Shown here piece by piece: positions 1 to 64,000 of a DNA stretch of 64,000 nucleotides. The stretch is from Novosphingobium sp. ERN07. Its GTDB lineage: Bacteria; Pseudomonadota; Alphaproteobacteria; Sphingomonadales; Sphingomonadaceae. The DNA is taken from assembly GCF_012641335.1 (NCBI RefSeq), contig NZ_JABAID010000004.1, positions 181,111 through 245,110 on the forward strand, read 5' to 3'. The notes under the pieces were generated by a model. The model did no database searches, was not told the DNA's origin, and was given only the letters and a program-made list of their open reading frames with translations. The position numbers and the translations under genes were made by a program. Numbering within the stretch: the stretch's first letter is position 1; each line of letters opens with the position of its first letter.

Positions 1-1014
1 CGATCGCCCGGCCGCGCGCAGCCGGTTCGGGCCATCATTGTCCACGACATGCTGGTGCCAGGGCAGCGCGCAGATGAAGGCCGCGCTCTCGGTCATGCCA
101 TAACCCTGAGTCAGGCGCACGTCCGGGAAGGCCGCCATGGTGCGCCGCAGCAGTGTTTCGGAGGCGGGTGACGCGCCGTAGAGGATGTTACACAGGCTCG
201 ACGTGTCGAAATTCCCGATCGCAGGGTGATCGACGATCGCCTGAAGCATGGCCGGAACCACCAGCGTGTCGGTGACCCCAAACCGCGCGACATGGTCGAG
301 CACAGCATCGGGACTGAAGGCGGGGAGCATGACATGGGTGCAGCCGCGCAGGACCAGACAGGTGGTGAGCAGCATGTCGGCAAGGTGGAACATCGGTGCC
401 ACGTGCAGCCCGACTGCGCCCTCGTTGAACACGCCCTCGGCCAGCATCGACAGGCCGGATGAGCACAGATTGGCATGGCTCAGCATCACGCCCTTGGGCC
501 GTCCGGTGGTGCCGCCGGTGTAGAAGATGCCCAGCAGGTCATCGCCGCCAGCCCCTGCGTTCTGCAAAGGCTCCGCCGCTGCAATCAGCGCGTCAAGGCC
601 AGGAAGGTCATCCGATTCCTCGGTCCCGCCCATCAGGAAGATATGCTGCAGACCGGGGCATTGCTCCCGCAATGTGGGAACCAGCGCGGCATGATGCTGG
701 TCGACCATCAGCGCCACACAGCCAGCATCATTGAGAGAATAGGCTATCTCGGCGGGGCTCCAGCGGAAGTTGACGGGCACGATCACGCCGCCTGCCCAAG
801 CCGTCGCCAGATAGACCTCAAGGTAATGATCGCTGTTGAGTGCCAGCACCGCGATGCGCGCACCTTTGGCAAGGCTCCGGGATGCCAGGCAACCGGCCAG
901 CCCGGTGACCCTCTCATAGAGCTCCGCGAAAGTCTGACTGCGGGCACGGCAGATCGTCGCCGTCACGTCCGGATGGTGCTGGACGGCTCTTTCGAGACCT
1001 TGTGTGAATTGCAT
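1..1014 (-). CDS. Acyl-CoA synthetase (AMP-forming), 3' end cut by the window edge
   Basis: An open frame of 338 codons with no stop runs off the left edge, so the C-terminal part is missing. The ATG at 1014 has a clear AGGAGG Shine-Dalgarno six bases upstream. The product shows the adenylate-forming P-loop YTGGTTGRPKG and, further on, QGYGMTES, the usual A5-type motif of ANL ligases. These enzymes activate a carboxylic acid to its acyl-AMP and then its CoA thioester in the cytoplasm. The gene is upstream of, and on the same strand as, nothing else in view on its left; on its right lie an AMACR-type racemase and an enoyl-CoA hydratase on the same strand, so it probably feeds a beta-oxidation-like route. 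The acid it accepts cannot be told from the sequence. Confidence 0.88.
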   Translation of the reverse strand, partial: MQFTQGLERAVQHHPDVTATICRARSQTFAELYERVTGLAGCLASRSLAKGARIAVLALNSDHYLEVYLATAWAGGVIVPVNFRWSPAEIAYSLNDAGCVALMVDQHHAALVPTLREQCPGLQHIFLMGGTEESDDLPGLDALIAAAEPLQNAGAGGDDLLGIFYTGGTTGRPKGVMLSHANLCSSGLSMLAEGVFNEGAVGLHVAPMFHLADMLLTTCLVLRGCTHVMLPAFSPDAVLDHVARFGVTDTLVVPAMLQAIVDHPAIGNFDTSSLCNILYGASPASETLLRRTMAAFPDVRLTQGYGMTESAAFICALPWHQHVVDNDGPNRLRAAGRS

Positions 1015-1053
1015 GGGTTGCCTCCTTCCTGTCCGCCGGCCGTAAATGCACTA

Positions 1054-2154
1054 CTACAGTGCGCGAGGCGCTGCTGCCTGCTTGTCCGATGCCCAATCAG
1101 CTATCATTGCCTCCGCTGCCCGGTCCTCGGGGATTGTCGCCCGGGTTCGTGAAGACCGCGGCGCGGGCGCAGGATGAGCAAACCCGTCGCGATCGACGTA
1201 GGTGCCACGGGACTTCATATGGGGATGCTGTCCAGCCTCGCGGAAATCAAGGACGGGGGCGAAGCACGCGTCGATACCTTCGATCTGGTTTGCCCATTCA
1301 TCCCTGGACTTGGTGAGAAACTTAGCCGCGAACCATGCACAACGGTCCGGCCAATTTGTGGTGTCGTGTTGGTCCTTGACCCATTCGGCAGGTGCGCCAA
1401 CTGCTGCAAGCAAATGCGAATAGAATTGCGGCTCGATGGCTCCGACCGCGATTTCCTTACCATCCTTGCAAAGATAGCAACGATAAAATGGGGCCGCGCC
1501 ACCCAGCATGTTGGCCTCGCGATCAAGCGAGATTCGTCCGGAAGGCACCAGCCCTGCAAACATACTCATGATCGATGCGACACCATCGACTATCGCGGCA
1601 TCCACCACCTGTCCAAGACCAGACCGCTCGCGCTCCCACAAGGCAGCCATGATGCCGAAAGCAAGGAACACGGATCCACCGCCAAAATCGCCGATCAGAT
1701 TGAGGGGCACTGTCGCCGGTTCGCCCGGCTTCCCAACCGCAGCCAGCGCGCCCGTCAGCGCGAGATAGTTGATGTCATGGCCTGCCATACGCGCCAACGG
1801 CCCATCCTGACCCCAGCCGGTCATCCGCGCATAAATCAACCGCTTGTTCAGCGAACAGGCGTCGTTGGGACCAAGACCAAGCCGTTCCATCACACCGGGT
1901 CGGCTCCCCTCAATGGACACGTCCGCCTGAGCGATCAACTCGAGACTCTTAGCCCGTCCAGCTTCCGACCGGATATCTAGGGTCAGGATTGCCCGCCCGC
2001 GATCTGCAACGGGATTGGGCTGATCGTTACCGTTAGGCCGATCAATACGCAGGACATCGGCTCCCAAATCTGCCAACAACATTGCACAGTGCGGACCTGG
2101 TCCGATGCTCGCAAATTCAACGACCCTCAGTCCAGCAAGGCGTCCGCTCGTCAT
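1054..2154 (-). CDS. CaiB/BaiF family protein, alpha-methylacyl-CoA racemase type
   Basis: This 366-residue class III CoA-transferase-family protein begins at an ATG with AGGAAGG upstream. It opens with LAGLRVVEFASIGPGPHCAMLL-like sequence and LADLGADVLRID, typical of the family. The GHD in GHDINYLALTGAL and the D in GDFGGG match the His/Asp pair used by alpha-methylacyl-CoA racemases for proton exchange at C2, rather than the Asp nucleophile environment of CoA-transferases. Racemases of this type prepare 2-methyl-branched acyl-CoAs for beta-oxidation. Its neighbours, an acyl-CoA ligase downstream and an enoyl-CoA hydratase upstream on the same strand, fit such a role. A CoA-transferase function is the main alternative. 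Confidence 0.85.
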   Translation of the reverse strand: MTSGRLAGLRVVEFASIGPGPHCAMLLADLGADVLRIDRPNGNDQPNPVADRGRAILTLDIRSEAGRAKSLELIAQADVSIEGSRPGVMERLGLGPNDACSLNKRLIYARMTGWGQDGPLARMAGHDINYLALTGALAAVGKPGEPATVPLNLIGDFGGGSVFLAFGIMAALWERERSGLGQVVDAAIVDGVASIMSMFAGLVPSGRISLDREANMLGGAAPFYRCYLCKDGKEIAVGAIEPQFYSHLLAAVGAPAEWVKDQHDTTNWPDRCAWFAAKFLTKSRDEWANQIEGIDACFAPVLDFREAGQHPHMKSRGTYVDRDGFAHPAPAPRSSRTRATIPEDRAAEAMIADWASDKQAAAPRAL

Positions 2155-2285
2155 GGCATGGCCCTTCCTGGCGAAGTCGCCGGCGCAATCGGGTTGAACT
2201 GATCAATCAGGACTTGATGATGAACCATCTTGCTAAGTCCAATACCTTCGGGGGTGGCCAAGGTAGTTTGAAATTGCGCATCCGC

Positions 2286-3077
2286 TTAATCGCGATAGAC
2301 GGGCAGGCGCTTCTCTGCATAAGCCAGCAATGCCTCTCGGTGATTATGCGAAGCGAGAAGTCCTTGCTGCTCGGCAGCTTCGGCCAGGAGCAAGTCGGGG
2401 TCGGATGCTCCCGCGGTTGCTGCATTTGCCAGACGCTTTGCGGCTTTGACCGCGTCCGGGCTGGACGATGCAATTTCTTGCGCAAGTTCGCGGGCGGCCG
2501 TCAACGGGTCTGCCGCCAATCGGGTCGCCAAGCCAAGCTCCAACGCTTCCTCGCCCGAAACTATTTTCCCTGAGAACAGCAAGTCGCGCATCACATCCGT
2601 GCGGACGAGCTGACGTAGCAACACTGTGCCCGCCATGTCGGGGATCAGTCCCCATGCGATTTCCCGGATCGACAACCTGGCATCCGGCGCGACGATGCGG
2701 ATATCCGCGCCCAAGGCCAGTTGCATTCCGCCGCCAAGCGCGTGCCCCTGGATCGCCGCGATGACCGGCACGGGTAATTCGCGCCATTGCATAGCGACAT
2801 GCTGAAAAAGGTTTGCATCGCCATGGGTGCGCGCCGCCAGGTTTGACAGGATTTTTGTTCCGCCTTGGGCCAGCGCATCAAGGTCAATTCCAACTGAAAA
2901 GCTGCGTCCGTTCCCGCTCAGGACCACTGCCCTCAAACCCTCTTTTGCCGCGAGCGTGTGACCGGCTTTGACGATCAGGTCGAAAGTCTCGAAGTCAAGT
3001 GCGTTGAGTTTCTCGGGGCGGTTGAGCCGAACTTCGGCGACCCCATCAAGAACAACCAGTTCAACCCGATCCGCCAA
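2286..3077 (-). CDS. Enoyl-CoA hydratase/isomerase family protein
   Basis: A crotonase-fold protein: RLNRPEKLNALDF near the N-terminus, the oxyanion-hole segment GNGRSFSVGIDLDAL, and IQGHALGGGMQLALGADIRI. Family members hydrate or isomerise enoyl-CoA thioesters. The frame extends to a TTG at 3170, but I prefer the TTG at 3077: it has GGGAG seven bases upstream and gives 263 residues, the usual family length, whereas 3170 has no clear ribosome site. That leaves about 160 bases before the divergent reductase gene at 3240 for two promoters. The segment aligned with the first catalytic Glu reads AWGLIPDMAG, without the usual Glu, so the reaction (hydratase, isomerase or another) is open. Confidence 0.82.
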   Translation of the reverse strand: MADRVELVVLDGVAEVRLNRPEKLNALDFETFDLIVKAGHTLAAKEGLRAVVLSGNGRSFSVGIDLDALAQGGTKILSNLAARTHGDANLFQHVAMQWRELPVPVIAAIQGHALGGGMQLALGADIRIVAPDARLSIREIAWGLIPDMAGTVLLRQLVRTDVMRDLLFSGKIVSGEEALELGLATRLAADPLTAARELAQEIASSSPDAVKAAKRLANAATAGASDPDLLLAEAAEQQGLLASHNHREALLAYAEKRLPVYRD

Positions 3078-3239
3078 TGTTCCGCTCCCGATGTAGCTTT
3101 CAGGCTTCACGCCAGCGCCGGATGCCTGTGGTAGCGATTGATCGAAGCGCGTCGAGTTCTGGCCAACCAAAAGTATGGTGTGGCTCCATCCGATCCTACC
3201 CTAGTCGGGGTCACAGTTCTGATGGGAAGCCCTCGACGC

Positions 3240-4073
3240 ATGATCACCGACACATTCAATCCCGAGGTTCTGCGCAGCCAGGTGGCTTTCATTACGGGAG
3301 GCGGCAGCGGCATCAATCTGGCGATTGGCAAGGCGCTCGCCCGGTTGGGAGCCAACGTCGGCATTTGTGGGCGAACGGCCGAGCGGCTCGACGCGGGGCG
3401 GAAGGAACTTGAAGCGGCCGGTGCCAAGGTCTTCGCGGCGGTTGCCGACGTCCGCGATGACCTGGCCGTGCAAGCTGCCGTTGCGGCTTGTGGCGAGGCG
3501 CTGGGGCCGATCAGCTTCGCGGTGTGCGGGGCCGCCGGCAACTTTGTCGCGCCGGCCGAAGCCATTTCGCCCAAGGGCTTCCGCACCGTGGTCGAGATCG
3601 ACCTGCTCGGCGCATTCCACGCCGCACACGCCTGTTTCGAGCAGCTGCGGCAGACACGAGGGAGCCTGCTGTTTGTCTCGGGCGGGCAGTCCTATGTGCC
3701 CTTCGCCTATCAGGCCCATGTCGGCGCGGCCAAGGCCGGGATCGACAACCTCATGGCAAACCTCGCGCTTGAATGGGGGCGTTACGGGATCAGGGCGAAC
3801 AGCATCGTGCCCGGACCGATCGAAGGCACCGAGGGCATGAACCGGTTGGGTGGGGACAACGCCGAAGCCATCTGGAAGGCGATGACGCCGCTTGGCCGGA
3901 TGGGGACAATGGAAGATGTTGCCAATGTCGCGGCGTTCCTGGCCACGCCCCTCGCGTATTACATTTCAGGCGCGCGCATTGCCGTTGATGGCGGGCAGAA
4001 CCTGACCGGTTCACACGTTTTCAACCGGGCAATTGGCGATGCGCTGGATGCAGCGAAGGGGGAAACGGCATGA
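3240..4073 (+). CDS. SDR family oxidoreductase, 2,4-dienoyl-CoA reductase (DECR2)-like
   Basis: A 277-residue short-chain dehydrogenase/reductase with the nucleotide-binding TGGGSGI close to the N-terminus. The usual YxxxK catalytic pair is absent: the region reads AHVGAAKAGID, then EWGRYGIRANSIVPGPIEGTEGMNRLGG. This arrangement, including PGPI-GTEG, is what I recall from peroxisomal 2,4-dienoyl-CoA reductases, which lack the canonical Tyr. Those enzymes remove the second double bond of dienoyl-CoA intermediates with NADPH. I chose ATG 3240 because it places the Rossmann motif about 20 residues in; the frame itself is open from 3138. It overlaps the next gene by ATGA, so the two are translationally coupled. 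Confidence 0.85.
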   Translation: MITDTFNPEVLRSQVAFITGGGSGINLAIGKALARLGANVGICGRTAERLDAGRKELEAAGAKVFAAVADVRDDLAVQAAVAACGEALGPISFAVCGAAGNFVAPAEAISPKGFRTVVEIDLLGAFHAAHACFEQLRQTRGSLLFVSGGQSYVPFAYQAHVGAAKAGIDNLMANLALEWGRYGIRANSIVPGPIEGTEGMNRLGGDNAEAIWKAMTPLGRMGTMEDVANVAAFLATPLAYYISGARIAVDGGQNLTGSHVFNRAIGDALDAAKGETA

Positions 4074-4501
4074 ACTTCGTAAAGATAACCACCGTCCTGC
4101 TCTCGTTGATTGCCTTGCTGACCGGAGCGATGGACGTGATCGTGGGAGTGGCCGGGCAAGCCAACATCGGTGTCGGCACAGCGGCAGTGGCTCCGTTCGA
4201 TCCAGTGCTCGACAGCCAGGTCCGCTTCCTTGGCGCGGTCTGGCTTGGGCTCGGCGTGATCCAGCTGGTCTGCCTTGGTGACTTGCGCCGCTACGGTCTC
4301 ATTCTCCAGCTTTGCTTCGCCTTCGTGGTGCTTGGCGGGATAGGACGGGCGCTGTCCCTGCTGCAGGCGGGTCATCCGTCGAGCGATATTGGCACCGCCT
4401 TCATCGCTGTCGCCTTGGCCATCGAACTCTTGCTGGTGCCACTTGCATGGCTGGCCTTCCGTCGCGGAACATTGGCCGCCGACGAGGGCTTCGTTCGATG
4501 A
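4070..4501 (+). CDS. DUF4345-type small membrane protein
   Basis: A 143-residue protein with four hydrophobic segments: one at the N-terminus, one around LGAVWLGLGVIQLVCL, one around FAFVVLGGIGRALSL and one at the C-terminus. The RFLGAVWLGLG sequence resembles the DUF4345 family, whose function is unknown. It starts inside the last codons of the reductase gene (ATGA overlap) and is followed by the M24 gene, so it is probably an inner-membrane passenger of this short operon. No catalytic residue or binding motif can be named. Confidence 0.72.
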   Translation: MNFVKITTVLLSLIALLTGAMDVIVGVAGQANIGVGTAAVAPFDPVLDSQVRFLGAVWLGLGVIQLVCLGDLRRYGLILQLCFAFVVLGGIGRALSLLQAGHPSSDIGTAFIAVALAIELLLVPLAWLAFRRGTLAADEGFVR

Positions 4502-4631
4502 CCAAATGGCAAGCAACCAACGGCAACAAAGAACGGAATGTTCGTCAACGCCATCAACGCCCGATCCAGAGGGAAATCGCTCTTTACCGCGCCAAAAACA
4601 AATGCGGAACATTGACTCAAAGGAAAAGGTC

Positions 4632-5882
4632 GTGAGCCGAGTTTTCAAAGACGCCCGCAAGGCAGCCTATTTCAATCCTGAGGGAGCCGATAAGCCGCTT
4701 CGCAGCCCCGTGCCTCTCGACACGCTCAGGGCTGCCCGCGCCTATCGCAAGCGGCGCTTGGTAGACCAGGTTATCAAGCATGATTGTGCGGCCATCCTGC
4801 TCTTCGATCCGGTCAACATTCGATATGCGCTGGATGTGTCGAACATGCAGTTGTGGGCGACGCACAACCCGTTCCACTATGCATTGGTCTTCGCTGATGG
4901 CCACGCGATTGATTTCGAGTATCCCGGTGCCGAGCATCTCGTGAACGGACTCGAGACAGTCGATGAGATCCGCAGCGCCAATCCGTTCTTCTATATGTAT
5001 TCCGGTCCCTATCTTGAGGAACGGGCGGGGCAATGGGCTGCGGAAATCGCCTCGGCAGTGCGCGAGCGTGGTGGTGGCAACCTCAGGCTTGGCACCGACA
5101 AGCTCGAACTTCCGGGCGCCGATGCGCTGCGGCGGCAAGGGCTGACGTTGGTCGAAGGCCAGCAGATGACCGAGCAGGCCAGGCTGATCAAGAGCCTAGA
5201 TGAAATCGAACTGATGCGCTGGACGATTCGAGTGTGCGAAGCAGGAATGGCGCGGATGTATGAGCACTCGCTCCCCGGCAAGACCGAGCAGGAAATCTGG
5301 GCGGAACTTCATTACGAGAATATCCGATCAGGTGGCGAATGGCTGGAAACGCGACTCCTGACTATCGGAGAGCGCACCAATCCTTGGTTTCAGGAATGTT
5401 CCGACCATGTCGGCAAGTTGGGGGATATGCTTGCTTTCGACACCGATATGATAGGACCCTATGGTTATTGCGCGGATCTTTCGCGATCCTGGACCATCGG
5501 CCACACACGGATGACCGATGAACAGAGCACGTTGTACAGCACCGCACTCGAACAATTGCTCCACAACACCAACTTGATCCATCCAGGCATGGAGTTCCGG
5601 GAGTATATGGAAAAGACTTGGCGAATTCCCGAACGCTTCATGGCCAACCGCTACTCCTGCGCATTGCACGGTGTCGGCATGGCTGATGAATATCCCGGCG
5701 TACCCTATGCTACCGACCCAGCCGACCTGTTGCCTGGCCGGTTTGAAGACGGCATGGTCTTTTGCGTTGAGAGCCTGATCGGCGAGCAGGGAGGACGTGA
5801 ATGCGTCAAACTGGAAACCCAGGTTCTCGTGACACCCAACGGCACAGAACGGCTCGACAGTTTTCCATGGGAAACACGGTGA
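4632..5882 (+). CDS. M24-family metallohydrolase-like protein with a DddP-like metal site
   Basis: A 416-residue pita-bread-fold (M24) protein. The frame is open from 4389, but the N-terminal residues there look random; GTG 4632 is preceded by AAGGAAAAGG and starts just before recognisable sequence. Candidate metal ligands are D270, D272, D282, H346, E380 and E395, with D352 six residues after the His. Ordinary M24 peptidases have two Asp ligands eleven residues apart. Here they are 12 and 10 apart (FDTDM then ADLSR), with His 64 residues further on, as I recall for the DMSP lyase DddP (D295, D297, D307, H371, D377, E406, E421). It could therefore be a DddP-like lyase, or a related M24 enzyme with another substrate. 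It follows the DUF4345 gene on the same strand. Confidence 0.82.
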   Translation: MSRVFKDARKAAYFNPEGADKPLRSPVPLDTLRAARAYRKRRLVDQVIKHDCAAILLFDPVNIRYALDVSNMQLWATHNPFHYALVFADGHAIDFEYPGAEHLVNGLETVDEIRSANPFFYMYSGPYLEERAGQWAAEIASAVRERGGGNLRLGTDKLELPGADALRRQGLTLVEGQQMTEQARLIKSLDEIELMRWTIRVCEAGMARMYEHSLPGKTEQEIWAELHYENIRSGGEWLETRLLTIGERTNPWFQECSDHVGKLGDMLAFDTDMIGPYGYCADLSRSWTIGHTRMTDEQSTLYSTALEQLLHNTNLIHPGMEFREYMEKTWRIPERFMANRYSCALHGVGMADEYPGVPYATDPADLLPGRFEDGMVFCVESLIGEQGGRECVKLETQVLVTPNGTERLDSFPWETR

Positions 5883-5920
5883 GCGGTCAGACTGCTCAGC
5901 TTTGCCCTGATTGCAGCCAA

Positions 5921-5931
5921 TAGTATACCAA
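5921..5931. promoter_or_regulatory. GntR-type operator, distal site of pair 1
   Basis: TAGTATACCAA centred on the GTATAC at 5923-5928. It is nearly the reverse complement of the site at 5994-6005. It lies about 90 bases before the aminotransferase start. The core and flanks match the T-G-GTATAC-C-A type bound by FadR-subfamily GntR regulators; the assignment is by pattern only. Confidence 0.6.
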
Positions 5932-5993
5932 CATGGGCACGGGATGGTGTGTTTGGTGATTTACATCGCGATAATTCGCAACTAGCAACTATT

Positions 5994-6005
5994 TTGGTAT
6001 ACTAG
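5994..6005. promoter_or_regulatory. GntR-type operator, proximal site of pair 1
   Basis: TTGGTATACTAG centred on GTATAC at 5997-6002, only 14 bases before the aminotransferase start codon. Its centre is 74 bp from that of the distal site, about seven helical turns. A regulator bound here would block initiation, so repression is likely. Confidence 0.62.
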
Positions 6006-6019
6006 GACCAAGGGCAGCC

Positions 6020-7357
6020 ATGGCAAACACCAACGCAGACTGGACGCATCGGGCAGCAAGAATATTGACTGGGCCACAGAGCAACCTCGCGCCCGCATTG
6101 CCGATCGCTCCCATTTTCGCACAGCGCGCGGCTGGCCACCGCATCTTCGATGTGGAGGGTCGAGATTATATCGACCTCGCCCTGACCATGGGGCCGCTGA
6201 TATTCGGTCACGGACACCCCCAGTGGATCTCAGCCGTCGAGGCGCAGCTGCGAACGCTGCCCTCGCCCCTGCCCGGCCAGTTCTACTCCCCGCTCGAAGT
6301 TGAACTCGGCGAGCGGATGACCAGCGCGATCCCCTGCGCAGAACTGGTAAAGTATGGCCTGTCCGGTTCCGAAGTTGTCCAACTCGTGTTTCGTCTGGCC
6401 CGGGCCTTCACCAGCCGTCCCTATGTGCTCCGTTTCGACGGTCACTATCACGGCTGGATGGACAGTGTTCTCGGTGGATCAATCAACCCCGACCCAGACG
6501 CACCGCCACACCCAATCGATCTTCCGGGAACTGCGGGCGGCTTCAATACGTCTACCGAAGGTCGATCACCGGTGGCACTCCTCGACCAATACAAGATCAA
6601 ATGGAACGATGCTGATGCTCTGGAAGCGGTACTGGAGCGATACGGCGACCAGATCGCTCTGGTACATATGGAACCGATCATGTGCAACTTCGGTGGTTGC
6701 CCGCCCCGCCCGGGCTATCTCGAAGCGGTTCGCAAGCTGTGCGACCGCTTCGGTGTTCTGCTGTGCTTCGACGAAGTGATTACCGGTTTCAGGGTCGATC
6801 TGGGCGGAGCGCAGAAAGTGTTCGGGGTCACTCCCGATCTGGCCACCTACGGCAAGGCGATTGCGGCCGGCCTGCCCTTCGCCGCCGTGGCCGGCCGCGC
6901 CGATGTCATGGAATTGCTCAGCGATCGCCGGGTCGTGGGAGCTGGCACGTTCAACTGCTTCCCGCTGGGCATGGCCGCCGCAATCGCAACCTTCGACCTG
7001 CTGGCCGAAGACGACGGAGCATGGTACCGCAATGTCGACCGCATCCAGGCCCGCTTCAGGGAGGGGCTGCGCGAAATGGCTGCCGCGCACGGCCACGACG
7101 ACCTGTTCCTGCAAGGACCGCGCGGCCAGATCTACGTCGATTTCCTAAAGGCGGATGTTGCCTATTCCCCGACCGAACTGGAAGCCGCCGATGCAGCCCG
7201 ACGCGCCGCCTTCCGCGTGATCTGCATGGAGGAAGGCCTGTCGATCGGCGCCGGCAGCCGGATCTACATTTCCGGGACAATGGCAGAGGATGACATCCGC
7301 GAAGCCCTTGCCCGCCTCGACAGGGTATTCGCACGCCTGCCCCGGCCGGCCGGCTGA
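6020..7357 (+). CDS. Class III aminotransferase, glutamate-1-semialdehyde-aminomutase-like
   Basis: A 445-residue PLP enzyme of fold type I. The conserved Asp that holds the pyridine nitrogen is in FDEVITGFRV, and the Schiff-base Lys in TYGKAIAAGLPFAAVAGR. The FDGHYHGW stretch and the overall pattern resemble glutamate-1-semialdehyde 2,1-aminomutases and related amino-acid aminotransferases. ATG 6020 has AGGG upstream. The gene stands alone on its strand, behind two GTATAC operators shared in type with the AAHS transporter and the second TonB receptor, so it probably acts in a regulated catabolic route rather than haem synthesis. The substrate is unknown. Confidence 0.85.
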   Translation: MANTNADWTHRAARILTGPQSNLAPALPIAPIFAQRAAGHRIFDVEGRDYIDLALTMGPLIFGHGHPQWISAVEAQLRTLPSPLPGQFYSPLEVELGERMTSAIPCAELVKYGLSGSEVVQLVFRLARAFTSRPYVLRFDGHYHGWMDSVLGGSINPDPDAPPHPIDLPGTAGGFNTSTEGRSPVALLDQYKIKWNDADALEAVLERYGDQIALVHMEPIMCNFGGCPPRPGYLEAVRKLCDRFGVLLCFDEVITGFRVDLGGAQKVFGVTPDLATYGKAIAAGLPFAAVAGRADVMELLSDRRVVGAGTFNCFPLGMAAAIATFDLLAEDDGAWYRNVDRIQARFREGLREMAAAHGHDDLFLQGPRGQIYVDFLKADVAYSPTELEAADAARRAAFRVICMEEGLSIGAGSRIYISGTMAEDDIREALARLDRVFARLPRPAG

Positions 7358-7392
7358 CTTTCCGGTTCCGAGCAGAGCGCAGCCCTGCGGCA

Positions 7393-8409
7393 TCAACCGG
7401 CGATGGGGTGGATGTCGGTTTCCAGCTCGATGTCCGACGCCGGTCGGGCCGTGCACAGCAAGACAGTTCCGGGATCAGTGGGCGCAGTCACGCCGGGCAG
7501 ATATTCGACCTTGCCTGCGACAAGCCTGGCCGCGCAGGCCCCACATGCCCTGTAGCGGCAACCGTTGGGGGCCGCATAGCCTGCCGCTTCGATCCATTCC
7601 AGCAGATTGCTGGCATCGCCCCAGGCCCCTTCAAGTGTCGCATTGACCTTTACCCCAAAGGAGCCGGCCGAAGCGCTTCCGGCCTGGAAGTGAGCCTTGC
7701 CGGCGGGAATGAATAGCTCGCTGGTCCATCTGGCGTCAGCGACCCCGTGCGCGCGCAGCTGGCCGCCAAGACGTTCGACAAAACCGGGAGAGCCGCACAG
7801 CATGATTCTGGCGCCCGCGCCGAAAAGGGGACTTGAAACGAGCCTGACTGCATCCAGCCTGGCCTGGCTAAAGGCAAGGCGCTCCTCGCTGCAGCGCGGC
7901 GCCTTCGCCAGAACATCGATCTGAAGGTTGGGCAAGAGGCGCAACGCCGATTGCAACTCACCTTCGAAGGCGAAGCCTGCCGGAGTATCCGTGCAGTGAA
8001 ACAGATGGATCGGACGCGTCGGCCGCAGCGCGATCGCGCTGCGCAGGATACTGAGGAACGGGGTTATCCCGACTCCCACACTGGCGAGAACAAGCGGGCT
8101 GGAATCGGCGGGATGGACCGCGAAACTGCCCATTGGCCCGTTTATCCTGAGAGCATCACCAACCTTGATCCGATCGACGAGCATAGCAGTGAAGCCCGCA
8201 TCGCGCGATGGATCGCGGCGGACGCTGATCCGGCAGGCCGTGTCTGCGACCCCGCTCGATAGCGAATAGACCCGCGAATCCCCGCCGCCCGGCATTCGGA
8301 CAATCACATGCTGGCCCGGCAGGAACGGCAACAGCGCGCCATCTTCGGGCTTCAACCAGAACGAGGTAATTTCCGCCGATTCCCGGATCACTTCTGTGAC
8401 GCGCCACAA
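7393..8409 (-). CDS. Flavin reductase with C-terminal plant-type 2Fe-2S domain
   Basis: A 338-residue electron-transfer protein. An FAD-binding barrel carries RVYSLSS, a nicotinamide-binding domain follows with GVGITPFLSIL and LCGSPGF, and the C-terminus is a ferredoxin domain with CRYRACGAC and a final LLC, giving the C-x4-C-x2-C...C cluster. This order is that of the GbcB/CntB-like reductases that feed Rieske oxygenases. It may therefore serve the oxygenase at 24033, which has no reductase beside it; that is inference. The frame starts at TTG 8409; GTG 8391, overlapping the MOSC stop codon by GTGA, is an equally good start. Confidence 0.88.
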   Translation of the reverse strand: MWRVTEVIRESAEITSFWLKPEDGALLPFLPGQHVIVRMPGGGDSRVYSLSSGVADTACRISVRRDPSRDAGFTAMLVDRIKVGDALRINGPMGSFAVHPADSSPLVLASVGVGITPFLSILRSAIALRPTRPIHLFHCTDTPAGFAFEGELQSALRLLPNLQIDVLAKAPRCSEERLAFSQARLDAVRLVSSPLFGAGARIMLCGSPGFVERLGGQLRAHGVADARWTSELFIPAGKAHFQAGSASAGSFGVKVNATLEGAWGDASNLLEWIEAAGYAAPNGCRYRACGACAARLVAGKVEYLPGVTAPTDPGTVLLCTARPASDIELETDIHPIAG

Positions 8410-9332
8410 CCGGTCGCCGCGGGGGGGCTGGGAGCGGACGCTTCACGACCCGGTTGTGCGAAGGCGGGGATATCATAATACCTTCGTTCTCCCAGGTTCG
8501 GTTCAACGCCGACTTCGGCCCCGCATTCCAGCATTCCGCCCCGGATCACGCGGGCATAGACCCCAAGCACATGGCCGGTCTTGTCGCGCAGCCTCGACGA
8601 AACCGCGGGATTGTCGGGCAGGTCGGGCTGTGCATAGCGCGGCATGGCGCAGCGAACGGTCGCCTGGGTTATCGCGATCACGGCATCGCCGATGCACAGG
8701 CGGTGCCCGATCCAGGCCCGTTCCGGCCAATCGGCCAGCGTGTCGCAGTCCAGCACCAGGTTTGCCCGATAGCGTTCCAGACGTGCGATATCGTCCGAAC
8801 CGCCGGCCAGCTTCTCCAGCGATTGCCGGGTCACGACATGCAGGGGCGCAACATCGAAATGGCTGCCTGGCCAGGTGACATACTGGCGCAGGACCAACCC
8901 GACTTCGTCAGGAACATCGGCCTTGGGAAGTTCATCCTGGAGCGACAGTCCGAGCAGGCGCTTGACCCCGTCGGGATTGAGCGGCACCCGTCGCCGGTAG
9001 TGTGCGTCATCTTCCATCAGGGGCAGCAGGCTTACTACCCGGCCGAGCTGCGCGCCCAGCAGCGCGGAGGCAAATGGATCGGCCGAATCGATCAGGTCGC
9101 CCGCCGTGGTGACGATCATGACACCGCCGCTTTTCTCGTCATACCGGGCCTGCAGGCCCAACATCACGGGAAGGCGCTTGGCGCTCAATATTTCCCCATT
9201 TCCCTCGTCGCGCAGACACAGAATCCGGTCGCCGGGCAAGCCGGCCGTGTCGAGTCGCGAACGGATCAGGCGTTCGCCGCCGAGTGACTTGACCGGATAG
9301 CGCCACAAAGCATCAAGCGTTCCAACCTGCAT
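8388..9332 (-). CDS. MOSC domain protein (YcbX-like)
   Basis: A 314-residue protein with the MOSC N-terminal barrel (LWRYPVKSLGGE near the start) and a MOSC domain further on. MOSC proteins bind molybdenum cofactor or related sulfur carriers. I chose ATG 9332, which has GGAGGG just upstream; the frame itself opens at 9353. The following reductase gene overlaps it, so the two are co-translated. MOSC proteins partnered with ferredoxin-type reductases handle N-hydroxylated compounds in YcbX and mARC systems, which gives an alternative role for the reductase. Confidence 0.83.
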   Translation of the reverse strand: MQVGTLDALWRYPVKSLGGERLIRSRLDTAGLPGDRILCLRDEGNGEILSAKRLPVMLGLQARYDEKSGGVMIVTTAGDLIDSADPFASALLGAQLGRVVSLLPLMEDDAHYRRRVPLNPDGVKRLLGLSLQDELPKADVPDEVGLVLRQYVTWPGSHFDVAPLHVVTRQSLEKLAGGSDDIARLERYRANLVLDCDTLADWPERAWIGHRLCIGDAVIAITQATVRCAMPRYAQPDLPDNPAVSSRLRDKTGHVLGVYARVIRGGMLECGAEVGVEPNLGERRYYDIPAFAQPGREASAPSPPAATGCGASQK

Positions 9333-9394
9333 ACCCCCTCCATCAGGCCCCACTGCTCACCGCGCCGCTACCGGTTCTTCGACCCATTCAGTCC

Positions 9395-9664
9395 TCAGCA
9401 GGCGCCGACGTATTGCGCGGCATCTCCGATTGTCTTGCCGTCGGGAAAAGTCGGCGTGATTTTGCCTGCACAGTCCGGCTGTTCGGCAAGCGCCCAGCGA
9501 CCGGTCAATGGGAACAGCAGGCTACGACCAGGCGAATTGCGCCTGGCGATACGCAGCCCCCAGTCAAACGGCATGATCCCGTCGCCCTCACCATCAAAGA
9601 AACATGCGGAGAACGCCACATGCGGCGGCTGACAAAGGAACCGATCGGCAGCGAAGTCAGCCAC
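9395..9664 (-). CDS. Small hypothetical protein after fghA
   Basis: A frame of 89 codons from a GTG that overlaps the end of fghA by eight bases. It has Cys at four places, with MPFDWGLRIARRN in the middle and a C-terminal Cys. I do not recognise a family. Coding is supported only by the overlap, the same strand and the lack of another use for this stretch, so it may not be real. Confidence 0.35.
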   Translation of the reverse strand: MADFAADRFLCQPPHVAFSACFFDGEGDGIMPFDWGLRIARRNSPGRSLLFPLTGRWALAEQPDCAGKITPTFPDGKTIGDAAQYVGAC

Positions 9665-10489
9665 CGAGGCGTACCGCATGCCAGCCGATGTGATCGGCCA
9701 CGAAGGTGGAGATGAAGTAGTACGAATGATCGTAACCCGGCTGCATCCGGATCGTCGCCGGGATACCGGCCTTGCGACAAGCCATGACCAGCAGCCCGGT
9801 CTTGAGCTGCTCGTGCAGAAAGTTGTCAGCATCGCCCTGGTCGACCAGCAGATCGGGCAGACGAGCACCATCCTCGATCAGGGCACAGGCATCGTACTCG
9901 CGCCAGGTCGACTTGTCGGGCCCCAGATAGCCGCCCAGCGCCTTCTCGCCCCAGGGGCAGTTCAGCGGGCTAACGATTGGGGAAAAGGCGCTGACCGAGC
10001 GGAAGCGATCGGGATTGCGCAAACCGATGGTCAATGCACCATGGCCACCCATCGAATGGCCTGTAATCCCCTGACGCGCCATATCGACCGGGAAATTCCC
10101 ACCGATCAGCGCAGGCAATTCCTGCTCGATATAGCTGCGCATCCGGTAATTGGCCGACCACGGCGCCTGTGCCGCATCGACATAGAACCCGGCGCCCTTG
10201 CCGAAGTCATAGCCTTCGTCATCCGGCACCAGATCGCCGCGCGGGCTGGTATCCGGGGCTACGAAGATAACCCCATGCTCCGCGCATGCGGCGCGGAATT
10301 CGCCCTTTTCGGTCACATTGGCATGGGTGCAGGTCAGGCCCGACAGATACAACAGCACCGGCAGCTTCTGCCCCGGTGCGTGATCCGGCACGAAGACCGA
10401 AAAGGTCATCGGCGTGCCGGTCTCGGTCGACTGATGGGTATAGACGCCCTGCGTGCCGCCATGGCTCCGCCAGGCCGAGACCTGCTCCA

Positions 10490-10490
<1 letters not shown>
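9657..10490 (-). CDS. fghA: S-formylglutathione hydrolase
   Basis: A 277-residue alpha/beta hydrolase. It shows LSGLTCTHANVTEKGEFRAACAEHG, the SPRGD and GAGFYVDA segments of esterase D, the nucleophile in GHSMGGHGAL, and the catalytic His in YDHSYYFI. It hydrolyses S-formylglutathione to formate and glutathione, the second step of glutathione-dependent formaldehyde oxidation. The ATG at 10490 shares a base with the stop codon of the upstream dehydrogenase gene, the usual arrangement. The gene looks intact although that dehydrogenase is broken. Confidence 0.93.
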
Positions 10491-11580
<1,090 letters not shown>

Positions 11581-11672
11581 GTTGTACTCCTGAAACTTGA
11601 GAAGTCGAAACCAGATTGGCGGCGGCGATGATCACCATCGCGCTCGCTGTTATGTATTCCTGTCACTTACCG

Positions 11673-13031
11673 CTAATGCCCTGCAATAACGTCGCTTGTT
11701 TCGTGGCGTTCCCCTCTGACGAAGGTGAGTGCGGCAATGCTTATCAAGGGCACAGCAGCAATTGCGAAGAAGAGGCTGCTTGGCGTCCAGTCTCGAGCCA
11801 TCAGAGCACCTGTCACCAACGGACTTAAAATAGATCCGAGCCGACCGAAACTGAGAGCCCAGCCCACTCCGGTTGCACGCAATGGAGTGGGATAAAGTCC
11901 TGTCGTGTAGGCGTTCAAACACAGTTGTGCAGCAAGTACGAAAACACCAGAAACGAGAGCCATCAGTAGAGCGAAGTCCGATGCTGCAAACATGCCAAGA
12001 CCAGCAATGAAGACGATTGATCCGAAATTCACTGCAATCAGAACCGGGCGGGCACTCAGGCGATCACTCAGCAGGCCGAACGCAAGGCTGCCGAAGACAC
12101 CACCGAGGTTGTGCAGCATCTGGGCATAGGCCCCTGTATCCTGGCTATGTCCGGCCTGTGTAAGCAGACTGGTGAGCCAACTTGCAAGGGCGAACAGGAC
12201 GAACTGCGTCGCAAAGAACGTGATCCAGAGAAAGACAGTCTGCGATCCCCGATTGGCCTTGAACAGATCGGCGACGCTCCCCCGAGCCACTGCCTGTTCA
12301 CCTGTCGTAAGCTGCGCGCCTGCGGTCACGCGCGCTGTCGCATTAGCCTTCGTGAGTAGTCCGATCGCACGTGCTCTGGCGGCAGTCGTGCCCTGCGCTG
12401 TGAGGTAGCGGGCGGACTCTGGAAGGAGCGCGAGGAGAGCGAAAACCAGGATTGCCGGCGCGATGCCTCCTGCGAAAAAGACACTTCGCCATCCGAAGTT
12501 GTTAATCAGGAATGGCGCCAGGAGACCCGCCAATGTGCCGCCCAGAGCGTGTCCGCTGAACATCACGACCAACAGGAAGCTGCGATGCCTTTTTGGCATG
12601 TATTCGGCAACCAGAGCAGCGCCCAGCGGGATGGTGCCGCCGATACCGAGGCCAGTCAGCAGCCGCAGTGCCTCCAACTGCTGAATATTCTTGGCGAAGG
12701 CCGAAGCGAGCGTTGCCAGGGTGACGATTACGAACATTATGATCATGACTGGTCGGCGACCAAACCGATCACCGAGCATACCCCCTATCGCCCCTCCAAG
12801 GGCCATGCCGACGAGCGAAGCCGCCAGAGCGGGCGCGAACGTCGGCAGGCTCAGGCCCCAGTCCCGTGCGACCGTCGGTGCGATCACGCCAAGTGCTGTC
12901 GTATCGAACCCGTCAACAATGGCCACTAACGTGCACAGCAGGATGAGTCCGAAATGGAAGGCGGAGAACGGCGCATTGTCTAGCACGTCGGAGACGGCTA
13001 TCATTGGACGTTCGTCCTTATTGGAAGCCAT
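11673..13031 (-). CDS. MFS transporter, aromatic acid:H+ symporter (AAHS) type
   Basis: A 452-residue, twelve-helix transporter. The first helix carries VDGFDTTALGVIAPT, the DGxD signature of AAHS importers such as PcaK and BenK, and LGDRFGRRPVMI is the loop 2-3 motif of MFS proteins. Members bring aromatic carboxylates through the inner membrane with protons. ATG 13031 has GGGAGAG upstream. Two GTATAC operators lie 55 and 150 bases before the start, pairing it with the aminotransferase and the second TonB receptor. Confidence 0.9.
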   Translation of the reverse strand: MASNKDERPMIAVSDVLDNAPFSAFHFGLILLCTLVAIVDGFDTTALGVIAPTVARDWGLSLPTFAPALAASLVGMALGGAIGGMLGDRFGRRPVMIIMFVIVTLATLASAFAKNIQQLEALRLLTGLGIGGTIPLGAALVAEYMPKRHRSFLLVVMFSGHALGGTLAGLLAPFLINNFGWRSVFFAGGIAPAILVFALLALLPESARYLTAQGTTAARARAIGLLTKANATARVTAGAQLTTGEQAVARGSVADLFKANRGSQTVFLWITFFATQFVLFALASWLTSLLTQAGHSQDTGAYAQMLHNLGGVFGSLAFGLLSDRLSARPVLIAVNFGSIVFIAGLGMFAASDFALLMALVSGVFVLAAQLCLNAYTTGLYPTPLRATGVGWALSFGRLGSILSPLVTGALMARDWTPSSLFFAIAAVPLISIAALTFVRGERHETSDVIAGH

Positions 13032-13085
13032 TCAATCTCTCCCGGCTTGCCATCGTCGATCGCAAAAGCTGCAAGACCTCAATTC

Positions 13086-13097
13086 TGGTATACCAAT
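13086..13097. promoter_or_regulatory. GntR-type operator, proximal site of pair 2
   Basis: TGGTATACCAAT, with a perfect TGGTATACCA palindrome at 13086-13095. It lies about 55 bases before the AAHS transporter start, in its promoter region. Confidence 0.65.
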
Positions 13098-13180
13098 ATG
13101 CAGGCCTGCGCAATCCGCGCATTGATTTTCTGCCGATAATCGTAGGATTTTTGGCTCATAGTGCCTGCTCCCATAGGTCG

Positions 13181-13191
13181 TAGTATACCAT
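13181..13191. promoter_or_regulatory. GntR-type operator, distal site of pair 2
   Basis: TAGTATACCAT centred on GTATAC 13183-13188. Its centre is 95 bp from that of the proximal site, close to nine helical turns, so both sites face the same side of the DNA. It falls between the transporter and the end of the upstream hydrolase gene. Confidence 0.62.
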
Positions 13192-13219
13192 GAGCCGCCT
13201 GCACCGTCTCTGCATAGAC

Positions 13220-14698
13220 CTACTTTAGAACCCATCTGGTTTCGGGCAGCTCATCGACACATGCCCGATCCAGCGGATCAACCGGATTCTCGAAGAACTT
13301 GACGATCATACGACCTGCGCATTCGGAATGGTTCAGCAGAACGAAGTGAAAGGTCAGCGGAAACTCGACGATCCGGGCAGTGGTGAAGTTGCCTGCGGTC
13401 TCCTCGCTCTGGAACCGTGGGGTAACGAGGTCCAGTTGACCAGCAAGAAACAGAGCTGGCGTATCGGACCGGGCCACGGCAATCGTAGCAGGATCGCTCA
13501 TACTGAAGCCCATTCTGGGGCAGAACCTGGCCCAATCATAGCTTTCGAACGCCGTCATCCTCGCGCCCGAAACCACTGCTGGCGCCAGTTTACGGGTCGG
13601 GAAGGCGCCAGTGCCAGGGCGATCCATGCGGGGAAACTCGTCGCGGCAGACCGAACTCGGCCAGGTGAAGGCCGGATCCTTCCCACCGCTATTGGCTTCC
13701 GGGTTGGCGAGGCCCTGCCAAGCGAGCAGGTCGCCCTTGGCAGCGCGCTCTACCGCCAGCGGAATCTTGCCCCGCAGGTCCGGATGGGCCAGCGCCAGCC
13801 TGACCTGATCGAGGAATTCCACGTTGGAGACCTTGCGGCCCTCGATCACGCGGGGGCGGCGTTCAAGACTGGAGGCTGCCTTGCCCAGATTGGCTTCGAA
13901 CCGGGGGAATGCTGCGGCGCACTCCGGCGCGGCCGAGCATTCGTCGATCAGCTCGACAAGCGGCTGGACCACGAAGGCCTTGCCGAAGGCATTGGACTCC
14001 ATGCCCGACATGCCGTCGAGCACGACGGCTCCGATCGCCTTGCCATCAATTACATTGAGGCGCTGCGCAATCGTGGTGCCATAAGAGACGCCATAGACGT
14101 TCCAGCGATCAATGCCGAGTGCAAGCCGCACGTCCCGCAGATCCTGCGCGGCCTCGTAAGCACCATAGGCATTGAGGTCCATCCGCTCGGTAAGGCTTTT
14201 GCGGCAAGTCTCGACCTTAGCCGGATCAACCTTGGGATCGGCTGCCTCCAGGCCTTCCGGGAATTCCGGGCACGACATGTCAGGCTTCCCCCACGGTGTC
14301 GATCCGCGATGATCGACATAGATCACCGCATCCTTGCGTGACAGGATTTGAGCCAAGCCCGGTTGCCTTTGCAGGTTCTTGAGGCCCGCGCCATTGCCCC
14401 CCATGACGAACAGGATCGGAGCGCGGCCCGCAGCCAGCTGTTCAGGCTGGACGATGGCGAAGTGGACAGTCACCGTTCGGCCATTGGCCCTTTCCCGGTC
14501 CTCGGGAACCTCGATCTTGCCACACTGGACGCGCCCGCCAAGCGCCGGTGCAACCTCGATCGGGCAGGGAGCGGGTGCCACAGCACGCTGGGGAATAGTC
14601 ATGGTCTCCGCCCTACCAACCTGGGCGATTCCGGTTAGTGCGAGCGTCGCACCTCCGAAAAACCAAGAGTTCCAGCGCAGAAAATTTCCCTTGGGCAT
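13220..14698 (-). CDS. Secreted alpha/beta hydrolase with TAP-like C-terminal domain
   Basis: A 492-residue protein. ATG 14698 is preferred over 14725 because AGGGAG precedes it and the signal peptide (hydrophobic GGATLALTGIAQVGRAE) then sits at the N-terminus. The nucleophile elbow is GVSYGTTIAQRL, DHRGSTPWGKPDMSCPEF precedes it, the acid is in AGQLDLVTP and the His in LNHSECAG, giving the triad of prolyl-aminopeptidase/TAP-like hydrolases. It probably acts in the periplasm on an ester or amide. It follows the two CocE-type genes on the same strand, with a gap of about 100 bases. Confidence 0.82.
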   Translation of the reverse strand: MPKGNFLRWNSWFFGGATLALTGIAQVGRAETMTIPQRAVAPAPCPIEVAPALGGRVQCGKIEVPEDRERANGRTVTVHFAIVQPEQLAAGRAPILFVMGGNGAGLKNLQRQPGLAQILSRKDAVIYVDHRGSTPWGKPDMSCPEFPEGLEAADPKVDPAKVETCRKSLTERMDLNAYGAYEAAQDLRDVRLALGIDRWNVYGVSYGTTIAQRLNVIDGKAIGAVVLDGMSGMESNAFGKAFVVQPLVELIDECSAAPECAAAFPRFEANLGKAASSLERRPRVIEGRKVSNVEFLDQVRLALAHPDLRGKIPLAVERAAKGDLLAWQGLANPEANSGGKDPAFTWPSSVCRDEFPRMDRPGTGAFPTRKLAPAVVSGARMTAFESYDWARFCPRMGFSMSDPATIAVARSDTPALFLAGQLDLVTPRFQSEETAGNFTTARIVEFPLTFHFVLLNHSECAGRMIVKFFENPVDPLDRACVDELPETRWVLK

Positions 14699-14796
14699 CG
14701 ATCTAAGCTCCCTAATATTTGTCAAATTGTCATGACGGTTTCACCAAAAAGGTGCCCTTCACAACCCACCGATTTCGATGAAAATATTGAATCCAG

Positions 14797-16896
14797 TCAG
14801 TTTCCGTTACGCGGGATACGATTGGACCATTGCCTCGCAAACAGAGCCTTATCGTTCAGCTTGGCCTCGATGCTTTCCTCGACGATAAATTCGCTGGGGG
14901 TGCTGGTCATCGTGGTTTTGACGCGTGCTTCCGTTTTCCATCCATCGCGCGACGAAGCATTCTCGGAGGTAAATGCAATGCGGTAGGAATTGACATCTCC
15001 CTCCGTGATCGTGGCATCTAACGAAAGCCCTGAACCCAATTGCATTTTTATCGGCTCCAGATTTTGGAGCTCCATTGGCAAGGCAACTTCCATAACCCCT
15101 TTGCGCTTCCCGGCTGCTCCCTCAATTCTTGCCAGCCTGCTCGTCGGCTTCATTTCCTGTGCAGGAGATCGTGCAGGATTGGGCAATGTCTTGATCGGCA
15201 TATCTGGTTCGGTTGTCCTGCCAATGCGTAGGGGCAACTCCAGATGGGTCACGCCAGTAACCAAGTGCAGCGCAACATCTTCGGGCGCGGGCCAAACAAT
15301 TGGCCACTGGTTTTGGGATATCGACAGGCGAAGCCGGGAGCCTTTTCTTATACGCCGGGAAGTATGCTTCAAAAGCACCTCGTGGGTCTGTTCGGTTCCT
15401 GGTGCAATAGGGACATAGGCCGTATGATCAGAGTTGTGCGCGAGATTGCGGACGCCGTACGTCAACAGCCAAGATCGTCCGTCTGGCGTAACTTCATTAA
15501 GTCGTACTGCGATCTTGGCAATGGGCTTGTCAGCGACGAAATGGAGTTTCAGTCTTGGCTGCCCAACAATATCAATGCCTTGTGTGAGCGGCGCTGTTTC
15601 GAATAGAATCGAAAAGTCGTCGTCAAATGATTGCTCGACAGGTGCCTGGGATGTCATGTCGATCGGAGACAGGACTGGTATAGCCGTACCTACAAGGACA
15701 TTAGCGGGAATCTCGACTTTGCCTTTGGGCGAGCGCTTGCGGCTTAGTATTCCGCCCTGTCCCAATCGGTAAGAGGTCTTGCTGATCTGGGCAGACGGCC
15801 AGGCCTCATCCGCTACCCAACGGCCCGGAACGTCTTGGGGATAGCATTGTGCCACCGTTGCTTCGGCCACGAACGACCGCAACATCGGCTCTTTCATCAA
15901 GCCTGTGTCATGACCATTCAGCCAATGGTCCCACCAGCGCGCTTCCTCAACCGCCCAATCGAGCCGCGGTCCCGGATCGCCCTCCTGCGGCCAGTCATGA
16001 CCCCATGGGCCGATTATGCCCTTCCGTGGGCAGTCAAGCCTCTCCAATATTCGAGGCACGGTATCAATGTAGGAATCCTCAAGTCCGCCGATTGCATAGA
16101 CAGCGCATTTGACCTTTGAGTAATTCGAAAGAATTCTATTTCTCCAGTACTGATCAACCAGCTGGTGGCGCATCCATTCAGAAACCAGAGGAAGCTGTGC
16201 CTGCAATCGCTCAAGCCACATTGACTGCCAGACTTCGCCCACGAGCTCCGGATCGGGCGGCACCGTCATGACCTGTTTCCAGATTGTGCCCCAAACCACT
16301 TTTTCGTTGATGACGCATCCGCCCAGTGTATGGACATCGTCTGTATAGCCGTTTTCCGTGCCCATTGCGGCGATGATGGCCTTGAGCTCGGGAATATCTT
16401 TGCCTGCCGCCTGGTAGGCCGTGATCGCACCGTATGAAATGCCCCTCATCCCGACATTGCCATTGCACCAGGGCTGGCGTGCTATCCACTTTATCAAGGG
16501 TGAAACGTCAGCTTGTTCGGGCAAGTCATACTCGTTGACAATTATGCCGCCTGACTCACCAGTGCCGCGCACATCGACCCTCACTAGGGCGAAACCACGT
16601 GGGACCAACCACGATGCGGTTCGGTCGTCGACACGCCGATAATTTCTACGTTTGCCGTAACCAATATACTCGAGGATCGCTCCTACCGGGCGGGCATCAG
16701 CATCTTCGGGCAGGAAAATTCGCGCTGCCAGCTTCACGCCGTCAGGCATTTCAATCAAGCTGTGCTCAACAACTTTCAGCTTCCGGTTTGCTGGCGGTAA
16801 CCAAACGTCCGTCTTGGCCCAAGCCGGCCGATACCAACCGCCAATCGCCGAAAGCGCGCCCGCGCCAGCAATGAACTCCCGCCTCGACCCTTGCAT
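14797..16896 (-). CDS. CocE/NonD family hydrolase, Tat-exported
   Basis: A 699-residue S15-class hydrolase. ATG 16896 has GAGGAG upstream and starts a twin-arginine signal (SRREFIAGAGALSAIGG). The alpha/beta domain has VRVDVRGTGESGG and the nucleophile in GMRGISYGAITAYQ; GPWGHDWP supplies conserved catalytic-domain sequence and the C-terminal third is the jelly-roll domain of X-Pro dipeptidyl-peptidase and cocaine-esterase relatives. These enzymes cut esters, amides or peptides. It is 60 bases downstream of a second CocE-type gene, with which it is only distantly similar, so the pair may have different substrates. Confidence 0.88.
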   Translation of the reverse strand: MQGSRREFIAGAGALSAIGGWYRPAWAKTDVWLPPANRKLKVVEHSLIEMPDGVKLAARIFLPEDADARPVGAILEYIGYGKRRNYRRVDDRTASWLVPRGFALVRVDVRGTGESGGIIVNEYDLPEQADVSPLIKWIARQPWCNGNVGMRGISYGAITAYQAAGKDIPELKAIIAAMGTENGYTDDVHTLGGCVINEKVVWGTIWKQVMTVPPDPELVGEVWQSMWLERLQAQLPLVSEWMRHQLVDQYWRNRILSNYSKVKCAVYAIGGLEDSYIDTVPRILERLDCPRKGIIGPWGHDWPQEGDPGPRLDWAVEEARWWDHWLNGHDTGLMKEPMLRSFVAEATVAQCYPQDVPGRWVADEAWPSAQISKTSYRLGQGGILSRKRSPKGKVEIPANVLVGTAIPVLSPIDMTSQAPVEQSFDDDFSILFETAPLTQGIDIVGQPRLKLHFVADKPIAKIAVRLNEVTPDGRSWLLTYGVRNLAHNSDHTAYVPIAPGTEQTHEVLLKHTSRRIRKGSRLRLSISQNQWPIVWPAPEDVALHLVTGVTHLELPLRIGRTTEPDMPIKTLPNPARSPAQEMKPTSRLARIEGAAGKRKGVMEVALPMELQNLEPIKMQLGSGLSLDATITEGDVNSYRIAFTSENASSRDGWKTEARVKTTMTSTPSEFIVEESIEAKLNDKALFARQWSNRIPRNGN

Positions 16897-16956
16897 GCTC
16901 TTCTCCTCGTCACAGACACCGGCCTCGCGCTCCGCCCGAGGACTCAATCGGTCGCC

Positions 16957-19098
16957 CTATTGAAGGTCGCGCGGGATGCACTCATTCCATTCGCGTTCAC
17001 GAACGACCTTGCCGTCCCTCAATAGCTGCCGGACATGCCTATAATGGAAGGCCCCGGCATCGCTCTTGAGCTCCGTCGTGCCGCGCCATTCGACATCATG
17101 CTCTCGCCATTTGCTTTTCATGAACGATCGGCCAACAAAGCTGGCTTTCGCGGGATCATCATCGGCAACGGAAAATTCGACTGATACGTCCTCCCCGTCA
17201 GGGCTGGCCCACTGATAACCGCGTTTGACGGTCGTCGTCCGCTTCAGATCGTCGCGCAGGATTTGACTTCTGACCGGGCCGTTCCAGGTCGTTTCAGCAT
17301 GGCCGCTGCCTGCTGCTTCCGCTTCAGTCACTGTCAGATTGCGGCTACCCATGTCGGCCGCCGCCTTTTCGGCAGCTTCGGGCGCTTGCGGCGGAATGAC
17401 CGGCAGCGCGAGCGTCGAGCCGCCCTCCCCCACGCCGAGCGTCATGACCAGCGGCTTCGCCGACGGCCAATAGGACGGGAACAGGGCATTGGAGACCGAA
17501 ATGCGCATGCGGTGACCAGGTTGGAAGATCCATGAGGTGGCGTGAAGTTTCACTTCCAAGGGATACCGGGTTCCTGGCACGAGTGGCTCCGGCTCGACAG
17601 ATGATTGGCGTTGTGCGCCGTTCAACGCCCCGCCCGTGACCAGCGTTGTGGTCCCGTCAGGAGCTACGTCGGATAGCTTCACGAACCAGTTCGCATGATC
17701 GACATCGACTGAGGACAGCAGCGACGCGACCGGAGAGCCAAGAATCTGCAATTCACTCGTCAGCGGCGAGCTTTCATAGATGAGCGCTGTCGCGTCGCCC
17801 TCGCGCTGATCCGGAGACACATCGATCCAGCCCAGTCCTGCGCCGACCCCCGTACTGGCAATCATGCGCAATCGGTGATCCGAAGCCGGCCCCGCAATGG
17901 GCGCTAGGGCGTGGCTCTCGGTCAAAGAGAAGATCTGCGGCCGGATGGGCGCATTGTTCCAGCGCGCAATCGAGCGCCACTCGCCAGGGATTTGCGAGCG
18001 CGAAATGATCGGGCGGTAGGGGCGCCGCATGAAGACACTCACTTGCGGCTTTTCAAGCACGCCGTTCTGCTTGCCTTTCAGGAAGTAATCCCACCAATCG
18101 AGTGTTACTCGCCCAAGATCGGCGGTCGGCCCGGGATAATCCGAGCTGTGATTCCAGGGGCCGATCACCGCCCGCACAGGCCCACGCGAGTTTTCCAAAG
18201 CGCGAATGGCCGCGTTTCGATAGGGATCATGCCACGCTCCGACCATCATAGTCGGCACATCACCTGCAGAGGGATTAAGATCACGGCGCAAGCCGCGGTG
18301 CCAGAACTCACCGTCCCGCTGCTGCCGCAGAAATGTAAGACTCATCGGCTGCTGGTCGAACCGGTTTCGCAGGATCTCCTCATCGAACGGATCCTGATCC
18401 GGCGGTGTCACAAACAGCATGCTGTCGGCGGCGACTGTATAGTCGTCCATATGGAGGATACCCGAAGGATAGCGAACATCCTCGGAGTAAATGTCTTCGG
18501 TCGCCATGAATGTGACGATGGCTTTGAGCGCAGCCGGTTTCCTGGCACCCACCAGCATGGCGGTGAAGCCACTCCACGAGGTCCCAAACATGCCTATGCG
18601 GCCGGTTGACCAAGGCTGACTTGACAGCCAGTCCACGGCCTCAGCCGTATCATCAAGCTCGGTTTGGGAGTATTCCCGGTCTGCCAGCTTCCCTTCACTG
18701 GCTCCCGTTCCACGAAGATTGAGATAGGCTACGACATAGCCTGCCTTGACGTAGTCGGCATACCACGGGCGTCCGTAGCTTCCACAAGGACTAGCATATC
18801 CATCGACCGTGAGAAGAACTGGGAATCTCTCTTTCGGAGGCGCCTTGGAAGGTTTGGCAAGGCAGATTTCCAGTTGCACTCCATCCTTCATCACAATCTT
18901 TTGTCGCAAGAAGCTAGCTTGCGGGGCATCTTTGGCACTGGCGTAGGACGTGGTAAGGATCGCAAACGCTGCCGCGAAACCCAGACTTAGACGACTCATT
19001 GTACGAGAACTGCGCGAAACCAGGCAGCCCGGTTCGATCTCGCGCTTCTGTATCTTCTGATCGCCGTCACTTGCCCAGACAGCAATTTCTCCCGCCAT
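16957..19098 (-). CDS. CocE/NonD family hydrolase, secreted
   Basis: A 713-residue S15-class hydrolase with LNLRGTGASEG, the nucleophile in GMFGTSWSGFTAML, GPWNHSSDYPG, and a C-terminal jelly-roll domain. A Sec-type signal sequence (SLGFAAAFAILTTSYASA) begins at Met 34. ATG 19098 has a strong GGAGG upstream, but ATG 18999 would put the signal peptide at the very N-terminus; the choice is open. A 14-bp perfect palindrome (19150-19163) lies about 50 bases before 19098, the same distance as in the TonB-receptor gene. It is therefore a probable member of the TetR regulon, with the second CocE gene behind it. Confidence 0.87.
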   Translation of the reverse strand: MAGEIAVWASDGDQKIQKREIEPGCLVSRSSRTMSRLSLGFAAAFAILTTSYASAKDAPQASFLRQKIVMKDGVQLEICLAKPSKAPPKERFPVLLTVDGYASPCGSYGRPWYADYVKAGYVVAYLNLRGTGASEGKLADREYSQTELDDTAEAVDWLSSQPWSTGRIGMFGTSWSGFTAMLVGARKPAALKAIVTFMATEDIYSEDVRYPSGILHMDDYTVAADSMLFVTPPDQDPFDEEILRNRFDQQPMSLTFLRQQRDGEFWHRGLRRDLNPSAGDVPTMMVGAWHDPYRNAAIRALENSRGPVRAVIGPWNHSSDYPGPTADLGRVTLDWWDYFLKGKQNGVLEKPQVSVFMRRPYRPIISRSQIPGEWRSIARWNNAPIRPQIFSLTESHALAPIAGPASDHRLRMIASTGVGAGLGWIDVSPDQREGDATALIYESSPLTSELQILGSPVASLLSSVDVDHANWFVKLSDVAPDGTTTLVTGGALNGAQRQSSVEPEPLVPGTRYPLEVKLHATSWIFQPGHRMRISVSNALFPSYWPSAKPLVMTLGVGEGGSTLALPVIPPQAPEAAEKAAADMGSRNLTVTEAEAAGSGHAETTWNGPVRSQILRDDLKRTTTVKRGYQWASPDGEDVSVEFSVADDDPAKASFVGRSFMKSKWREHDVEWRGTTELKSDAGAFHYRHVRQLLRDGKVVREREWNECIPRDLQ

Positions 19099-19147
19099 TC
19101 TCCGTCCTCCACTCGGTGAGTGGCCGAATCATCCAGCCTTGACACTA

Positions 19148-19165
19148 CCATACAGTTCTGTATTG
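19148..19165. promoter_or_regulatory. TetR-type operator site 1
   Basis: CCATACAGTTCTGTATTG contains a perfect ATACAG-TT-CTGTAT palindrome. It lies in the divergent interval between the CocE gene (start 19098) and the secreted-protein gene (start 19312). It matches the sites at 23960, 26044, 38587 and 54264. Confidence 0.7.
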
Positions 19166-19311
19166 TAATGCCAAGCGCGATGAAATCGGGTTTCGTCAAT
19201 ATCTCCGGGGCGCCGATCCACAGCCTCCCACTGGCGTCAAATCTCAAAGACTCGGTGCAACGACCAAGCCACGCCCCGCAAGTACTCACCGCATCCGAAG
19301 GAGTTTGTTGA

Positions 19312-20064
19312 GTGCACAGAAGTTTTCGACGGGTCTCCTGCCTGATCGCCGGGGCGGTTGCTGTCTCAGTTGCTGGCGCTGCGTCGGCCGGAACCACGGC
19401 AGTTTCAGACGCCAGGCGCCTAACGTTGCAAAACGTCGGTGCTGAGAATACTGAATATCGGGACCGCAGGGCCTTGAGACTCATCGTTTCTCCTGAAGCG
19501 GAAGCAGCTGATATCGACGCGACCTTCGCGGTGCTTCCCTATCCGCCGATCAGAGATTTTGTAATTGAGGCGGATGTAGCAGGCATGCCCGTATCCGCGG
19601 AAACCACCGCGAGAGGTTTTGTTGGTATTGCCTTCCACATCGCCGAAGATCGGAGCAGTTTCGAAGCCATCTACTTGAGGCCGACCAACGGCCGCGCCGA
19701 AGATCAGGTGCGCCGGAATCGCGCCATCCAGTACATCTCCCATCCAGACTATCCTTGGCACAGATTGAGGACTGAGGATCCGGGGCAGTTCGAGTCCTAT
19801 GTGGATCTCGAACCGGGGCGATGGACTCGCATGAAAATCGTGGTCGAGGGTGCGCGCGCCAGCCTGTTCGTTAACGGTGCCAAGCAACCTAACCTGATCG
19901 TCAGCAATCTCAAACTTGGCGAGCGTTCGGGGCGAGTTGGTCTGTGGGTCGGACCAGGTTCGATCGCCCATTTCTCCAACGTTGTAATCAAGCCGATTCC
20001 CGCTCGATCAAAGCCGCATGAGCTGACAAAAGACAGCGAGCCAACGTCCGCCACCGCCCGTTAA
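19312..20064 (+). CDS. Secreted protein with a concanavalin A-like (laminin-G/DUF1080-like) fold
   Basis: A 250-residue protein starting at GTG with AAGGAG upstream. A Sec signal (CLIAGAVAVSVAGAASAG) is followed by one domain whose sequence, including FVIEADV, GFVGIAFHI, WTRMKIVVEGARASLFVNGA and GRVGLWVGPGSIAHFSNV, is typical of jelly-roll domains that bind or cut carbohydrates or act as accessory lectins. No catalytic acid pair is obvious. It is transcribed away from the CocE gene across TetR-type site 1 and converges on the sulfotransferase gene, so it may belong to the same regulon. Confidence 0.7.
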   Translation: MHRSFRRVSCLIAGAVAVSVAGAASAGTTAVSDARRLTLQNVGAENTEYRDRRALRLIVSPEAEAADIDATFAVLPYPPIRDFVIEADVAGMPVSAETTARGFVGIAFHIAEDRSSFEAIYLRPTNGRAEDQVRRNRAIQYISHPDYPWHRLRTEDPGQFESYVDLEPGRWTRMKIVVEGARASLFVNGAKQPNLIVSNLKLGERSGRVGLWVGPGSIAHFSNVVIKPIPARSKPHELTKDSEPTSATAR

Positions 20065-20072
20065 ACGGGACG

Positions 20073-21443
20073 TCATTCTGTTACGAGGCCTTCTGCCAGC
20101 ATCGCCTTGCGCATCGGCTCCAGATAGGGCGCAAAATCGCGCCATCCGCTCAACCCCCTCGTATGAATGGGCTCCCTGATCTGGGCCGCGCTGTGCGAGG
20201 TGTTCGCAGTTGACCCCTTGTGTGGTGACAGGCAATCTTCATTCCAGTCGAGGCCGCAGGCAGCCACGAGTTCGCGGATGCCGGTTGTCGGATCGCGCAC
20301 CAAATCGTCATAAAAAACATGGTGAATCCTGCCGGGCAGTTCGCGGCTCCAGTGGTCCATCAGCCTATGGAATGCCGCGATGTAGCGTCCAAGCTCAACC
20401 TGATCATAGGAAAAAGGATAGCCTTGTACGAACAGCGTCTTGAACATGCCCCAGCCCACCGCAAGTGGCGGCTTGTGGACATGTACGATGCGCGCACGTG
20501 GCAAAGCTTTGGCGATGAGCCCAATATAGAGATAATTGAGCGGCAGTTTGTCGATAATATGCAGTGACGGGTCCCGGCCTGCCGATGCGAGCGCGTGATA
20601 GAACTCACCCAACATGACTGGATCCAGCGTCTTGCTGAACGGGATCAAGGCATGTTTGCCGCCCCCCCGGAATCCACTCGCTTTTGCGCAATGCTCCAGC
20701 GCGCGCGCGAAGGCCGACATCTCTCCACCAGATACGACGTCGGGATGAGCTTCAAGAATGCGCTCCACCAGGGTCGTCCCCGAGCGCGGCAGGCCAAGGA
20801 CAAAGATCGGCGCAGCACCGGAAAATCCCTCGCCCATCGACGCCAAGGTAGAACTAGTAAAGGTGCTGCGAATTGCCGCTAGCGCCGCGAGATCATCGCC
20901 AATGTCATAATCCAGATGGCATCGCCGCAACTTGGTGGCTGCGTCCAGGGCAGCAAAGGCCTGGGCAACATGACCAAGGTCCTCCCGCTCTTTTGCAAGC
21001 GCATAAAGTAGCCGCATTCGATGCTGCCAAGCCGGGTGATCACCGCCCAGTGCTGTCTCGATCTGTGCAATGTGATTGCGAACGCTTGTTTGGCGCCTGA
21101 GATGACTACGATTTAACCACGCTTCGCTATCTGCAGGGTCCACAGCTATGACGGCATCATAGTCCTTTTCGGCAGATTCCAGCTCACCAAGAAAGCGAGC
21201 CGTCGCCGCGCGATTGAAACGCACGCCGACCAGGTTCGGCTCGCGTGTAAGCACGCTGTCGAAAAAGCGGTTGGCTAGGCGGTAGTCGCCCGCAGCGGAC
21301 GCGAGATCGCCAGCCATCGCCGCAGCCTGAACATCAGCGACAAGCTCGTCGAAAGATCTCGTCAGGCAAGCTCTCGCGAGGTCGGGCCTGTTCCCGGCAA
21401 GAGCGCCGCGCGCCTGCTCAAGTGCTGCCCTCGTTTTGCTCAC
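20073..21443 (-). CDS. TPR-containing sulfotransferase
   Basis: A 456-residue cytoplasmic-type protein. Its first 200 residues form TPR-like helical repeats (AAGDYRLANRFFDSVL and ELESAEKDYDAVIAVDP). A PAPS-dependent sulfotransferase domain follows with the 5'-phosphosulfate loop LGLPRSGTTLVERIL at about residues 216-230. Such enzymes move sulfate from PAPS to a hydroxyl or amine. The GTG start overlaps the TonB-receptor stop codon (GTGA), so both are on one transcript. Receptor/TPR-sulfotransferase pairs recur in sphingomonads as far as I remember; what is sulfated is unknown. Confidence 0.88.
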   Translation of the reverse strand: MSKTRAALEQARGALAGNRPDLARACLTRSFDELVADVQAAAMAGDLASAAGDYRLANRFFDSVLTREPNLVGVRFNRAATARFLGELESAEKDYDAVIAVDPADSEAWLNRSHLRRQTSVRNHIAQIETALGGDHPAWQHRMRLLYALAKEREDLGHVAQAFAALDAATKLRRCHLDYDIGDDLAALAAIRSTFTSSTLASMGEGFSGAAPIFVLGLPRSGTTLVERILEAHPDVVSGGEMSAFARALEHCAKASGFRGGGKHALIPFSKTLDPVMLGEFYHALASAGRDPSLHIIDKLPLNYLYIGLIAKALPRARIVHVHKPPLAVGWGMFKTLFVQGYPFSYDQVELGRYIAAFHRLMDHWSRELPGRIHHVFYDDLVRDPTTGIRELVAACGLDWNEDCLSPHKGSTANTSHSAAQIREPIHTRGLSGWRDFAPYLEPMRKAMLAEGLVTE

Positions 21444-23911
21444 TGTCTCAACGTCAGGCGAATTCCCACTGTCCGCGGCCGCGCAATATAGTCCCCACGG
21501 TACAAGGCCCTGATGTTCGGCGGCGCAAGGTTATTTCCGGCAGTTTTCGCTGAAATGCCATCGACGTCAAACACGTTCGTCACAAAGATCTGCATGCGCA
21601 GCGCCGAACTCCAGTCATAGGCGACCGACATGTTCGTCATGGCGAACCCATCGAGCCTAGCAAATCCCGGAGAATTTGGATCGAGGCTAGACAGTACATC
21701 GCTCCGCCAGTTCACATCGGCATGGAAGTCGATGGTCCGATCCTTGTTGCTACCCAGCGGAACCGAAATATCAATGGCGGCACCCACCTGGTGCCGCGCC
21801 GAACCGGGCAGCCGGGTACCAGAAGGTGCGATAAAGTTGCGCCCGCCGAAGGCAATCGGACCAATAACTTCGGTCGTCTTGGCATCGGTATAGGCGTAGG
21901 AAATTGATGCTGTGACCATTGAGGTCGGACGCACCTGAGCCTCAAACTCGATCCCTTGCGATCTGGCCCGGCCGCCATTGACAATTGTTGGTGTACCGGC
22001 CCTGGAGGCAATTTCAATCTGGATGTCTTGCCAGTCGATGCGAAACGCAGCAAGTGAGTAGCTGATCGCGCGGTCCAGCAACCGGCCCTTGATGCCGAAC
22101 TCGTAATTGTTGGCGCTGTCCGGACCATAGTTCAGGAAGGTGCCCGGATCGCAGGCCGGACAGGATCGTGGTCCGATCGGGTAGGCGTTGGCGCCGCCCG
22201 AGCGGAAGCCTTGGCTAAAGGTGAAATAGGCCAGCTGGTCGCCGAATTCGTACGATGCGTTCCCTTTGAAAATGGCCTTAGTTTCCGAACGCGAGCCGGA
22301 ACCTTGCGACGTCCCGTTCGCGAGATAGGCGGGATCCCTTGACGCACCATCACCGCCAAAAAGCCCCAGCGTCGGAAATGTCTGAACTGTACTCTGGCGG
22401 AACTTCTGATTAAATACTCGCGCACCTCCAGTGAACGACAAGGCGGGGGTCGCATGCCAGGTAAATTCCCCGAAACCCGCCAGCTCCTCAAAACGCACTT
22501 GACGATCGAAGGTGAAGGAGGTGTCGGGCGGATTGAGCGTGCCGGGCCGAACCCCTCCGAAGTAGAGAACCACGTCATTGGCATAGGTGTCAAGAAAAAC
22601 GCCGCTTCCTGGCAATGTCGAATAGGCTGCAAGTCCTGGCACTGTCGAGAGAGAGAATGTGCCCTGTTCACGGTTCTGGTAATATCCCCCAATCACATAT
22701 TCGAACGTGTCACTATCATTCGAAACCAGCCGCAGCTCCTGCACAAATGAACGATCCTTAACTGTGTTATAATTCGTGGTCGAAGCACGTGGATAATTTC
22801 CATAATATTGGATGAACGCATTGGCGATCTGGGAATTATCGAACAGGTCATCCGACCGGCTGCGGGAATAGGAGGTCGCGGATGTCAGCGTCGCAAATCC
22901 GAAGTCGACTGTCCCGGTAAGCGATGCAAGATCGATATCCGTATCAATTGGGCTTACCGGGATAAACTGACGATTTTCATAGCCGGAATTGCCAGTGCGG
23001 AACGGGAATGCGTTTGCCTTGGTGTTCTGGTGAAGATAGCTCGCCTCGATGTCCACGGCATCGGTGGGCTGCCAGCGCAACGCGGCGCGGGCGAACCAGA
23101 TTTTCGCCCAGTCAATGTCCTTGATCGCCCGGGTCACGGCTGGGCTGGTAAGGGGGCTTGCCGGATTAGCCAGCACAACCTGCGCTTCCGGATTGAACCT
23201 GATATCCTTGTCATAAACATAGGCATTAGTCGCGTTGATGATCCCGGCCTGATACTCGTAGCCCCCATTTAGACGCAGGGCTAACGTGGAACCGATGGGG
23301 ACGTTCAGCATGACATCAGTGTCATAGCCAGCTTTGCCTGCATGTCGCGTCGTCGATGCGGCGAGGTTCGCTTCATAATCGAACTTGCCAATGTCGGGGC
23401 GATTGCGGATCAACCGAATTGTTCCGCCAACTGACCCCGCACCGAACAACGTGCCCTGCGGCCCGCGCAAAACTTCGACGCGGGAAATATCGCTGAGCTT
23501 GAGGTTCGCAAAAACAGGGATGTCGTCGATATAGGTCGATGTCGCAGAACTTCCGAGCCGGGGAAACGATGTTCCACCCCCACCAATCGCGTCAGTCGAT
23601 ACGCCGCGAATGATGAAGTTGTTGTTCGAGCCGTTGGCACGCGGACCGTAGTCAACCGCAATCAGACCGGGCGTGCTATTCCGCAACCCAGCAAGATCGG
23701 TGATGTTAGCCTTCTCCAGCGTATCTCCTGAAACCGCGCTGATGTTGTAAGGAACATCGAGGACGGTCTCTTCCCGGCGGGTAGCAGTGACCACAATCTC
23801 GTCGGCCTGTGATGAGCCGCTGCGATCAACCTCCTGAGCGCTCGCAGATTGCGGATGCATCATCACTGCGAGACTTGCAGTCTGCAGCAAAATTGACCGC
23901 TTGAATCTCAT
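21440..23911 (-). CDS. TonB-dependent outer-membrane receptor
   Basis: An 823-residue receptor. ATG 23911 has AGGGAGGG upstream and starts a signal peptide ending near SASAQE; the frame is open from 23938. A TonB box-like DEIVVTATRREET is followed by a plug domain (NNNFIIRGVSTD, RVEVLRGPQGTLFGAGSVGGTIRLI) and a long beta-barrel ending in the aromatic-rich C-terminus. It imports a large or scarce substrate with energy from TonB. A perfect palindrome at 23962-23975 sits between it and the divergent Rieske oxygenase gene, so both answer to one regulator and the receptor probably imports the oxygenase pathway's substrate. Confidence 0.92.
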   Translation of the reverse strand: MRFKRSILLQTASLAVMMHPQSASAQEVDRSGSSQADEIVVTATRREETVLDVPYNISAVSGDTLEKANITDLAGLRNSTPGLIAVDYGPRANGSNNNFIIRGVSTDAIGGGGTSFPRLGSSATSTYIDDIPVFANLKLSDISRVEVLRGPQGTLFGAGSVGGTIRLIRNRPDIGKFDYEANLAASTTRHAGKAGYDTDVMLNVPIGSTLALRLNGGYEYQAGIINATNAYVYDKDIRFNPEAQVVLANPASPLTSPAVTRAIKDIDWAKIWFARAALRWQPTDAVDIEASYLHQNTKANAFPFRTGNSGYENRQFIPVSPIDTDIDLASLTGTVDFGFATLTSATSYSRSRSDDLFDNSQIANAFIQYYGNYPRASTTNYNTVKDRSFVQELRLVSNDSDTFEYVIGGYYQNREQGTFSLSTVPGLAAYSTLPGSGVFLDTYANDVVLYFGGVRPGTLNPPDTSFTFDRQVRFEELAGFGEFTWHATPALSFTGGARVFNQKFRQSTVQTFPTLGLFGGDGASRDPAYLANGTSQGSGSRSETKAIFKGNASYEFGDQLAYFTFSQGFRSGGANAYPIGPRSCPACDPGTFLNYGPDSANNYEFGIKGRLLDRAISYSLAAFRIDWQDIQIEIASRAGTPTIVNGGRARSQGIEFEAQVRPTSMVTASISYAYTDAKTTEVIGPIAFGGRNFIAPSGTRLPGSARHQVGAAIDISVPLGSNKDRTIDFHADVNWRSDVLSSLDPNSPGFARLDGFAMTNMSVAYDWSSALRMQIFVTNVFDVDGISAKTAGNNLAPPNIRALYRGDYIARPRTVGIRLTLRQ

Positions 23912-23959
23912 CAATCCCTCCCTTTTTGACCTCAGCATTTTAACGGCATCGAATCAAAA

Positions 23960-23977
23960 CCATACAGAACTGTATTG
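23960..23977. promoter_or_regulatory. TetR-type operator site 2
   Basis: CCATACAGAACTGTATTG with a perfect ATACAG-AA-CTGTAT palindrome, in the divergent interval of the TonB receptor and the Rieske oxygenase. It is about 50 bases from either start codon, placed to control both promoters. Confidence 0.72.
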
Positions 23978-24032
23978 TATTGAAGACCCATTGGCAATAT
24001 GGAAAGGAGCCCATTCGGATTCGCGAGAGGTC

Positions 24033-25190
24033 ATGATGAGTCAGTTTGTATCTTCAGCCATGAAGGCGTCTTTGCCATTCCGGTGTTACACAGAACCAGC
24101 GTTCTTCGAGCGGGAGCGCAGCGCACTCTTTAGCCGGGAATGGGTATGTGTAGCGCGTTGCGAAGACGTACCAGAACCCGGCAACGCTATCGTAGTGCCG
24201 GTCCTTGGAGAGAGCGTGATTGTCGGGCGTCTCGAAGACGGCAGCCTGCGCGCCCACCAGAATATCTGCCGTCACCGCGGATCAAAACTTTGTGGTGATG
24301 ATTCGAAATGGGGGGTTACCCTCAACGGGGGAATTGACCGGGGCTTCATTCGCTGCCCCTATCACCAATGGACCTACGGTTTCGACGGCGCGCTGATCAA
24401 TGCACCTCACCTGACTAAATCGGACGATTTCAATGTGAAAGATTTCAGCCTGATCCCGGTTGGTATCGCAACCTGGGGCGGGTTCATCTTCTTGAAACTG
24501 CGCCCAGAGCTTGGGGAAGAGATACCCAGGGCACTTGGGGTTGCTGATATTGGTCTCGCTCCGAAACGGCTCGCAAATTACCCGCTGGACCGACTACAGA
24601 CCGCGCATACCATCAAATATGAGGTCGCCGCGAACTGGAAGGTCATCGCCGAAAACTACAATGAATGTTATCACTGCAGCGGTGTCCATCCGGAACTTTG
24701 CGAAATCGTGCCGGTATTCCGCAAGAAGGGTGGTCTCGAACTCGACTGGGAAAATGGTGTACCCCATCGCGAAGGAGCCTGGACCTACACGTTCACCGGC
24801 ACGACGTCCCGCAAGCCGTTCGCAGGGCTCGACGAATTCGAGTTGGTTCGGCACAAGGGCGAACTCGTCTATCCGAACATGATGCTCTCAATGAGCGCAG
24901 AACACGGTGCCGCCTTCATCCTCTGGCCTATCTCAGCCGAAAAGACGATTGTCGAATGCCGCTTTCTCTTCGATCCGGAGGAGATTTCCCAACCCAATTT
25001 CAACGGTTCCGACGCGATCGACTTCTGGGACATCACGAACCGCCAGGATTGGGCAGTCTGCGAACGCGTCCAGCAGGGTATGAGCATGGGAGCGCTCGAA
25101 CATGGCTGGTATGCACCAATGGAAGACGACAGCCTCGACATCCGCAAATACCTTGCTGACAGGTTGGGGGCTGGAGCCATAAGTCAGTAG
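24033..25190 (+). CDS. Rieske non-haem iron oxygenase, alpha subunit (quaternary-amine demethylase type)
   Basis: A 385-residue oxygenase. The Rieske cluster ligands are C79-x-H81 and C108-x2-H111 (counting from ATG 24033, which has GAGAGG upstream). The mononuclear iron site is in ENYNECYHCSGVHPEL, H214 and H219, with an Asp in the C-terminal DFWDITNRQDW region. The residue bridging the two metal centres, normally Asp, is Glu211, as in carnitine monooxygenase CntA, and the sequence resembles glycine-betaine demethylase GbcA. Such enzymes hydroxylate an N-methyl group, releasing formaldehyde. It is divergent from a TonB receptor, convergent with tetR, and close to purU. No reductase is adjacent. 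Confidence 0.88.
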   Translation: MMSQFVSSAMKASLPFRCYTEPAFFERERSALFSREWVCVARCEDVPEPGNAIVVPVLGESVIVGRLEDGSLRAHQNICRHRGSKLCGDDSKWGVTLNGGIDRGFIRCPYHQWTYGFDGALINAPHLTKSDDFNVKDFSLIPVGIATWGGFIFLKLRPELGEEIPRALGVADIGLAPKRLANYPLDRLQTAHTIKYEVAANWKVIAENYNECYHCSGVHPELCEIVPVFRKKGGLELDWENGVPHREGAWTYTFTGTTSRKPFAGLDEFELVRHKGELVYPNMMLSMSAEHGAAFILWPISAEKTIVECRFLFDPEEISQPNFNGSDAIDFWDITNRQDWAVCERVQQGMSMGALEHGWYAPMEDDSLDIRKYLADRLGAGAISQ

Positions 25191-25819
25191 AGCAGTACCT
25201 TGTCGTAGAGCGCTCCAAGGCGCTTGCGCTCGGCGCTGCTTTCGCGGATGCCGAGGGTGTAGTAGCCTACCTGATGATAATAGATGATGCGACCGCGGAC
25301 CTCCGCTTCGTCGCCCGTGAAGCCATAAGATTTGAACATCTCCGCAAAGGCAGCAACTCTAATGTCGTCGATGCGGTGCACAGCTTCCGCAACGTCGGGA
25401 TCGGTTCGTGCCCAGTCACGGATTGCCGAATCAAATGCCGGGTCGAATTCGGTTTCGTCGATCCACAAGCGGCCGACAGTCGCATCAAAATCCTCGCGAT
25501 CGCCGCGTGCGCCGGCCGCCTTGATCGCCGCCAGCATTGGTTCGGTGTTACTTGCTTCCCACAAATGCAGCAGTGCATCGAGCAGCGCGTCGCGATCTTC
25601 AAAATGCCAGTAAAAGCTGCCGCGAGTTACGTTCATGCGCTTTGCAAGCAAATCGACTTTTACGCCGTCAATACCGCTTTCGACCAGCATAGTTTTCGCT
25701 GCATTGATCCAGTCTTCGCGACTTAAGCGCGACGAGGTCCGGTTTGAACTGGACGTTGGGGGCTTTGTCCGCCGACGCAATGTACCGGCGCTTCCTTCGC
25801 TGCTCACCGCACCTCCCAC
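25184..25819 (-). CDS. TetR family transcriptional regulator
   Basis: A 211-residue protein with an N-terminal helix-turn-helix (GIDGVKVDLLAKRMNVTRGSFYWHFEDRDALLDALL) and a helical ligand-binding domain, the standard TetR arrangement. The GTG at 25819 opens the frame; GTG 25807, with GGGAGG upstream, is an alternative. The gene overlaps the end of the Rieske gene by seven bases and is divergent from purU across operator site 3. It is the only TetR-type regulator in the window and the natural candidate to bind the five palindromes described here. Confidence 0.9.
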   Translation of the reverse strand: MGGAVSSEGSAGTLRRRTKPPTSSSNRTSSRLSREDWINAAKTMLVESGIDGVKVDLLAKRMNVTRGSFYWHFEDRDALLDALLHLWEASNTEPMLAAIKAAGARGDREDFDATVGRLWIDETEFDPAFDSAIRDWARTDPDVAEAVHRIDDIRVAAFAEMFKSYGFTGDEAEVRGRIIYYHQVGYYTLGIRESSAERKRLGALYDKVLLY

Positions 25820-26043
25820 CAGTCCGTACCCCGCTCAAAATTACGAACGATCAAACAACAGCATGCCAAATTCGCATAAAGCGAGGCATCCTGATGTCCC
25901 CACCTCATAACAGAACGGCAAGAATGGGGACCTTGACCACCTCAATCCCACCAAATTTGCGCAACGCCAGGATCTACGAGTCGCCAGTTGGCCCGCGCGT
26001 TGGCAATAGGCTCCGCAGGAGCAGAGTTCAACGCTTGCGATTT

Positions 26044-26061
26044 CCATACACTGCTGTATGG
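26044..26061. promoter_or_regulatory. TetR-type operator site 3
   Basis: CCATACACTGCTGTATGG, a perfect 7+7 inverted repeat around CTGC, between divergent tetR and purU. It is 47 bases before the purU start. Its place beside the regulator gene suggests autoregulation. Confidence 0.72.
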
Positions 26062-26107
26062 TCATTGAATGACCTGAGGCTGCTGTGGAAATGGCTTCGT
26101 AATCCAT

Positions 26108-26959
26108 ATGACAAACAAAATGTTCCTTACCATTCGCTGCACTGATCGGCCAGGACTCGTCGCGGCTGTCACAGGCTTTCTTGCCGAATCCAACTTCACA
26201 ATCGTGGAGTCGCACCAGCATCAGGATGCCGACGACTTCTTCATGCGGATCGTATTCAAGCCGGTGTCAGCAGCGATACCCTCGCTGCCTGAGGTTGAAT
26301 CCTCTTTCGCACCCATTGCATCACGGTTCGATATGACAGCGACCTTCACCGATGCCTCAAGGAAGCCAAGAATCCTGCTGATGGTTTCGCGCTTCGGGCA
26401 TTGCCTGCATGATCTGCTCTACCGCTGGCGCGCTGGCCAACTGCCAGTGGAGATCCGAGCTGTTGTTTCGAACCACGAGGACATGCGCTCATTCACCGAG
26501 TGGAACGGCATCCCGTATCATCACCTGCCCGTCACTCCGCAGACCAAGCCAGAGCAGGAACGGGCTCTTCTCAAACTGGTAAAAGAGAATCACATCGATC
26601 TGGTTGTTCTGGCTCGGTACATGCAGATCTTGTCACCAGATCTTTGCGCATTGCTCGCTGGGCGGTGCATCAACATTCATCACAGTTTTCTTCCAAGCTT
26701 CAAAGGTGCCAAGCCCTATCACCAGGCCCATGCCCGGGGTGTGAAGCTCATCGGTGCGACGGCTCACTACGTTACAACCGATCTCGATGAAGGCCCGATC
26801 ATCGAGCAGGACACGCGGCGCGTAAGTCATTCTCGTACCGCCGAGGAACTCACGCTTATTGGTCAGGAAGTCGAGGCATCAGTCCTCTCGCGTGCCGTCC
26901 GCTGGCATGTCGAGCAGCGTGTCATACTGAACGGATCCCGAACGATTGTGTTTGATTGA
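26108..26959 (+). CDS. purU: Formyltetrahydrofolate deformylase
   Basis: A 283-residue enzyme with an N-terminal ACT domain (IRCTDRPGLVAAVTGFLAE) and a formyltransferase-type catalytic domain with VVLARYMQILSP, NIHHSFLPSFKGAKPYHQA and DEGPIIEQD, which holds the catalytic Asp. It splits 10-formyl-THF to formate and THF. PurU beside Rieske N-demethylases and sarcosine-type oxidases recycles folate and disposes of methyl carbon, as in glycine-betaine breakdown in pseudomonads. The operator upstream (site 3) supports such a catabolic role here rather than purine synthesis. The Shine-Dalgarno before ATG 26108 is weak. Confidence 0.92.
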   Translation: MTNKMFLTIRCTDRPGLVAAVTGFLAESNFTIVESHQHQDADDFFMRIVFKPVSAAIPSLPEVESSFAPIASRFDMTATFTDASRKPRILLMVSRFGHCLHDLLYRWRAGQLPVEIRAVVSNHEDMRSFTEWNGIPYHHLPVTPQTKPEQERALLKLVKENHIDLVVLARYMQILSPDLCALLAGRCINIHHSFLPSFKGAKPYHQAHARGVKLIGATAHYVTTDLDEGPIIEQDTRRVSHSRTAEELTLIGQEVEASVLSRAVRWHVEQRVILNGSRTIVFD

Positions 26960-26967
26960 ACGGAATG

Positions 26968-26998
26968 AGCCCAGCAGGTTGACGACCTGTTGCGGGCT
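26968..26998. terminator. Hairpin between convergent purU and the MFS/spermidine-synthase gene
   Basis: AGCCC and AGCAGGT pair with ACCTGTT and GGGCT around a small loop, with a two-base bulge. No run of T follows on either strand, so it may be a weak or bidirectional terminator. Confidence 0.4.
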
Positions 26999-27038
26999 GT
27001 CCAATGCCACGTTTGTCAAGCCCCGCGTCACAGTTTCC

Positions 27039-29768
27039 TTATCTTTGCGCAACGCCGTCAAGTGCGGCAATGGCGCGCTGGCGGATCGGTGACGACTCCA
27101 GCCTCCCAAGGGCGGCCTTTAACGCCTCCGAACGGCGCGCTTCGAGAGTTCCACCCCTCGACTGGCTCGCTACAACGGCAAAGGCGAGCGCAGTTTCCAC
27201 CAGCATCGCATGATCGCCGATCACTTGCGCAAGAGTCGCGCGCTGGATCAGCAGATCGGTGGTTGCCTCGACGCGCAGCGCGGCATCAACGATAGTCAGC
27301 GTTTCTTGGGCCATGGCTGCACGCTGCCGGGGATCGACGGAAGCAATCCGTTCAAGGCGCCAGGCCGAGCGTAGCTGATTTGCGGCTGCATACCCCGGTT
27401 CAACAGGTGTCACGGACGCAAGTTGCCGATCCATCCCCGCCAGCGCCGCATAATCACCAGCTGCGCCTTTCGCTCTGGCCAGCGCCACCAGCCCACTCTC
27501 CGTCACCGGCGTGAATGGCAGCAGGCCTGCCTGCGCCAGCCGCAGGCGGGAATAGTCGCTACCGGCCCGCACGCCCGCAGGCCTTTGGGTAAAGGCATCG
27601 AGTCCCGTCCGGGTCAGGATTCCCCGCCCCGGCCCTGTTTCAAAAGCCATTGAATTCCTGTCGTCGCTGATCGGAAAGGCCCCTGCAATAGCCCGTCGCA
27701 CTGCTCCCTCATCAAGGAGGAGCGACCAGGCGAAATCGTCCGCATCCAGGATGCCCGCTCGATCGAGCAGCCGGACATCGGCCGGCCCTACTACAGCAAG
27801 CCCGCTCTCTGGCAATATGGGAGCATCCGAAGCCATGACGATCAAGTTGAACGGAACCGGTTCGTATACCCGGACATTGGGGAACTCAAATGCAAGCGTT
27901 GCGAGGAAAGATCGGAGTAACCGTGGATCAACAAAGGACGCGTTCATCCATTGGACAAACACTCCATGATCGGCGAGGCGCGCCTTGGCGAGCGCAACAA
28001 ACTGTCGCGTGTATAGATTCGAGGAACCCGCCGTCCAAGGATGCGACGGCTGTGACACAATGATGTCGTAGCGTTTGCCAGTGCGCAGCATTGCGTTACG
28101 TGCATCATTGTGGACGATCTTGACCCGGGCGTCAGATAGCGGATCCACCGCACGCTGCGACGCAATCCTGCGATTGGCATCGATGATACGTTCTTCGATT
28201 TCGACAACATCTATGGCGCTGATCCACGAAGGGACCGTTTCCAGGCTGACGCCTCCGCCAAGACCGATCACCATCATTGATCTGGCCTGCGGTCGTGCGA
28301 GCGATGGAAGAATAGTCAGCCAGTGTTGATCATTCAGGGCTGGTGGCGTACCCGCCCGCGGCACCAGTGCTTCCGGCAGCCCATCGCTTCGAATAAGTAC
28401 ACCGTCATCACGGTCGCGCACTTCGACTGTTGCAACGCGCCCCACATTGAGCGAAACCAGATCACCGGATGTGTCTCTGTCTACGACACCGGCCTTGAGC
28501 AGCGAGTAGGGTTCCGGCACTCCAATTACGAGCCCGCCGATACTCGCAAGCGCGCCTGCTGCGAATGCATAAGTTTGTTTTGATATGTGAGAAACGGCCG
28601 CAGCAGCTAAGAAAAGTAGCGTTACTGCAACAAGCAGCGTTCCGCCGAAGCCGTACGATTCCAGCAGATAATGGCCAGCCAACATAGCGCCTGCTACCGC
28701 CCCCGCAGTATTTGAGGCATAGACCACAGCCGCGCTTTTCGCAGGGTCTCCGCCTGCCGCCTCGACGAAGCGCGGATAGGCCATGCCGAAGGCAATGGCT
28801 CCCGGAAACAGAGCCAGAACCGCGGATTTCTCAGCAGCTCCCGTAATAAGGATTGCGAGATAGCCCAGCGAGGACAAGATTGCGCCGAACGTGAGCGCCA
28901 TGGCTGCACTTCCCGGCTTCCGCGCAGCATAGAGTCCACCGAGCGCAAGTCCCGTCAGCCATAGGCCCAGCATGAACGCAAAGCCTTGAGTCGTCCCCCC
29001 AAAGGGAATTGCCAGCAGCCTTGTCCAGAATACCTCAAGTGCGAAAGTAGCGACCCCGGACAGAAACGCCGCAACCAGCACCCGTTGAACAGGCGAAGCA
29101 GCAGTTCCCGCATCGTGCTTCTTTTCGGGGCCGTTGGAGCGCAGGTGGCGCCAAGCCAAGACAGCGGCCACAATATTGGCCGCTGCGGCCAACTGGCTGG
29201 CCACAGTCAGTCCCAAAGACGGTAGCAGTAGGAAGCCTGCCAGCATCGCTCCTGCCGCTGCGCCGAACGTATTCAGCGCATAGAGGCCAGCGACATCGTC
29301 CACACCGCAGCGCACCGCGCGCACCAGAATTGGCAGCGTGGCTCCCATGGCGATGGTCGGTGGTGCAAAGGCCGCTGCAACGATCGTAAGATAGACCCAG
29401 AACTGGGCCCAACCTGCATCAGGCGGCAAATGCGCTCCGCTCGACAACAGTCCGATCAGCAGCGTCTGCAACAGAGGAAATAGCAGAGGAACGGCGATGG
29501 CCCAGACCGCAATGAACAGCTCTAGAAACGCGTAGCGTCTGCCTGCATCGACGCCAGAATTGAGCCAGCGCGCGGCCATCCAACCGCCCAGCGCAAGACC
29601 GCCAAGAAAGCTGGCCAGCATGATCGCGACGGCGCTTTGTGCCGTTCCAATCGCCATCGCCATCTTGTGGGTCCAGACGATCTGGTAAACCAGCGCTGCC
29701 ATGCCAGACAACGCCATGCAGATAGCGGCGACGATGTGCTTCGGATCTCTCTTTCTTGCGTTGCTCAT
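27039..29768 (-). CDS. MFS-type membrane protein fused to a spermidine-synthase-like domain
   Basis: A 909-residue fusion. ATG 29768 is chosen so that the first helix (VAAICMALSGMAALVYQIVWT) is N-terminal. The first 400 or so residues contain many hydrophobic helices. A spermidine/spermine synthase-like methyltransferase fold follows, with VIGLGGGVSLETVPSW, IDVVEIEERIID and YDIIVSQPSHPWTAGSSNLYTRQF, and the tail is TPR-like. Such fused proteins are widespread and of uncertain function; the aminopropyl transfer has not been shown for most. It follows the second TonB receptor by 72 bases on the same strand, across a hairpin. Confidence 0.82.
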   Translation of the reverse strand: MSNARKRDPKHIVAAICMALSGMAALVYQIVWTHKMAMAIGTAQSAVAIMLASFLGGLALGGWMAARWLNSGVDAGRRYAFLELFIAVWAIAVPLLFPLLQTLLIGLLSSGAHLPPDAGWAQFWVYLTIVAAAFAPPTIAMGATLPILVRAVRCGVDDVAGLYALNTFGAAAGAMLAGFLLLPSLGLTVASQLAAAANIVAAVLAWRHLRSNGPEKKHDAGTAASPVQRVLVAAFLSGVATFALEVFWTRLLAIPFGGTTQGFAFMLGLWLTGLALGGLYAARKPGSAAMALTFGAILSSLGYLAILITGAAEKSAVLALFPGAIAFGMAYPRFVEAAGGDPAKSAAVVYASNTAGAVAGAMLAGHYLLESYGFGGTLLVAVTLLFLAAAAVSHISKQTYAFAAGALASIGGLVIGVPEPYSLLKAGVVDRDTSGDLVSLNVGRVATVEVRDRDDGVLIRSDGLPEALVPRAGTPPALNDQHWLTILPSLARPQARSMMVIGLGGGVSLETVPSWISAIDVVEIEERIIDANRRIASQRAVDPLSDARVKIVHNDARNAMLRTGKRYDIIVSQPSHPWTAGSSNLYTRQFVALAKARLADHGVFVQWMNASFVDPRLLRSFLATLAFEFPNVRVYEPVPFNLIVMASDAPILPESGLAVVGPADVRLLDRAGILDADDFAWSLLLDEGAVRRAIAGAFPISDDRNSMAFETGPGRGILTRTGLDAFTQRPAGVRAGSDYSRLRLAQAGLLPFTPVTESGLVALARAKGAAGDYAALAGMDRQLASVTPVEPGYAAANQLRSAWRLERIASVDPRQRAAMAQETLTIVDAALRVEATTDLLIQRATLAQVIGDHAMLVETALAFAVVASQSRGGTLEARRSEALKAALGRLESSPIRQRAIAALDGVAQR

Positions 29769-29793
29769 TCCAGCCCCGACAGCCCTTGAACTG

Positions 29794-29828
29794 GCAGAGC
29801 CGGCCAATCAATACCAGCCCGGCTCTGC
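29794..29828 (-). terminator. Hairpin downstream of the second TonB receptor
   Basis: GCAGAGCCGG (29794-29803) and CCGGCTCTGC (29819-29828) form a perfect ten-pair stem. No T tract follows on the minus strand, so it may attenuate rather than stop transcription into the next gene. Confidence 0.45.
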
Positions 29829-29840
29829 ATGTTCGCCGGA

Positions 29841-32162
29841 TCAGAACCGGTAGCGCGCTTGAATTGTAAAGGTGCGCGGCGGTTCGGTGAATGCGGCAAT
29901 GGAGTTGAATCCGCCCGGGATCGTGTTCTTGAACGCTGCCGTACGATTGTCTGTCAGATTGCGAACCGCCAGCGACAAATCCCAGCCACTCTCGCTTGAA
30001 AGGCCGACCCTCGCGTTAAGTTTGGCAAATTTCTCCTGGAAGGAGTTCGGATTGATGTCGGTCAAGGTCGCGAACCGGCTCGTGAAATAGAGGTCGCTAC
30101 CTGCCCGAAGCGTCAACCCGCTCCCGATCTCCTGTGACCAGTCCGCAGCAATGCTTCCCGACCACTTTGGTGCATATGGGGTTGTAATACCCGACAGATT
30201 TTGCGTGTTGTTTGCAGGATTGCAGCCAAGAGCAGCTGTTTGGCCTGCGAAGCACTGCGCGGTGGCAAAGTTCTCGTATGTTGCGTCGAGATAAGTGATA
30301 TTGGCCGAAAGTCTGAAGTTCCTTGCCACCGCAAACTGGAGTTCCGCTTCTACACCCTGTGTGCGCGCGGATGCCGCATTTGTTGTCTGGAAGTTAGAGG
30401 TAGCGGGATCGAAGGAAGAAACCTGTAGGTCCTTGTAATCACTTCGGAATGCAGTGAGATTGAGCAAAACTCGTCGGTCGAAGAAACGGCTTTTCAAACC
30501 GATCTCATAGGCGTTTGCATTCTCGGGGTTAAATGGTCCACCATCCGTGCCCGAAAACCCCCCCGACTTGAAACCCTTCTTGAAGCTGGAATAGATCATC
30601 ACATCTTGCGCCGGACGATACTCGAGCGTGATGGCCGGCTGGAGCTTCTCATCCTTTCGGCTCGCGGTGAGGATTGGTAGGGGAGTGCAGCCCGCATAGG
30701 GAGTAGATTCACACCCGGAAAATGCGAGATCCTTCTTGACTTCTTCGTAACGCAGTCCGCCACGGATCGTCACCGGACCGAAGGCATAGCTCGCCTCCCC
30801 GAACAGCGCCCATGATGAGGCATCTTCGACGCTGTCCTGAACGCTACCGATAATACGAGCGTTTACAAATGCCGGAGTCCGGTTGGTCGACCCTGCCGGA
30901 GGCGGGACCACGAGCGGCAGTAGATTACGCGCATCGTTGTCCGAGGTGCTGATAACATCGTTGTTGTTCTTGTCGACATAAGCTCCGAGGAACCATTTGA
31001 ACGCACCATCCTTGGGCGAAACCAGGCGGAGTTCCTGACTGAATTGATCATAGCGTTCGGTGAATGTCGCTGTGGAATAATTGGCAACACCTTGATCGGT
31101 ATCGATAAACTGGTAGTTTTTGTACTTGTAGTAGCCCGTCACGGAGCTCAGCGTCACTCCATCACCAAATTCATAGTCCAGCAAAAGTGTGCCGCCGCCC
31201 GAGCGCAAGCGATTATAGAATGAACCACCATTATCGTCAGTATAGAGGTCTGGCCGCGCTATTTCTGCAGCAGACGGGATCAGTCCACTCGAGGCTTTGA
31301 AGCGATCGAACAGACAAGGCTCACGAACTGCGTCGGAAATGTCACGCCGGAAATTGGGCTGACATATGACCGACTGGTTATTGCGTCCTCGGTCGTCATT
31401 ATTCCCAAAGTAGCCGATGGCCGTCATCGTGAGCCTGTCTGCCAATTTTCCTGTGATCGTTATACGACCCAGAAGATCTTCAATCTCGGGTTCCTTGCGA
31501 CCGGTTATCGTGTTTGTGAGATAACCTTCAGACTTTCGGTATCGCAAGGCGACACGGGTGGACCAGTCCAGCCCAAGAGGGATGTCGACTGCACCAAATG
31601 CCGCCTTTTCATTGGTGACCGGTTCATAGCTGAACTCAATCTCACCACCAAATTTATCACCAGGCCGGCGGGTGGCTACGTTAATGGCGCCCGCAATTGC
31701 ATTCTTGCCCAGAAACGTTGGTTGTGGACCCTTCAAAAATTCGATTCGATCAATGTCAAGGAAGCCAAGGCGTTGGGTGCGGGCCCGACCATAATAGATG
31801 CCATCGATGTACATGGGCGCAGATTGTTCGAAGCCCAAATTCTGCCCCGAACCGATTCCGCGAACGGTGATGGTATCAGCCATACCGCCTCGCGACACGC
31901 GAAGCCCTGGAACTTGCACATCCTCGAAATTCTGCACTGCGCCGCTTCGAAGAAGGTCACCTGTGACAGCCTGTACCGAGATTGGCACGTCCTGCAGGCG
32001 CTCAGGCCGCTTGGTCGCCGTAACGACGATCTCTCCGATTGCCGGCTGTTCGTCACTTGTTTCAGTGGACTGTGCGAGCGCAGGCGACGCGAGCGGTAGC
32101 GCGAGCATAGTTGCAGCCATTAGCCGGCCGAAGGAATTGATTCTCCCCAGTGTGTCTGTCAC
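29841..32162 (-). CDS. TonB-dependent outer-membrane receptor
   Basis: A 773-residue receptor. The frame extends to 32270, but GTG 32162 is preferred: it has GGGGGCGG upstream, and both GTATAC operators fall upstream of it. A signal sequence (MAATMLALPLASPALAQ) is followed by EIVVTATKRPERLQDVP, a plug with DTITVRGIGSGQNLGFEQSAPMYIDGI-type sequence, and a barrel ending in a phenylalanine (ARYRF). It takes up a substrate with TonB energy. Its pair of GntR-type operators groups it with the aminotransferase and the AAHS transporter. Confidence 0.9.
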   Translation of the reverse strand: MTDTLGRINSFGRLMAATMLALPLASPALAQSTETSDEQPAIGEIVVTATKRPERLQDVPISVQAVTGDLLRSGAVQNFEDVQVPGLRVSRGGMADTITVRGIGSGQNLGFEQSAPMYIDGIYYGRARTQRLGFLDIDRIEFLKGPQPTFLGKNAIAGAINVATRRPGDKFGGEIEFSYEPVTNEKAAFGAVDIPLGLDWSTRVALRYRKSEGYLTNTITGRKEPEIEDLLGRITITGKLADRLTMTAIGYFGNNDDRGRNNQSVICQPNFRRDISDAVREPCLFDRFKASSGLIPSAAEIARPDLYTDDNGGSFYNRLRSGGGTLLLDYEFGDGVTLSSVTGYYKYKNYQFIDTDQGVANYSTATFTERYDQFSQELRLVSPKDGAFKWFLGAYVDKNNNDVISTSDNDARNLLPLVVPPPAGSTNRTPAFVNARIIGSVQDSVEDASSWALFGEASYAFGPVTIRGGLRYEEVKKDLAFSGCESTPYAGCTPLPILTASRKDEKLQPAITLEYRPAQDVMIYSSFKKGFKSGGFSGTDGGPFNPENANAYEIGLKSRFFDRRVLLNLTAFRSDYKDLQVSSFDPATSNFQTTNAASARTQGVEAELQFAVARNFRLSANITYLDATYENFATAQCFAGQTAALGCNPANNTQNLSGITTPYAPKWSGSIAADWSQEIGSGLTLRAGSDLYFTSRFATLTDINPNSFQEKFAKLNARVGLSSESGWDLSLAVRNLTDNRTAAFKNTIPGGFNSIAAFTEPPRTFTIQARYRF

Positions 32163-32174
32163 GATCCGCCCCCA

Positions 32175-32184
32175 TGGTATACCG
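32175..32184. promoter_or_regulatory. GntR-type operator, proximal site of pair 3
   Basis: TGGTATACCG centred on GTATAC 32177-32182, 14 bases before the preferred GTG start of the TonB receptor. Confidence 0.58.
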
Positions 32185-32236
32185 ATCAAGAGAAAATATT
32201 CGCTTTGACGTCCCTTGTCAACTGCGAAATCCCTCT

Positions 32237-32249
32237 TTGGTATACCTTG
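32237..32249. promoter_or_regulatory. GntR-type operator, distal site of pair 3
   Basis: TTGGTATACCTTG centred on GTATAC 32240-32245. Its centre is 63 bp from that of the proximal site, six helical turns. Confidence 0.6.
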
Positions 32250-32287
32250 GCATCGAAGAGGCTTGTGCACTACCCAAAAGCGCAGCC

Positions 32288-32773
32288 TTATTGCCGCTTA
32301 TGAGTTAGATCCTGCCAACATGGTGCGCCGCGATATGACCGGGGTATTAAAATGGTCACCAAGCCCCTCTGACAAAACGCCATGACATCGACTTGACCGA
32401 TCTGCATTGGCCGCGCTTCATCCCCCCGCAGCAACACAGCAGAATGCGTCGCCAGCTGCACGCTATCGACATTGTGAACAGCAACAAAGCTGTCGGATAC
32501 ATCGGTGATGATTGCGGGTGCCCCGGCAAGCTGCGCCCTCATCCCAGAAACACGACCGGCCATTTCAGATGCAGAGCCCAGCAGTAACCAGTCGCACCGA
32601 CTGGCGCGCAGCCCTAGACAGGTGGACGTGTCGCCATGCAACTCGCCGAAATCAGGCAACCGGATGTTGAAGCAGCACTCTAACGGGCTTTTCAACTCTG
32701 GATGGCGAGCCAGATCAACCGACAAACGAATAATTGAGAGATCAAATGTCAAGGCGACCTCCCTCGCGGTCAT
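32288..32773 (-). CDS. soxG: Sarcosine oxidase gamma-like subunit
   Basis: A 161-residue protein from ATG 32773, overlapping the end of soxA by 32 bases. TTG 32752 has the better ribosome site (GGGAGG) and may be the true start. Weak family sequence includes LGLRASRCDWLLLGS, DVSDSFVAVHNV and the C-terminal CQRGLVTILIPRSYRG. Its place directly after soxA is what identifies it: the gamma subunit completes the heterotetramer and helps assembly. Without the operon it would be hard to name. Confidence 0.75.
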   Translation of the reverse strand: MTAREVALTFDLSIIRLSVDLARHPELKSPLECCFNIRLPDFGELHGDTSTCLGLRASRCDWLLLGSASEMAGRVSGMRAQLAGAPAIITDVSDSFVAVHNVDSVQLATHSAVLLRGDEARPMQIGQVDVMAFCQRGLVTILIPRSYRGAPCWQDLTHKRQ

Positions 32774-35441
32774 AGGCGACCGTCTCTGAAATCCTGGCCT
32801 GCCAACTCCTCCCCAGCGAGACGATCTCGACGATTTCACCAAGGCGCCGCTGCCCCTGCTCGACCAATCCCAAGGCAACGCCCCGTCCCAGCACGGGGCT
32901 GAACTGGCTGCTCGTAACGAATCCTCCGCTCTGCCCACTGGGAGCCCGCACATGACCACCTACCGGCAATATCCCGCCGCAAAGCGAGGTCAGGCCCACC
33001 AGTTGCTTACGATATGGCGATAAGGATGAGCGACGCGTCAGCGCTCGCCGCCCAAGGAAATCGCTCTGCTTTTTGGCGATGGCTCCGCCAAAACCGATAT
33101 CACCGGGCTGGGTCTCGCTGTCGGTATCAGTTCCAACATGAATGTAGCCCTTTTCGATACGCAAGATTTCGAGTGCCTCTATCCCATAGGGCACCAATCC
33201 ATAGGGCTTGCCAGCCGCCATCAGCGCATCGCCCATCTGCACCGCCTGCCCCGCTGGCACCTGGATCTCGTAGCTCAACTCACCAGAAAAGCTCACGCGC
33301 TGAATACGTACTTCCGATCCGTCGAGTTGTCCCTCTCGGACGGACAAGTGTGGAAAACGCTCACTTGAGAGATCAAAACTGGGCTGCAATGCCTCGAGCA
33401 CATTTCGTGCGTTCGGGCCCGCAACAGTCCAGACAGCATATTGCTCAGTCACGTCTTGAACGACAACATCCATCGGCCATTCGCATTGAAGCAGATCCTC
33501 CAGCAGGCGGACCATCCGGTCAGCGAAGGCACTGGACGGGCTGAGCAGGAAACTCCCGTCTTGGAGACGAGCATAGACCCCGTCATCCAGGATCGTACCG
33601 TTCTCGTTGAGGACAAGCCCGTACCGGATCCGCCCGGGCTTGAGCGTCGAGGGGGTGCCAACATAGACCCGGTCGAGGAACGCTGCAGCTTCGGGGCCGG
33701 CCACGAGAATTTTGCCAAGCGGCGAACCGTCGAGAAGACCAACGCCACTTCGGACCGCTGCGGCTTCACGCTCAGCTGCCGCCTGGATGTCTTCCCCGCC
33801 AACCGGATATGCCGCCGGCCTTTCCCATCCAATATCCTCGAACACAGCACCTTCGCGTACATGCCATTCGTGTGCGGGCAGATACCGACGAGGTCGGAAG
33901 CGTTCACCGCGTAGATCAGCACCGATCAGACCAAAGGCTGTAGGAACGAAGGGCGGACGAACCTTGCTTGCGGACAGCGTTCCGGGTTCCGCGCCGATGG
34001 TCTCCGCGAGGATCATGGCGCCGGGGACCGAGCTCAGCTTTCCCTGGTCGACGCCCATTCCCAACACAGTGTAGCGCTTGAGATGCTCAACGCTTCGATA
34101 GTTTTCGCGGGCCGCCAGCTTGATGTCTGCCACGGTCACATCGGTCTGAAAATCGACGAACATGGTCTTTTCATCCCCGCCGTGGACAGTCCAGATGGGC
34201 TCCGCCTCAATCGGTTCGGGGCCTGCCCATTCGACATTGGCGACCAACCCATCCGGCTGGAAACTCTGGCTGCGCTCGTTGAACTTCGTCTGACCGCCAG
34301 CCATGGTCCACAGTTGGGAAGCAGGGTTCCAGCCTCCCGAGACCCCGACAAAGTCGCACGCGAGACGACTCAGGCCATCCGGCTTCTCTATGGTGACGCC
34401 GGTGACGCGTCCGCGCCCATGGGCCGACCGGACTAATGACGAAAAGAATAGATCGATTCCGTGCGCACGGGCGCGATCGGCAAGTTCGGGCAGCACCTGC
34501 GGCCTTGCATCGACAATGGCGCGCACCCCTACACCACACTGCGCAGCTTCAATAGCGGACCGCCAGCCCAGATCGTTGTTGACGAAGAAAATGCCGGATC
34601 GACCCGGCGCCACCGCATAATCCGCGACATATCTGCCGATCGCACCGGCGAGCATGATGCCGGGCAAGTCGTTGTTCGCAAATGCGATGCCGCGCTCTTG
34701 CTTGCCCGTCGCGAGAATGATCTGCTCGGCCCGGATGCGGTGGAGTACCCGACCTTCCGATGCGGCCAGCACAAAACCATGATCCCAGACTCCAAGAGCT
34801 GCAGTCTTTTCAAAGGTCCGAACACCTTCAAGGCTTGGAAGACCCTGATCCAGATCGACAAGCAATACCGATTTGCCGTCTCGCGCTGCCTGTGCCGCAG
34901 CGGCCAACCCCCTTCTGCCTCCACCTATCACTAGCAGATCACATTCCACATGACGCGCTTCGTAGCGCTGCGGATCGGGCACGACCGGCACCTTGCCAAG
35001 TCCGGCGGCGCGCCGAATCAGCCATTCGAACCAGTGCCAGTCCGGCCACATGAATGTCTTGTAGTAGAATCCGGCAGAGAACAGTCCGCGGAGACGATCA
35101 TTCACGCCAGCAATGTCCCAGGTCAGTGAAGGCCAGGCATTGATGCTCTGGGCAACCAGCCCTTCCTCCAGAGCGATCATGGTGGCCTGCACGTTGGGAA
35201 TGGAGGATAGGCCGTGCTCAAGTTGAACCAGTGCGTTGGTTTCCTCGCAGCCGACTCCCATAATACCGCGTGGTCGATGGAGCTTGAAGCTCCGTCCGAC
35301 AAGCTGCACGCCGTTGGCGAGCAAGGCCGACGCCAGTGTATCGCCCGCAAGGCCTGCATAGCGCTTGCCATTGAACGAAAAGTCGATGGACTGGCCGCGA
35401 TCGATCCTGCCGCCGCCATGGGAAAGTCGGTAACCGGTCAC
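32742..35441 (-). CDS. soxA: Sarcosine oxidase alpha-like subunit
   Basis: An 899-residue subunit, somewhat shorter than the typical 1000. The N-terminal domain has the FAD/NAD-binding LLVIGGGRRGLAAAAQAA, and ATGKQERGIAFANNDLPGIML; the C-terminal half is a GcvT-like folate-binding domain (GVGLLDGSPLGKILVAG, FSGELSYEIQVPAG, GYIHVGTDTD). In the tetramer the alpha subunit binds NAD and transfers the methylene group to THF. GTG 35441 overlaps soxD (GTGA). The Rossmann loop reads GGGRRG where GAGPAG is usual, a small deviation. The substrate may be sarcosine or another N-methyl amine. Confidence 0.9.
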   Translation of the reverse strand: MTGYRLSHGGGRIDRGQSIDFSFNGKRYAGLAGDTLASALLANGVQLVGRSFKLHRPRGIMGVGCEETNALVQLEHGLSSIPNVQATMIALEEGLVAQSINAWPSLTWDIAGVNDRLRGLFSAGFYYKTFMWPDWHWFEWLIRRAAGLGKVPVVPDPQRYEARHVECDLLVIGGGRRGLAAAAQAARDGKSVLLVDLDQGLPSLEGVRTFEKTAALGVWDHGFVLAASEGRVLHRIRAEQIILATGKQERGIAFANNDLPGIMLAGAIGRYVADYAVAPGRSGIFFVNNDLGWRSAIEAAQCGVGVRAIVDARPQVLPELADRARAHGIDLFFSSLVRSAHGRGRVTGVTIEKPDGLSRLACDFVGVSGGWNPASQLWTMAGGQTKFNERSQSFQPDGLVANVEWAGPEPIEAEPIWTVHGGDEKTMFVDFQTDVTVADIKLAARENYRSVEHLKRYTVLGMGVDQGKLSSVPGAMILAETIGAEPGTLSASKVRPPFVPTAFGLIGADLRGERFRPRRYLPAHEWHVREGAVFEDIGWERPAAYPVGGEDIQAAAEREAAAVRSGVGLLDGSPLGKILVAGPEAAAFLDRVYVGTPSTLKPGRIRYGLVLNENGTILDDGVYARLQDGSFLLSPSSAFADRMVRLLEDLLQCEWPMDVVVQDVTEQYAVWTVAGPNARNVLEALQPSFDLSSERFPHLSVREGQLDGSEVRIQRVSFSGELSYEIQVPAGQAVQMGDALMAAGKPYGLVPYGIEALEILRIEKGYIHVGTDTDSETQPGDIGFGGAIAKKQSDFLGRRALTRRSSLSPYRKQLVGLTSLCGGILPVGGHVRAPSGQSGGFVTSSQFSPVLGRGVALGLVEQGQRRLGEIVEIVSLGRSWQARISETVAYDREGGRLDI

Positions 35442-35701
35442 GGCCGCGCAACTCCCATTACGTAAACCGCTACGACCTCGTGTGTTTCAGTATGCCGGAT
35501 CAGATTGAACCAGACCCCGCAACCGTGCACATGGACCCATCGCTCGGCATGCTCGCCCTTGGGGTTGGCGCGCAGGAAGAGATACTCCTCCCAAGCCTGG
35601 TCGTCGCAGTCCAGCTCTGGTCGGTCGATATGGGCTTCGCCGCCATAGGCAAATTCGCGCTCGTCGCGCAGGCCACAGTTCGGGCAGGCAATCCGCATCA
35701 T
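35438..35701 (-). CDS. soxD: Sarcosine oxidase delta-like subunit
   Basis: An 87-residue protein with the zinc-binding pattern of the delta subunit: CPNCGLRDEREFAYGGEAH at the N-terminus, and HVHGCGVWFNLIRHT near the end. It begins at ATG 35701 (a second ATG follows), one base after the soxB stop, and overlaps soxA. The small zinc subunit stabilises the complex. Confidence 0.9.
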   Translation of the reverse strand: MMRIACPNCGLRDEREFAYGGEAHIDRPELDCDDQAWEEYLFLRANPKGEHAERWVHVHGCGVWFNLIRHTETHEVVAVYVMGVARP

Positions 35702-35702
35702 G

Positions 35703-36956
35703 TCAGTGTTCAATCCCGGCTGCCGCAGCTTCGTCGATGAGCGCGCCATCCCTGAAACGCTGGAGTCCGAAGGCGGTGGTTAGCGGATGGGGCTCATCCT
35801 TCGCGATCAAGTGCGCAAAAGCCTCACCGCCGGCCGGGATCGCCTTGAACCCGCCTCCGCCCCAGCCGACGTTCAGATAAATCCCCGGTACCGGACTGCG
35901 GTCAATGATCGGCGAGCTATCGGCCGTGTAGTCGACGATTCCAGCCCATTGGCGCAGGAGGCGCAGACTACTGAAGGTCGGAACAAGCTGGACGATGCCG
36001 GCAAGCACTTTTTCCATTGTCGCTGCGCTTCCGCGCTGGGCAAAGGACGGATAGGGATCGATGCCGCCACCGCACACAATGCCGCCCTTGTCCGACTGGC
36101 TGCAATAGCTTCCGATCACGGCTGAACCGATCACGGTGTGCAAGACGGGCTTGACCGGTTCGGAGACAAAGGCTTGGAGCCCATAGCTGGCGACAGGCAA
36201 TCGGAAACCGGCCATCTGCGCGACCACTGACGAATGACCGGCCGTGGCGATCCCCACCTTGGTCGCACCAATGAAGCCTTTACTTGTTTCGACGCCCTGC
36301 ACACCGCCGCTGATGTCCCGGCGGAACCCGGTGACTTCGGTATTCTGAAGGATGTCGACACCCAGGGCATCGGCTGCCCGTGCATAGCCCCAGGCTACCG
36401 CGTCATGCCGGACAGTCCCTCCTCGTTTCTGGCGCATGGCCCCGTAAATGGGAAACCTTGCATTAGGATCGCCATTCAGGACAGGACAGAATTTGAGCAC
36501 TTCCTCCCGTCCGAGCAGTTCGGCATCGATCCCGTTCAACTGCATCGCGTTCACAATTCGGCGCTGAAAATCGACCTCGTGCCGGCTGTGCGCGAGATTA
36601 AGGATTCCGCGGGCGGAATACATGATGTTGAAATTGAGCTCCTGCGAAAGGCTGGCATAGAGACGGAGCGAATGGTCGTAGAAGTCGGCACTTTCCTTGT
36701 AGAAATAGTCCGAGCGCACGATGGTCGTGTTGCGGCCGGTGTTACCGCCGCCGAGCCACCCCTTATCAATCACAGCAATGCGTCCAGGCCTGTAGTGCTT
36801 GGCCAGATGGTAGGCGGTCGCAAGGCCGTGGCCGCCAGCTCCGATGATAATCACATCGTAGCTGCTCGCCGGTTCGGGGGAGCGCCAAACCGGATCCCAA
36901 TCCGTATTGCCACCAAGCCAGTTCCTGAGAAGCGCGAACGCCGAATATCGGCTCAT
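35703..36956 (-). CDS. soxB: Sarcosine oxidase beta-like subunit
   Basis: A 417-residue DAO-family flavoprotein from ATG 36956, which overlaps the upstream stop (ATGA). It has VIIIGAGGHGLATAYHLAK for FAD, GGNTGRNTTIVRSDYFY, LNLAHSRHE (the region where the His that binds FMN covalently lies in the family), and the C-terminal YLNVGWGGGGFKAIPAGG. The beta subunit oxidises the N-methyl amine to its imine with electrons going to FMN and oxygen. Methylene carbon goes to THF, and PurU would later release it as formate. Confidence 0.92.
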   Translation of the reverse strand: MSRYSAFALLRNWLGGNTDWDPVWRSPEPASSYDVIIIGAGGHGLATAYHLAKHYRPGRIAVIDKGWLGGGNTGRNTTIVRSDYFYKESADFYDHSLRLYASLSQELNFNIMYSARGILNLAHSRHEVDFQRRIVNAMQLNGIDAELLGREEVLKFCPVLNGDPNARFPIYGAMRQKRGGTVRHDAVAWGYARAADALGVDILQNTEVTGFRRDISGGVQGVETSKGFIGATKVGIATAGHSSVVAQMAGFRLPVASYGLQAFVSEPVKPVLHTVIGSAVIGSYCSQSDKGGIVCGGGIDPYPSFAQRGSAATMEKVLAGIVQLVPTFSSLRLLRQWAGIVDYTADSSPIIDRSPVPGIYLNVGWGGGGFKAIPAGGEAFAHLIAKDEPHPLTTAFGLQRFRDGALIDEAAAAGIEH

Positions 36957-38545
36957 CGGCGCAAATCCTTCAGAATGACTTGTGCTGAATTCCGGCCAGG
37001 AGCTCCCGTCACGCCCCCACCGGGGTGCGTGCCCGCGCCGCACAGATACAAACCGGCCACAGGCGTGCGGTAGCCCGACCAATCGGGGTGCGGGCGCATG
37101 AAGAACAACTGGGCGAGATTGAGATCCCCGTGGAAGATGTTGCCTTCGGTCAGTCCGTAGGTGCGCTCCAAATCCAGCGGTGTGATGACTTTACGTGCGA
37201 CGATGCTGCCAGGGACGTTGGGCGCGACCCGGCCAATCTGTTGCACCACCTGATCGCCGAGCGCTTCACGTCGCGAGTCCCAGTCCCCCTCTCGCAGCCG
37301 AAAAGGAACATACTGGACAAAGCAAGTGAGCATGGTGCGGTCCGACGGGCAGAGCGTGGGATCGACCAAACTTGGAACCACGCAATCGACCCACAGCTCG
37401 TCTGCCACTTCGCCGAACTTTGAGGCATCATAGCAGCGCTGCATAGCCTCCATGCTGCCCATGACCGAAAAGACCGCGCGTTCCGCCGGAGTGGCGTCGA
37501 GCGACATGCCCCTGATCGAAGGTGGCTCGCTCAGGACCATGTTCACCTTGGCCGAAGGACCGGCCATTTTGATGGCGGCGATGTCCGATCGAAATGTCGG
37601 GTCGAGATGTTCCGCGTCGACCAACCCAAGGAACGTTCGCTTTGGGTCCGCATTCGACACGACCGCCTTGGCGTGAAACACTCGGCCATCGACCAGCTCG
37701 ACGCCGGATGCCCGCCCGCCCTTTACGTAGATCCGCGCAACCTCTGCATTCGTGATGATTTCGGCGCCAAAGCCCCGGGCAGCGTTGGCCAGCGCATCGC
37801 TGACTGATCCCATCCCCCCGATAACATGGCCGCTGAAGCCCTGGATGCTATTATCACCACCGCCCAACAGGTGGAACAACAAGCCTAGGGTCGAGCCCGG
37901 ATCATATGGCCCCCCATGCTTGCCGTAAACGTTGTTGGCCAGAAAGAGCCGGTGCGTCTCCTCGCTTTCGAAGTGTCGCTCGAGAAATTCGGCGAGGGAG
38001 CCGGTCAGAAACCGCGTCATCGATGCAATTTCATCTCGCGAGATTCCCCAGAATTGGCGGGCCATTGATGCCAATTCCCCGAGCCGGTCGACCAAGCTCC
38101 CGCTCAGAGCCGGCGGAGGCTTGAGAAAGAACGGCTGCAGGTAGCGAGCGAGCGCCTTGAGTTGATGCTCGACCGCTACGAAGTTGTCGGCATCCTTCCG
38201 ACTGTAGGTCCGAAGGCTTGCCGCAGTCCGCAACGGATCGGACCAAAGCGTCACGAGGCCCTCATCGGATGTCGGCACATTAAGCGCCGGGTCGCATGCG
38301 ACCATTTTCAGCCCATGATCAGCGAGCCCCAGTTCCTTGACCACGGCGGGGGTAAGCATGCTGGCGATATACGAGCAAAATGACACACGGCACCCCGGCA
38401 TCACTTCCTCGGTCACGGCAGCCCCGCCCACAATTTGGCGACGCTCGAGGACCAGAACTCTTGCACCCGAACGGGCAAGATATGCGGCCGCAGTCAGACC
38501 GTTGTGACCACCGCCTACCACAATTGCATCGAAAAAATCGGTCAC
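36953..38545 (-). CDS. Phytoene-dehydrogenase-like FAD oxidoreductase (PYROXD2-like)
   Basis: A 530-residue flavoprotein. It begins with FDAIVVGGGHNGLTAAAYLARSGARVLVLERR and GGAAVTEEVMPGCRVSF and ends with LYLCGAGTHPGGGVTGAPGRNSAQVI, the FAD-binding ends of the carotenoid-desaturase/amine-oxidase superfamily. The frame is open to ATG 38590, but that ATG lies inside TetR-type site 4, so GTG 38545 is the more credible start. It heads an operon with soxBDAG whose genes all overlap. It may oxidise an amine or a carbon-carbon bond in the same pathway; the reaction is unknown. Confidence 0.85.
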   Translation of the reverse strand: MTDFFDAIVVGGGHNGLTAAAYLARSGARVLVLERRQIVGGAAVTEEVMPGCRVSFCSYIASMLTPAVVKELGLADHGLKMVACDPALNVPTSDEGLVTLWSDPLRTAASLRTYSRKDADNFVAVEHQLKALARYLQPFFLKPPPALSGSLVDRLGELASMARQFWGISRDEIASMTRFLTGSLAEFLERHFESEETHRLFLANNVYGKHGGPYDPGSTLGLLFHLLGGGDNSIQGFSGHVIGGMGSVSDALANAARGFGAEIITNAEVARIYVKGGRASGVELVDGRVFHAKAVVSNADPKRTFLGLVDAEHLDPTFRSDIAAIKMAGPSAKVNMVLSEPPSIRGMSLDATPAERAVFSVMGSMEAMQRCYDASKFGEVADELWVDCVVPSLVDPTLCPSDRTMLTCFVQYVPFRLREGDWDSRREALGDQVVQQIGRVAPNVPGSIVARKVITPLDLERTYGLTEGNIFHGDLNLAQLFFMRPHPDWSGYRTPVAGLYLCGAGTHPGGGVTGAPGRNSAQVILKDLRR

Positions 38546-38586
38546 GTGACTCGCCTGCCCTCTGGACTCTTGAAACAACCTCTCTA

Positions 38587-38604
38587 CCATACACTAGTGT
38601 TTGG
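38587..38604. promoter_or_regulatory. TetR-type operator site 4
   Basis: CCATACACTAGTGTTTGG, one mismatch in a 7+7 inverted repeat. It sits between the sox operon and the divergent MFS gene. It differs at one of 18 positions from the reverse complement of site 5 at 54264. Confidence 0.62.
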
Positions 38605-38622
38605 AGTTCGGAAGGTCAAAAT

Positions 38623-39774
38623 TTGCTTGGACGCTTCGCCTCGATTTCGGGAATGCTTGCGGGATCGCTGATTGCCGAGATTGGCGGTTATACGATGCCT
38701 TTTGTGGTTGGCGGCATAGTCAAGGCCTACGCGATTCCTGAAGGTTGGATCGGCTTCATCATTGCGGGGCAGATCGCCTGTGCATCGCTGGTATCGATTG
38801 GACTGGCGCCCTACCTGTTGCGTCTTGACCGAAGAAAGCTAGCTTTCGCAGGTGCGTTGCTGGTTTTGGCTGGCTATGCTGGCTCAGCATTGAGCCATGG
38901 CGCGGAGTTCCTCGTTGTGTCACGCTTGATAGGCGGGATCGGTGAGGGGCTGCTCTATGCTGCAATTGCCGCAACCGCTGCGGAAACCCCCAATGCGGAT
39001 AGAACGTTTGCTCTCATATGGGCCGCCGTCGTGGGATTGGCAGTAATGCTCTTTGTGACTTTGCCACTCTTGCCTGACTGGGCTGGTCCGCGCGGAATCT
39101 TCGTAGCCTTGGGCATTGTTGTGTTGGCCCTCGTCCCATTGCTCCGAAACATCCCTCCACGAGCCCAGGTGGTCGACACGACGGCGAAGCAACATCTTGC
39201 CACTATCGACGCCCGCGCGGTTACGCTGGGCCTTGTCGCTGCACTCCTCGCGATTTTGGCAAACGGATATTACTACTTCATTGAAGGTATCGCCCAATCT
39301 ATCGGTGTGACCGAAGCTCAAGCCGGCTATGCAATGGCTATCTCTGCTACTTGCTCTCTAGCCGGACCTGCCTTGGCGCATCGGCTTGGCACCCGGTTCG
39401 GAAGGACACCACCGTTGGTCCTTGGGTACCTGATAACCGGCTTAGGCGCCTATGCGGTTACCCATTCGGGCGACCAGACGATGCTTACAATTGCCATGTG
39501 CGTGTCCGGCACTGCCTATGTCTTCACTCTGCCATATCTTCTCGGCCTTGCTGCCGCCTCGGGTGGAGCGCCGCTCGCCGCGGTTGCGCGTGGAGGTCAG
39601 GGAATCGGAAGCGCATCAGCACCCGCGATTTCAGGGCTGATCCTGCTGAACGGAGGAACGTATCAGCAAATCGGAGCCTTGGCGCTTGGCTGTGCTGTAT
39701 TGGCTCTGCTCCCCCTACTTCTCTTCAGCAGGTCAATTGCCTCCAATTCCATTGCAGCTGGAGGCGACAGATAA
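38623..39774 (+). CDS. MFS transporter
   Basis: A 383-residue membrane protein with about twelve helices and the LLRLDRRKLAFAGALLVLAGY loop in the place of the MFS motif. The frame opens at 38380 inside the opposite gene, but TTG 38623 has GGAAGG seven bases upstream and follows operator site 4 directly, so this start is chosen. It is divergent from the sox operon and probably imports the substrate of that pathway or exports a product. The substrate is unknown. Confidence 0.8.
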   Translation: MLGRFASISGMLAGSLIAEIGGYTMPFVVGGIVKAYAIPEGWIGFIIAGQIACASLVSIGLAPYLLRLDRRKLAFAGALLVLAGYAGSALSHGAEFLVVSRLIGGIGEGLLYAAIAATAAETPNADRTFALIWAAVVGLAVMLFVTLPLLPDWAGPRGIFVALGIVVLALVPLLRNIPPRAQVVDTTAKQHLATIDARAVTLGLVAALLAILANGYYYFIEGIAQSIGVTEAQAGYAMAISATCSLAGPALAHRLGTRFGRTPPLVLGYLITGLGAYAVTHSGDQTMLTIAMCVSGTAYVFTLPYLLGLAAASGGAPLAAVARGGQGIGSASAPAISGLILLNGGTYQQIGALALGCAVLALLPLLLFSRSIASNSIAAGGDR

Positions 39775-40065
39775 GCCCAGGCTTTTTGGCTAAGCCGATC
39801 CATCAATCTGCAACAGGCTTCGGGCCGACTGTGTCGGCAAATCCGAGAGTGAGACGGAATTGCAGAACATGTCCGAAGGAACTGGGCGCAGGGTCCCTGA
39901 CGGAATGGCGGAAGGCATTGCGGCAATGCGTATTTTGAGAATCAGAAGAACTTGCTGTCGGCTTACCAAAGTGATTTCACCAAGTGCACTCGGACACGAG
40001 GACATCGCGAAACGCTCCCGTTCTGAACACTCTGCTTACTGACATGCAAGATACGGGGGGCAGGC
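39775..40065. other. Intergenic stretch with no recognised gene
   Basis: Short frames on both strands here match nothing I recognise, and no repeat or hairpin of note is visible. Confidence 0.4.
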
Positions 40066-41280
40066 TTGCGCAGGTCAATCACAATGCTGGTATTGGGCAG
40101 CGCAGGTACCACGCTGTTTCTGTTCCCGTTTCTGCATGAAATCTATTACGATCCCCTGCGTCTCGCTCTCGGCCAAACGAATGTGCAGATCGGCAGTCTT
40201 TCGTCGGCATATGGCCTGGCATCACTAATCGGCTACGTCCCGGGAGGCTGGCTTGCTGACAGGTTCAAGCCTCGCACTCTGCTTCCGATCGGGTTGATCG
40301 GAACCGGCATAGGTGGAGCGTTTTTCGCTTCGTTTCCGTCCTATCCATTCACCCTTCTCCTCTACGTGCTTTGGGGCGCCATGACCGTTGTGTGCTGGAG
40401 CACAATGATCCGCGCAACACGCGAATGGGCGGTCGCCGGGAGCCAGGGCCGCGCCTTTGGCCTGCTCGAAAGTGTCCGCGGCGTTACAGAAGGCGCTATT
40501 GGAGCGGCCGGAGTCGCGGTGTTTGCTTGGGCGGGAAGCACAAGCGGCGCGCTCGGCACGGTCATCATCGGCTTTGCCGTTTTGAACATCGCACTTGGGA
40601 TCATCGCGTTTTTCACGCTCGACCGCGCAGCACCGAGCGGCGCGAAATTGCAGGCAGCATCTTACAGCGGATGGCGGGAATTGCTCCCAAATCCAGACCT
40701 ATGGCTGATCTCGCTGATCGTCTTGAGCAGCTACACTGCCTACACGGCGCTCTATTATTTCACGCCCTATAGTTCGAGCATGCTGGAACTGTCGGTTGCG
40801 GCGGCAAGTGCCATTGCGGTTGGGAAGATTTGGCTCAAGCCAGTTGCAGCCATGGCGGCCGGCTTTGCAGCCGACCGTTGGGGAGTTTGGCAGACGGTGG
40901 TGTTCGCCTTCGCCATCCTCGTTGCAAGCATGATGACCTTTGCGATATCTCCGGGAACCGCAAAAAATGCCCCCATCATGATCGCAAACCTTGCATGCGC
41001 ATCGCTGGCTGTCTTCGCGATCCGAGGGGTCTATTTCGCGCTGATCGAGGAGTGCCGGATTCCCGAATCGAGCACTGGCTCAGCAACCGGTCTGATTTCG
41101 TTGGTCGGCTTTACGCCCGACATCTTCGTGCCCCCAGTTGCAGGTTTTCTCCTGGACAGTTTCCCAGGCGAGAGCGGCTACCGGATGCTCTTTGGAATCG
41201 TCGCATTGGCATGCGCGATGGGCTTGGCGACAACCGCTATGATCGGTCGGCGAGTTCGCTCGCGTACCCAGCAGGCGTAG
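40066..41280 (+). CDS. MFS transporter
   Basis: A 404-residue transporter with twelve predicted helices. GYVPGGWLADRFKPRTLLP is the canonical MFS loop 2-3 motif. It starts at TTG 40066 with a GGGGGG tract upstream; ATG 40084 is an alternative. IMIANLACASLAVFAIRGVYFALIEECRIP is in the C-terminal half. No substrate specificity can be read. It follows the first MFS gene after about 290 bases and converges on the LysR gene. Confidence 0.85.
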   Translation: MRRSITMLVLGSAGTTLFLFPFLHEIYYDPLRLALGQTNVQIGSLSSAYGLASLIGYVPGGWLADRFKPRTLLPIGLIGTGIGGAFFASFPSYPFTLLLYVLWGAMTVVCWSTMIRATREWAVAGSQGRAFGLLESVRGVTEGAIGAAGVAVFAWAGSTSGALGTVIIGFAVLNIALGIIAFFTLDRAAPSGAKLQAASYSGWRELLPNPDLWLISLIVLSSYTAYTALYYFTPYSSSMLELSVAAASAIAVGKIWLKPVAAMAAGFAADRWGVWQTVVFAFAILVASMMTFAISPGTAKNAPIMIANLACASLAVFAIRGVYFALIEECRIPESSTGSATGLISLVGFTPDIFVPPVAGFLLDSFPGESGYRMLFGIVALACAMGLATTAMIGRRVRSRTQQA

Positions 41281-41336
41281 CATGCGATGGGAAACCACAC
41301 ATAATGGGTATAGGCTTCAGGAGCGGCGGACCGACA

Positions 41337-42239
41337 CTAGGCCTGATGACCGCTGGCCTCTCCGCAAATGAAATCCCGGACCTGTCTGACGGCCTGCTTC
41401 TCCAGATTTTCCTTGGGGTAGACCAAGTAGTAGCTGCGGTCCTCGCCCAACGGGACGTCGAAAGGAACAACCAGACTGCCAGATTGAAGCTCGGCCTCGA
41501 TCAAGAAAGTTGGCAACAAGGCCGCGCCGGCTCCCGCAGCAACAGCCTGGGCTAACATCAAAAAGTGGGCCACACTGGTGGTGCTGGGAGGCTCCTCGTA
41601 AGGGACGGAAACAATTTCGAACCAGCGCTTCCAAGCATCCTTACGTCGCGACTGGACGAGCAGAGGGATGTTTCGGAGGTCACTCGGCGAGCGGATTGCG
41701 CGATCACGGACGAGCGCTGGAGCCACCACAGGTACGACACGTTCGCTGAAAAGGAGGTCATGTTGGGCATTCGGCCAGTCTGCTTGCCCGACATGGACAG
41801 CCAGATCGAAAGGCTCGACAGCAAAGTCGAATTCTTCAGATCGCGCGGAGATGTTTACCGTGAGGTCAGGGTGGAGAGCAGATAGCCGGCTCCAGCGCGG
41901 CGCGAGCCAACGCATGCCAAAACTGGGCAAGGTTGCAATTTCGACGATCCGCCCCCCAGGCGTGCTCATCAACTTGCCCGTTGCCCGTGCGATACGCCGG
42001 AGGGCAGGTTCGATTTCGCCCAGATAGGTCGTTCCCGCAGCATTCAGCACAACATTGCGTCCAACCCTGTCGAACAACTCACAACCGACCCAGCCCTCGA
42101 GCGAGGCAATCTGCCGGCTTACCGCGCCCTGTGTGAGGCCAGTTTCCCTTGCCGCTTGAGAAATCGTGCCGTGCCTCGCGGCAACAACGAACCCCAGTAG
42201 CATGGATAGAGGTGGAAGATGCTTGCGAGTCGATTCCAT
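41337..42239 (-). CDS. LysR family transcriptional regulator
   Basis: A 300-residue regulator with the N-terminal winged helix (HGTISQAARETGLTQGAVSRQIASLEGWVGCELFDRVGR) and a periplasmic-binding-protein-like effector domain, resembling the GcvA group. It is divergent from the M20 hydrolase and the ast genes, with a 200-base interval for shared control, so it is a likely regulator of arginine use. Its ligand is unknown. Confidence 0.9.
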   Translation of the reverse strand: MESTRKHLPPLSMLLGFVVAARHGTISQAARETGLTQGAVSRQIASLEGWVGCELFDRVGRNVVLNAAGTTYLGEIEPALRRIARATGKLMSTPGGRIVEIATLPSFGMRWLAPRWSRLSALHPDLTVNISARSEEFDFAVEPFDLAVHVGQADWPNAQHDLLFSERVVPVVAPALVRDRAIRSPSDLRNIPLLVQSRRKDAWKRWFEIVSVPYEEPPSTTSVAHFLMLAQAVAAGAGAALLPTFLIEAELQSGSLVVPFDVPLGEDRSYYLVYPKENLEKQAVRQVRDFICGEASGHQA

Positions 42240-42437
42240 TCACAAACCTCATATATCAGCGAAACGAAGTCGCTTGTGTTCTGGCTCCTGATTGCCGATC
42301 TCAATCAAAGGTTCAATCGCGGATCCATAGCCCTTGATTTGACATCCATGCTTGGGCCTGAAGTGCGACTCACTGAGCGGCGTTACCTGACTAATCATGT
42401 GGGGGCCGCATAAGGGAGGAAAAGCATTGCGGGCGCC

Positions 42438-43793
42438 ATGTTGCAACAAAGCCGCCCCATAAAGGCAAAGGCAAGTTGGAGATTGATTGTGGAGCAATGG
42501 CCATCCTGCACTCGACGGTTCCAGATCAGCGATGCCGATCAAGCAGTCCTGGATGCCGTCGCGAAGACAGGGCCGAACTTGGTTGCTCGTGCGATCGAGT
42601 GGTCGGAGATAAACAGCGGGAGTTCCAACCTGCTGGGGCTGGCCACAATGGCTGATTGCCTATTCGAAGTCCTAAGTGCCTTTGATGGTGATCTTGAAGC
42701 CATTTCGCTTGACGAAGCACTGCAGATAAACACGCGAGGCGAGGCTTGCGCTACACCGGCAGGGCAATCCCTCCTACTCCGATTGCGCCCCGAAGCACCC
42801 GTTCAGGTCGCGTTGACCGGACATTACGACACGGTCTTTCCCGCTGACAGTCCGTTTCAGGCAGTTCGACCGCTTGCCGATGGCAGCATCAACGGCCCCG
42901 GAATCGCCGACATGAAAGGCGGCATCAGTGTCATGCTGGGTGCGCTCGCCGCATTCGAGCGCCACCCGCTAGCTTCGCAGCTGGGCTTCCAGGTGCTTCT
43001 GTCCCCTGACGAAGAGACGGGCTCGATGGGCTCAGCCGCCTTGCTAGCCGAACTTGGTCGGAACTGCCACATAGGGCTTACCTACGAGCCTACACTTGTC
43101 GATGGTTCGCTCGTATCAGCACGAAAGGGGTCGGGGAATTACCACATCGCAATTTTTGGGCGGGCCGCGCACGCCGGTCGTGATTTCGCCAGCGGTCGAA
43201 ACGCGCTGGTCGCAGCTGCGCGTATCGCTACGAAGCTCGCAGATCTCAACGGAGTCCGGGACGGCGTCACCATCAATGTAGGTCGCATCGATGGGGGTGG
43301 TGCGCTGAATTCGGTTCCTGACCGTGCCGTGCTGCGACTCGACGTGCGAGTCCCTGACCAAGCGGGTGCGATCTGGATCGACGAGCAGGTGCGCATTGCG
43401 ACCGCCACAATGGAAGGAGGCGGCATATCCGTCCAGGTCCATGGCGGGGTACATCGTCCGGCGAAGCCATTCTTCAACGCCCAACAGGTCCTGTTTGGCC
43501 AGGTTCGCGAGTTGGGCGCACTACTTGACCTGTCAATCGGCTGGAAGCCATCCGGTGGCGTCTGCGAAGGCAACAATCTGCTTGCGCAGGGGCTCCCGGG
43601 AATCGACACACTAGGCGTTCGGGGTGGCGACATTCATAGTGAACAGGAGTTCGCCTGGCCTGAAAGTTTCGCAGAGCAGGCCCGGCTTTCAGCCCTGATA
43701 CTCTGCAAGCTCGCAAGCGCCGAGATCGATGCGCTCGCATTGCGGGCGCAACTGATCGCCGAGCAGGAAAATGACAGATTGTCAGCCGACTGA
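42438..43793 (+). CDS. M20 family metallohydrolase (possible AstE replacement)
   Basis: A 451-residue M20 (CPG2/ArgE-type) di-zinc hydrolase. GHYDTVFP, GPGIADMKGG, SPDEETGS, TYEPT and DIHSEQEF carry the metal ligands and the general-base Glu, and the middle holds the dimerisation lid. The ATG at 42438 opens the frame; GTG 42489, with GGAG upstream, may be the start. It is first in line before astC, astD, astB and astA on the same strand. The pathway's last step, splitting succinylglutamate, is normally done by AstE, an M14 enzyme missing here, and an M20 amidohydrolase could do it. This is inference from context. Confidence 0.85.
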   Translation: MLQQSRPIKAKASWRLIVEQWPSCTRRFQISDADQAVLDAVAKTGPNLVARAIEWSEINSGSSNLLGLATMADCLFEVLSAFDGDLEAISLDEALQINTRGEACATPAGQSLLLRLRPEAPVQVALTGHYDTVFPADSPFQAVRPLADGSINGPGIADMKGGISVMLGALAAFERHPLASQLGFQVLLSPDEETGSMGSAALLAELGRNCHIGLTYEPTLVDGSLVSARKGSGNYHIAIFGRAAHAGRDFASGRNALVAAARIATKLADLNGVRDGVTINVGRIDGGGALNSVPDRAVLRLDVRVPDQAGAIWIDEQVRIATATMEGGGISVQVHGGVHRPAKPFFNAQQVLFGQVRELGALLDLSIGWKPSGGVCEGNNLLAQGLPGIDTLGVRGGDIHSEQEFAWPESFAEQARLSALILCKLASAEIDALALRAQLIAEQENDRLSAD

Positions 43794-44014
43794 CTGAAGG
43801 ACTGCACCTTCTCGTCGTGCGCCAAGGCAGGATAATGCCGCTGATGACCTGCTTGCTCACCGAGCCGCGGCAGTATCACAACGTCAGCAGGTGTACCAGC
43901 TCCGAAAGACGGCCCAAACATTCCTTCTGGTAATTAATGCTAGCCTCTTTTTCGCTATTATCCGGCGAATGTTGGCATATTCTCATTACCTCAACTCGGT
44001 AAGGGGCTGCGAAT
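43794..44014. other. Intergenic stretch between the M20 hydrolase and astC
   Basis: About 220 bases, AT-richer towards its right end. It could hold the astC promoter; no repeat or gene was seen. Confidence 0.35.
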
Positions 44015-45226
44015 ATGATCTCTTCGGTGATGCCGGTCTATGCACCCGCGCCTATTGCACCCGTAAGGGGTTTCGGAAGCTGGTTGTTCGATGAGAATGG
44101 TTTAGAATGGCTCGACTGCATCGGGGGGGTCGCCGTCAACGCCTTGGGTCATTGCCATCCTGCACTTGTGGATGCATTGCAACGCCAGTCGGAACGCCTT
44201 TGGCATGTTGGCAACGGCTTGCAAATTCCCGGACAATCCCAGCTGGCAGAGCGCCTGATCGCCGCCACATTTGCAGATACGGCCTTTTTCGCCAACACTG
44301 GTACCGAGGCGATCGAATGCGCGATCAAGACTGCGCGCCGCCATTTTTCGGTCAAGGGCAATCATGAACGCGTCGACATCGTCGGCTTCCAAGGTTCGTT
44401 TCACGGCCGCACTTTCGCCGCGTTGAACGCTGCCGGCAATGCGGCCTATCTCGACGGCTTCGGCCCGCCAATGCAGGGCTTTTGTCATGCCGCCTTCGAC
44501 GAAGTCGCTGCCTGGGAGAAACTGGTAGCATCGCCCAGCACAGCGGCCGTGATCGTCGAACCCGTGCAGGGCGAAGGAGGCGCGCGAGCGCTCGATCCCA
44601 AGAAGTTGCGACACCTTCGCCGAGTCTGCTCGCGCAATGGCGTACTGCTTATCTTTGACGAAGTGCAGTGTGGAATGGGGCGCACCGGTCGTCTTTTTGC
44701 TCATCAGTGGATCAAGGACTGCGAGCCAGACATCATGGCTATTGCCAAGGCCCTTGGCGCAGGCTTTCCAGTCTCTGCCTGCCTCGCAACTGCGCAGGCC
44801 GCGATCGGTATGACTATTGGATCACATGGTTCGACATTTGGCGGTAATCCGCTTGCGATGGCCGTCGCGATCGCGGCCTTCGATGAGATAAGCAACGCAG
44901 AAACTCTCGATACCGTGAACCAGCGCGCTAAAGAATTCCGTGCCGGCCTTGAATCCATAACCGCTCGCTATCCGCACATAGTGCGCGAGATCCGTGGGCT
45001 CGGCCTCCTGATTGGTGTGCAGCTAGCAGTCGTCAATCGGGAGTTCATCAATCTTGCGCGCCAACAGAGACTCTTGATCACGGGTGGCGGAGACAATGTC
45101 GTGCGCCTCTTGCCGGCTCTCACCATTTCAGCACAGGAAGTGCGCGAGGTCCTCATTCGGTTCGAGCAGACCTGTGAGAAGGCAAGCGAACTACTTGCTG
45201 TTGACGCATTGCAGGTCGCAGTATGA
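44015..45226 (+). CDS. astC: Succinylornithine/acetylornithine transaminase
   Basis: A 403-residue class III aminotransferase. The segments FANTGTEAIECAIKTARRHF, FQGSFHGRTFAALNA and LIFDEVQCGMGRTGRLFAHQ match ornithine-type transaminases, and the PLP Lys is in AIAKALGAGFPVSACL. In this position it converts N2-succinylornithine to the glutamate semialdehyde with 2-oxoglutarate as acceptor. ATG 44015 has GGGG upstream. It overlaps astD by ATGA. Its family also includes ArgD, but the operon favours AstC. Confidence 0.88.
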   Translation: MISSVMPVYAPAPIAPVRGFGSWLFDENGLEWLDCIGGVAVNALGHCHPALVDALQRQSERLWHVGNGLQIPGQSQLAERLIAATFADTAFFANTGTEAIECAIKTARRHFSVKGNHERVDIVGFQGSFHGRTFAALNAAGNAAYLDGFGPPMQGFCHAAFDEVAAWEKLVASPSTAAVIVEPVQGEGGARALDPKKLRHLRRVCSRNGVLLIFDEVQCGMGRTGRLFAHQWIKDCEPDIMAIAKALGAGFPVSACLATAQAAIGMTIGSHGSTFGGNPLAMAVAIAAFDEISNAETLDTVNQRAKEFRAGLESITARYPHIVREIRGLGLLIGVQLAVVNREFINLARQQRLLITGGGDNVVRLLPALTISAQEVREVLIRFEQTCEKASELLAVDALQVAV

Positions 45227-46665
45227 CTAATTTCCGATCAGTGTGCCCGGCGACGGGAGAAACAGTTTGGGAAGGAAGGTCGGCGGGCCCGAAGGAAGTC
45301 GCTCTGGCCGTCGAACGTGCGAGGCGATCCTTCGATGGCTGGTCCGCTACGCCACTTTTCGAGCGAATTCGGCTCGTCGAGCGATACCGGCAGATGATAT
45401 CGGATCACGCAGAACGGCTCGCTGCGGCAATCGGCCGTGAGACCGGAAAGCCTTTGTGGGAAGGCCGCCAAGAAGTCGCATCCATGGCCAACAAGGTCGC
45501 GATTTCGATCCAGTCCCAAAGCGAGCGCGCTGGCGAGTCCGAGCGGGAGGCCGCATTCGGCCGGTCGGTGCTGCGCCACAGGCCGTATGGTGTAATGGCC
45601 GTCTACGGCCCATACAACTTTCCTGGCCATCTTCCCAACGGGCACTTCGTTCCGGCGCTCCTTGCGGGAAACACAATCGTCTTCAAGCCGTCGGAGGAAG
45701 CGCCCCTCGTTGGCGAAATCATTGATGGTCTGTTGCAAGAGGCTGGCCTGCCGGATGGTGTTTTCAACATTGTGCAGGGCGGGCGCGACACCGGCATCGC
45801 CCTCGCCGAATCCCGGATCGATGGCCTACTCTTTACTGGTTCGGCCGCTACCGGCGCACACCTTCGGCGCCAGTTCGTTGATCGTCCAGAAGTCATTCTT
45901 GCGCTCGAGCTCGGCGGCAACAATCCCCTGATCGCTTGGGACGGGATGCCGGACGCGGCAGCCTCAATCGTCGTGAGCTCCGCTTTCATCTCGGCCGGGC
46001 AACGCTGCTCGTGTGCGCGTCGCCTCATTATCCCGAAGGGTAGCGTCGGTGACGCAACGCTTGCAGCTGTCGTCGACTACGCGCAGCGTTTGTCGATCGG
46101 CAGCTGGGACGAAGCTCCGGAGCCAGCAATGGGACCGCTGGTATCCGCTCACGCTGCCGATCGCGTGCGCGCCGCCTATGATGCGCTGGTGGCATCCGGG
46201 GCGCGCGTGGTTTTGCCCTTGCTATCCCCGCCGGATCGTTCGGGTGCATTTCTGACTCCCGCAATCGTCGACGTAACGGACATGGAAGTCCCTGACCGGG
46301 AAATCTTCGGCCCACTTCTCCAGGTCATGCGAGTGCCTGACTTCGACACCGCTATCCGCGTCGCCAACAATACCGCCTTCGGACTGGCGGGGGGGCTGAT
46401 CTCTTCAGATCAATCCTTGTGGGATTGCTATGCGCTTCGCGCACGCGTCGGTGTGTGCAACTGGAACAGGCCCACGACCGGCGCCGCCGCGACGATGCCG
46501 TTCGGCGGGCTGGGTGCCTCGGGCAATCACCGGCCAAGCGCCTTTTACGCGGCTGATTATTGCGCCTATCCGGTCGCCAGCTTCGAAGCAGAAGCAGTGA
46601 TCGACCAAACCAGCGACATTCGCGGCCTGCGATCAGCCCGAAGGGATCATTCCAATGGTGCGTGA
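45223..46665 (+). CDS. astD: N-succinylglutamate 5-semialdehyde dehydrogenase
   Basis: A 480-residue aldehyde dehydrogenase. The catalytic Cys is in SAGQRCSCARR and the general-base Glu in LELGGNNPL. GVMAVYGPYNFPGHLPNGHF and the close of the protein, CNWNRPTTGAAATMPFGGLGASGNHRPS, are typical of AstD. It oxidises succinylglutamate semialdehyde with NAD to succinylglutamate, the fourth step of the arginine succinyltransferase pathway. It overlaps astC and astB. Confidence 0.93.
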   Translation: MTNFRSVCPATGETVWEGRSAGPKEVALAVERARRSFDGWSATPLFERIRLVERYRQMISDHAERLAAAIGRETGKPLWEGRQEVASMANKVAISIQSQSERAGESEREAAFGRSVLRHRPYGVMAVYGPYNFPGHLPNGHFVPALLAGNTIVFKPSEEAPLVGEIIDGLLQEAGLPDGVFNIVQGGRDTGIALAESRIDGLLFTGSAATGAHLRRQFVDRPEVILALELGGNNPLIAWDGMPDAAASIVVSSAFISAGQRCSCARRLIIPKGSVGDATLAAVVDYAQRLSIGSWDEAPEPAMGPLVSAHAADRVRAAYDALVASGARVVLPLLSPPDRSGAFLTPAIVDVTDMEVPDREIFGPLLQVMRVPDFDTAIRVANNTAFGLAGGLISSDQSLWDCYALRARVGVCNWNRPTTGAAATMPFGGLGASGNHRPSAFYAADYCAYPVASFEAEAVIDQTSDIRGLRSARRDHSNGA

Positions 46666-47944
46666 AGTCAATTTTGACGGTCTGGTCGGCCCGAGCCACA
46701 ATTATGCGGGCCTCTCGTTCGGAAATGTCGCCTCTGCGCGGAATGCCGGCGTGGTCTCAAGCCCTCGAAAAGCGGCCATCCAGGGGATTGGCAAGATGCG
46801 GCGAATGCTCGGGCTTGGCCTAACACAAGGCCTGCTGCTGCCGCATGACCGCCCTTTCGCTCCGTGGCTACGAGATCTTGGTTTCGCAGGCAGCGACGAT
46901 GACGTCTACTCCGCCGCCTGGGCAAGCGATCCGGCATTGCTGACGAGTGTGTTCTCCGCATCCCCGATGTGGACCGCTAATGCAGCGACCGTCTCGCCCG
47001 CCCCCGACACGCGCGACGGGCGTTGCCACCTGACAGTCGCAAACCTTTCGTCGATGCTCCATCGCAGCATCGAGGCACAACAGACTGTGCGACAACTTCG
47101 GCTGGCATTTCCCGATAAGCGTCTGTTCGCCGTGCATGACCCGCTCCCCGCAAGACTAACAGACGAAGGAGCCGCCAATGCAATGCGGCTAACAGCCAGT
47201 CATGGCGAACACGGCCTCGAGATCTTCGTTTACGGTGTTTCAAGCGGCAGGTACCCCGCCCGGCAGAATCGGATCGCGGGGGAAGCCGTGGCTCGGCGCC
47301 ATGGCCTGAGCGCCGAGGGGCAACTCCACGTCCAACAAAGTGCTGCGGCGATAGAAGCCGGTGCCTTCCACAATGACGTGGTGGCGGTCGCGAACGAGAA
47401 TGTCTTGTTGACACACCAACAGGCCTTCGAGGATCGCGACCAAGTCCTCGAAACCATCCGCATGCGAGTACCTTCGGTCCAGATTATCGAGGCGCCTTCG
47501 GATCGAGTATCACTTGCAGATGCGGTGGGTTCCTATCTGTTCAACTCGCAACTGGTCACACTGCCTTGCGGCGGAATGGCCCTGGTCGTACCGGGCGAAT
47601 GCCGAGAGAACTCTGCTGTGTGGAAATGGTTGAACGATAGCGTGGTGGGCCAAGGCGTCATCACACGATTGGAAATCGTCGAGGTTCGCGAATCCATGCG
47701 TAATGGAGGAGGCCCTGCTTGTTTGCGCCTACGGGTTGCCATGAGCGAGGGCGCGCTGGCAGCCGTCGACAAGAGGTTCCTCGTTGACGAAAGGATCTGT
47801 GACAGGCTCGAGAGAACCATAGAAGAACATTGGCCGGAGAGAATTGCCGAGTCCGACCTGGCGGACGCCGAACTCTGGGCAGAATGCCGTGCTGCACGCG
47901 GAGCACTGATGAAAATGCTCGGCTTTGGAATTGGGGAACTCTGA
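46655..47944 (+). CDS. astB: N-succinylarginine dihydrolase
   Basis: A 429-residue amidinotransferase-fold enzyme. It opens [22 protein letters not shown], with [12 protein letters not shown] and [14 protein letters not shown]-type sequence ([15 protein letters not shown]) containing catalytic residues, and [15 protein letters not shown] near the end. It hydrolyses succinylarginine to succinylornithine, CO2 and two ammonia. The start overlaps astD by 11 bases. Confidence 0.94.
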   Translation: [429 protein letters not shown]

Positions 47945-47945
47945 T

Positions 47946-48875
47946 ATGACGCACCAAGTGCGCATGGCATGCAAGAATGACGTGGATGCATTGCTGGAAC
48001 TGGCGGCATTGACCGCGGGCGGCCTCACCAACTTTCCTCATGACCGGGGTGTACTGGCGGAACGAGTAGCGTGGAGCGAGCAATCCTGCGGCGTCATTAT
48101 CGATTCACCGCAGGATGAATTCTATCTGTTCGTCCTTGAAGACACTGAGACGGGCCGAATTGTTGGAACCTCGAGCATTTACTCGAAGATCGGGGTCCGA
48201 TGGCCATTCTACAGCTACAAGCTGAGCCGAATATCCCATGTTTCCAATGGCACTGGCCGACATTTCTCGACTCATATTCTAACACTGGTCAATGATTTCG
48301 ATGGCGCTTCGGAAGTGGGCGGGCTCTTTTTGGCGCCACAAGCCCGATCCGCGGGGCTGGGACAACTTCTCTCGCGCAGCCGCTACCTCTTTATTTCTCA
48401 ACACAGGGAGAGGTTTGGAAGCACTATAGTTGCTGAAATGCGCGGCTGGCTAGATGGCGCCATCTCACCATTCTGGGAGGCCGTTGGCCGAAAATTCTTT
48501 GACAGCGAATTTCATGCTGCCGACCTATACAATGCGACCCAAGGCAATCAGTTCATTGCCGATCTCATGCCTAAATTTCCCATATATACTGCGCTCTTGC
48601 CACTCGATGCGCAGTCTGCGATCGGGCGCCCCCACGTAGACGCAGTTCCGGCCAAGGCAATGCTTGAAGCCGAAGGATTTGTTTACGACGGCTATGTCGA
48701 CATCTTCGATGCAGGTCCCACGCTTCATGCCCGCATTGACCAGTTGCGTACGATTACCGAATGCCGCCTCGTAGGCGACGGCCTGGAATTACCGCTACCT
48801 GGCCGCAATCAGCGCCTGCGTGCCAGAAATTCTGGTCTGGAATTCACGGTAAGCCTCGAAGCGCTGGAATCGTAG
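47946..48875 (+). CDS. astA: Arginine N-succinyltransferase
   Basis: A 309-residue GNAT-type enzyme. It has GGLTNFPHDRGVLAERVAWSE, the PSxTxLP-like zone SVSDMG replaced by local sequence, SKIGVRWPFYSYKLSRISHVS, FLAPQARSAGLGQLLSRSRYLF and AEMRGWLDGAISPFWEAVGRKFF, all typical of AstA. It moves succinyl from succinyl-CoA to arginine, the first step. ATG 47946 lies two bases after the astB stop with GGGG upstream. It is somewhat shorter than the usual 340, and is the last gene before an IS110 transposase. Confidence 0.93.
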   Translation: MTHQVRMACKNDVDALLELAALTAGGLTNFPHDRGVLAERVAWSEQSCGVIIDSPQDEFYLFVLEDTETGRIVGTSSIYSKIGVRWPFYSYKLSRISHVSNGTGRHFSTHILTLVNDFDGASEVGGLFLAPQARSAGLGQLLSRSRYLFISQHRERFGSTIVAEMRGWLDGAISPFWEAVGRKFFDSEFHAADLYNATQGNQFIADLMPKFPIYTALLPLDAQSAIGRPHVDAVPAKAMLEAEGFVYDGYVDIFDAGPTLHARIDQLRTITECRLVGDGLELPLPGRNQRLRARNSGLEFTVSLEALES

Positions 48876-49077
48876 CGCAACTTTTCAACCCCTTGTGCAA
48901 TGCACCAGGTGATCGCCTTCGAAGGGATTGGCAGAACGCGGCAAGGCGTCCGATACTCAATCCCTGCATTGTCCGATCTTAGGATGCTGGAGTCATCGTG
49001 TAATTGCGGCTGCTTCCCTCGGAGCTCGGTTGGGGCGCACACTTCTGGTTGTCGAATCCTGAAGGAAGGAAGCAGCC

Positions 49078-50085
49078 ATGAAGCACTATGCCGGATTGGA
49101 CTTGTCGATGGAATCCACGCAGGTCTGCATCGTTGATGACAATGGTCGGAAGGTCGTGTCGGAGAAAGTGGAAAGCTCTCCGGAGGCGATCGCCATGATG
49201 CTGGAGCGATACGGTCCAATCGAGCGGGCGGTGATCGAAACGGGCCGCATGTCGCCGGCGATCTGCCTTGGCCTGCGTGAACTGGGTGTCCCGGTAGTGT
49301 GCATTGATGCCCGCCAGGCCCACCAGAGCCTCAAGGCAATGAAGGCGAACAAGACCGACCCTCACGATGCCGCCGGCCTCGCACAGTTGGCACGCACCGG
49401 CTTCTACAAGGAGGTGCATGTCAAATCTCCGGCAGCGCATGGCGTTCGCAGCGTCATCACCGCACGCAGCCATCTGGTTGAAGCGCGTGTCCGGCTCGAC
49501 AACACGATCCGTGGTCTCTGCGCGACGTTCGGCTATCGGCCCGGCGCAGGTCAAGGGAAGGCCTTCCTCGAACGGATCATGCAGGCCGCCCACATCCCGG
49601 GCCTTGGCGACGCCATCGCATCCTTGCTGTCTGTGCGCGCAGAACTGGTCGGGCAAATCAAGGAAATGGACCGCCGCCTGCGTATCATCGCCAGCCAGTC
49701 ACAGGCTTGCGAAATCCTGATGACCATACCGGGCGTGGGCGTGCAGACATCTGCTGCCTTCGCCGCTGCAGTGGATGAAGCGGGGCGTTTCCGACAATCG
49801 CGCAATGCCGGCGCCTACTTCGGCCTTGTGCCCCGACGTCATCAGTCGGGCGAGCTAGATCGGACAGGCAGGATCACCAAACAGGGAGATGGGACCGTGC
49901 GCAAGCTGCTGTACGAAGCTGCCAACTCGATCCTCACCCGAAGCCGGGAAACCTTCGCGCTCAAGTCATGGGCCATGAAGATCGCCAAGCGTCACGGCCT
50001 AAAGAAGGCTCGCGTTGCCCTTGCCCGCCGCCTCGCTGTCATAATGCATGCCATGCTGCGCGACGGCACTTTGTTCCAAGCGTAA
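49078..50085 (+). CDS. IS110 family transposase
   Basis: A 335-residue DEDD transposase of the IS110 type. The N-terminal DEDD domain has YAGLDLSMESTQVCIVDD, IETGRMSPAICLGLR and NKTDPHDAAGLAQLAR. The C-terminal domain has ILMTIPGVGVQTSAAFAAAV, the Ser of the second catalytic part, and AYFGLVPRRHQSGELDRTGRITKQG. IS110 elements act with a bridge RNA from their non-coding ends, so the non-coding DNA just before 49078 or after 50085 probably belongs to the element. It sits directly after the ast operon. Confidence 0.93.
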   Translation: MKHYAGLDLSMESTQVCIVDDNGRKVVSEKVESSPEAIAMMLERYGPIERAVIETGRMSPAICLGLRELGVPVVCIDARQAHQSLKAMKANKTDPHDAAGLAQLARTGFYKEVHVKSPAAHGVRSVITARSHLVEARVRLDNTIRGLCATFGYRPGAGQGKAFLERIMQAAHIPGLGDAIASLLSVRAELVGQIKEMDRRLRIIASQSQACEILMTIPGVGVQTSAAFAAAVDEAGRFRQSRNAGAYFGLVPRRHQSGELDRTGRITKQGDGTVRKLLYEAANSILTRSRETFALKSWAMKIAKRHGLKKARVALARRLAVIMHAMLRDGTLFQA

Positions 50086-50365
50086 GGTAGAGTAGAACCT
50101 GTTTGCCAGCGGTGAAGCGTCGAAGCTGATCCGAGGGCGGTGTCCCGCGAGGGAACGCAGGGACGAACGATCTGCGAAGGTAGTCAGATGGGCTGCAAAG
50201 CCCGCTTCGAGTCAATGCAACGTTCGCCTCTGTGAGACCCGATACAGCACGACCAGGCTCCGGTCCGGCCAGTGCGGACAGATCCATGAAACCCTCAGGG
50301 GATCAACACCGCCTAGCTCTGCAATTACAGATCAGGACCTACGAATTTGGCGTCTGGTCTGCATC
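50086..50365. other. Non-coding stretch between the IS110 transposase and the IS5 element
   Basis: About 280 bases with no convincing gene. Part is probably the right non-coding end of the IS110 element; its boundary cannot be fixed without other copies. Confidence 0.4.
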
Positions 50366-51652
50366 TGGACACCCTGATTTACCCGCTCACGGTGCTGGGC
50401 ATAACCTGAAGGTGCGAGGCCGACCGTTTCGGGTTTCCATATCCGGGCATTTTCCGGTCACCGCGTAGGCGTTACGGGCCGTTTCGGGACCTTGGCCGCG
50501 TGATCATGCGGTGCTCGCCCGGTTTTCCCAGTAGAGGAAGCGTTTGAAGTTGAACGCGATGTTGGCGAGGCCGATCTTCACCTTGGCCCGCTCAATGCCG
50601 ATCGTGCGGATGAACAGGCCCATGCGGTGCTTCTGTGTGGCAAAGACGTGCTCGACAGCAGAGCGCACTTTGGATCGGGCGGCATTGGCGCGTTGGCGCT
50701 GCGTGGGAAGCGGCTTTCCTGGTGCGCGGCGGAAGTGGATTTTCGATACCAGCCCCGCGCGCAGGATAGCCCGCTCGTTCTTTTGGCTGCGATAGGCGGT
50801 ATCCGCCCAGATCGCGCTGCCGGTGTTGGCCGGATCGATCAGGTTCGGCAGTTCGCGGCCATCGTAGCGGGCGGCATCACTGGCGCCCCACGTGCGGATG
50901 AAGCCGTGCCGCTGGTCGATGCCGATGTGGGATTTGTAGCCGAACATGGGCGTGGCTATCTCGGCCATGAGTTTGCCATCTGGGCCTTTCTTGCGGCGCC
51001 CGCGCTTGAGCGTCCAGCGCGCGTCGCGATCCTTCTGCGCGAGCTTTGCCGGCTTGGCGGCCCAGTCTTCCGGAATGCCGCCGCCCTTGACCAGGGCGCG
51101 CTCCTCGTCGGTCATGCGCTGACGCGGAGCGGCGATGATGCTGGCATCGACGATCTGCCCGCCCATGGCCAGATAGCCCAGACCTCTGAGGTGGGCGTCG
51201 AAGCGGGCAAACAAGGCGTCGATGGCATTAGCGCGCACCAAGCCCTCGCGGAACCGCCAGATCGTCGTCTCGTCGGGCGTGTTGTCGCCATCGTTGAGGC
51301 CGAGGAAGCGCCCGAAGCTGCGCCGGTCGAGGATCTGGAACTCGGCTTGCGCATCAGACAGGCCGTAGAGCGTCTGCAGGATCAGCGTCTTGAACATCAT
51401 CACCGCGTCCAGCGGCGGCCGCCCGCCCTTGCTGCCGTCAGATCGTTGCAGGGCCGCATCCAGCGCGGGGCGAAATATCTCAAAGTCGATCAGCGCCACG
51501 AGTTTCTCCAGCGGATCGCCCGCCGCCGACAGCGCCGCATACCGCTCATCCAGATCGAAAAAGCCACGCTGCACAGACACATACGCCTCCATCGCTCAAA
51601 ACGATGGAATCACATTCACACCCTCACCGCCACCAGTAAATCAGGGTGTCCA
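50366..51652. mobile_element. IS5-family insertion sequence, complete
   Basis: Perfect 17-bp terminal inverted repeats, TGGACACCCTGATTTAC at 50366-50382 and its reverse complement at 51636-51652, bound a 1287-base element with one transposase gene. No clear target-site duplication is seen beside the repeats. Confidence 0.88.
50504..51592 (-). CDS. IS5 family transposase
   Basis: A 362-residue DDE transposase with the IS5-type N-terminal region (FDLDERYAALSAAGDPLEKL, GGRPPLDAVMMFKTLILQTLYGLSD). The DDE residues are in GQIVDASIIAAPRQR, SAIWADTAYRSQ and RSAVEHVFATQKHR. The gene lies inside the inverted repeats and seems intact. Confidence 0.93.
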   Translation of the reverse strand: MEAYVSVQRGFFDLDERYAALSAAGDPLEKLVALIDFEIFRPALDAALQRSDGSKGGRPPLDAVMMFKTLILQTLYGLSDAQAEFQILDRRSFGRFLGLNDGDNTPDETTIWRFREGLVRANAIDALFARFDAHLRGLGYLAMGGQIVDASIIAAPRQRMTDEERALVKGGGIPEDWAAKPAKLAQKDRDARWTLKRGRRKKGPDGKLMAEIATPMFGYKSHIGIDQRHGFIRTWGASDAARYDGRELPNLIDPANTGSAIWADTAYRSQKNERAILRAGLVSKIHFRRAPGKPLPTQRQRANAARSKVRSAVEHVFATQKHRMGLFIRTIGIERAKVKIGLANIAFNFKRFLYWENRASTA

Positions 51653-51752
51653 ACTGCTGCGAAGCCTTCACATCAAGCATCGTCTCATACCAGCGCGCTG
51701 GGATGGTGACGCATCACACGCTGGAAATTCTCAAGCGCCGCACGGGCTTAAG

Positions 51753-51785
51753 CAGAATGCGATGAGTCAGGCTCATCGCATTCTG
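51753..51785 (-). terminator. Strong hairpin after the linalool-dehydratase-like pair
   Basis: CAGAATGCGATGAG and CTCATCGCATTCTG form a perfect 14-pair stem around TCAGG, three bases after the stop codon of the downstream gene of the pair. CTTAAG rather than a T run follows, so factor-independent termination is likely but not certain. Confidence 0.6.
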
Positions 51786-51788
51786 GTA

Positions 51789-52931
51789 TCAGCGGACCAC
51801 ATTATAGTCTTTGTGGTAGCTCTGCGCCCAATCTTTTTCAACAAGCTGCTTCCAGCCGACATGGCACTGGGCCAGAAGGTTAAAGTATGAAACCAATGGT
51901 CCACCCTCCCCCAGCTGATCATAAAATATCTTAGCCTCTATACGCTTCGGCTCTAAAACTTCATAAATGCGATTGTTCAGTAAATTGAAAAATTTGACAT
52001 CTTGCATCTCTTTAGCCAACCAAAGAGCTGAAAAAATATCCTCTAGTTGAAAACCAAGAGGTGTTACGAAAGACTGTCCAGACTTCCCTTTCAACGCCCC
52101 TAAATCGATCCGCATCAATTCGTCAGAAAATGCGAACTTAAACTGCTCCCAAAGCGCCTCAGCTTCCTGCGGCCTGAAATAATGCATCAGGTTAAGTGCC
52201 AACGCATTGGATCTTGGTCGAATATTTCTAGAGATCCAAAATGACTCTCTATTCATTTCCTGCTTGTCGAAACCAAAACTTCCAGTTTGCAGTGATTCGA
52301 AGAACAGTCCTGATTTATCATCGCGTAACAGAACGCCTATACCGTCCAGAATTTTGTCATTATCGTCGGAATAAGTTGTCCCATGAATCTTATCATGAAT
52401 TTCAAATGCAAGCATCGCCAGTAGATTTGGAAACATTTCGAACCTACCGGTCACAGTTTCAAGCGCGAAAATATTTTGCGCAGATTGGTAATTGTTAATG
52501 ATCTTTCCTTTTATTTCTTCGATGAATGCGCGAGATTTTTCATCGAATTGCCCCCTTCCGCTGACCAATCGGTAGAATTCATACGACAGGGCGCTCAGGA
52601 CGACGCGGACATTTTCAGAATCGTACATATTCAATGGGTTGGAAAGATTTGGATTACAGATATTTTTTGCGGTCAGGTTAAGATTATACTCAACCTCTCT
52701 GGTTCTGAACGGGTCAATATAGGCTACAGATGGCAAAGTCAGGGCCATGAAGCCCATGGCCTTGTAAAAAGCGACCCCCGAACCAGGAACGTGACAGACG
52801 TGGCAATTATTGTAGCAAGCCAGGTCCAGGTCGAACAGAAGCGTCCTGTAATGCGCCTCAACTTGATCTGTGAACCGCCCGTCTTCAACCATCGCCCAGA
52901 TGTCTTGGCGCGAAGCCTCTGCACCGATCAT
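51789..52931 (-). CDS. Linalool dehydratase/isomerase-like protein, catalytic residues absent
   Basis: A 380-residue protein that overlaps the upstream gene (ATGA, 52928-52931). It follows that gene's helical-barrel pattern: NPLNMYDSENVRVVLSALSYEFYRLVSGRGQFD lines up with the NIMYK segment there, and AFEIHDKIHGTTYSDD with its SIHDLIFGTNY. The active-site His and both Cys of the partner are replaced (ALSYEF for AHLHVM; FALETVTGRFEMFP for IVCEDDQYFPVC). It may be a structural or regulatory partner subunit. CHVCHVPG near residue 45 is Cys/His rich. Codon and base use are AT-richer than in neighbours. The fold assignment is inferred through the partner. Confidence 0.68.
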   Translation of the reverse strand: MIGAEASRQDIWAMVEDGRFTDQVEAHYRTLLFDLDLACYNNCHVCHVPGSGVAFYKAMGFMALTLPSVAYIDPFRTREVEYNLNLTAKNICNPNLSNPLNMYDSENVRVVLSALSYEFYRLVSGRGQFDEKSRAFIEEIKGKIINNYQSAQNIFALETVTGRFEMFPNLLAMLAFEIHDKIHGTTYSDDNDKILDGIGVLLRDDKSGLFFESLQTGSFGFDKQEMNRESFWISRNIRPRSNALALNLMHYFRPQEAEALWEQFKFAFSDELMRIDLGALKGKSGQSFVTPLGFQLEDIFSALWLAKEMQDVKFFNLLNNRIYEVLEPKRIEAKIFYDQLGEGGPLVSYFNLLAQCHVGWKQLVEKDWAQSYHKDYNVVR

Positions 52932-54079
52932 GACAACACCGCCCGATGCCGGGCCCTCAGCGCGCTCCAATCATGCTGAAAGACCGCGTTCCAGGATTCG
53001 TGAAGGGCGCCCCATAGGATGTAGCTGTTGGCGTGATGCTCTTCCCCATTTGTCACTTCGACGAGGCGGACCCTTCCGTCGACATACGCAATACCAGACG
53101 TCTTACCCAGGTACTTCATAAAACCAGCCCAAAGGTCAGGGTCCTGATACTCCCTCGCCAAGCCGAGCGCATATAGAAGCCCGAAACTCTCCTCCAGCCC
53201 CATGGCGGGATCGGAGGCATGGACACATTCCTTGAGGTAGAGCGCGCCATCCGGTTGCTGCGCAACGAGCAGACGCTTGAAGTTCTCATAGCCGGTCTGC
53301 ATGTCTGCCGGATTGGTATAATGCAATTGGGTCAGTCCCCAGGTGTTGCAAGCGCCGGACAGATAGGCTTCAGCCTGGTCATGGGAGGGATGATACTTGT
53401 ACAGTATCATCTTGGTCACTGGATCACTGATCCTGTCTGCAATGAAATCAGCAACTCTTTTTCCATATTCATTGTAGTAATTCGTTCCAAAAATTAAGTC
53501 ATGTATCGACATTCCGATGACTATCTGGGAATTACATACAGGAAAATATTGATCATCTTCACAAACTATACCTTCAAATCCCTCATTTTCGCTATTTTCA
53601 TTCAACTCCTTTTTCATTATATCTGTTAGCTGAATGTACTCCCTCTCAAACTCCTGCGATCCGGTAATGAGCTGATACAAGCCGTACATGACGTGCAGAT
53701 GCGCCTTGTACATGATATTCCGGCAGCATATCGGATCTGGCCCATGGCCGTACTTGACCCATTCGTCCCAGATCGGCGTATCTTTGAACAGTAGTATTGA
53801 TTTCCTCAGACAGATTGAAGCTTCCGCGTACCGGGCTTCCTCAACCATGATCACCGAGGGGATCGAGTATGTCGCGAATGCCAGCGGGTATTTCCACCAC
53901 CCATGCATGTTGCGGTCCCACGGAAATGCGGCATTGTCCCAACCACCCTCGAACGTGGCATCGATCCGGTCCCGGTGGAAGTTCCAGATCATCTCGGCGA
54001 AATGGCTGAGTTTTCCAGCCCGCTTTTGCAAAAAGATATCCGCAGCAATGCTGTCGAAATCTGTGATTTTCTCAGCCAT
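52928..54079 (-). CDS. Linalool dehydratase/isomerase family protein
   Basis: A 383-residue protein. The stretch from WDEW through NIMYKAHLHVMYGLYQLITGS to GIVCEDDQYFPVCNS and SIHDLIFGTNY matches LinD (Ldi) of Castellaniella defragrans as I recall it. The active-site residues H127, C173 and C182 are all present, and the Cys are nine apart as in LinD. LinD removes water from linalool to myrcene, and isomerises geraniol. No signal peptide is seen here, whereas LinD is exported. The true substrate is unknown; a related tertiary or allylic alcohol is possible. The DNA is AT-richer than average and an IS5 element lies beyond the partner gene, suggesting transfer. Operator site 5 is about 190 bases upstream. 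Confidence 0.8.
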   Translation of the reverse strand: MAEKITDFDSIAADIFLQKRAGKLSHFAEMIWNFHRDRIDATFEGGWDNAAFPWDRNMHGWWKYPLAFATYSIPSVIMVEEARYAEASICLRKSILLFKDTPIWDEWVKYGHGPDPICCRNIMYKAHLHVMYGLYQLITGSQEFEREYIQLTDIMKKELNENSENEGFEGIVCEDDQYFPVCNSQIVIGMSIHDLIFGTNYYNEYGKRVADFIADRISDPVTKMILYKYHPSHDQAEAYLSGACNTWGLTQLHYTNPADMQTGYENFKRLLVAQQPDGALYLKECVHASDPAMGLEESFGLLYALGLAREYQDPDLWAGFMKYLGKTSGIAYVDGRVRLVEVTNGEEHHANSYILWGALHESWNAVFQHDWSALRARHRAVLS

Positions 54080-54581
54080 ATTAAATCACCAATCCAATAA
54101 GTTGGGAGGACTTGCAGGGACAACGAAAACCGTCCTCGACTGCGAATCCATGGAATGGAACAACATTGTGAAAAGGCCGACTATGACCACGCTGCTGTCG
54201 ATCACCGAAGCGCTGGTTTGGGTCGCCACCTCAACAGCGCGTCCTTTCCGCCAACCAACCTTTCCAAACACTGGTGTATGGTAGCACCATGGCACAAAGA
54301 GTCCAGTAGGATCAGGATGCCTTCTTGCACTTTGGCATATCAGGATCAGGCGCAGACTGGTCATTCAGACCTACTTTGAAGAACGGCAATGATGCTCGAA
54401 ACATTCCGCTTGAGGATTGCTGCCGCCTCTCAATACTGCTCACGTTCCGGCGACATCGAGCCTTGCCCGCTTTGCCCCGAGAACGGCACAGCTGCTCGGG
54501 TGAGAAGTCGGATCTATGGTCTTGTGGATCAAACGCGCAACCGTTCGATACCGTGTCGTTGCTCGAGCGAAAATGCCAAGC
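54080..54581. other. Intergenic region before the linalool-dehydratase-like pair
   Basis: About 500 bases that hold TetR-type site 5 and presumably the promoter of the pair. Frames here match no family I recognise. Confidence 0.45.
54264..54281. promoter_or_regulatory. TetR-type operator site 5
   Basis: CCAAACACTGGTGTATGG, one mismatch in a 7+7 inverted repeat and one base from the reverse complement of site 4. It is about 185 bases before the linalool-dehydratase-like gene, further than the other sites are from their genes. Confidence 0.6.
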
Positions 54582-55679
54582 TCACGCGTCGACCCAACTT
54601 CGCATAAAGCCCAGCTTCTCCATGATGGGAGCATCCGAAAAGCGGAACAGATCGAAGCCTGTCTCGGCCTGCAACGACCAGGGGATCCACGACGGGACGA
54701 CAAACATGTCCCCTTTTTCCACACTGTGCGTTTCGCCATCCATCACAACCGCGCCGTTGCCTTCGAAGACTTGGAAGACGGTCGAACCGACGTCACGTCT
54801 CATTTTTGTCTCGGTGCCCTCGAGCAAACGGTGAAATTCAAGGCGGATTGTGGGCATAACGTCTCCGCCCGTAGTTGGATTGATGTAACGAATTGCGGCA
54901 TGGCCTGGGGCAACCGTGGCCGCATACCCCTCCGCCTCGAGCGCGAGTTGCTGCGTCAAGGCTGCGTCGGTATGCGCCCACCGGTAGGCACCGATAGGCG
55001 AGCTGACACTGTCCTTGAGCTGCGAAAGCGGGCGCAGTCCAGGATGACACCAGAGACGCTCGCCCCGGCTGAATTCTGGTGTTTCGAGGCGCGTAAGTTT
55101 GTCTGAACCAAATTCGAAAAAGCCAACGTCCATCTGCTGGCTGAACGGGATGTCGAGCCCATCGATCCAGGCCATAGACTTATCGGTGGCGTTCTGGTGG
55201 CCGTGAAAGTTGCCGCCGGGCGTTAACAGCAAGTCGCCTCTGCTCATTCGTACTGGATCGCCATTGACCACGGTCCAGACCCCTTCTCCTTCGACAACGA
55301 AGCGGAAGGCGTTCTGGCTGTGACGGTGCTCAGGTGCGACTTCACGTGGGCCTAGATACTGGATCGCTGCCCATAATGTAGGGCTGATATAGGCATGGGG
55401 AGCAAGGCCCGGATTACTCAGCCCGATCGCGCGGCGTTCGCCTCCCCGCCCAACGGGTACCAGTTCGCCCGAACGTTCAGCCAGTGGGAGCAGTTTTGAC
55501 CATTTCCAGACGTGCGGCACCGCTCTGGACTTGGGATGAACCGGCATGAGGTCGCCAAGCTGGGTCCACAGGGGTAACAGGCTCTGCTTTTCGAACCCGC
55601 GATATAGCTCGCGCAGCTCGGGCGTGTCATCCGGCTGCATAGCATGGTCGACTGTGCTGTGATCGAGCGCTTCACTCAT
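54582..55679 (-). CDS. Gentisate 1,2-dioxygenase
   Basis: A 365-residue double-cupin protein from ATG 55679 (AGGAG upstream). The first cupin has APEHRHSQNAFRFVVEGEGVWTVVNGDPVRMSRGDLLLTPGGNFHGHQN with the iron-binding His residues; the second has STVFQVFEGNGAVVMDGE. The enzyme opens gentisate between C1 and C2 to maleylpyruvate with ferrous iron and oxygen. It is the last gene of a run with the isomerase, hydrolase and hydroxylase of the same pathway. Confidence 0.92.
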   Translation of the reverse strand: MSEALDHSTVDHAMQPDDTPELRELYRGFEKQSLLPLWTQLGDLMPVHPKSRAVPHVWKWSKLLPLAERSGELVPVGRGGERRAIGLSNPGLAPHAYISPTLWAAIQYLGPREVAPEHRHSQNAFRFVVEGEGVWTVVNGDPVRMSRGDLLLTPGGNFHGHQNATDKSMAWIDGLDIPFSQQMDVGFFEFGSDKLTRLETPEFSRGERLWCHPGLRPLSQLKDSVSSPIGAYRWAHTDAALTQQLALEAEGYAATVAPGHAAIRYINPTTGGDVMPTIRLEFHRLLEGTETKMRRDVGSTVFQVFEGNGAVVMDGETHSVEKGDMFVVPSWIPWSLQAETGFDLFRFSDAPIMEKLGFMRSWVDA

Positions 55680-55701
55680 GATCTTGCTCCTGCAATTTTG
55701 G

Positions 55702-56349
55702 TCATTCGGCATCGGGCTGGTTGGGTGGCGCCGCATTGCGAAAGGCGGGGAGGCCGTCTAAGTCCGAAAAAATTCGTGCAATTGTCGGCCAGGTTTCAAT
55801 TGGAATTGAAAAGCGCTGATTATTCCAGATTTGGCTGTAAAGGCAGATGTCAGCGAGCGTTGGAGCATCGCCATGGCAGAACTGGCCCGTCTCCCGACTG
55901 CCGGCCAGCATGGCTTCCAGCGGATCGAACGTCGCCGTTACCCAATGGACGAACCATTGCGCCACCGCATCGTCGTCAGCGTCGAACTGCGTGCCTAGCC
56001 GGTTCAGAACGCGCAGGTTGTTGAGCGGGTGGATCTCGAAAGCCACCATATAGGCCAATGACCGGACCCGCGCCCGCCCGAGCGGGTCGGTCGGGAGCAG
56101 GGGGGGGTCGGGGTAGGTTTCGTCGAGCCATTCGATGATGGCCAGCGACTGGGTCAGAACCGTGCCATCTTCCAATTCAAGCGCCGGCACGAGCCCTGCT
56201 GGATTTAGTGCCAGATATTCTGGGCTCCGGTGTTGATTCTTGCGCAGGACATAGGCCACATAATCATATTCCAGCCCCTTGAGGTTGAGAGCCACGCGCA
56301 AGCGGGTCGAGGTGGACGACCTGAAGAAGTTGTGCAGGCGAAGTGTCAT
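55702..56349 (-). CDS. Maleylpyruvate (maleylacetoacetate) isomerase, GST family
   Basis: A 215-residue zeta-class glutathione transferase. The N-terminal FFRSSTSTRLRVALNLKGLEYDY carries the SSTSxRVR-like motif, and LNPAGLVPALELEDGTVLTQSLAIIEWLDE is typical of the thioredoxin domain. It converts maleylpyruvate to fumarylpyruvate with glutathione. ATGA overlap with the hydrolase gene upstream, and 22 bases before the dioxygenase, place it in the gentisate operon. Confidence 0.9.
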   Translation of the reverse strand: MTLRLHNFFRSSTSTRLRVALNLKGLEYDYVAYVLRKNQHRSPEYLALNPAGLVPALELEDGTVLTQSLAIIEWLDETYPDPPLLPTDPLGRARVRSLAYMVAFEIHPLNNLRVLNRLGTQFDADDDAVAQWFVHWVTATFDPLEAMLAGSRETGQFCHGDAPTLADICLYSQIWNNQRFSIPIETWPTIARIFSDLDGLPAFRNAAPPNQPDAE

Positions 56350-57044
56350 TCGCGTGGGCCAATCTTGGTGATCAGGTCTCCAAGGCCCTCAATCGAGACG
56401 GTGCAAACATCTCCCGGGACAAGCGGGCCAACCCCCGCAGGCGTACCGGTCATGATCAAGTCGCCGGGCTTTATCGTCACCGAGTGCGACAGGATCGAGA
56501 CGATTTCTGGCACCGACCATATGAGTTCGGCAAGGTTTGCATCCTGCTTGACCGCGCCATTCACCGTCAGCCGGATCGACCCGCTGTCCGGATGGCCCAC
56601 TTCGTCAACCGGATGGATGGGACCAATGACGGCCGAATTGTCAAATGCCTTACCCCAATCCCAAGGACGCCCCTTCTCGCGCGCCTGGATCTGAAGGTCG
56701 CGACGCGTCAGGTCGTTGCCCACGGCATAGCCCCAGATATGTAGCGGGCTCGCCTCCACTGACAGGTTGCGCCCCTCTGTGCCAATCGCGACGACCAACT
56801 CAGCCTCGTAGTGGAAATTCTCCGTCAACGGCGGATAGGCAATCGTGGCACCATCTTGGACGACTGCATCGGCCGGTTTGGTGAAGAAAAAGGGGGCCTC
56901 GCGGTTCGGATCGAAGCCCATCTCTCGCGCATGTTCGGCATAATTGCGTCCTACGCAAAAAATACGGCGGACGGGAAAAACCTGCCGCGATCCGGCGATG
57001 GGAACGAAGCTGGATGGTTGGGGCGGAAAGGAATAGTCGATCAT
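56346..57044 (-). CDS. Fumarylpyruvate hydrolase (FAH family)
   Basis: A 232-residue fumarylacetoacetase-type hydrolase from ATG 57044, chosen because GGGGAA precedes it and the product has family length. VRRIFCVGRNYAEHAREMG, FFFTKPADAV and FHYEAELVVAIG hold the Glu and Asp metal ligands, and GDLIMTGTPAGVGPL closes the fold. It cuts fumarylpyruvate to fumarate and pyruvate, the last gentisate-pathway step. Confidence 0.9.
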   Translation of the reverse strand: MIDYSFPPQPSSFVPIAGSRQVFPVRRIFCVGRNYAEHAREMGFDPNREAPFFFTKPADAVVQDGATIAYPPLTENFHYEAELVVAIGTEGRNLSVEASPLHIWGYAVGNDLTRRDLQIQAREKGRPWDWGKAFDNSAVIGPIHPVDEVGHPDSGSIRLTVNGAVKQDANLAELIWSVPEIVSILSHSVTIKPGDLIMTGTPAGVGPLVPGDVCTVSIEGLGDLITKIGPRE

Positions 57045-57094
57045 GGAATTCCCCAAAATGGTTTGTCGGTGGTGGCAACGCGCGGCAAGAATAG

Positions 57095-58294
57095 TCACGC
57101 CGTTTCGGCACCGATCGGCACGGTGAGCGGATTGTAGTTGTAGAGCCACAAGCCACGGTCTCTTGCCGGATCCTTCCGCGCGAAGGCCTCGCGAAATTCG
57201 TCGTGGGTCTGAAAATGGAAAAGCCGCGCGTGTTCGGTGCTTTCATTGACTATCCGCGCGGTGCGCTCGATACGGGCCTTCTCATAGCCTCGCAGGGCCT
57301 CGGCCAGGTCGTCGAATTCGTTCAACGCGCGCATCAAAACGGCCGCGTCCTCGATCGCCATCACCGCTCCCTGCGCCATGTATGGTAGCGTAGGGTGCGC
57401 ACTATCTCCAAGCAGGGTGACCCGTTCGGTGCTCCAGAATTCCAGGCGAGGCCTGTTGTTAAGCGCCCAGCAGAAGCAATTATCCTTGTCCGCTGCGTCG
57501 ATCATTGTCTGCACATCTTGATGGAACCCGACAAAATCGGCCTTCAGGTCGTCCCAGGGCGCCTTGATTGCCCAGCCCTCCTGCGTCCATTCAGGCTTTT
57601 CGACACAACCGACGAAATTGAGCAGCTTGCCGCCATGGACCCAATAAACAACCATGTGCTTGTCTGGCCCCATCCAGTTTACAAAAATAGGTGGCTGGAA
57701 ATCAGGCGGCAGCTTCTCGACGGGTACCATGACCCGCCACGCGACGTTACCGGTATAGCGGGCCGGTTCGAGGCCATGCATCTGTGCCCGCACAACCGAC
57801 TTGATGCCATCCGCACCGATCAGCAAGTCGCCGCTCGCCATAGTGCCGTCAGCAAAGTAGAGGGTCACGTTGTCAGGGCCTTCCTCATAGCGTTCAAGCG
57901 CCTTGCCAAGATGGATTGCCGAGGGCGCCAGTTCACGGACTCTGGCTTCCAGGATGCCTAGGATATCGGGCCGGTAGACATGAAGATATGGAGCACCGAA
58001 CCGCTCTTCGTGGCTGTCGCCCAGCAGGATCTGGCTGACAATCTCCGCCGTGTCGTGCAGGCGGAACTCCGTTCTGAGCGGTCGCACGGACACCGACGCA
58101 AGCCGCTCGAGTACGCCTAAGTGGCGCAGAACATGTGTGGCATTGGCACTAACCTGAATGCCGGCTCCGACTTCGCCAAGTTCGAGCGCCTGCTCGAAGA
58201 CCTGGACGTCATGTCCAGCAAGGAGAAGCAGCCCAGCGGCCGTAAGTCCGCCGATGCCACCGCCCACAATAAGTACTCTGCGTCGCTCGCTCAT
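57095..58294 (-). CDS. FAD-dependent aromatic hydroxylase, 3-hydroxybenzoate 6-hydroxylase/salicylate hydroxylase type
   Basis: A 399-residue group A flavoprotein monooxygenase. ATG 58294 has GAGGACC upstream. RVLIVGGGIGGLTAAGLLLLAGHDVQVFE binds FAD, GADGIKSVVRAQM is the DG motif, and TLLGDSAHPTLPYMAQGAVMAIEDA is the GD motif with the Pro-Tyr region. Before gentisate genes such an enzyme makes gentisate from 3-hydroxybenzoate (para hydroxylation) or possibly from salicylate. It is first in the operon of four on this strand. Confidence 0.88.
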   Translation of the reverse strand: MSERRRVLIVGGGIGGLTAAGLLLLAGHDVQVFEQALELGEVGAGIQVSANATHVLRHLGVLERLASVSVRPLRTEFRLHDTAEIVSQILLGDSHEERFGAPYLHVYRPDILGILEARVRELAPSAIHLGKALERYEEGPDNVTLYFADGTMASGDLLIGADGIKSVVRAQMHGLEPARYTGNVAWRVMVPVEKLPPDFQPPIFVNWMGPDKHMVVYWVHGGKLLNFVGCVEKPEWTQEGWAIKAPWDDLKADFVGFHQDVQTMIDAADKDNCFCWALNNRPRLEFWSTERVTLLGDSAHPTLPYMAQGAVMAIEDAAVLMRALNEFDDLAEALRGYEKARIERTARIVNESTEHARLFHFQTHDEFREAFARKDPARDRGLWLYNYNPLTVPIGAETA

Positions 58295-58373
58295 CAGATG
58301 GTCCTCGGTAGAAATGTTGCCATGATAGCTCGTGACATTGCCGCCCGGTCGTCCGGCATGACCGACGCCACAC

Positions 58374-60068
58374 TCAGTTCGCTGCCCCGGCCTTGTCCTC
58401 CCAGTAGATCGACGGCGCGTGAAAGCCTCCGTAGAGCTGCCACTGGAGAATCTCGTTGGGGTCGTCGAAACGCGTTTGGGAAAGCCGCGTCCCAGGCGAA
58501 GTGCGCGAGTATTCCTCGACCCGGCCGGCATACGGCACATCATCTACGAAGCGCTGCGTGAGATCATACTCGTTCTGATCGTTGAGCTTGTCAGTGATCG
58601 GCGGGCAGAAGCTGCGAATGACTAACATGTTGTTCGTGGTGGGCAGCCTGTGAGCATCGCCCATCGCCCAGTTTATGCAACTGTCTGGCTTCTGCTCCTT
58701 TTCCGAAGTCCAGAGTTCGGACACGGTCATCGCGCGGGGGTCGACCTTTATCTCGACTGCCCGGCTGTAGCTCTCGTGGAAGGGCACGATCCGTCGGCCG
58801 TCGAACGGCCGAGCCTGGAACATGCCGTTGTCAAAATAGACGATGGTTCCCCAAGGTGTGACGTGAGGGTGGTGTTGCGACCATGGAAAACGTGTGAGGC
58901 CAACGGGTTTGAGTATCCGTGATTGAAATCTCTCCGGCCAGCCCTGCGGGTCACTGAAAATCCATCGGATCTCCTTCGTCTTGCGGTCGATGGCGACCAG
59001 AGCATCCAGATGCTTGAAAGAGGCGATGACGAGATTGTTCTTTTCATCGAACGTGATCCCATTACCATGCGTCCAATCCGCATAGCCAGGGTAACCCCTT
59101 ACGGCCCAATAGGGCTGGAACGTGTGATAGTGCAGCATCTTGGGATCGAGATGGTCGAACGTATCCCACTCCCAGACTATTTTCCCATCCGCATCGAATT
59201 CGACGATCTTGTCGCCCATAACCATGGTCGGCTTGCGCGGGGCCTGCGGATCGGTGACACTCGTAGGATAGTCCGCGATCTCGCGGCCATTCGCCGACAT
59301 CGAGATATAGGTGCCCCACGGCGTGAGCGACGGTTCATGGTGCAGTGTCTGCAGTCCGGTAATCTGCGTTCCGCCCTGCACCGGACCAAGCCGGCGCATC
59401 TCGGGATACCATTGACGCAGGATGTTGCCGAGCATGTCGATCTTGACGACACGCTGGTCCTCGGTGGTGAAGATGAGTGTCCCATCGGGTGACGGCTTGA
59501 TCCCCGCAACGCGCCGCTGGCTGATATAGTACCAGCGCACCTCCCCCCGGGCATCGAGTGCCAGGATCAGGCCCCAGCCCCGCGAGAATTGCTGCTGCGC
59601 CCTTGTCTGGAAGTCCTGCCGACCTGGCGCGCGCCGCCGCACACTGATGAACCGCAGGCCGGGTTCAAGCACTGCGCTGTCGGCGAGGGTCGTCGTCAGG
59701 GTCGGCCAGGAAAGCCCCGGTGCCGGGAGCTCCGGTGTGCGCAGGGACAATGATCCGGGCGCATCAACCGCGCCCGTCTTGTCGCTGATGCGAACGCGCA
59801 AGCGGATGTCCTTGCCCGCGCCGAGGTCGACCAGCGGTAGGCCTTTGGCGGGATCATGGCGCGGCCCGAACTGGACCTGCCACTGCCTAGATCCATCGTC
59901 GAGGCTGACCGTGGTGGTCACCGGACCGCTAGTTCTGAAGCTGAGCACCGCGGCCAGCGGCACGGCAGGATTGGGATTGGTCCTTACACTGGGCGCTTCG
60001 AGGAATGCCGGTTCCGCGAGCGCGGGCTGGCAGAAAAAGACGGCGAGAGGCAACAGGCGGCGGATCAT
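58374..60068 (-). CDS. Arylsulfotransferase (ASST)-family periplasmic protein
   Basis: A 564-residue protein with a Sec signal (RRLLPLAVFFCQPALAEP) from ATG 60068, chosen for GGAGAAGG and the signal. The long body shows propeller-like repeats with LHHEPSLTPWGTY, VEFDADGKIVWEWDTFDH, DWTHGNGITFDEKNNLVIASFKH and SQHHPHVTPWGTIVYFD, the His-containing blades of ASST enzymes, which move sulfate between phenols using no PAPS. Whether the catalytic His set is complete was not settled. It separates the gentisate genes from the VOC/E1 genes on the same strand; a weak GTATAC lies at 60135. Confidence 0.78.
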   Translation of the reverse strand: MIRRLLPLAVFFCQPALAEPAFLEAPSVRTNPNPAVPLAAVLSFRTSGPVTTTVSLDDGSRQWQVQFGPRHDPAKGLPLVDLGAGKDIRLRVRISDKTGAVDAPGSLSLRTPELPAPGLSWPTLTTTLADSAVLEPGLRFISVRRRAPGRQDFQTRAQQQFSRGWGLILALDARGEVRWYYISQRRVAGIKPSPDGTLIFTTEDQRVVKIDMLGNILRQWYPEMRRLGPVQGGTQITGLQTLHHEPSLTPWGTYISMSANGREIADYPTSVTDPQAPRKPTMVMGDKIVEFDADGKIVWEWDTFDHLDPKMLHYHTFQPYWAVRGYPGYADWTHGNGITFDEKNNLVIASFKHLDALVAIDRKTKEIRWIFSDPQGWPERFQSRILKPVGLTRFPWSQHHPHVTPWGTIVYFDNGMFQARPFDGRRIVPFHESYSRAVEIKVDPRAMTVSELWTSEKEQKPDSCINWAMGDAHRLPTTNNMLVIRSFCPPITDKLNDQNEYDLTQRFVDDVPYAGRVEEYSRTSPGTRLSQTRFDDPNEILQWQLYGGFHAPSIYWEDKAGAAN

Positions 60069-60147
60069 GATCCTTCTCCAGGCTTGCGGGAGTCGCGGGA
60101 AATCTGCTTGTCGGCCGTAACCGGTCGAGTACGAGTATACGCAGACA

Positions 60148-60585
60148 TCAATCCCCACCCGGCTTCTCGATCAGTTCGACGGTCAGACCATCAGGTCCGT
60201 AGACATAGGTCGCCCTTTGACCCTTGGCCGGCCCTCGTTGGACGCGATGGGGAGGAGCGCAGGAACCAAGCTGGGCCTGGACAGCATCGAGATCGTCGAC
60301 ATGCAATGCAAAATGGAAATAGCCTGCATCGCATGGTTGACGCAGGCCGATCGCGCGCTCAGGAGCTTCGTACTCGAGCAATTCGAAATGATAGGCGTCA
60401 CGCGCAACATAGGCGATCTCGCGAACCTTGGCCCCATCCAGTCGAGTGATTCCAGCCACAGCACCCGGATCGAACGGCGTGAAGCGAGACTGCGTTACGA
60501 AGCCGAGAATCGTCAGAAAGTCGAGCGCCCGCTCCATGTCGGCGACTGTAACGCCGATGTGTTCGAGGCGTCCGGTATTGCTCAC
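60148..60585 (-). CDS. VOC-family (glyoxalase/extradiol fold) protein
   Basis: A 145-residue protein from GTG 60585, which overlaps the lipoyl-domain gene by GTGA. LEHIGVTVADMERALDFLTILGF and YFHFALHVDDLDAVQAQL are the two repeated halves of the VOC fold, with metal-ligand candidates His near residue 8, His and Glu near the ends (YGPDGLTVELIE). Members include glyoxalase, methylmalonyl-CoA epimerase and dioxygenases; none can be chosen here. It is probably part of the E1 operon. Confidence 0.8.
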   Translation of the reverse strand: MSNTGRLEHIGVTVADMERALDFLTILGFVTQSRFTPFDPGAVAGITRLDGAKVREIAYVARDAYHFELLEYEAPERAIGLRQPCDAGYFHFALHVDDLDAVQAQLGSCAPPHRVQRGPAKGQRATYVYGPDGLTVELIEKPGGD

Positions 60586-60824
60586 TGATCGACCTCGACC
60601 ACGCATACCACATCCCCGACCTGCGCTTCCTCGCCTTCGGGAACGCAAATCTCGACCAACCTGCCATCGGCGCTAGCCTCGAACGCCTGGGTCACTTTTT
60701 CGGTCTCGAATTCGTATAGCGCCTCACCATTGGCGAAAGTTTCGCCGGGCAACTTATGCCAAGCAACAATCGTTGCTTCTTCCATGTTCATGCCGACGCG
60801 CGGAAGTTTGAGCTTAATCTTCAT
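60582..60824 (-). CDS. Free-standing lipoyl/biotinyl domain protein
   Basis: An 80-residue protein that is only a lipoyl domain. The Lys in FETEKVTQAFEA is the expected lipoylation site, and GRLVEICVPEGEEAQVGDVVCVVE completes the barrel. It overlaps the E1 beta gene by ATGA and the VOC gene by GTGA. An E2 acyltransferase would normally carry this domain together with a catalytic part; here no E2 is in view, so it may be a separate lipoyl carrier. Confidence 0.9.
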   Translation of the reverse strand: MKIKLKLPRVGMNMEEATIVAWHKLPGETFANGEALYEFETEKVTQAFEASADGRLVEICVPEGEEAQVGDVVCVVEVDQ

Positions 60825-61804
60825 TGGTAGTCCCTGCAGTTCAACAGTTCGCGCACCACATCAGCAATGCGCTCCGCATTCGGATAGACGCTGCGCTCGA
60901 GCACAGGCGCATAGGGCATGCAGACATCCGGCACGGTGACGCGGCGCACCGGCCCCTTCAACATGGCAAACCCGCGATCTGCCGCGACGGCCGCGATCTG
61001 GCTCGCGGCACTGCAGCGATCACGCGCCTCGTCGACAACCACCAAGCGACCTGTCCTCGACAGCGAGGCGAGGATGCCGTCCTCGTCGAGCGGGACCAAC
61101 GTGCGGGGGTCCAGGATTTCGGCTTCGATCCCGTCCTGAGCAAGCTGCTTCGCCGCCTGTTCGGCAAGCTTCACCATCGCTGATATCGCAACGATCGTGA
61201 CATCGCTGCCTGAACGCCGCACTGATGCTCTGCCGAACGGAACCAGATGGTCACCGTCGGGCACTTCGCCCATTTCCCCACCGCGCCCGCCCGGCTCGAG
61301 GAAGATCACGGGATCGTCGCTGCGCACGGCTGACTTGAACAGTCCCTTGGCGTCGCCGGCATTGGATGGAACAGCCACATGGACTCCGCCCAAATTCATG
61401 AACAGCGGATATGGGCAATCCGAATGCTGTGCTGCGGTTGATCGACCCCCACCGAACCCAGCCATGATCGTGATGGGAAGCTTCATCTGCCCGCCAGTCA
61501 TAAGGCGAAGCTTCGCCATCTGATTGGCGATGGCGTCAAAGCCCGTGTACATGAAATTGGCGAACATCATGTGCAGCACGGGTCGCCAGCCGGCCGCTGC
61601 CATGCCCACTGCCATTCCCGTCAGCAGCGCCTCGCAGATCGGCGTGTCCCGAACGCGATCAGGACCAAAGCGCTCGCGAAGCCCCTTGGTATCGCCGAAC
61701 ATGGAAATCTCGACGTCCTCGCCAAACAGGACGATCCGCGGATCGCGCTCCATTTCTTCGAACATCGCATCGTTGATCGCCTGGATCATCCGCCGCTTCG
61801 CCAT
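60821..61804 (-). CDS. Alpha-keto acid dehydrogenase E1 beta subunit (acetoin dehydrogenase-like)
   Basis: A 327-residue TPP-dependent E1 beta subunit. It has NDAMFEEMERDPRIVLFGEDV, PICEALLTGMAVGMAAAGWRPVLHMMF, and the C-terminal EAEILDPRTLVPLDEDGILASLSRTGRLVVVDEA. With E1 alpha it decarboxylates a 2-oxo acid (or cleaves acetoin) and passes the acyl group to lipoate. It starts two bases before the end of the alpha gene and overlaps the lipoyl gene. Confidence 0.92.
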   Translation of the reverse strand: MAKRRMIQAINDAMFEEMERDPRIVLFGEDVEISMFGDTKGLRERFGPDRVRDTPICEALLTGMAVGMAAAGWRPVLHMMFANFMYTGFDAIANQMAKLRLMTGGQMKLPITIMAGFGGGRSTAAQHSDCPYPLFMNLGGVHVAVPSNAGDAKGLFKSAVRSDDPVIFLEPGGRGGEMGEVPDGDHLVPFGRASVRRSGSDVTIVAISAMVKLAEQAAKQLAQDGIEAEILDPRTLVPLDEDGILASLSRTGRLVVVDEARDRCSAASQIAAVAADRGFAMLKGPVRRVTVPDVCMPYAPVLERSVYPNAERIADVVRELLNCRDYQ

Positions 61805-61806
61805 GA

Positions 61807-62799
61807 TCAGGCCTCCGCTGCCGAAAACATCATTGAACGAACCCGCGCAGGATCAGGATCAGCCGCAGATCTGGCCCTCTTGGCCATTTCCGCGATCGAC
61901 GCCTTCACACGCGCACGGATTGCGGAAATCTCCTCTTCTGCGATACCTCCTTGGGCCAGAAGAGCGGCGCCGCGCTCTATTGGATCCTTTGCTACCCAGC
62001 TAGCGACCTCCTCCTCGCTGCGGTAGGGCTGCGACAGAAAATTGACTTCCGCCTCGACATGGCCGCGCGTGCGATAGGTGTAGGTCACCAGCAAAGCGGG
62101 GCCTTCGCCTGAGCGAACGCTCTCCAACGCACGGCCTGATACGCGCCATACGTCCGCTACGTCGTTGCCATCGGCTTCGAACCCCGGAATATTGAAGGGG
62201 CTTGCCCGGTCAATGATCCGGCCGCTCGTCGCCACTTCGGATCGAGTGAATTCGGACCAGCCATTGTGCTCACACACCAGCAGAAGCGGCAGCTTCCACA
62301 GCGAGGCTAAATTCATTGCTTCCATGAAGGTGCCCTGGTTGGCCGCACCGTCGCCGAAGAAGCAGACGGCTACCTTGCCATTTCCTTCCAGCTTGGCCGC
62401 AAAGGCAGCGCCTGTGGCAATGCCAAGCCCGCCACCAACAATGCCATTCGCTCCCAGAATTCCACGCGCCACATCGGCGACGTGCATGGTTCCGCCGAAC
62501 CCCCCGCAGATGCCATCAGATTTGGCATGGATTTCGGCGATCATCGCATAAGGATCGCCGCCTTTTGCCAGGAAATGCCCGTGCCCGCGATGGGTGCTCG
62601 TAATCCAGTCTTCGTCTCCCAGGTGCGCACAGATACCTACGCCGGATGCTTCCTGCCCGATATAGAGATGCACCCCGGCAGGCAGTTCGCCCGCTCTAAA
62701 CTGGGCCCCGAGATATTCCTCGGTCTCACGGATGACCAGCATCCGTTCGAACATGGCGACCAGCTTCTCGGGATCGGGATTATGATAGTCGTTCCTCAC
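61807..62799 (-). CDS. Alpha-keto acid dehydrogenase E1 alpha subunit (acetoin dehydrogenase-like)
   Basis: A 330-residue E1 alpha subunit. GDGAANQGTFMEAMNLASLWKLPLLLVCEHN is the TPP-binding GDG...N motif; STHRGHGHFLAKGGDP and TYRTRGHVEAEVNFL are further conserved pieces. The GTG start overlaps the aldehyde dehydrogenase stop (GTGA). The enzyme decarboxylates a 2-oxo acid; acetoin, pyruvate and branched-chain acids are all possible. Confidence 0.92.
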   Translation of the reverse strand: MRNDYHNPDPEKLVAMFERMLVIRETEEYLGAQFRAGELPAGVHLYIGQEASGVGICAHLGDEDWITSTHRGHGHFLAKGGDPYAMIAEIHAKSDGICGGFGGTMHVADVARGILGANGIVGGGLGIATGAAFAAKLEGNGKVAVCFFGDGAANQGTFMEAMNLASLWKLPLLLVCEHNGWSEFTRSEVATSGRIIDRASPFNIPGFEADGNDVADVWRVSGRALESVRSGEGPALLVTYTYRTRGHVEAEVNFLSQPYRSEEEVASWVAKDPIERGAALLAQGGIAEEEISAIRARVKASIAEMAKRARSAADPDPARVRSMMFSAAEA

Positions 62800-64000
62800 A
62801 AGCTCACCACCGTTGTTGTCACCTGGGAAAAGAAATCGAGAGACTCGCGTCCGCCCTGAGCACCGATCCCCGAACGACCAAGACCTTGCAGGGGGGTCAG
62901 AAAATCGCGGACCTGCCAGCAGTTCACCCAGTTGATCCCTGCCCGCAGCCGTGCAGACATACGGTGCCCTCGCGACAGGTCGCGGGTCCAGACCATGGAT
63001 GCGAGGCCATATGGGGTGTCGTTCGCACGACTGACCGCCTCGTCCTCATGATCGAACGGGGAGACATGAATGACAGGGCCAAAGGTTTCCTCGCGCAACA
63101 AGGGCGAGTTATCGGAAAGGCCCGTTAGCACGGTGGCCGGATAGAAAGCGCCTTCACCAGGCGGAATGACTCCGCCAGCATGAAGCCGCGCCCCGCCTGC
63201 CATTGCTTGTTCGACAGCTGCATGGACCTTCGCGCGATGGGATTGCGAGATCAGCGGTCCCAGTTTCTGCCTTCCCGCCAGTTCGGCCAGTCTTGCAACG
63301 AACCCATCGAAAACAGGACGCTCGACAAAGAGCCGCTCGATAGACAGGCAGACCTGACCACTGTTGGCAAAGGCTGCGAGAGCGCTAGCTTCGACCGCCC
63401 GGTCGAGATCAGAATCGGCAAAAACCAACCCGGCATTCTTGCCGCCCAGTTCAAACAGCACGGGCCGAAGGCCCGCTGCAGCGGCAGTCATGATCTGGGT
63501 CGCGGCGCGCCCTTCGCCGGTGAAGGCGATGCCATCAACACCCGGATTTGATACAAGAGCGGCTCCCGTCGAATTGGCGCCGAAACCATGTACCAGGTTG
63601 AACACCCCCGGTGGCAGGCCGGCATCATGAAGGATTTCAGCCAGTAGTGCTGCAGAGCAAGGCGACTCCTCTGATGGCTTTGCGACAATGCAATTGCCTG
63701 CCGCCAGAGCCGGCACCAGGTTCAGTGCTAGAAGCAGGAGCGGGACGTTCCATGGAGCGATGACTGCCACCACCCCAAGCGCACGTCGGCTTGTATAGGC
63801 GATGGTCCTGGGAGCCGCTTCAGTCGCCATGTTCGGAGATGCAGCCCGGCCATGCCAAGCCTGTTCCGACCAGGTGCGCAAAAGGCTGGCATAAAGCCGA
63901 AATACCTCGATCGTGCGCCCAACATGTGCGCCCATCACCTGCGCGCGGGGCCGGCCAGTGTCAGCGGTCTCGGCGTCGGCAAGGTCATCCGCTCTGGCTG
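62796..64000 (-). CDS. Aldehyde dehydrogenase, 5' end cut by the window edge
   Basis: An aldehyde dehydrogenase whose frame remains open to the right edge; a GTG at 63938 is not the true start because upstream codons continue a family-like N-terminus. ALGVVAVIAPWNVPLLLLALNLVPALAAGN, FTGEGRAATQIM, the Glu in ELGGKNAG and the Cys in FANSGQVCLSIER are the catalytic and cofactor motifs. It oxidises an aldehyde with NAD(P). It overlaps the E1 alpha gene, so the acid or acyl product may be linked to the same pathway. Confidence 0.9.
   Translation of the reverse strand, partial: ARADDLADAETADTGRPRAQVMGAHVGRTIEVFRLYASLLRTWSEQAWHGRAASPNMATEAAPRTIAYTSRRALGVVAVIAPWNVPLLLLALNLVPALAAGNCIVAKPSEESPCSAALLAEILHDAGLPPGVFNLVHGFGANSTGAALVSNPGVDGIAFTGEGRAATQIMTAAAAGLRPVLFELGGKNAGLVFADSDLDRAVEASALAAFANSGQVCLSIERLFVERPVFDGFVARLAELAGRQKLGPLISQSHRAKVHAAVEQAMAGGARLHAGGVIPPGEGAFYPATVLTGLSDNSPLLREETFGPVIHVSPFDHEDEAVSRANDTPYGLASMVWTRDLSRGHRMSARLRAGINWVNCWQVRDFLTPLQGLGRSGIGAQGGRESLDFFSQVTTTVVSL

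Follow-up and report, generated by a model that had tools for sequence, protein, structure and literature searches.

Paired LinD-type genes, one keeping and one lacking the catalytic residues, in Novosphingobium sp. ERN07

The window, that is, the whole 64,000-nt stretch of Novosphingobium sp. ERN07 DNA analysed here, carries two overlapping genes of linalool dehydratase (LinD) type, denoted A and B, in the following surroundings:

52928..54079, minus strand: gene A, 383 aa; member of the LinD family, catalytic set present, by eye lacking a signal peptide
51789..52931, minus strand: gene B, 380 aa from the ATG at 52931; LinD-fold partner lacking the catalytic Cys/His/Met residues
52928..52931, minus strand: ATGA, overlap of the A stop and B start, suggesting translational coupling
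51753..51785, minus strand: hairpin with a perfect 14-bp stem, 3 bases past the B stop (-26.2 kcal/mol, z -5.0)
50504..51592, minus strand: IS5-family transposase, a later insertion outside the system
49078..50085, plus strand: IS110-family transposase, a later insertion outside the system

The start of B was placed at ATG 52931, the position used by close homologues, and not at TTG 52970 of the ORF listing, so that the A stop and B start share ATGA. A start/stop overlap is also found in Emergencia (L005), there as TGATG, and gaps of 9 and 18 bases take its place in L004 and L006. The hairpin past B has no T-run, and terminator prediction did not call a terminator there. The genes upstream of A-B are of gentisate type, with gentisate 1,2-dioxygenase-like and 3-hydroxybenzoate 6-hydroxylase-like members as well as a maleylacetoacetate/maleylpyruvate isomerase and an FAA hydrolase, and the two insertion sequences lie downstream. 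The IS5 element does adjoin the pair, as first noticed, but is incidental to it, and an insertion sequence is not present wherever the pair is.

Profile and predicted-structure matches to LinD were found for both proteins. Gene A matched PF18566 (Ldi) with 85.9 bits against a cut-off of 26.1; gene B had no Ldi match of its own in the same Pfam search, but matched LinD in the PDB profile search (9.3e-18), and in a separate protein listing 3 of the 13 entries carry PF18566, which was counted towards B's family membership. Single-chain structure prediction gave an (alpha,alpha)6-barrel close to LinD, and for gene A alone a LinD-like model of high confidence. In the tree, B stands apart from A and from single-gene Ldi-type proteins, and the A and B trees mirror each other.

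Active-site residues were compared, in LinD numbering, across 82 aligned sequences, of which 39 were labelled A, 16 were labelled B and 27 were single-gene relatives. M123, H127, C173 and C182 of A correspond to M125, H129, C171 and C180 of LinD from Castellaniella defragrans, and M125, K127, H129, C171 and C180 are kept in 38-39 of 39 A proteins and in 27/27 single-gene relatives; the hallmarks His127, Cys173 and Cys182 ascribed to A are thus borne out by profile and alignment. B, said to have the same overall plan without them, indeed keeps the fold with the catalytic residues replaced: Thr stands at C171 in 16/16, Pro (12) or Thr (4) at C180, V/I/L at M125, and His at H129 is found in 3/16. 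Because this catalytic set is not kept, B was classed as a family-fold partner and not as a linalool dehydratase. The preliminary description also called B 'degenerate', and this part does not stand, as the B proteins are alike at positions peculiar to them: Y46, T171 and G174 in 16/16 and Arg126 in 15/16 (D42, also 16/16 in B, is found in the majority of A proteins too; N181 and D192 occur throughout the family). The B pocket therefore appears remodelled and constrained rather than decaying.

In LinD, D39, Y45 and the C49-C102 cap come from the neighbouring subunit. Only a narrow group around LinD has these residues (4-6 of the 27 single-gene sequences). Y45 is absent from A and D39 is present in 8/39; in B, in register, Y45 occurs in 6/16 and D39 in 1/16. 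Neither A nor B sequences have a cysteine in the alignment columns of the cap, and both cysteines are likewise missing from 23/27 single-gene rows (C49/C102 in the numbering used here are Cys48/Cys101 of PMC6600392). The hoped-for supply by B of LinD's neighbour-subunit residues (D39, Y45, cap) is thus seen only partly.

Reading by eye found no signal-like start in the window's A or in its nearest relatives, P0002-P0011, and signal- or anchor-like starts in the four single-gene-type proteins inspected (P0035-P0038). The A protein of the Coriobacteriales locus carries a twin-arginine signal, and its B shows no signal-like start; because the Tat system exports proteins already folded, this B may ride along, and the two could be exported together. 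LinD held in the E. coli cytosol is described as assembling differently and losing nearly all activity, with a slight rest in whole cells (PMC6600392). The A-type proteins P0012-P0027, including that of Emergencia (L005:7902-9143), have a cysteine-rich start with 3-7 Cys within the first 35 residues, in runs of 2-5 and in many cases with CNCAGQEI-like motifs, which is absent from the window's A and P0002-P0011.

A and B were adjacent in 6/6 examined loci having A, with differing flanking genes and in several phyla, and the A-then-B order is conserved across distant phyla. Wherever both could be sought, in loci or in genomes, B was never seen alone, so the pair stood up to the survey of whether its members always occur together. 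Members come from sphingomonads, gut Clostridia and Coriobacteriales, one being from Emergencia timonensis of the human gut, and the pair is real, ancient and constrained. Single-gene Ldi-type proteins (Saprospiraceae, Myxococcota, Dehalococcoidia and others; L007-L031) have the catalytic set of A but no second family ORF at 25/25 loci, 4 of these on contigs of 3-5 kb. As a separate observation, 13 of 298 genomes of the host's family carry another, longer Ldi-type protein (L032-L044, L046-L049), with open frames of 503-943 aa and a Pfam Ldi match usually better than that of gene A.

An operator type common to the pair and to distant demethylation genes, as proposed before, is present in three copies, two of them at other sites:

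54264..54281: operator copy 1, 18-bp palindrome CCAAACACTGGTGTATGG, upstream of A
38587..38604: operator copy 2, ahead of the sarcosine-oxidase-type operon and of an MFS gene that runs divergently
26044..26061: operator copy 3, with 1 mismatch, between tetR and purU
25184..25819, minus strand: TetR-family regulator, candidate for the operator
26108..26959, plus strand: purU, formyltetrahydrofolate deformylase (TIGR00655, 331 bits, cut-off 286)
32288..37082, minus strand: soxBDAG-like operon, heterotetrameric sarcosine-oxidase family
32742-35441, minus strand: sox-type A subunit (SoxA profile 985 bits, below the cut-off of 1164)
35703-37082, minus strand: sox-type B subunit (SoxB profile 638 bits, cut-off 529)
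32288-32959, minus strand: sox-type G (frame), from position, size and reading only
35438-35749, minus strand: sox-type D, from position, size and reading only
36953..38590, minus strand: first gene of the sox-type operon, for a CrtO/CrtI-like FAD-dependent oxidoreductase

The true start of the FAD oxidoreductase probably lies downstream of the operator; to our knowledge, such a protein is an unusual member of a sarcosine-oxidase-type operon. The operator-linked genes match soxBDAG-purU, the heterotetrameric sarcosine oxidase operon, in composition, and this likeness concerns the presumed regulon partner, not A-B. A Rieske oxygenase (23901-25190, plus strand) has carnitine monooxygenase as its closest PDB match (5.5e-38) and scores far under the glycine-betaine monooxygenase cut-off; it is possibly a new quaternary-amine demethylase.

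About 90 kb from A-B there is an mlrC-mlrA-mlrD-mlrB-like microcystin-degradation cluster (L054:1368-5264; L052, from the window's own contig C34), the gene names being putative ones from position, size and profiles. Its MlrA is 100% identical to that in Novosphingobium MD-1, and no constant association of the pair with mlr genes was found. One contig carries the arginine-succinyltransferase (ast) genes twice over (window 44015-48875, and L053:173-3892, the latter read by eye); together with a D-amino-acid dehydrogenase (L055:7230-8501), these would fit the use of microcystin amino acids.

The two-gene LinD-type system of one catalytic and one non-catalytic member is confirmed as an observation, having come through both the profile and structure comparison and the co-occurrence survey. 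Since A and B stand side by side in all six examined loci with A, they are likely parts of one cytosolic hetero-oligomer, in which A would carry out acid/base chemistry and B would be the facing subunit of the pocket. The LinD active site is reported to lie between two subunits, with a dimer as the proposed smallest working unit (PMC6600392, PMC6013536). As a non-catalytic paralogue accompanies catalytic A wherever it could be sought, the simplest reading of B is the second face of this interface, and we infer that the two proteins form a heteromer. A would give the cysteine-based chemistry of an alcohol dehydratase (or hydratase/isomerase) that works without a cofactor, B would contact A, completing and shaping the pocket, and A alone would be inactive or less active; the reaction, judged from the catalytic set of A, would be an alcohol/alkene interconversion. 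LinD is a five-membered ring, in which A and B cannot alternate, so the A-B enzyme would be expected as a dimer, as a ring of even subunit number or as B stacked on a ring of A. In Novosphingobium sp. ERN07 the pair would be switched on with the N-demethylation genes by a TetR-type repressor, and from this co-control we guess that the substrate may arise in the breakdown of some N-methylated compound.

T171, G174 (16/16) and Arg126 (15/16) of B lie in catalytic segments, and a purely structural subunit would not obviously need them, which leaves some room for a reading in which A and B are two distinct homo-oligomeric enzymes that catalyse successive steps of one pathway, with B of different chemistry in a remodelled active site. 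This is unlikely, however, as adjacency in 6/6 loci over phyla with different flanks, B starts that overlap the end of A in two lineages and, in the Coriobacteriales locus, a Tat signal carried by A only all suit one unit better. Less probable again is a self-sufficient LinD-like homopentamer of A, made together with a B that chaperones, stabilises or regulates it: the known catalytic set is complete in A, which by itself gives a high-confidence model, and a helper would suit an A without signal peptide (by eye), given that cytosolic LinD in E. coli is described as differently assembled and nearly inactive (PMC6600392), but it would be unusual for an assembly factor to be a paralogue of full length that conserves its pocket loops, and 25/25 single-gene loci manage without B, even if the four such proteins inspected have signal- or anchor-like starts. 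That B could be a duplicate in decay, kept alongside A in the neighbourhood of insertion sequences, in line with its low GC (44.6%), lost catalytic residues, nearby IS5 and IS110 and few recent silent changes, is hardly credible, and the decay is refuted by the signature of B, conserved in 15-16 of 16 B rows.

Both proteins share fold and family (PF18566) with LinD/Ldi of Castellaniella defragrans. That enzyme is described as the product of one gene, exported and homopentameric, with a Cys48-Cys101 disulfide cap over the site (PMC6600392), whereas A has neither cap cysteines nor signal peptide and is accompanied by B. The linalool isomerase Lis of Thauera linaloolentis, in 2018 described as the sole enzyme known with LDI sequence similarity (20% identity; PMC6013536), is by description membrane-bound and encoded by a single gene. 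A precedent for B is the homologous pair TlxIJ, one member of which is reported to be catalytically incompetent yet required for substrate binding (PMC12141560), although these are unrelated non-haem iron oxygenases of talaromyolide biosynthesis. For the LinD family, such a two-part build appears undescribed. Going further, we tentatively suggest an obligate heteromeric LinD with sites only where A and B meet and the five-fold ring abandoned, forming an ancient cytosolic, disulfide-free hydro-lyase branch (sphingomonads, gut Clostridia, Coriobacteriales) tied in sphingomonads to the three-site N-demethylation regulon.

LinD is valued for making or hydrating simple alkenes without a cofactor, and its stated drawbacks are oxygen sensitivity, the need for export and a disulfide, and work between identical subunits (PMC6600392, PMC6013536). 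If the proposal is true, there would be a natural cytosolic branch with roles split over two proteins, so that each side of the pocket could be changed separately, and one could test directly how duplication can split an active site that lies at an interface. Moreover, the three-site operator set points to genes for deletion in a search for the substrate, and the Emergencia timonensis member brings the human gut into the scope of the question.
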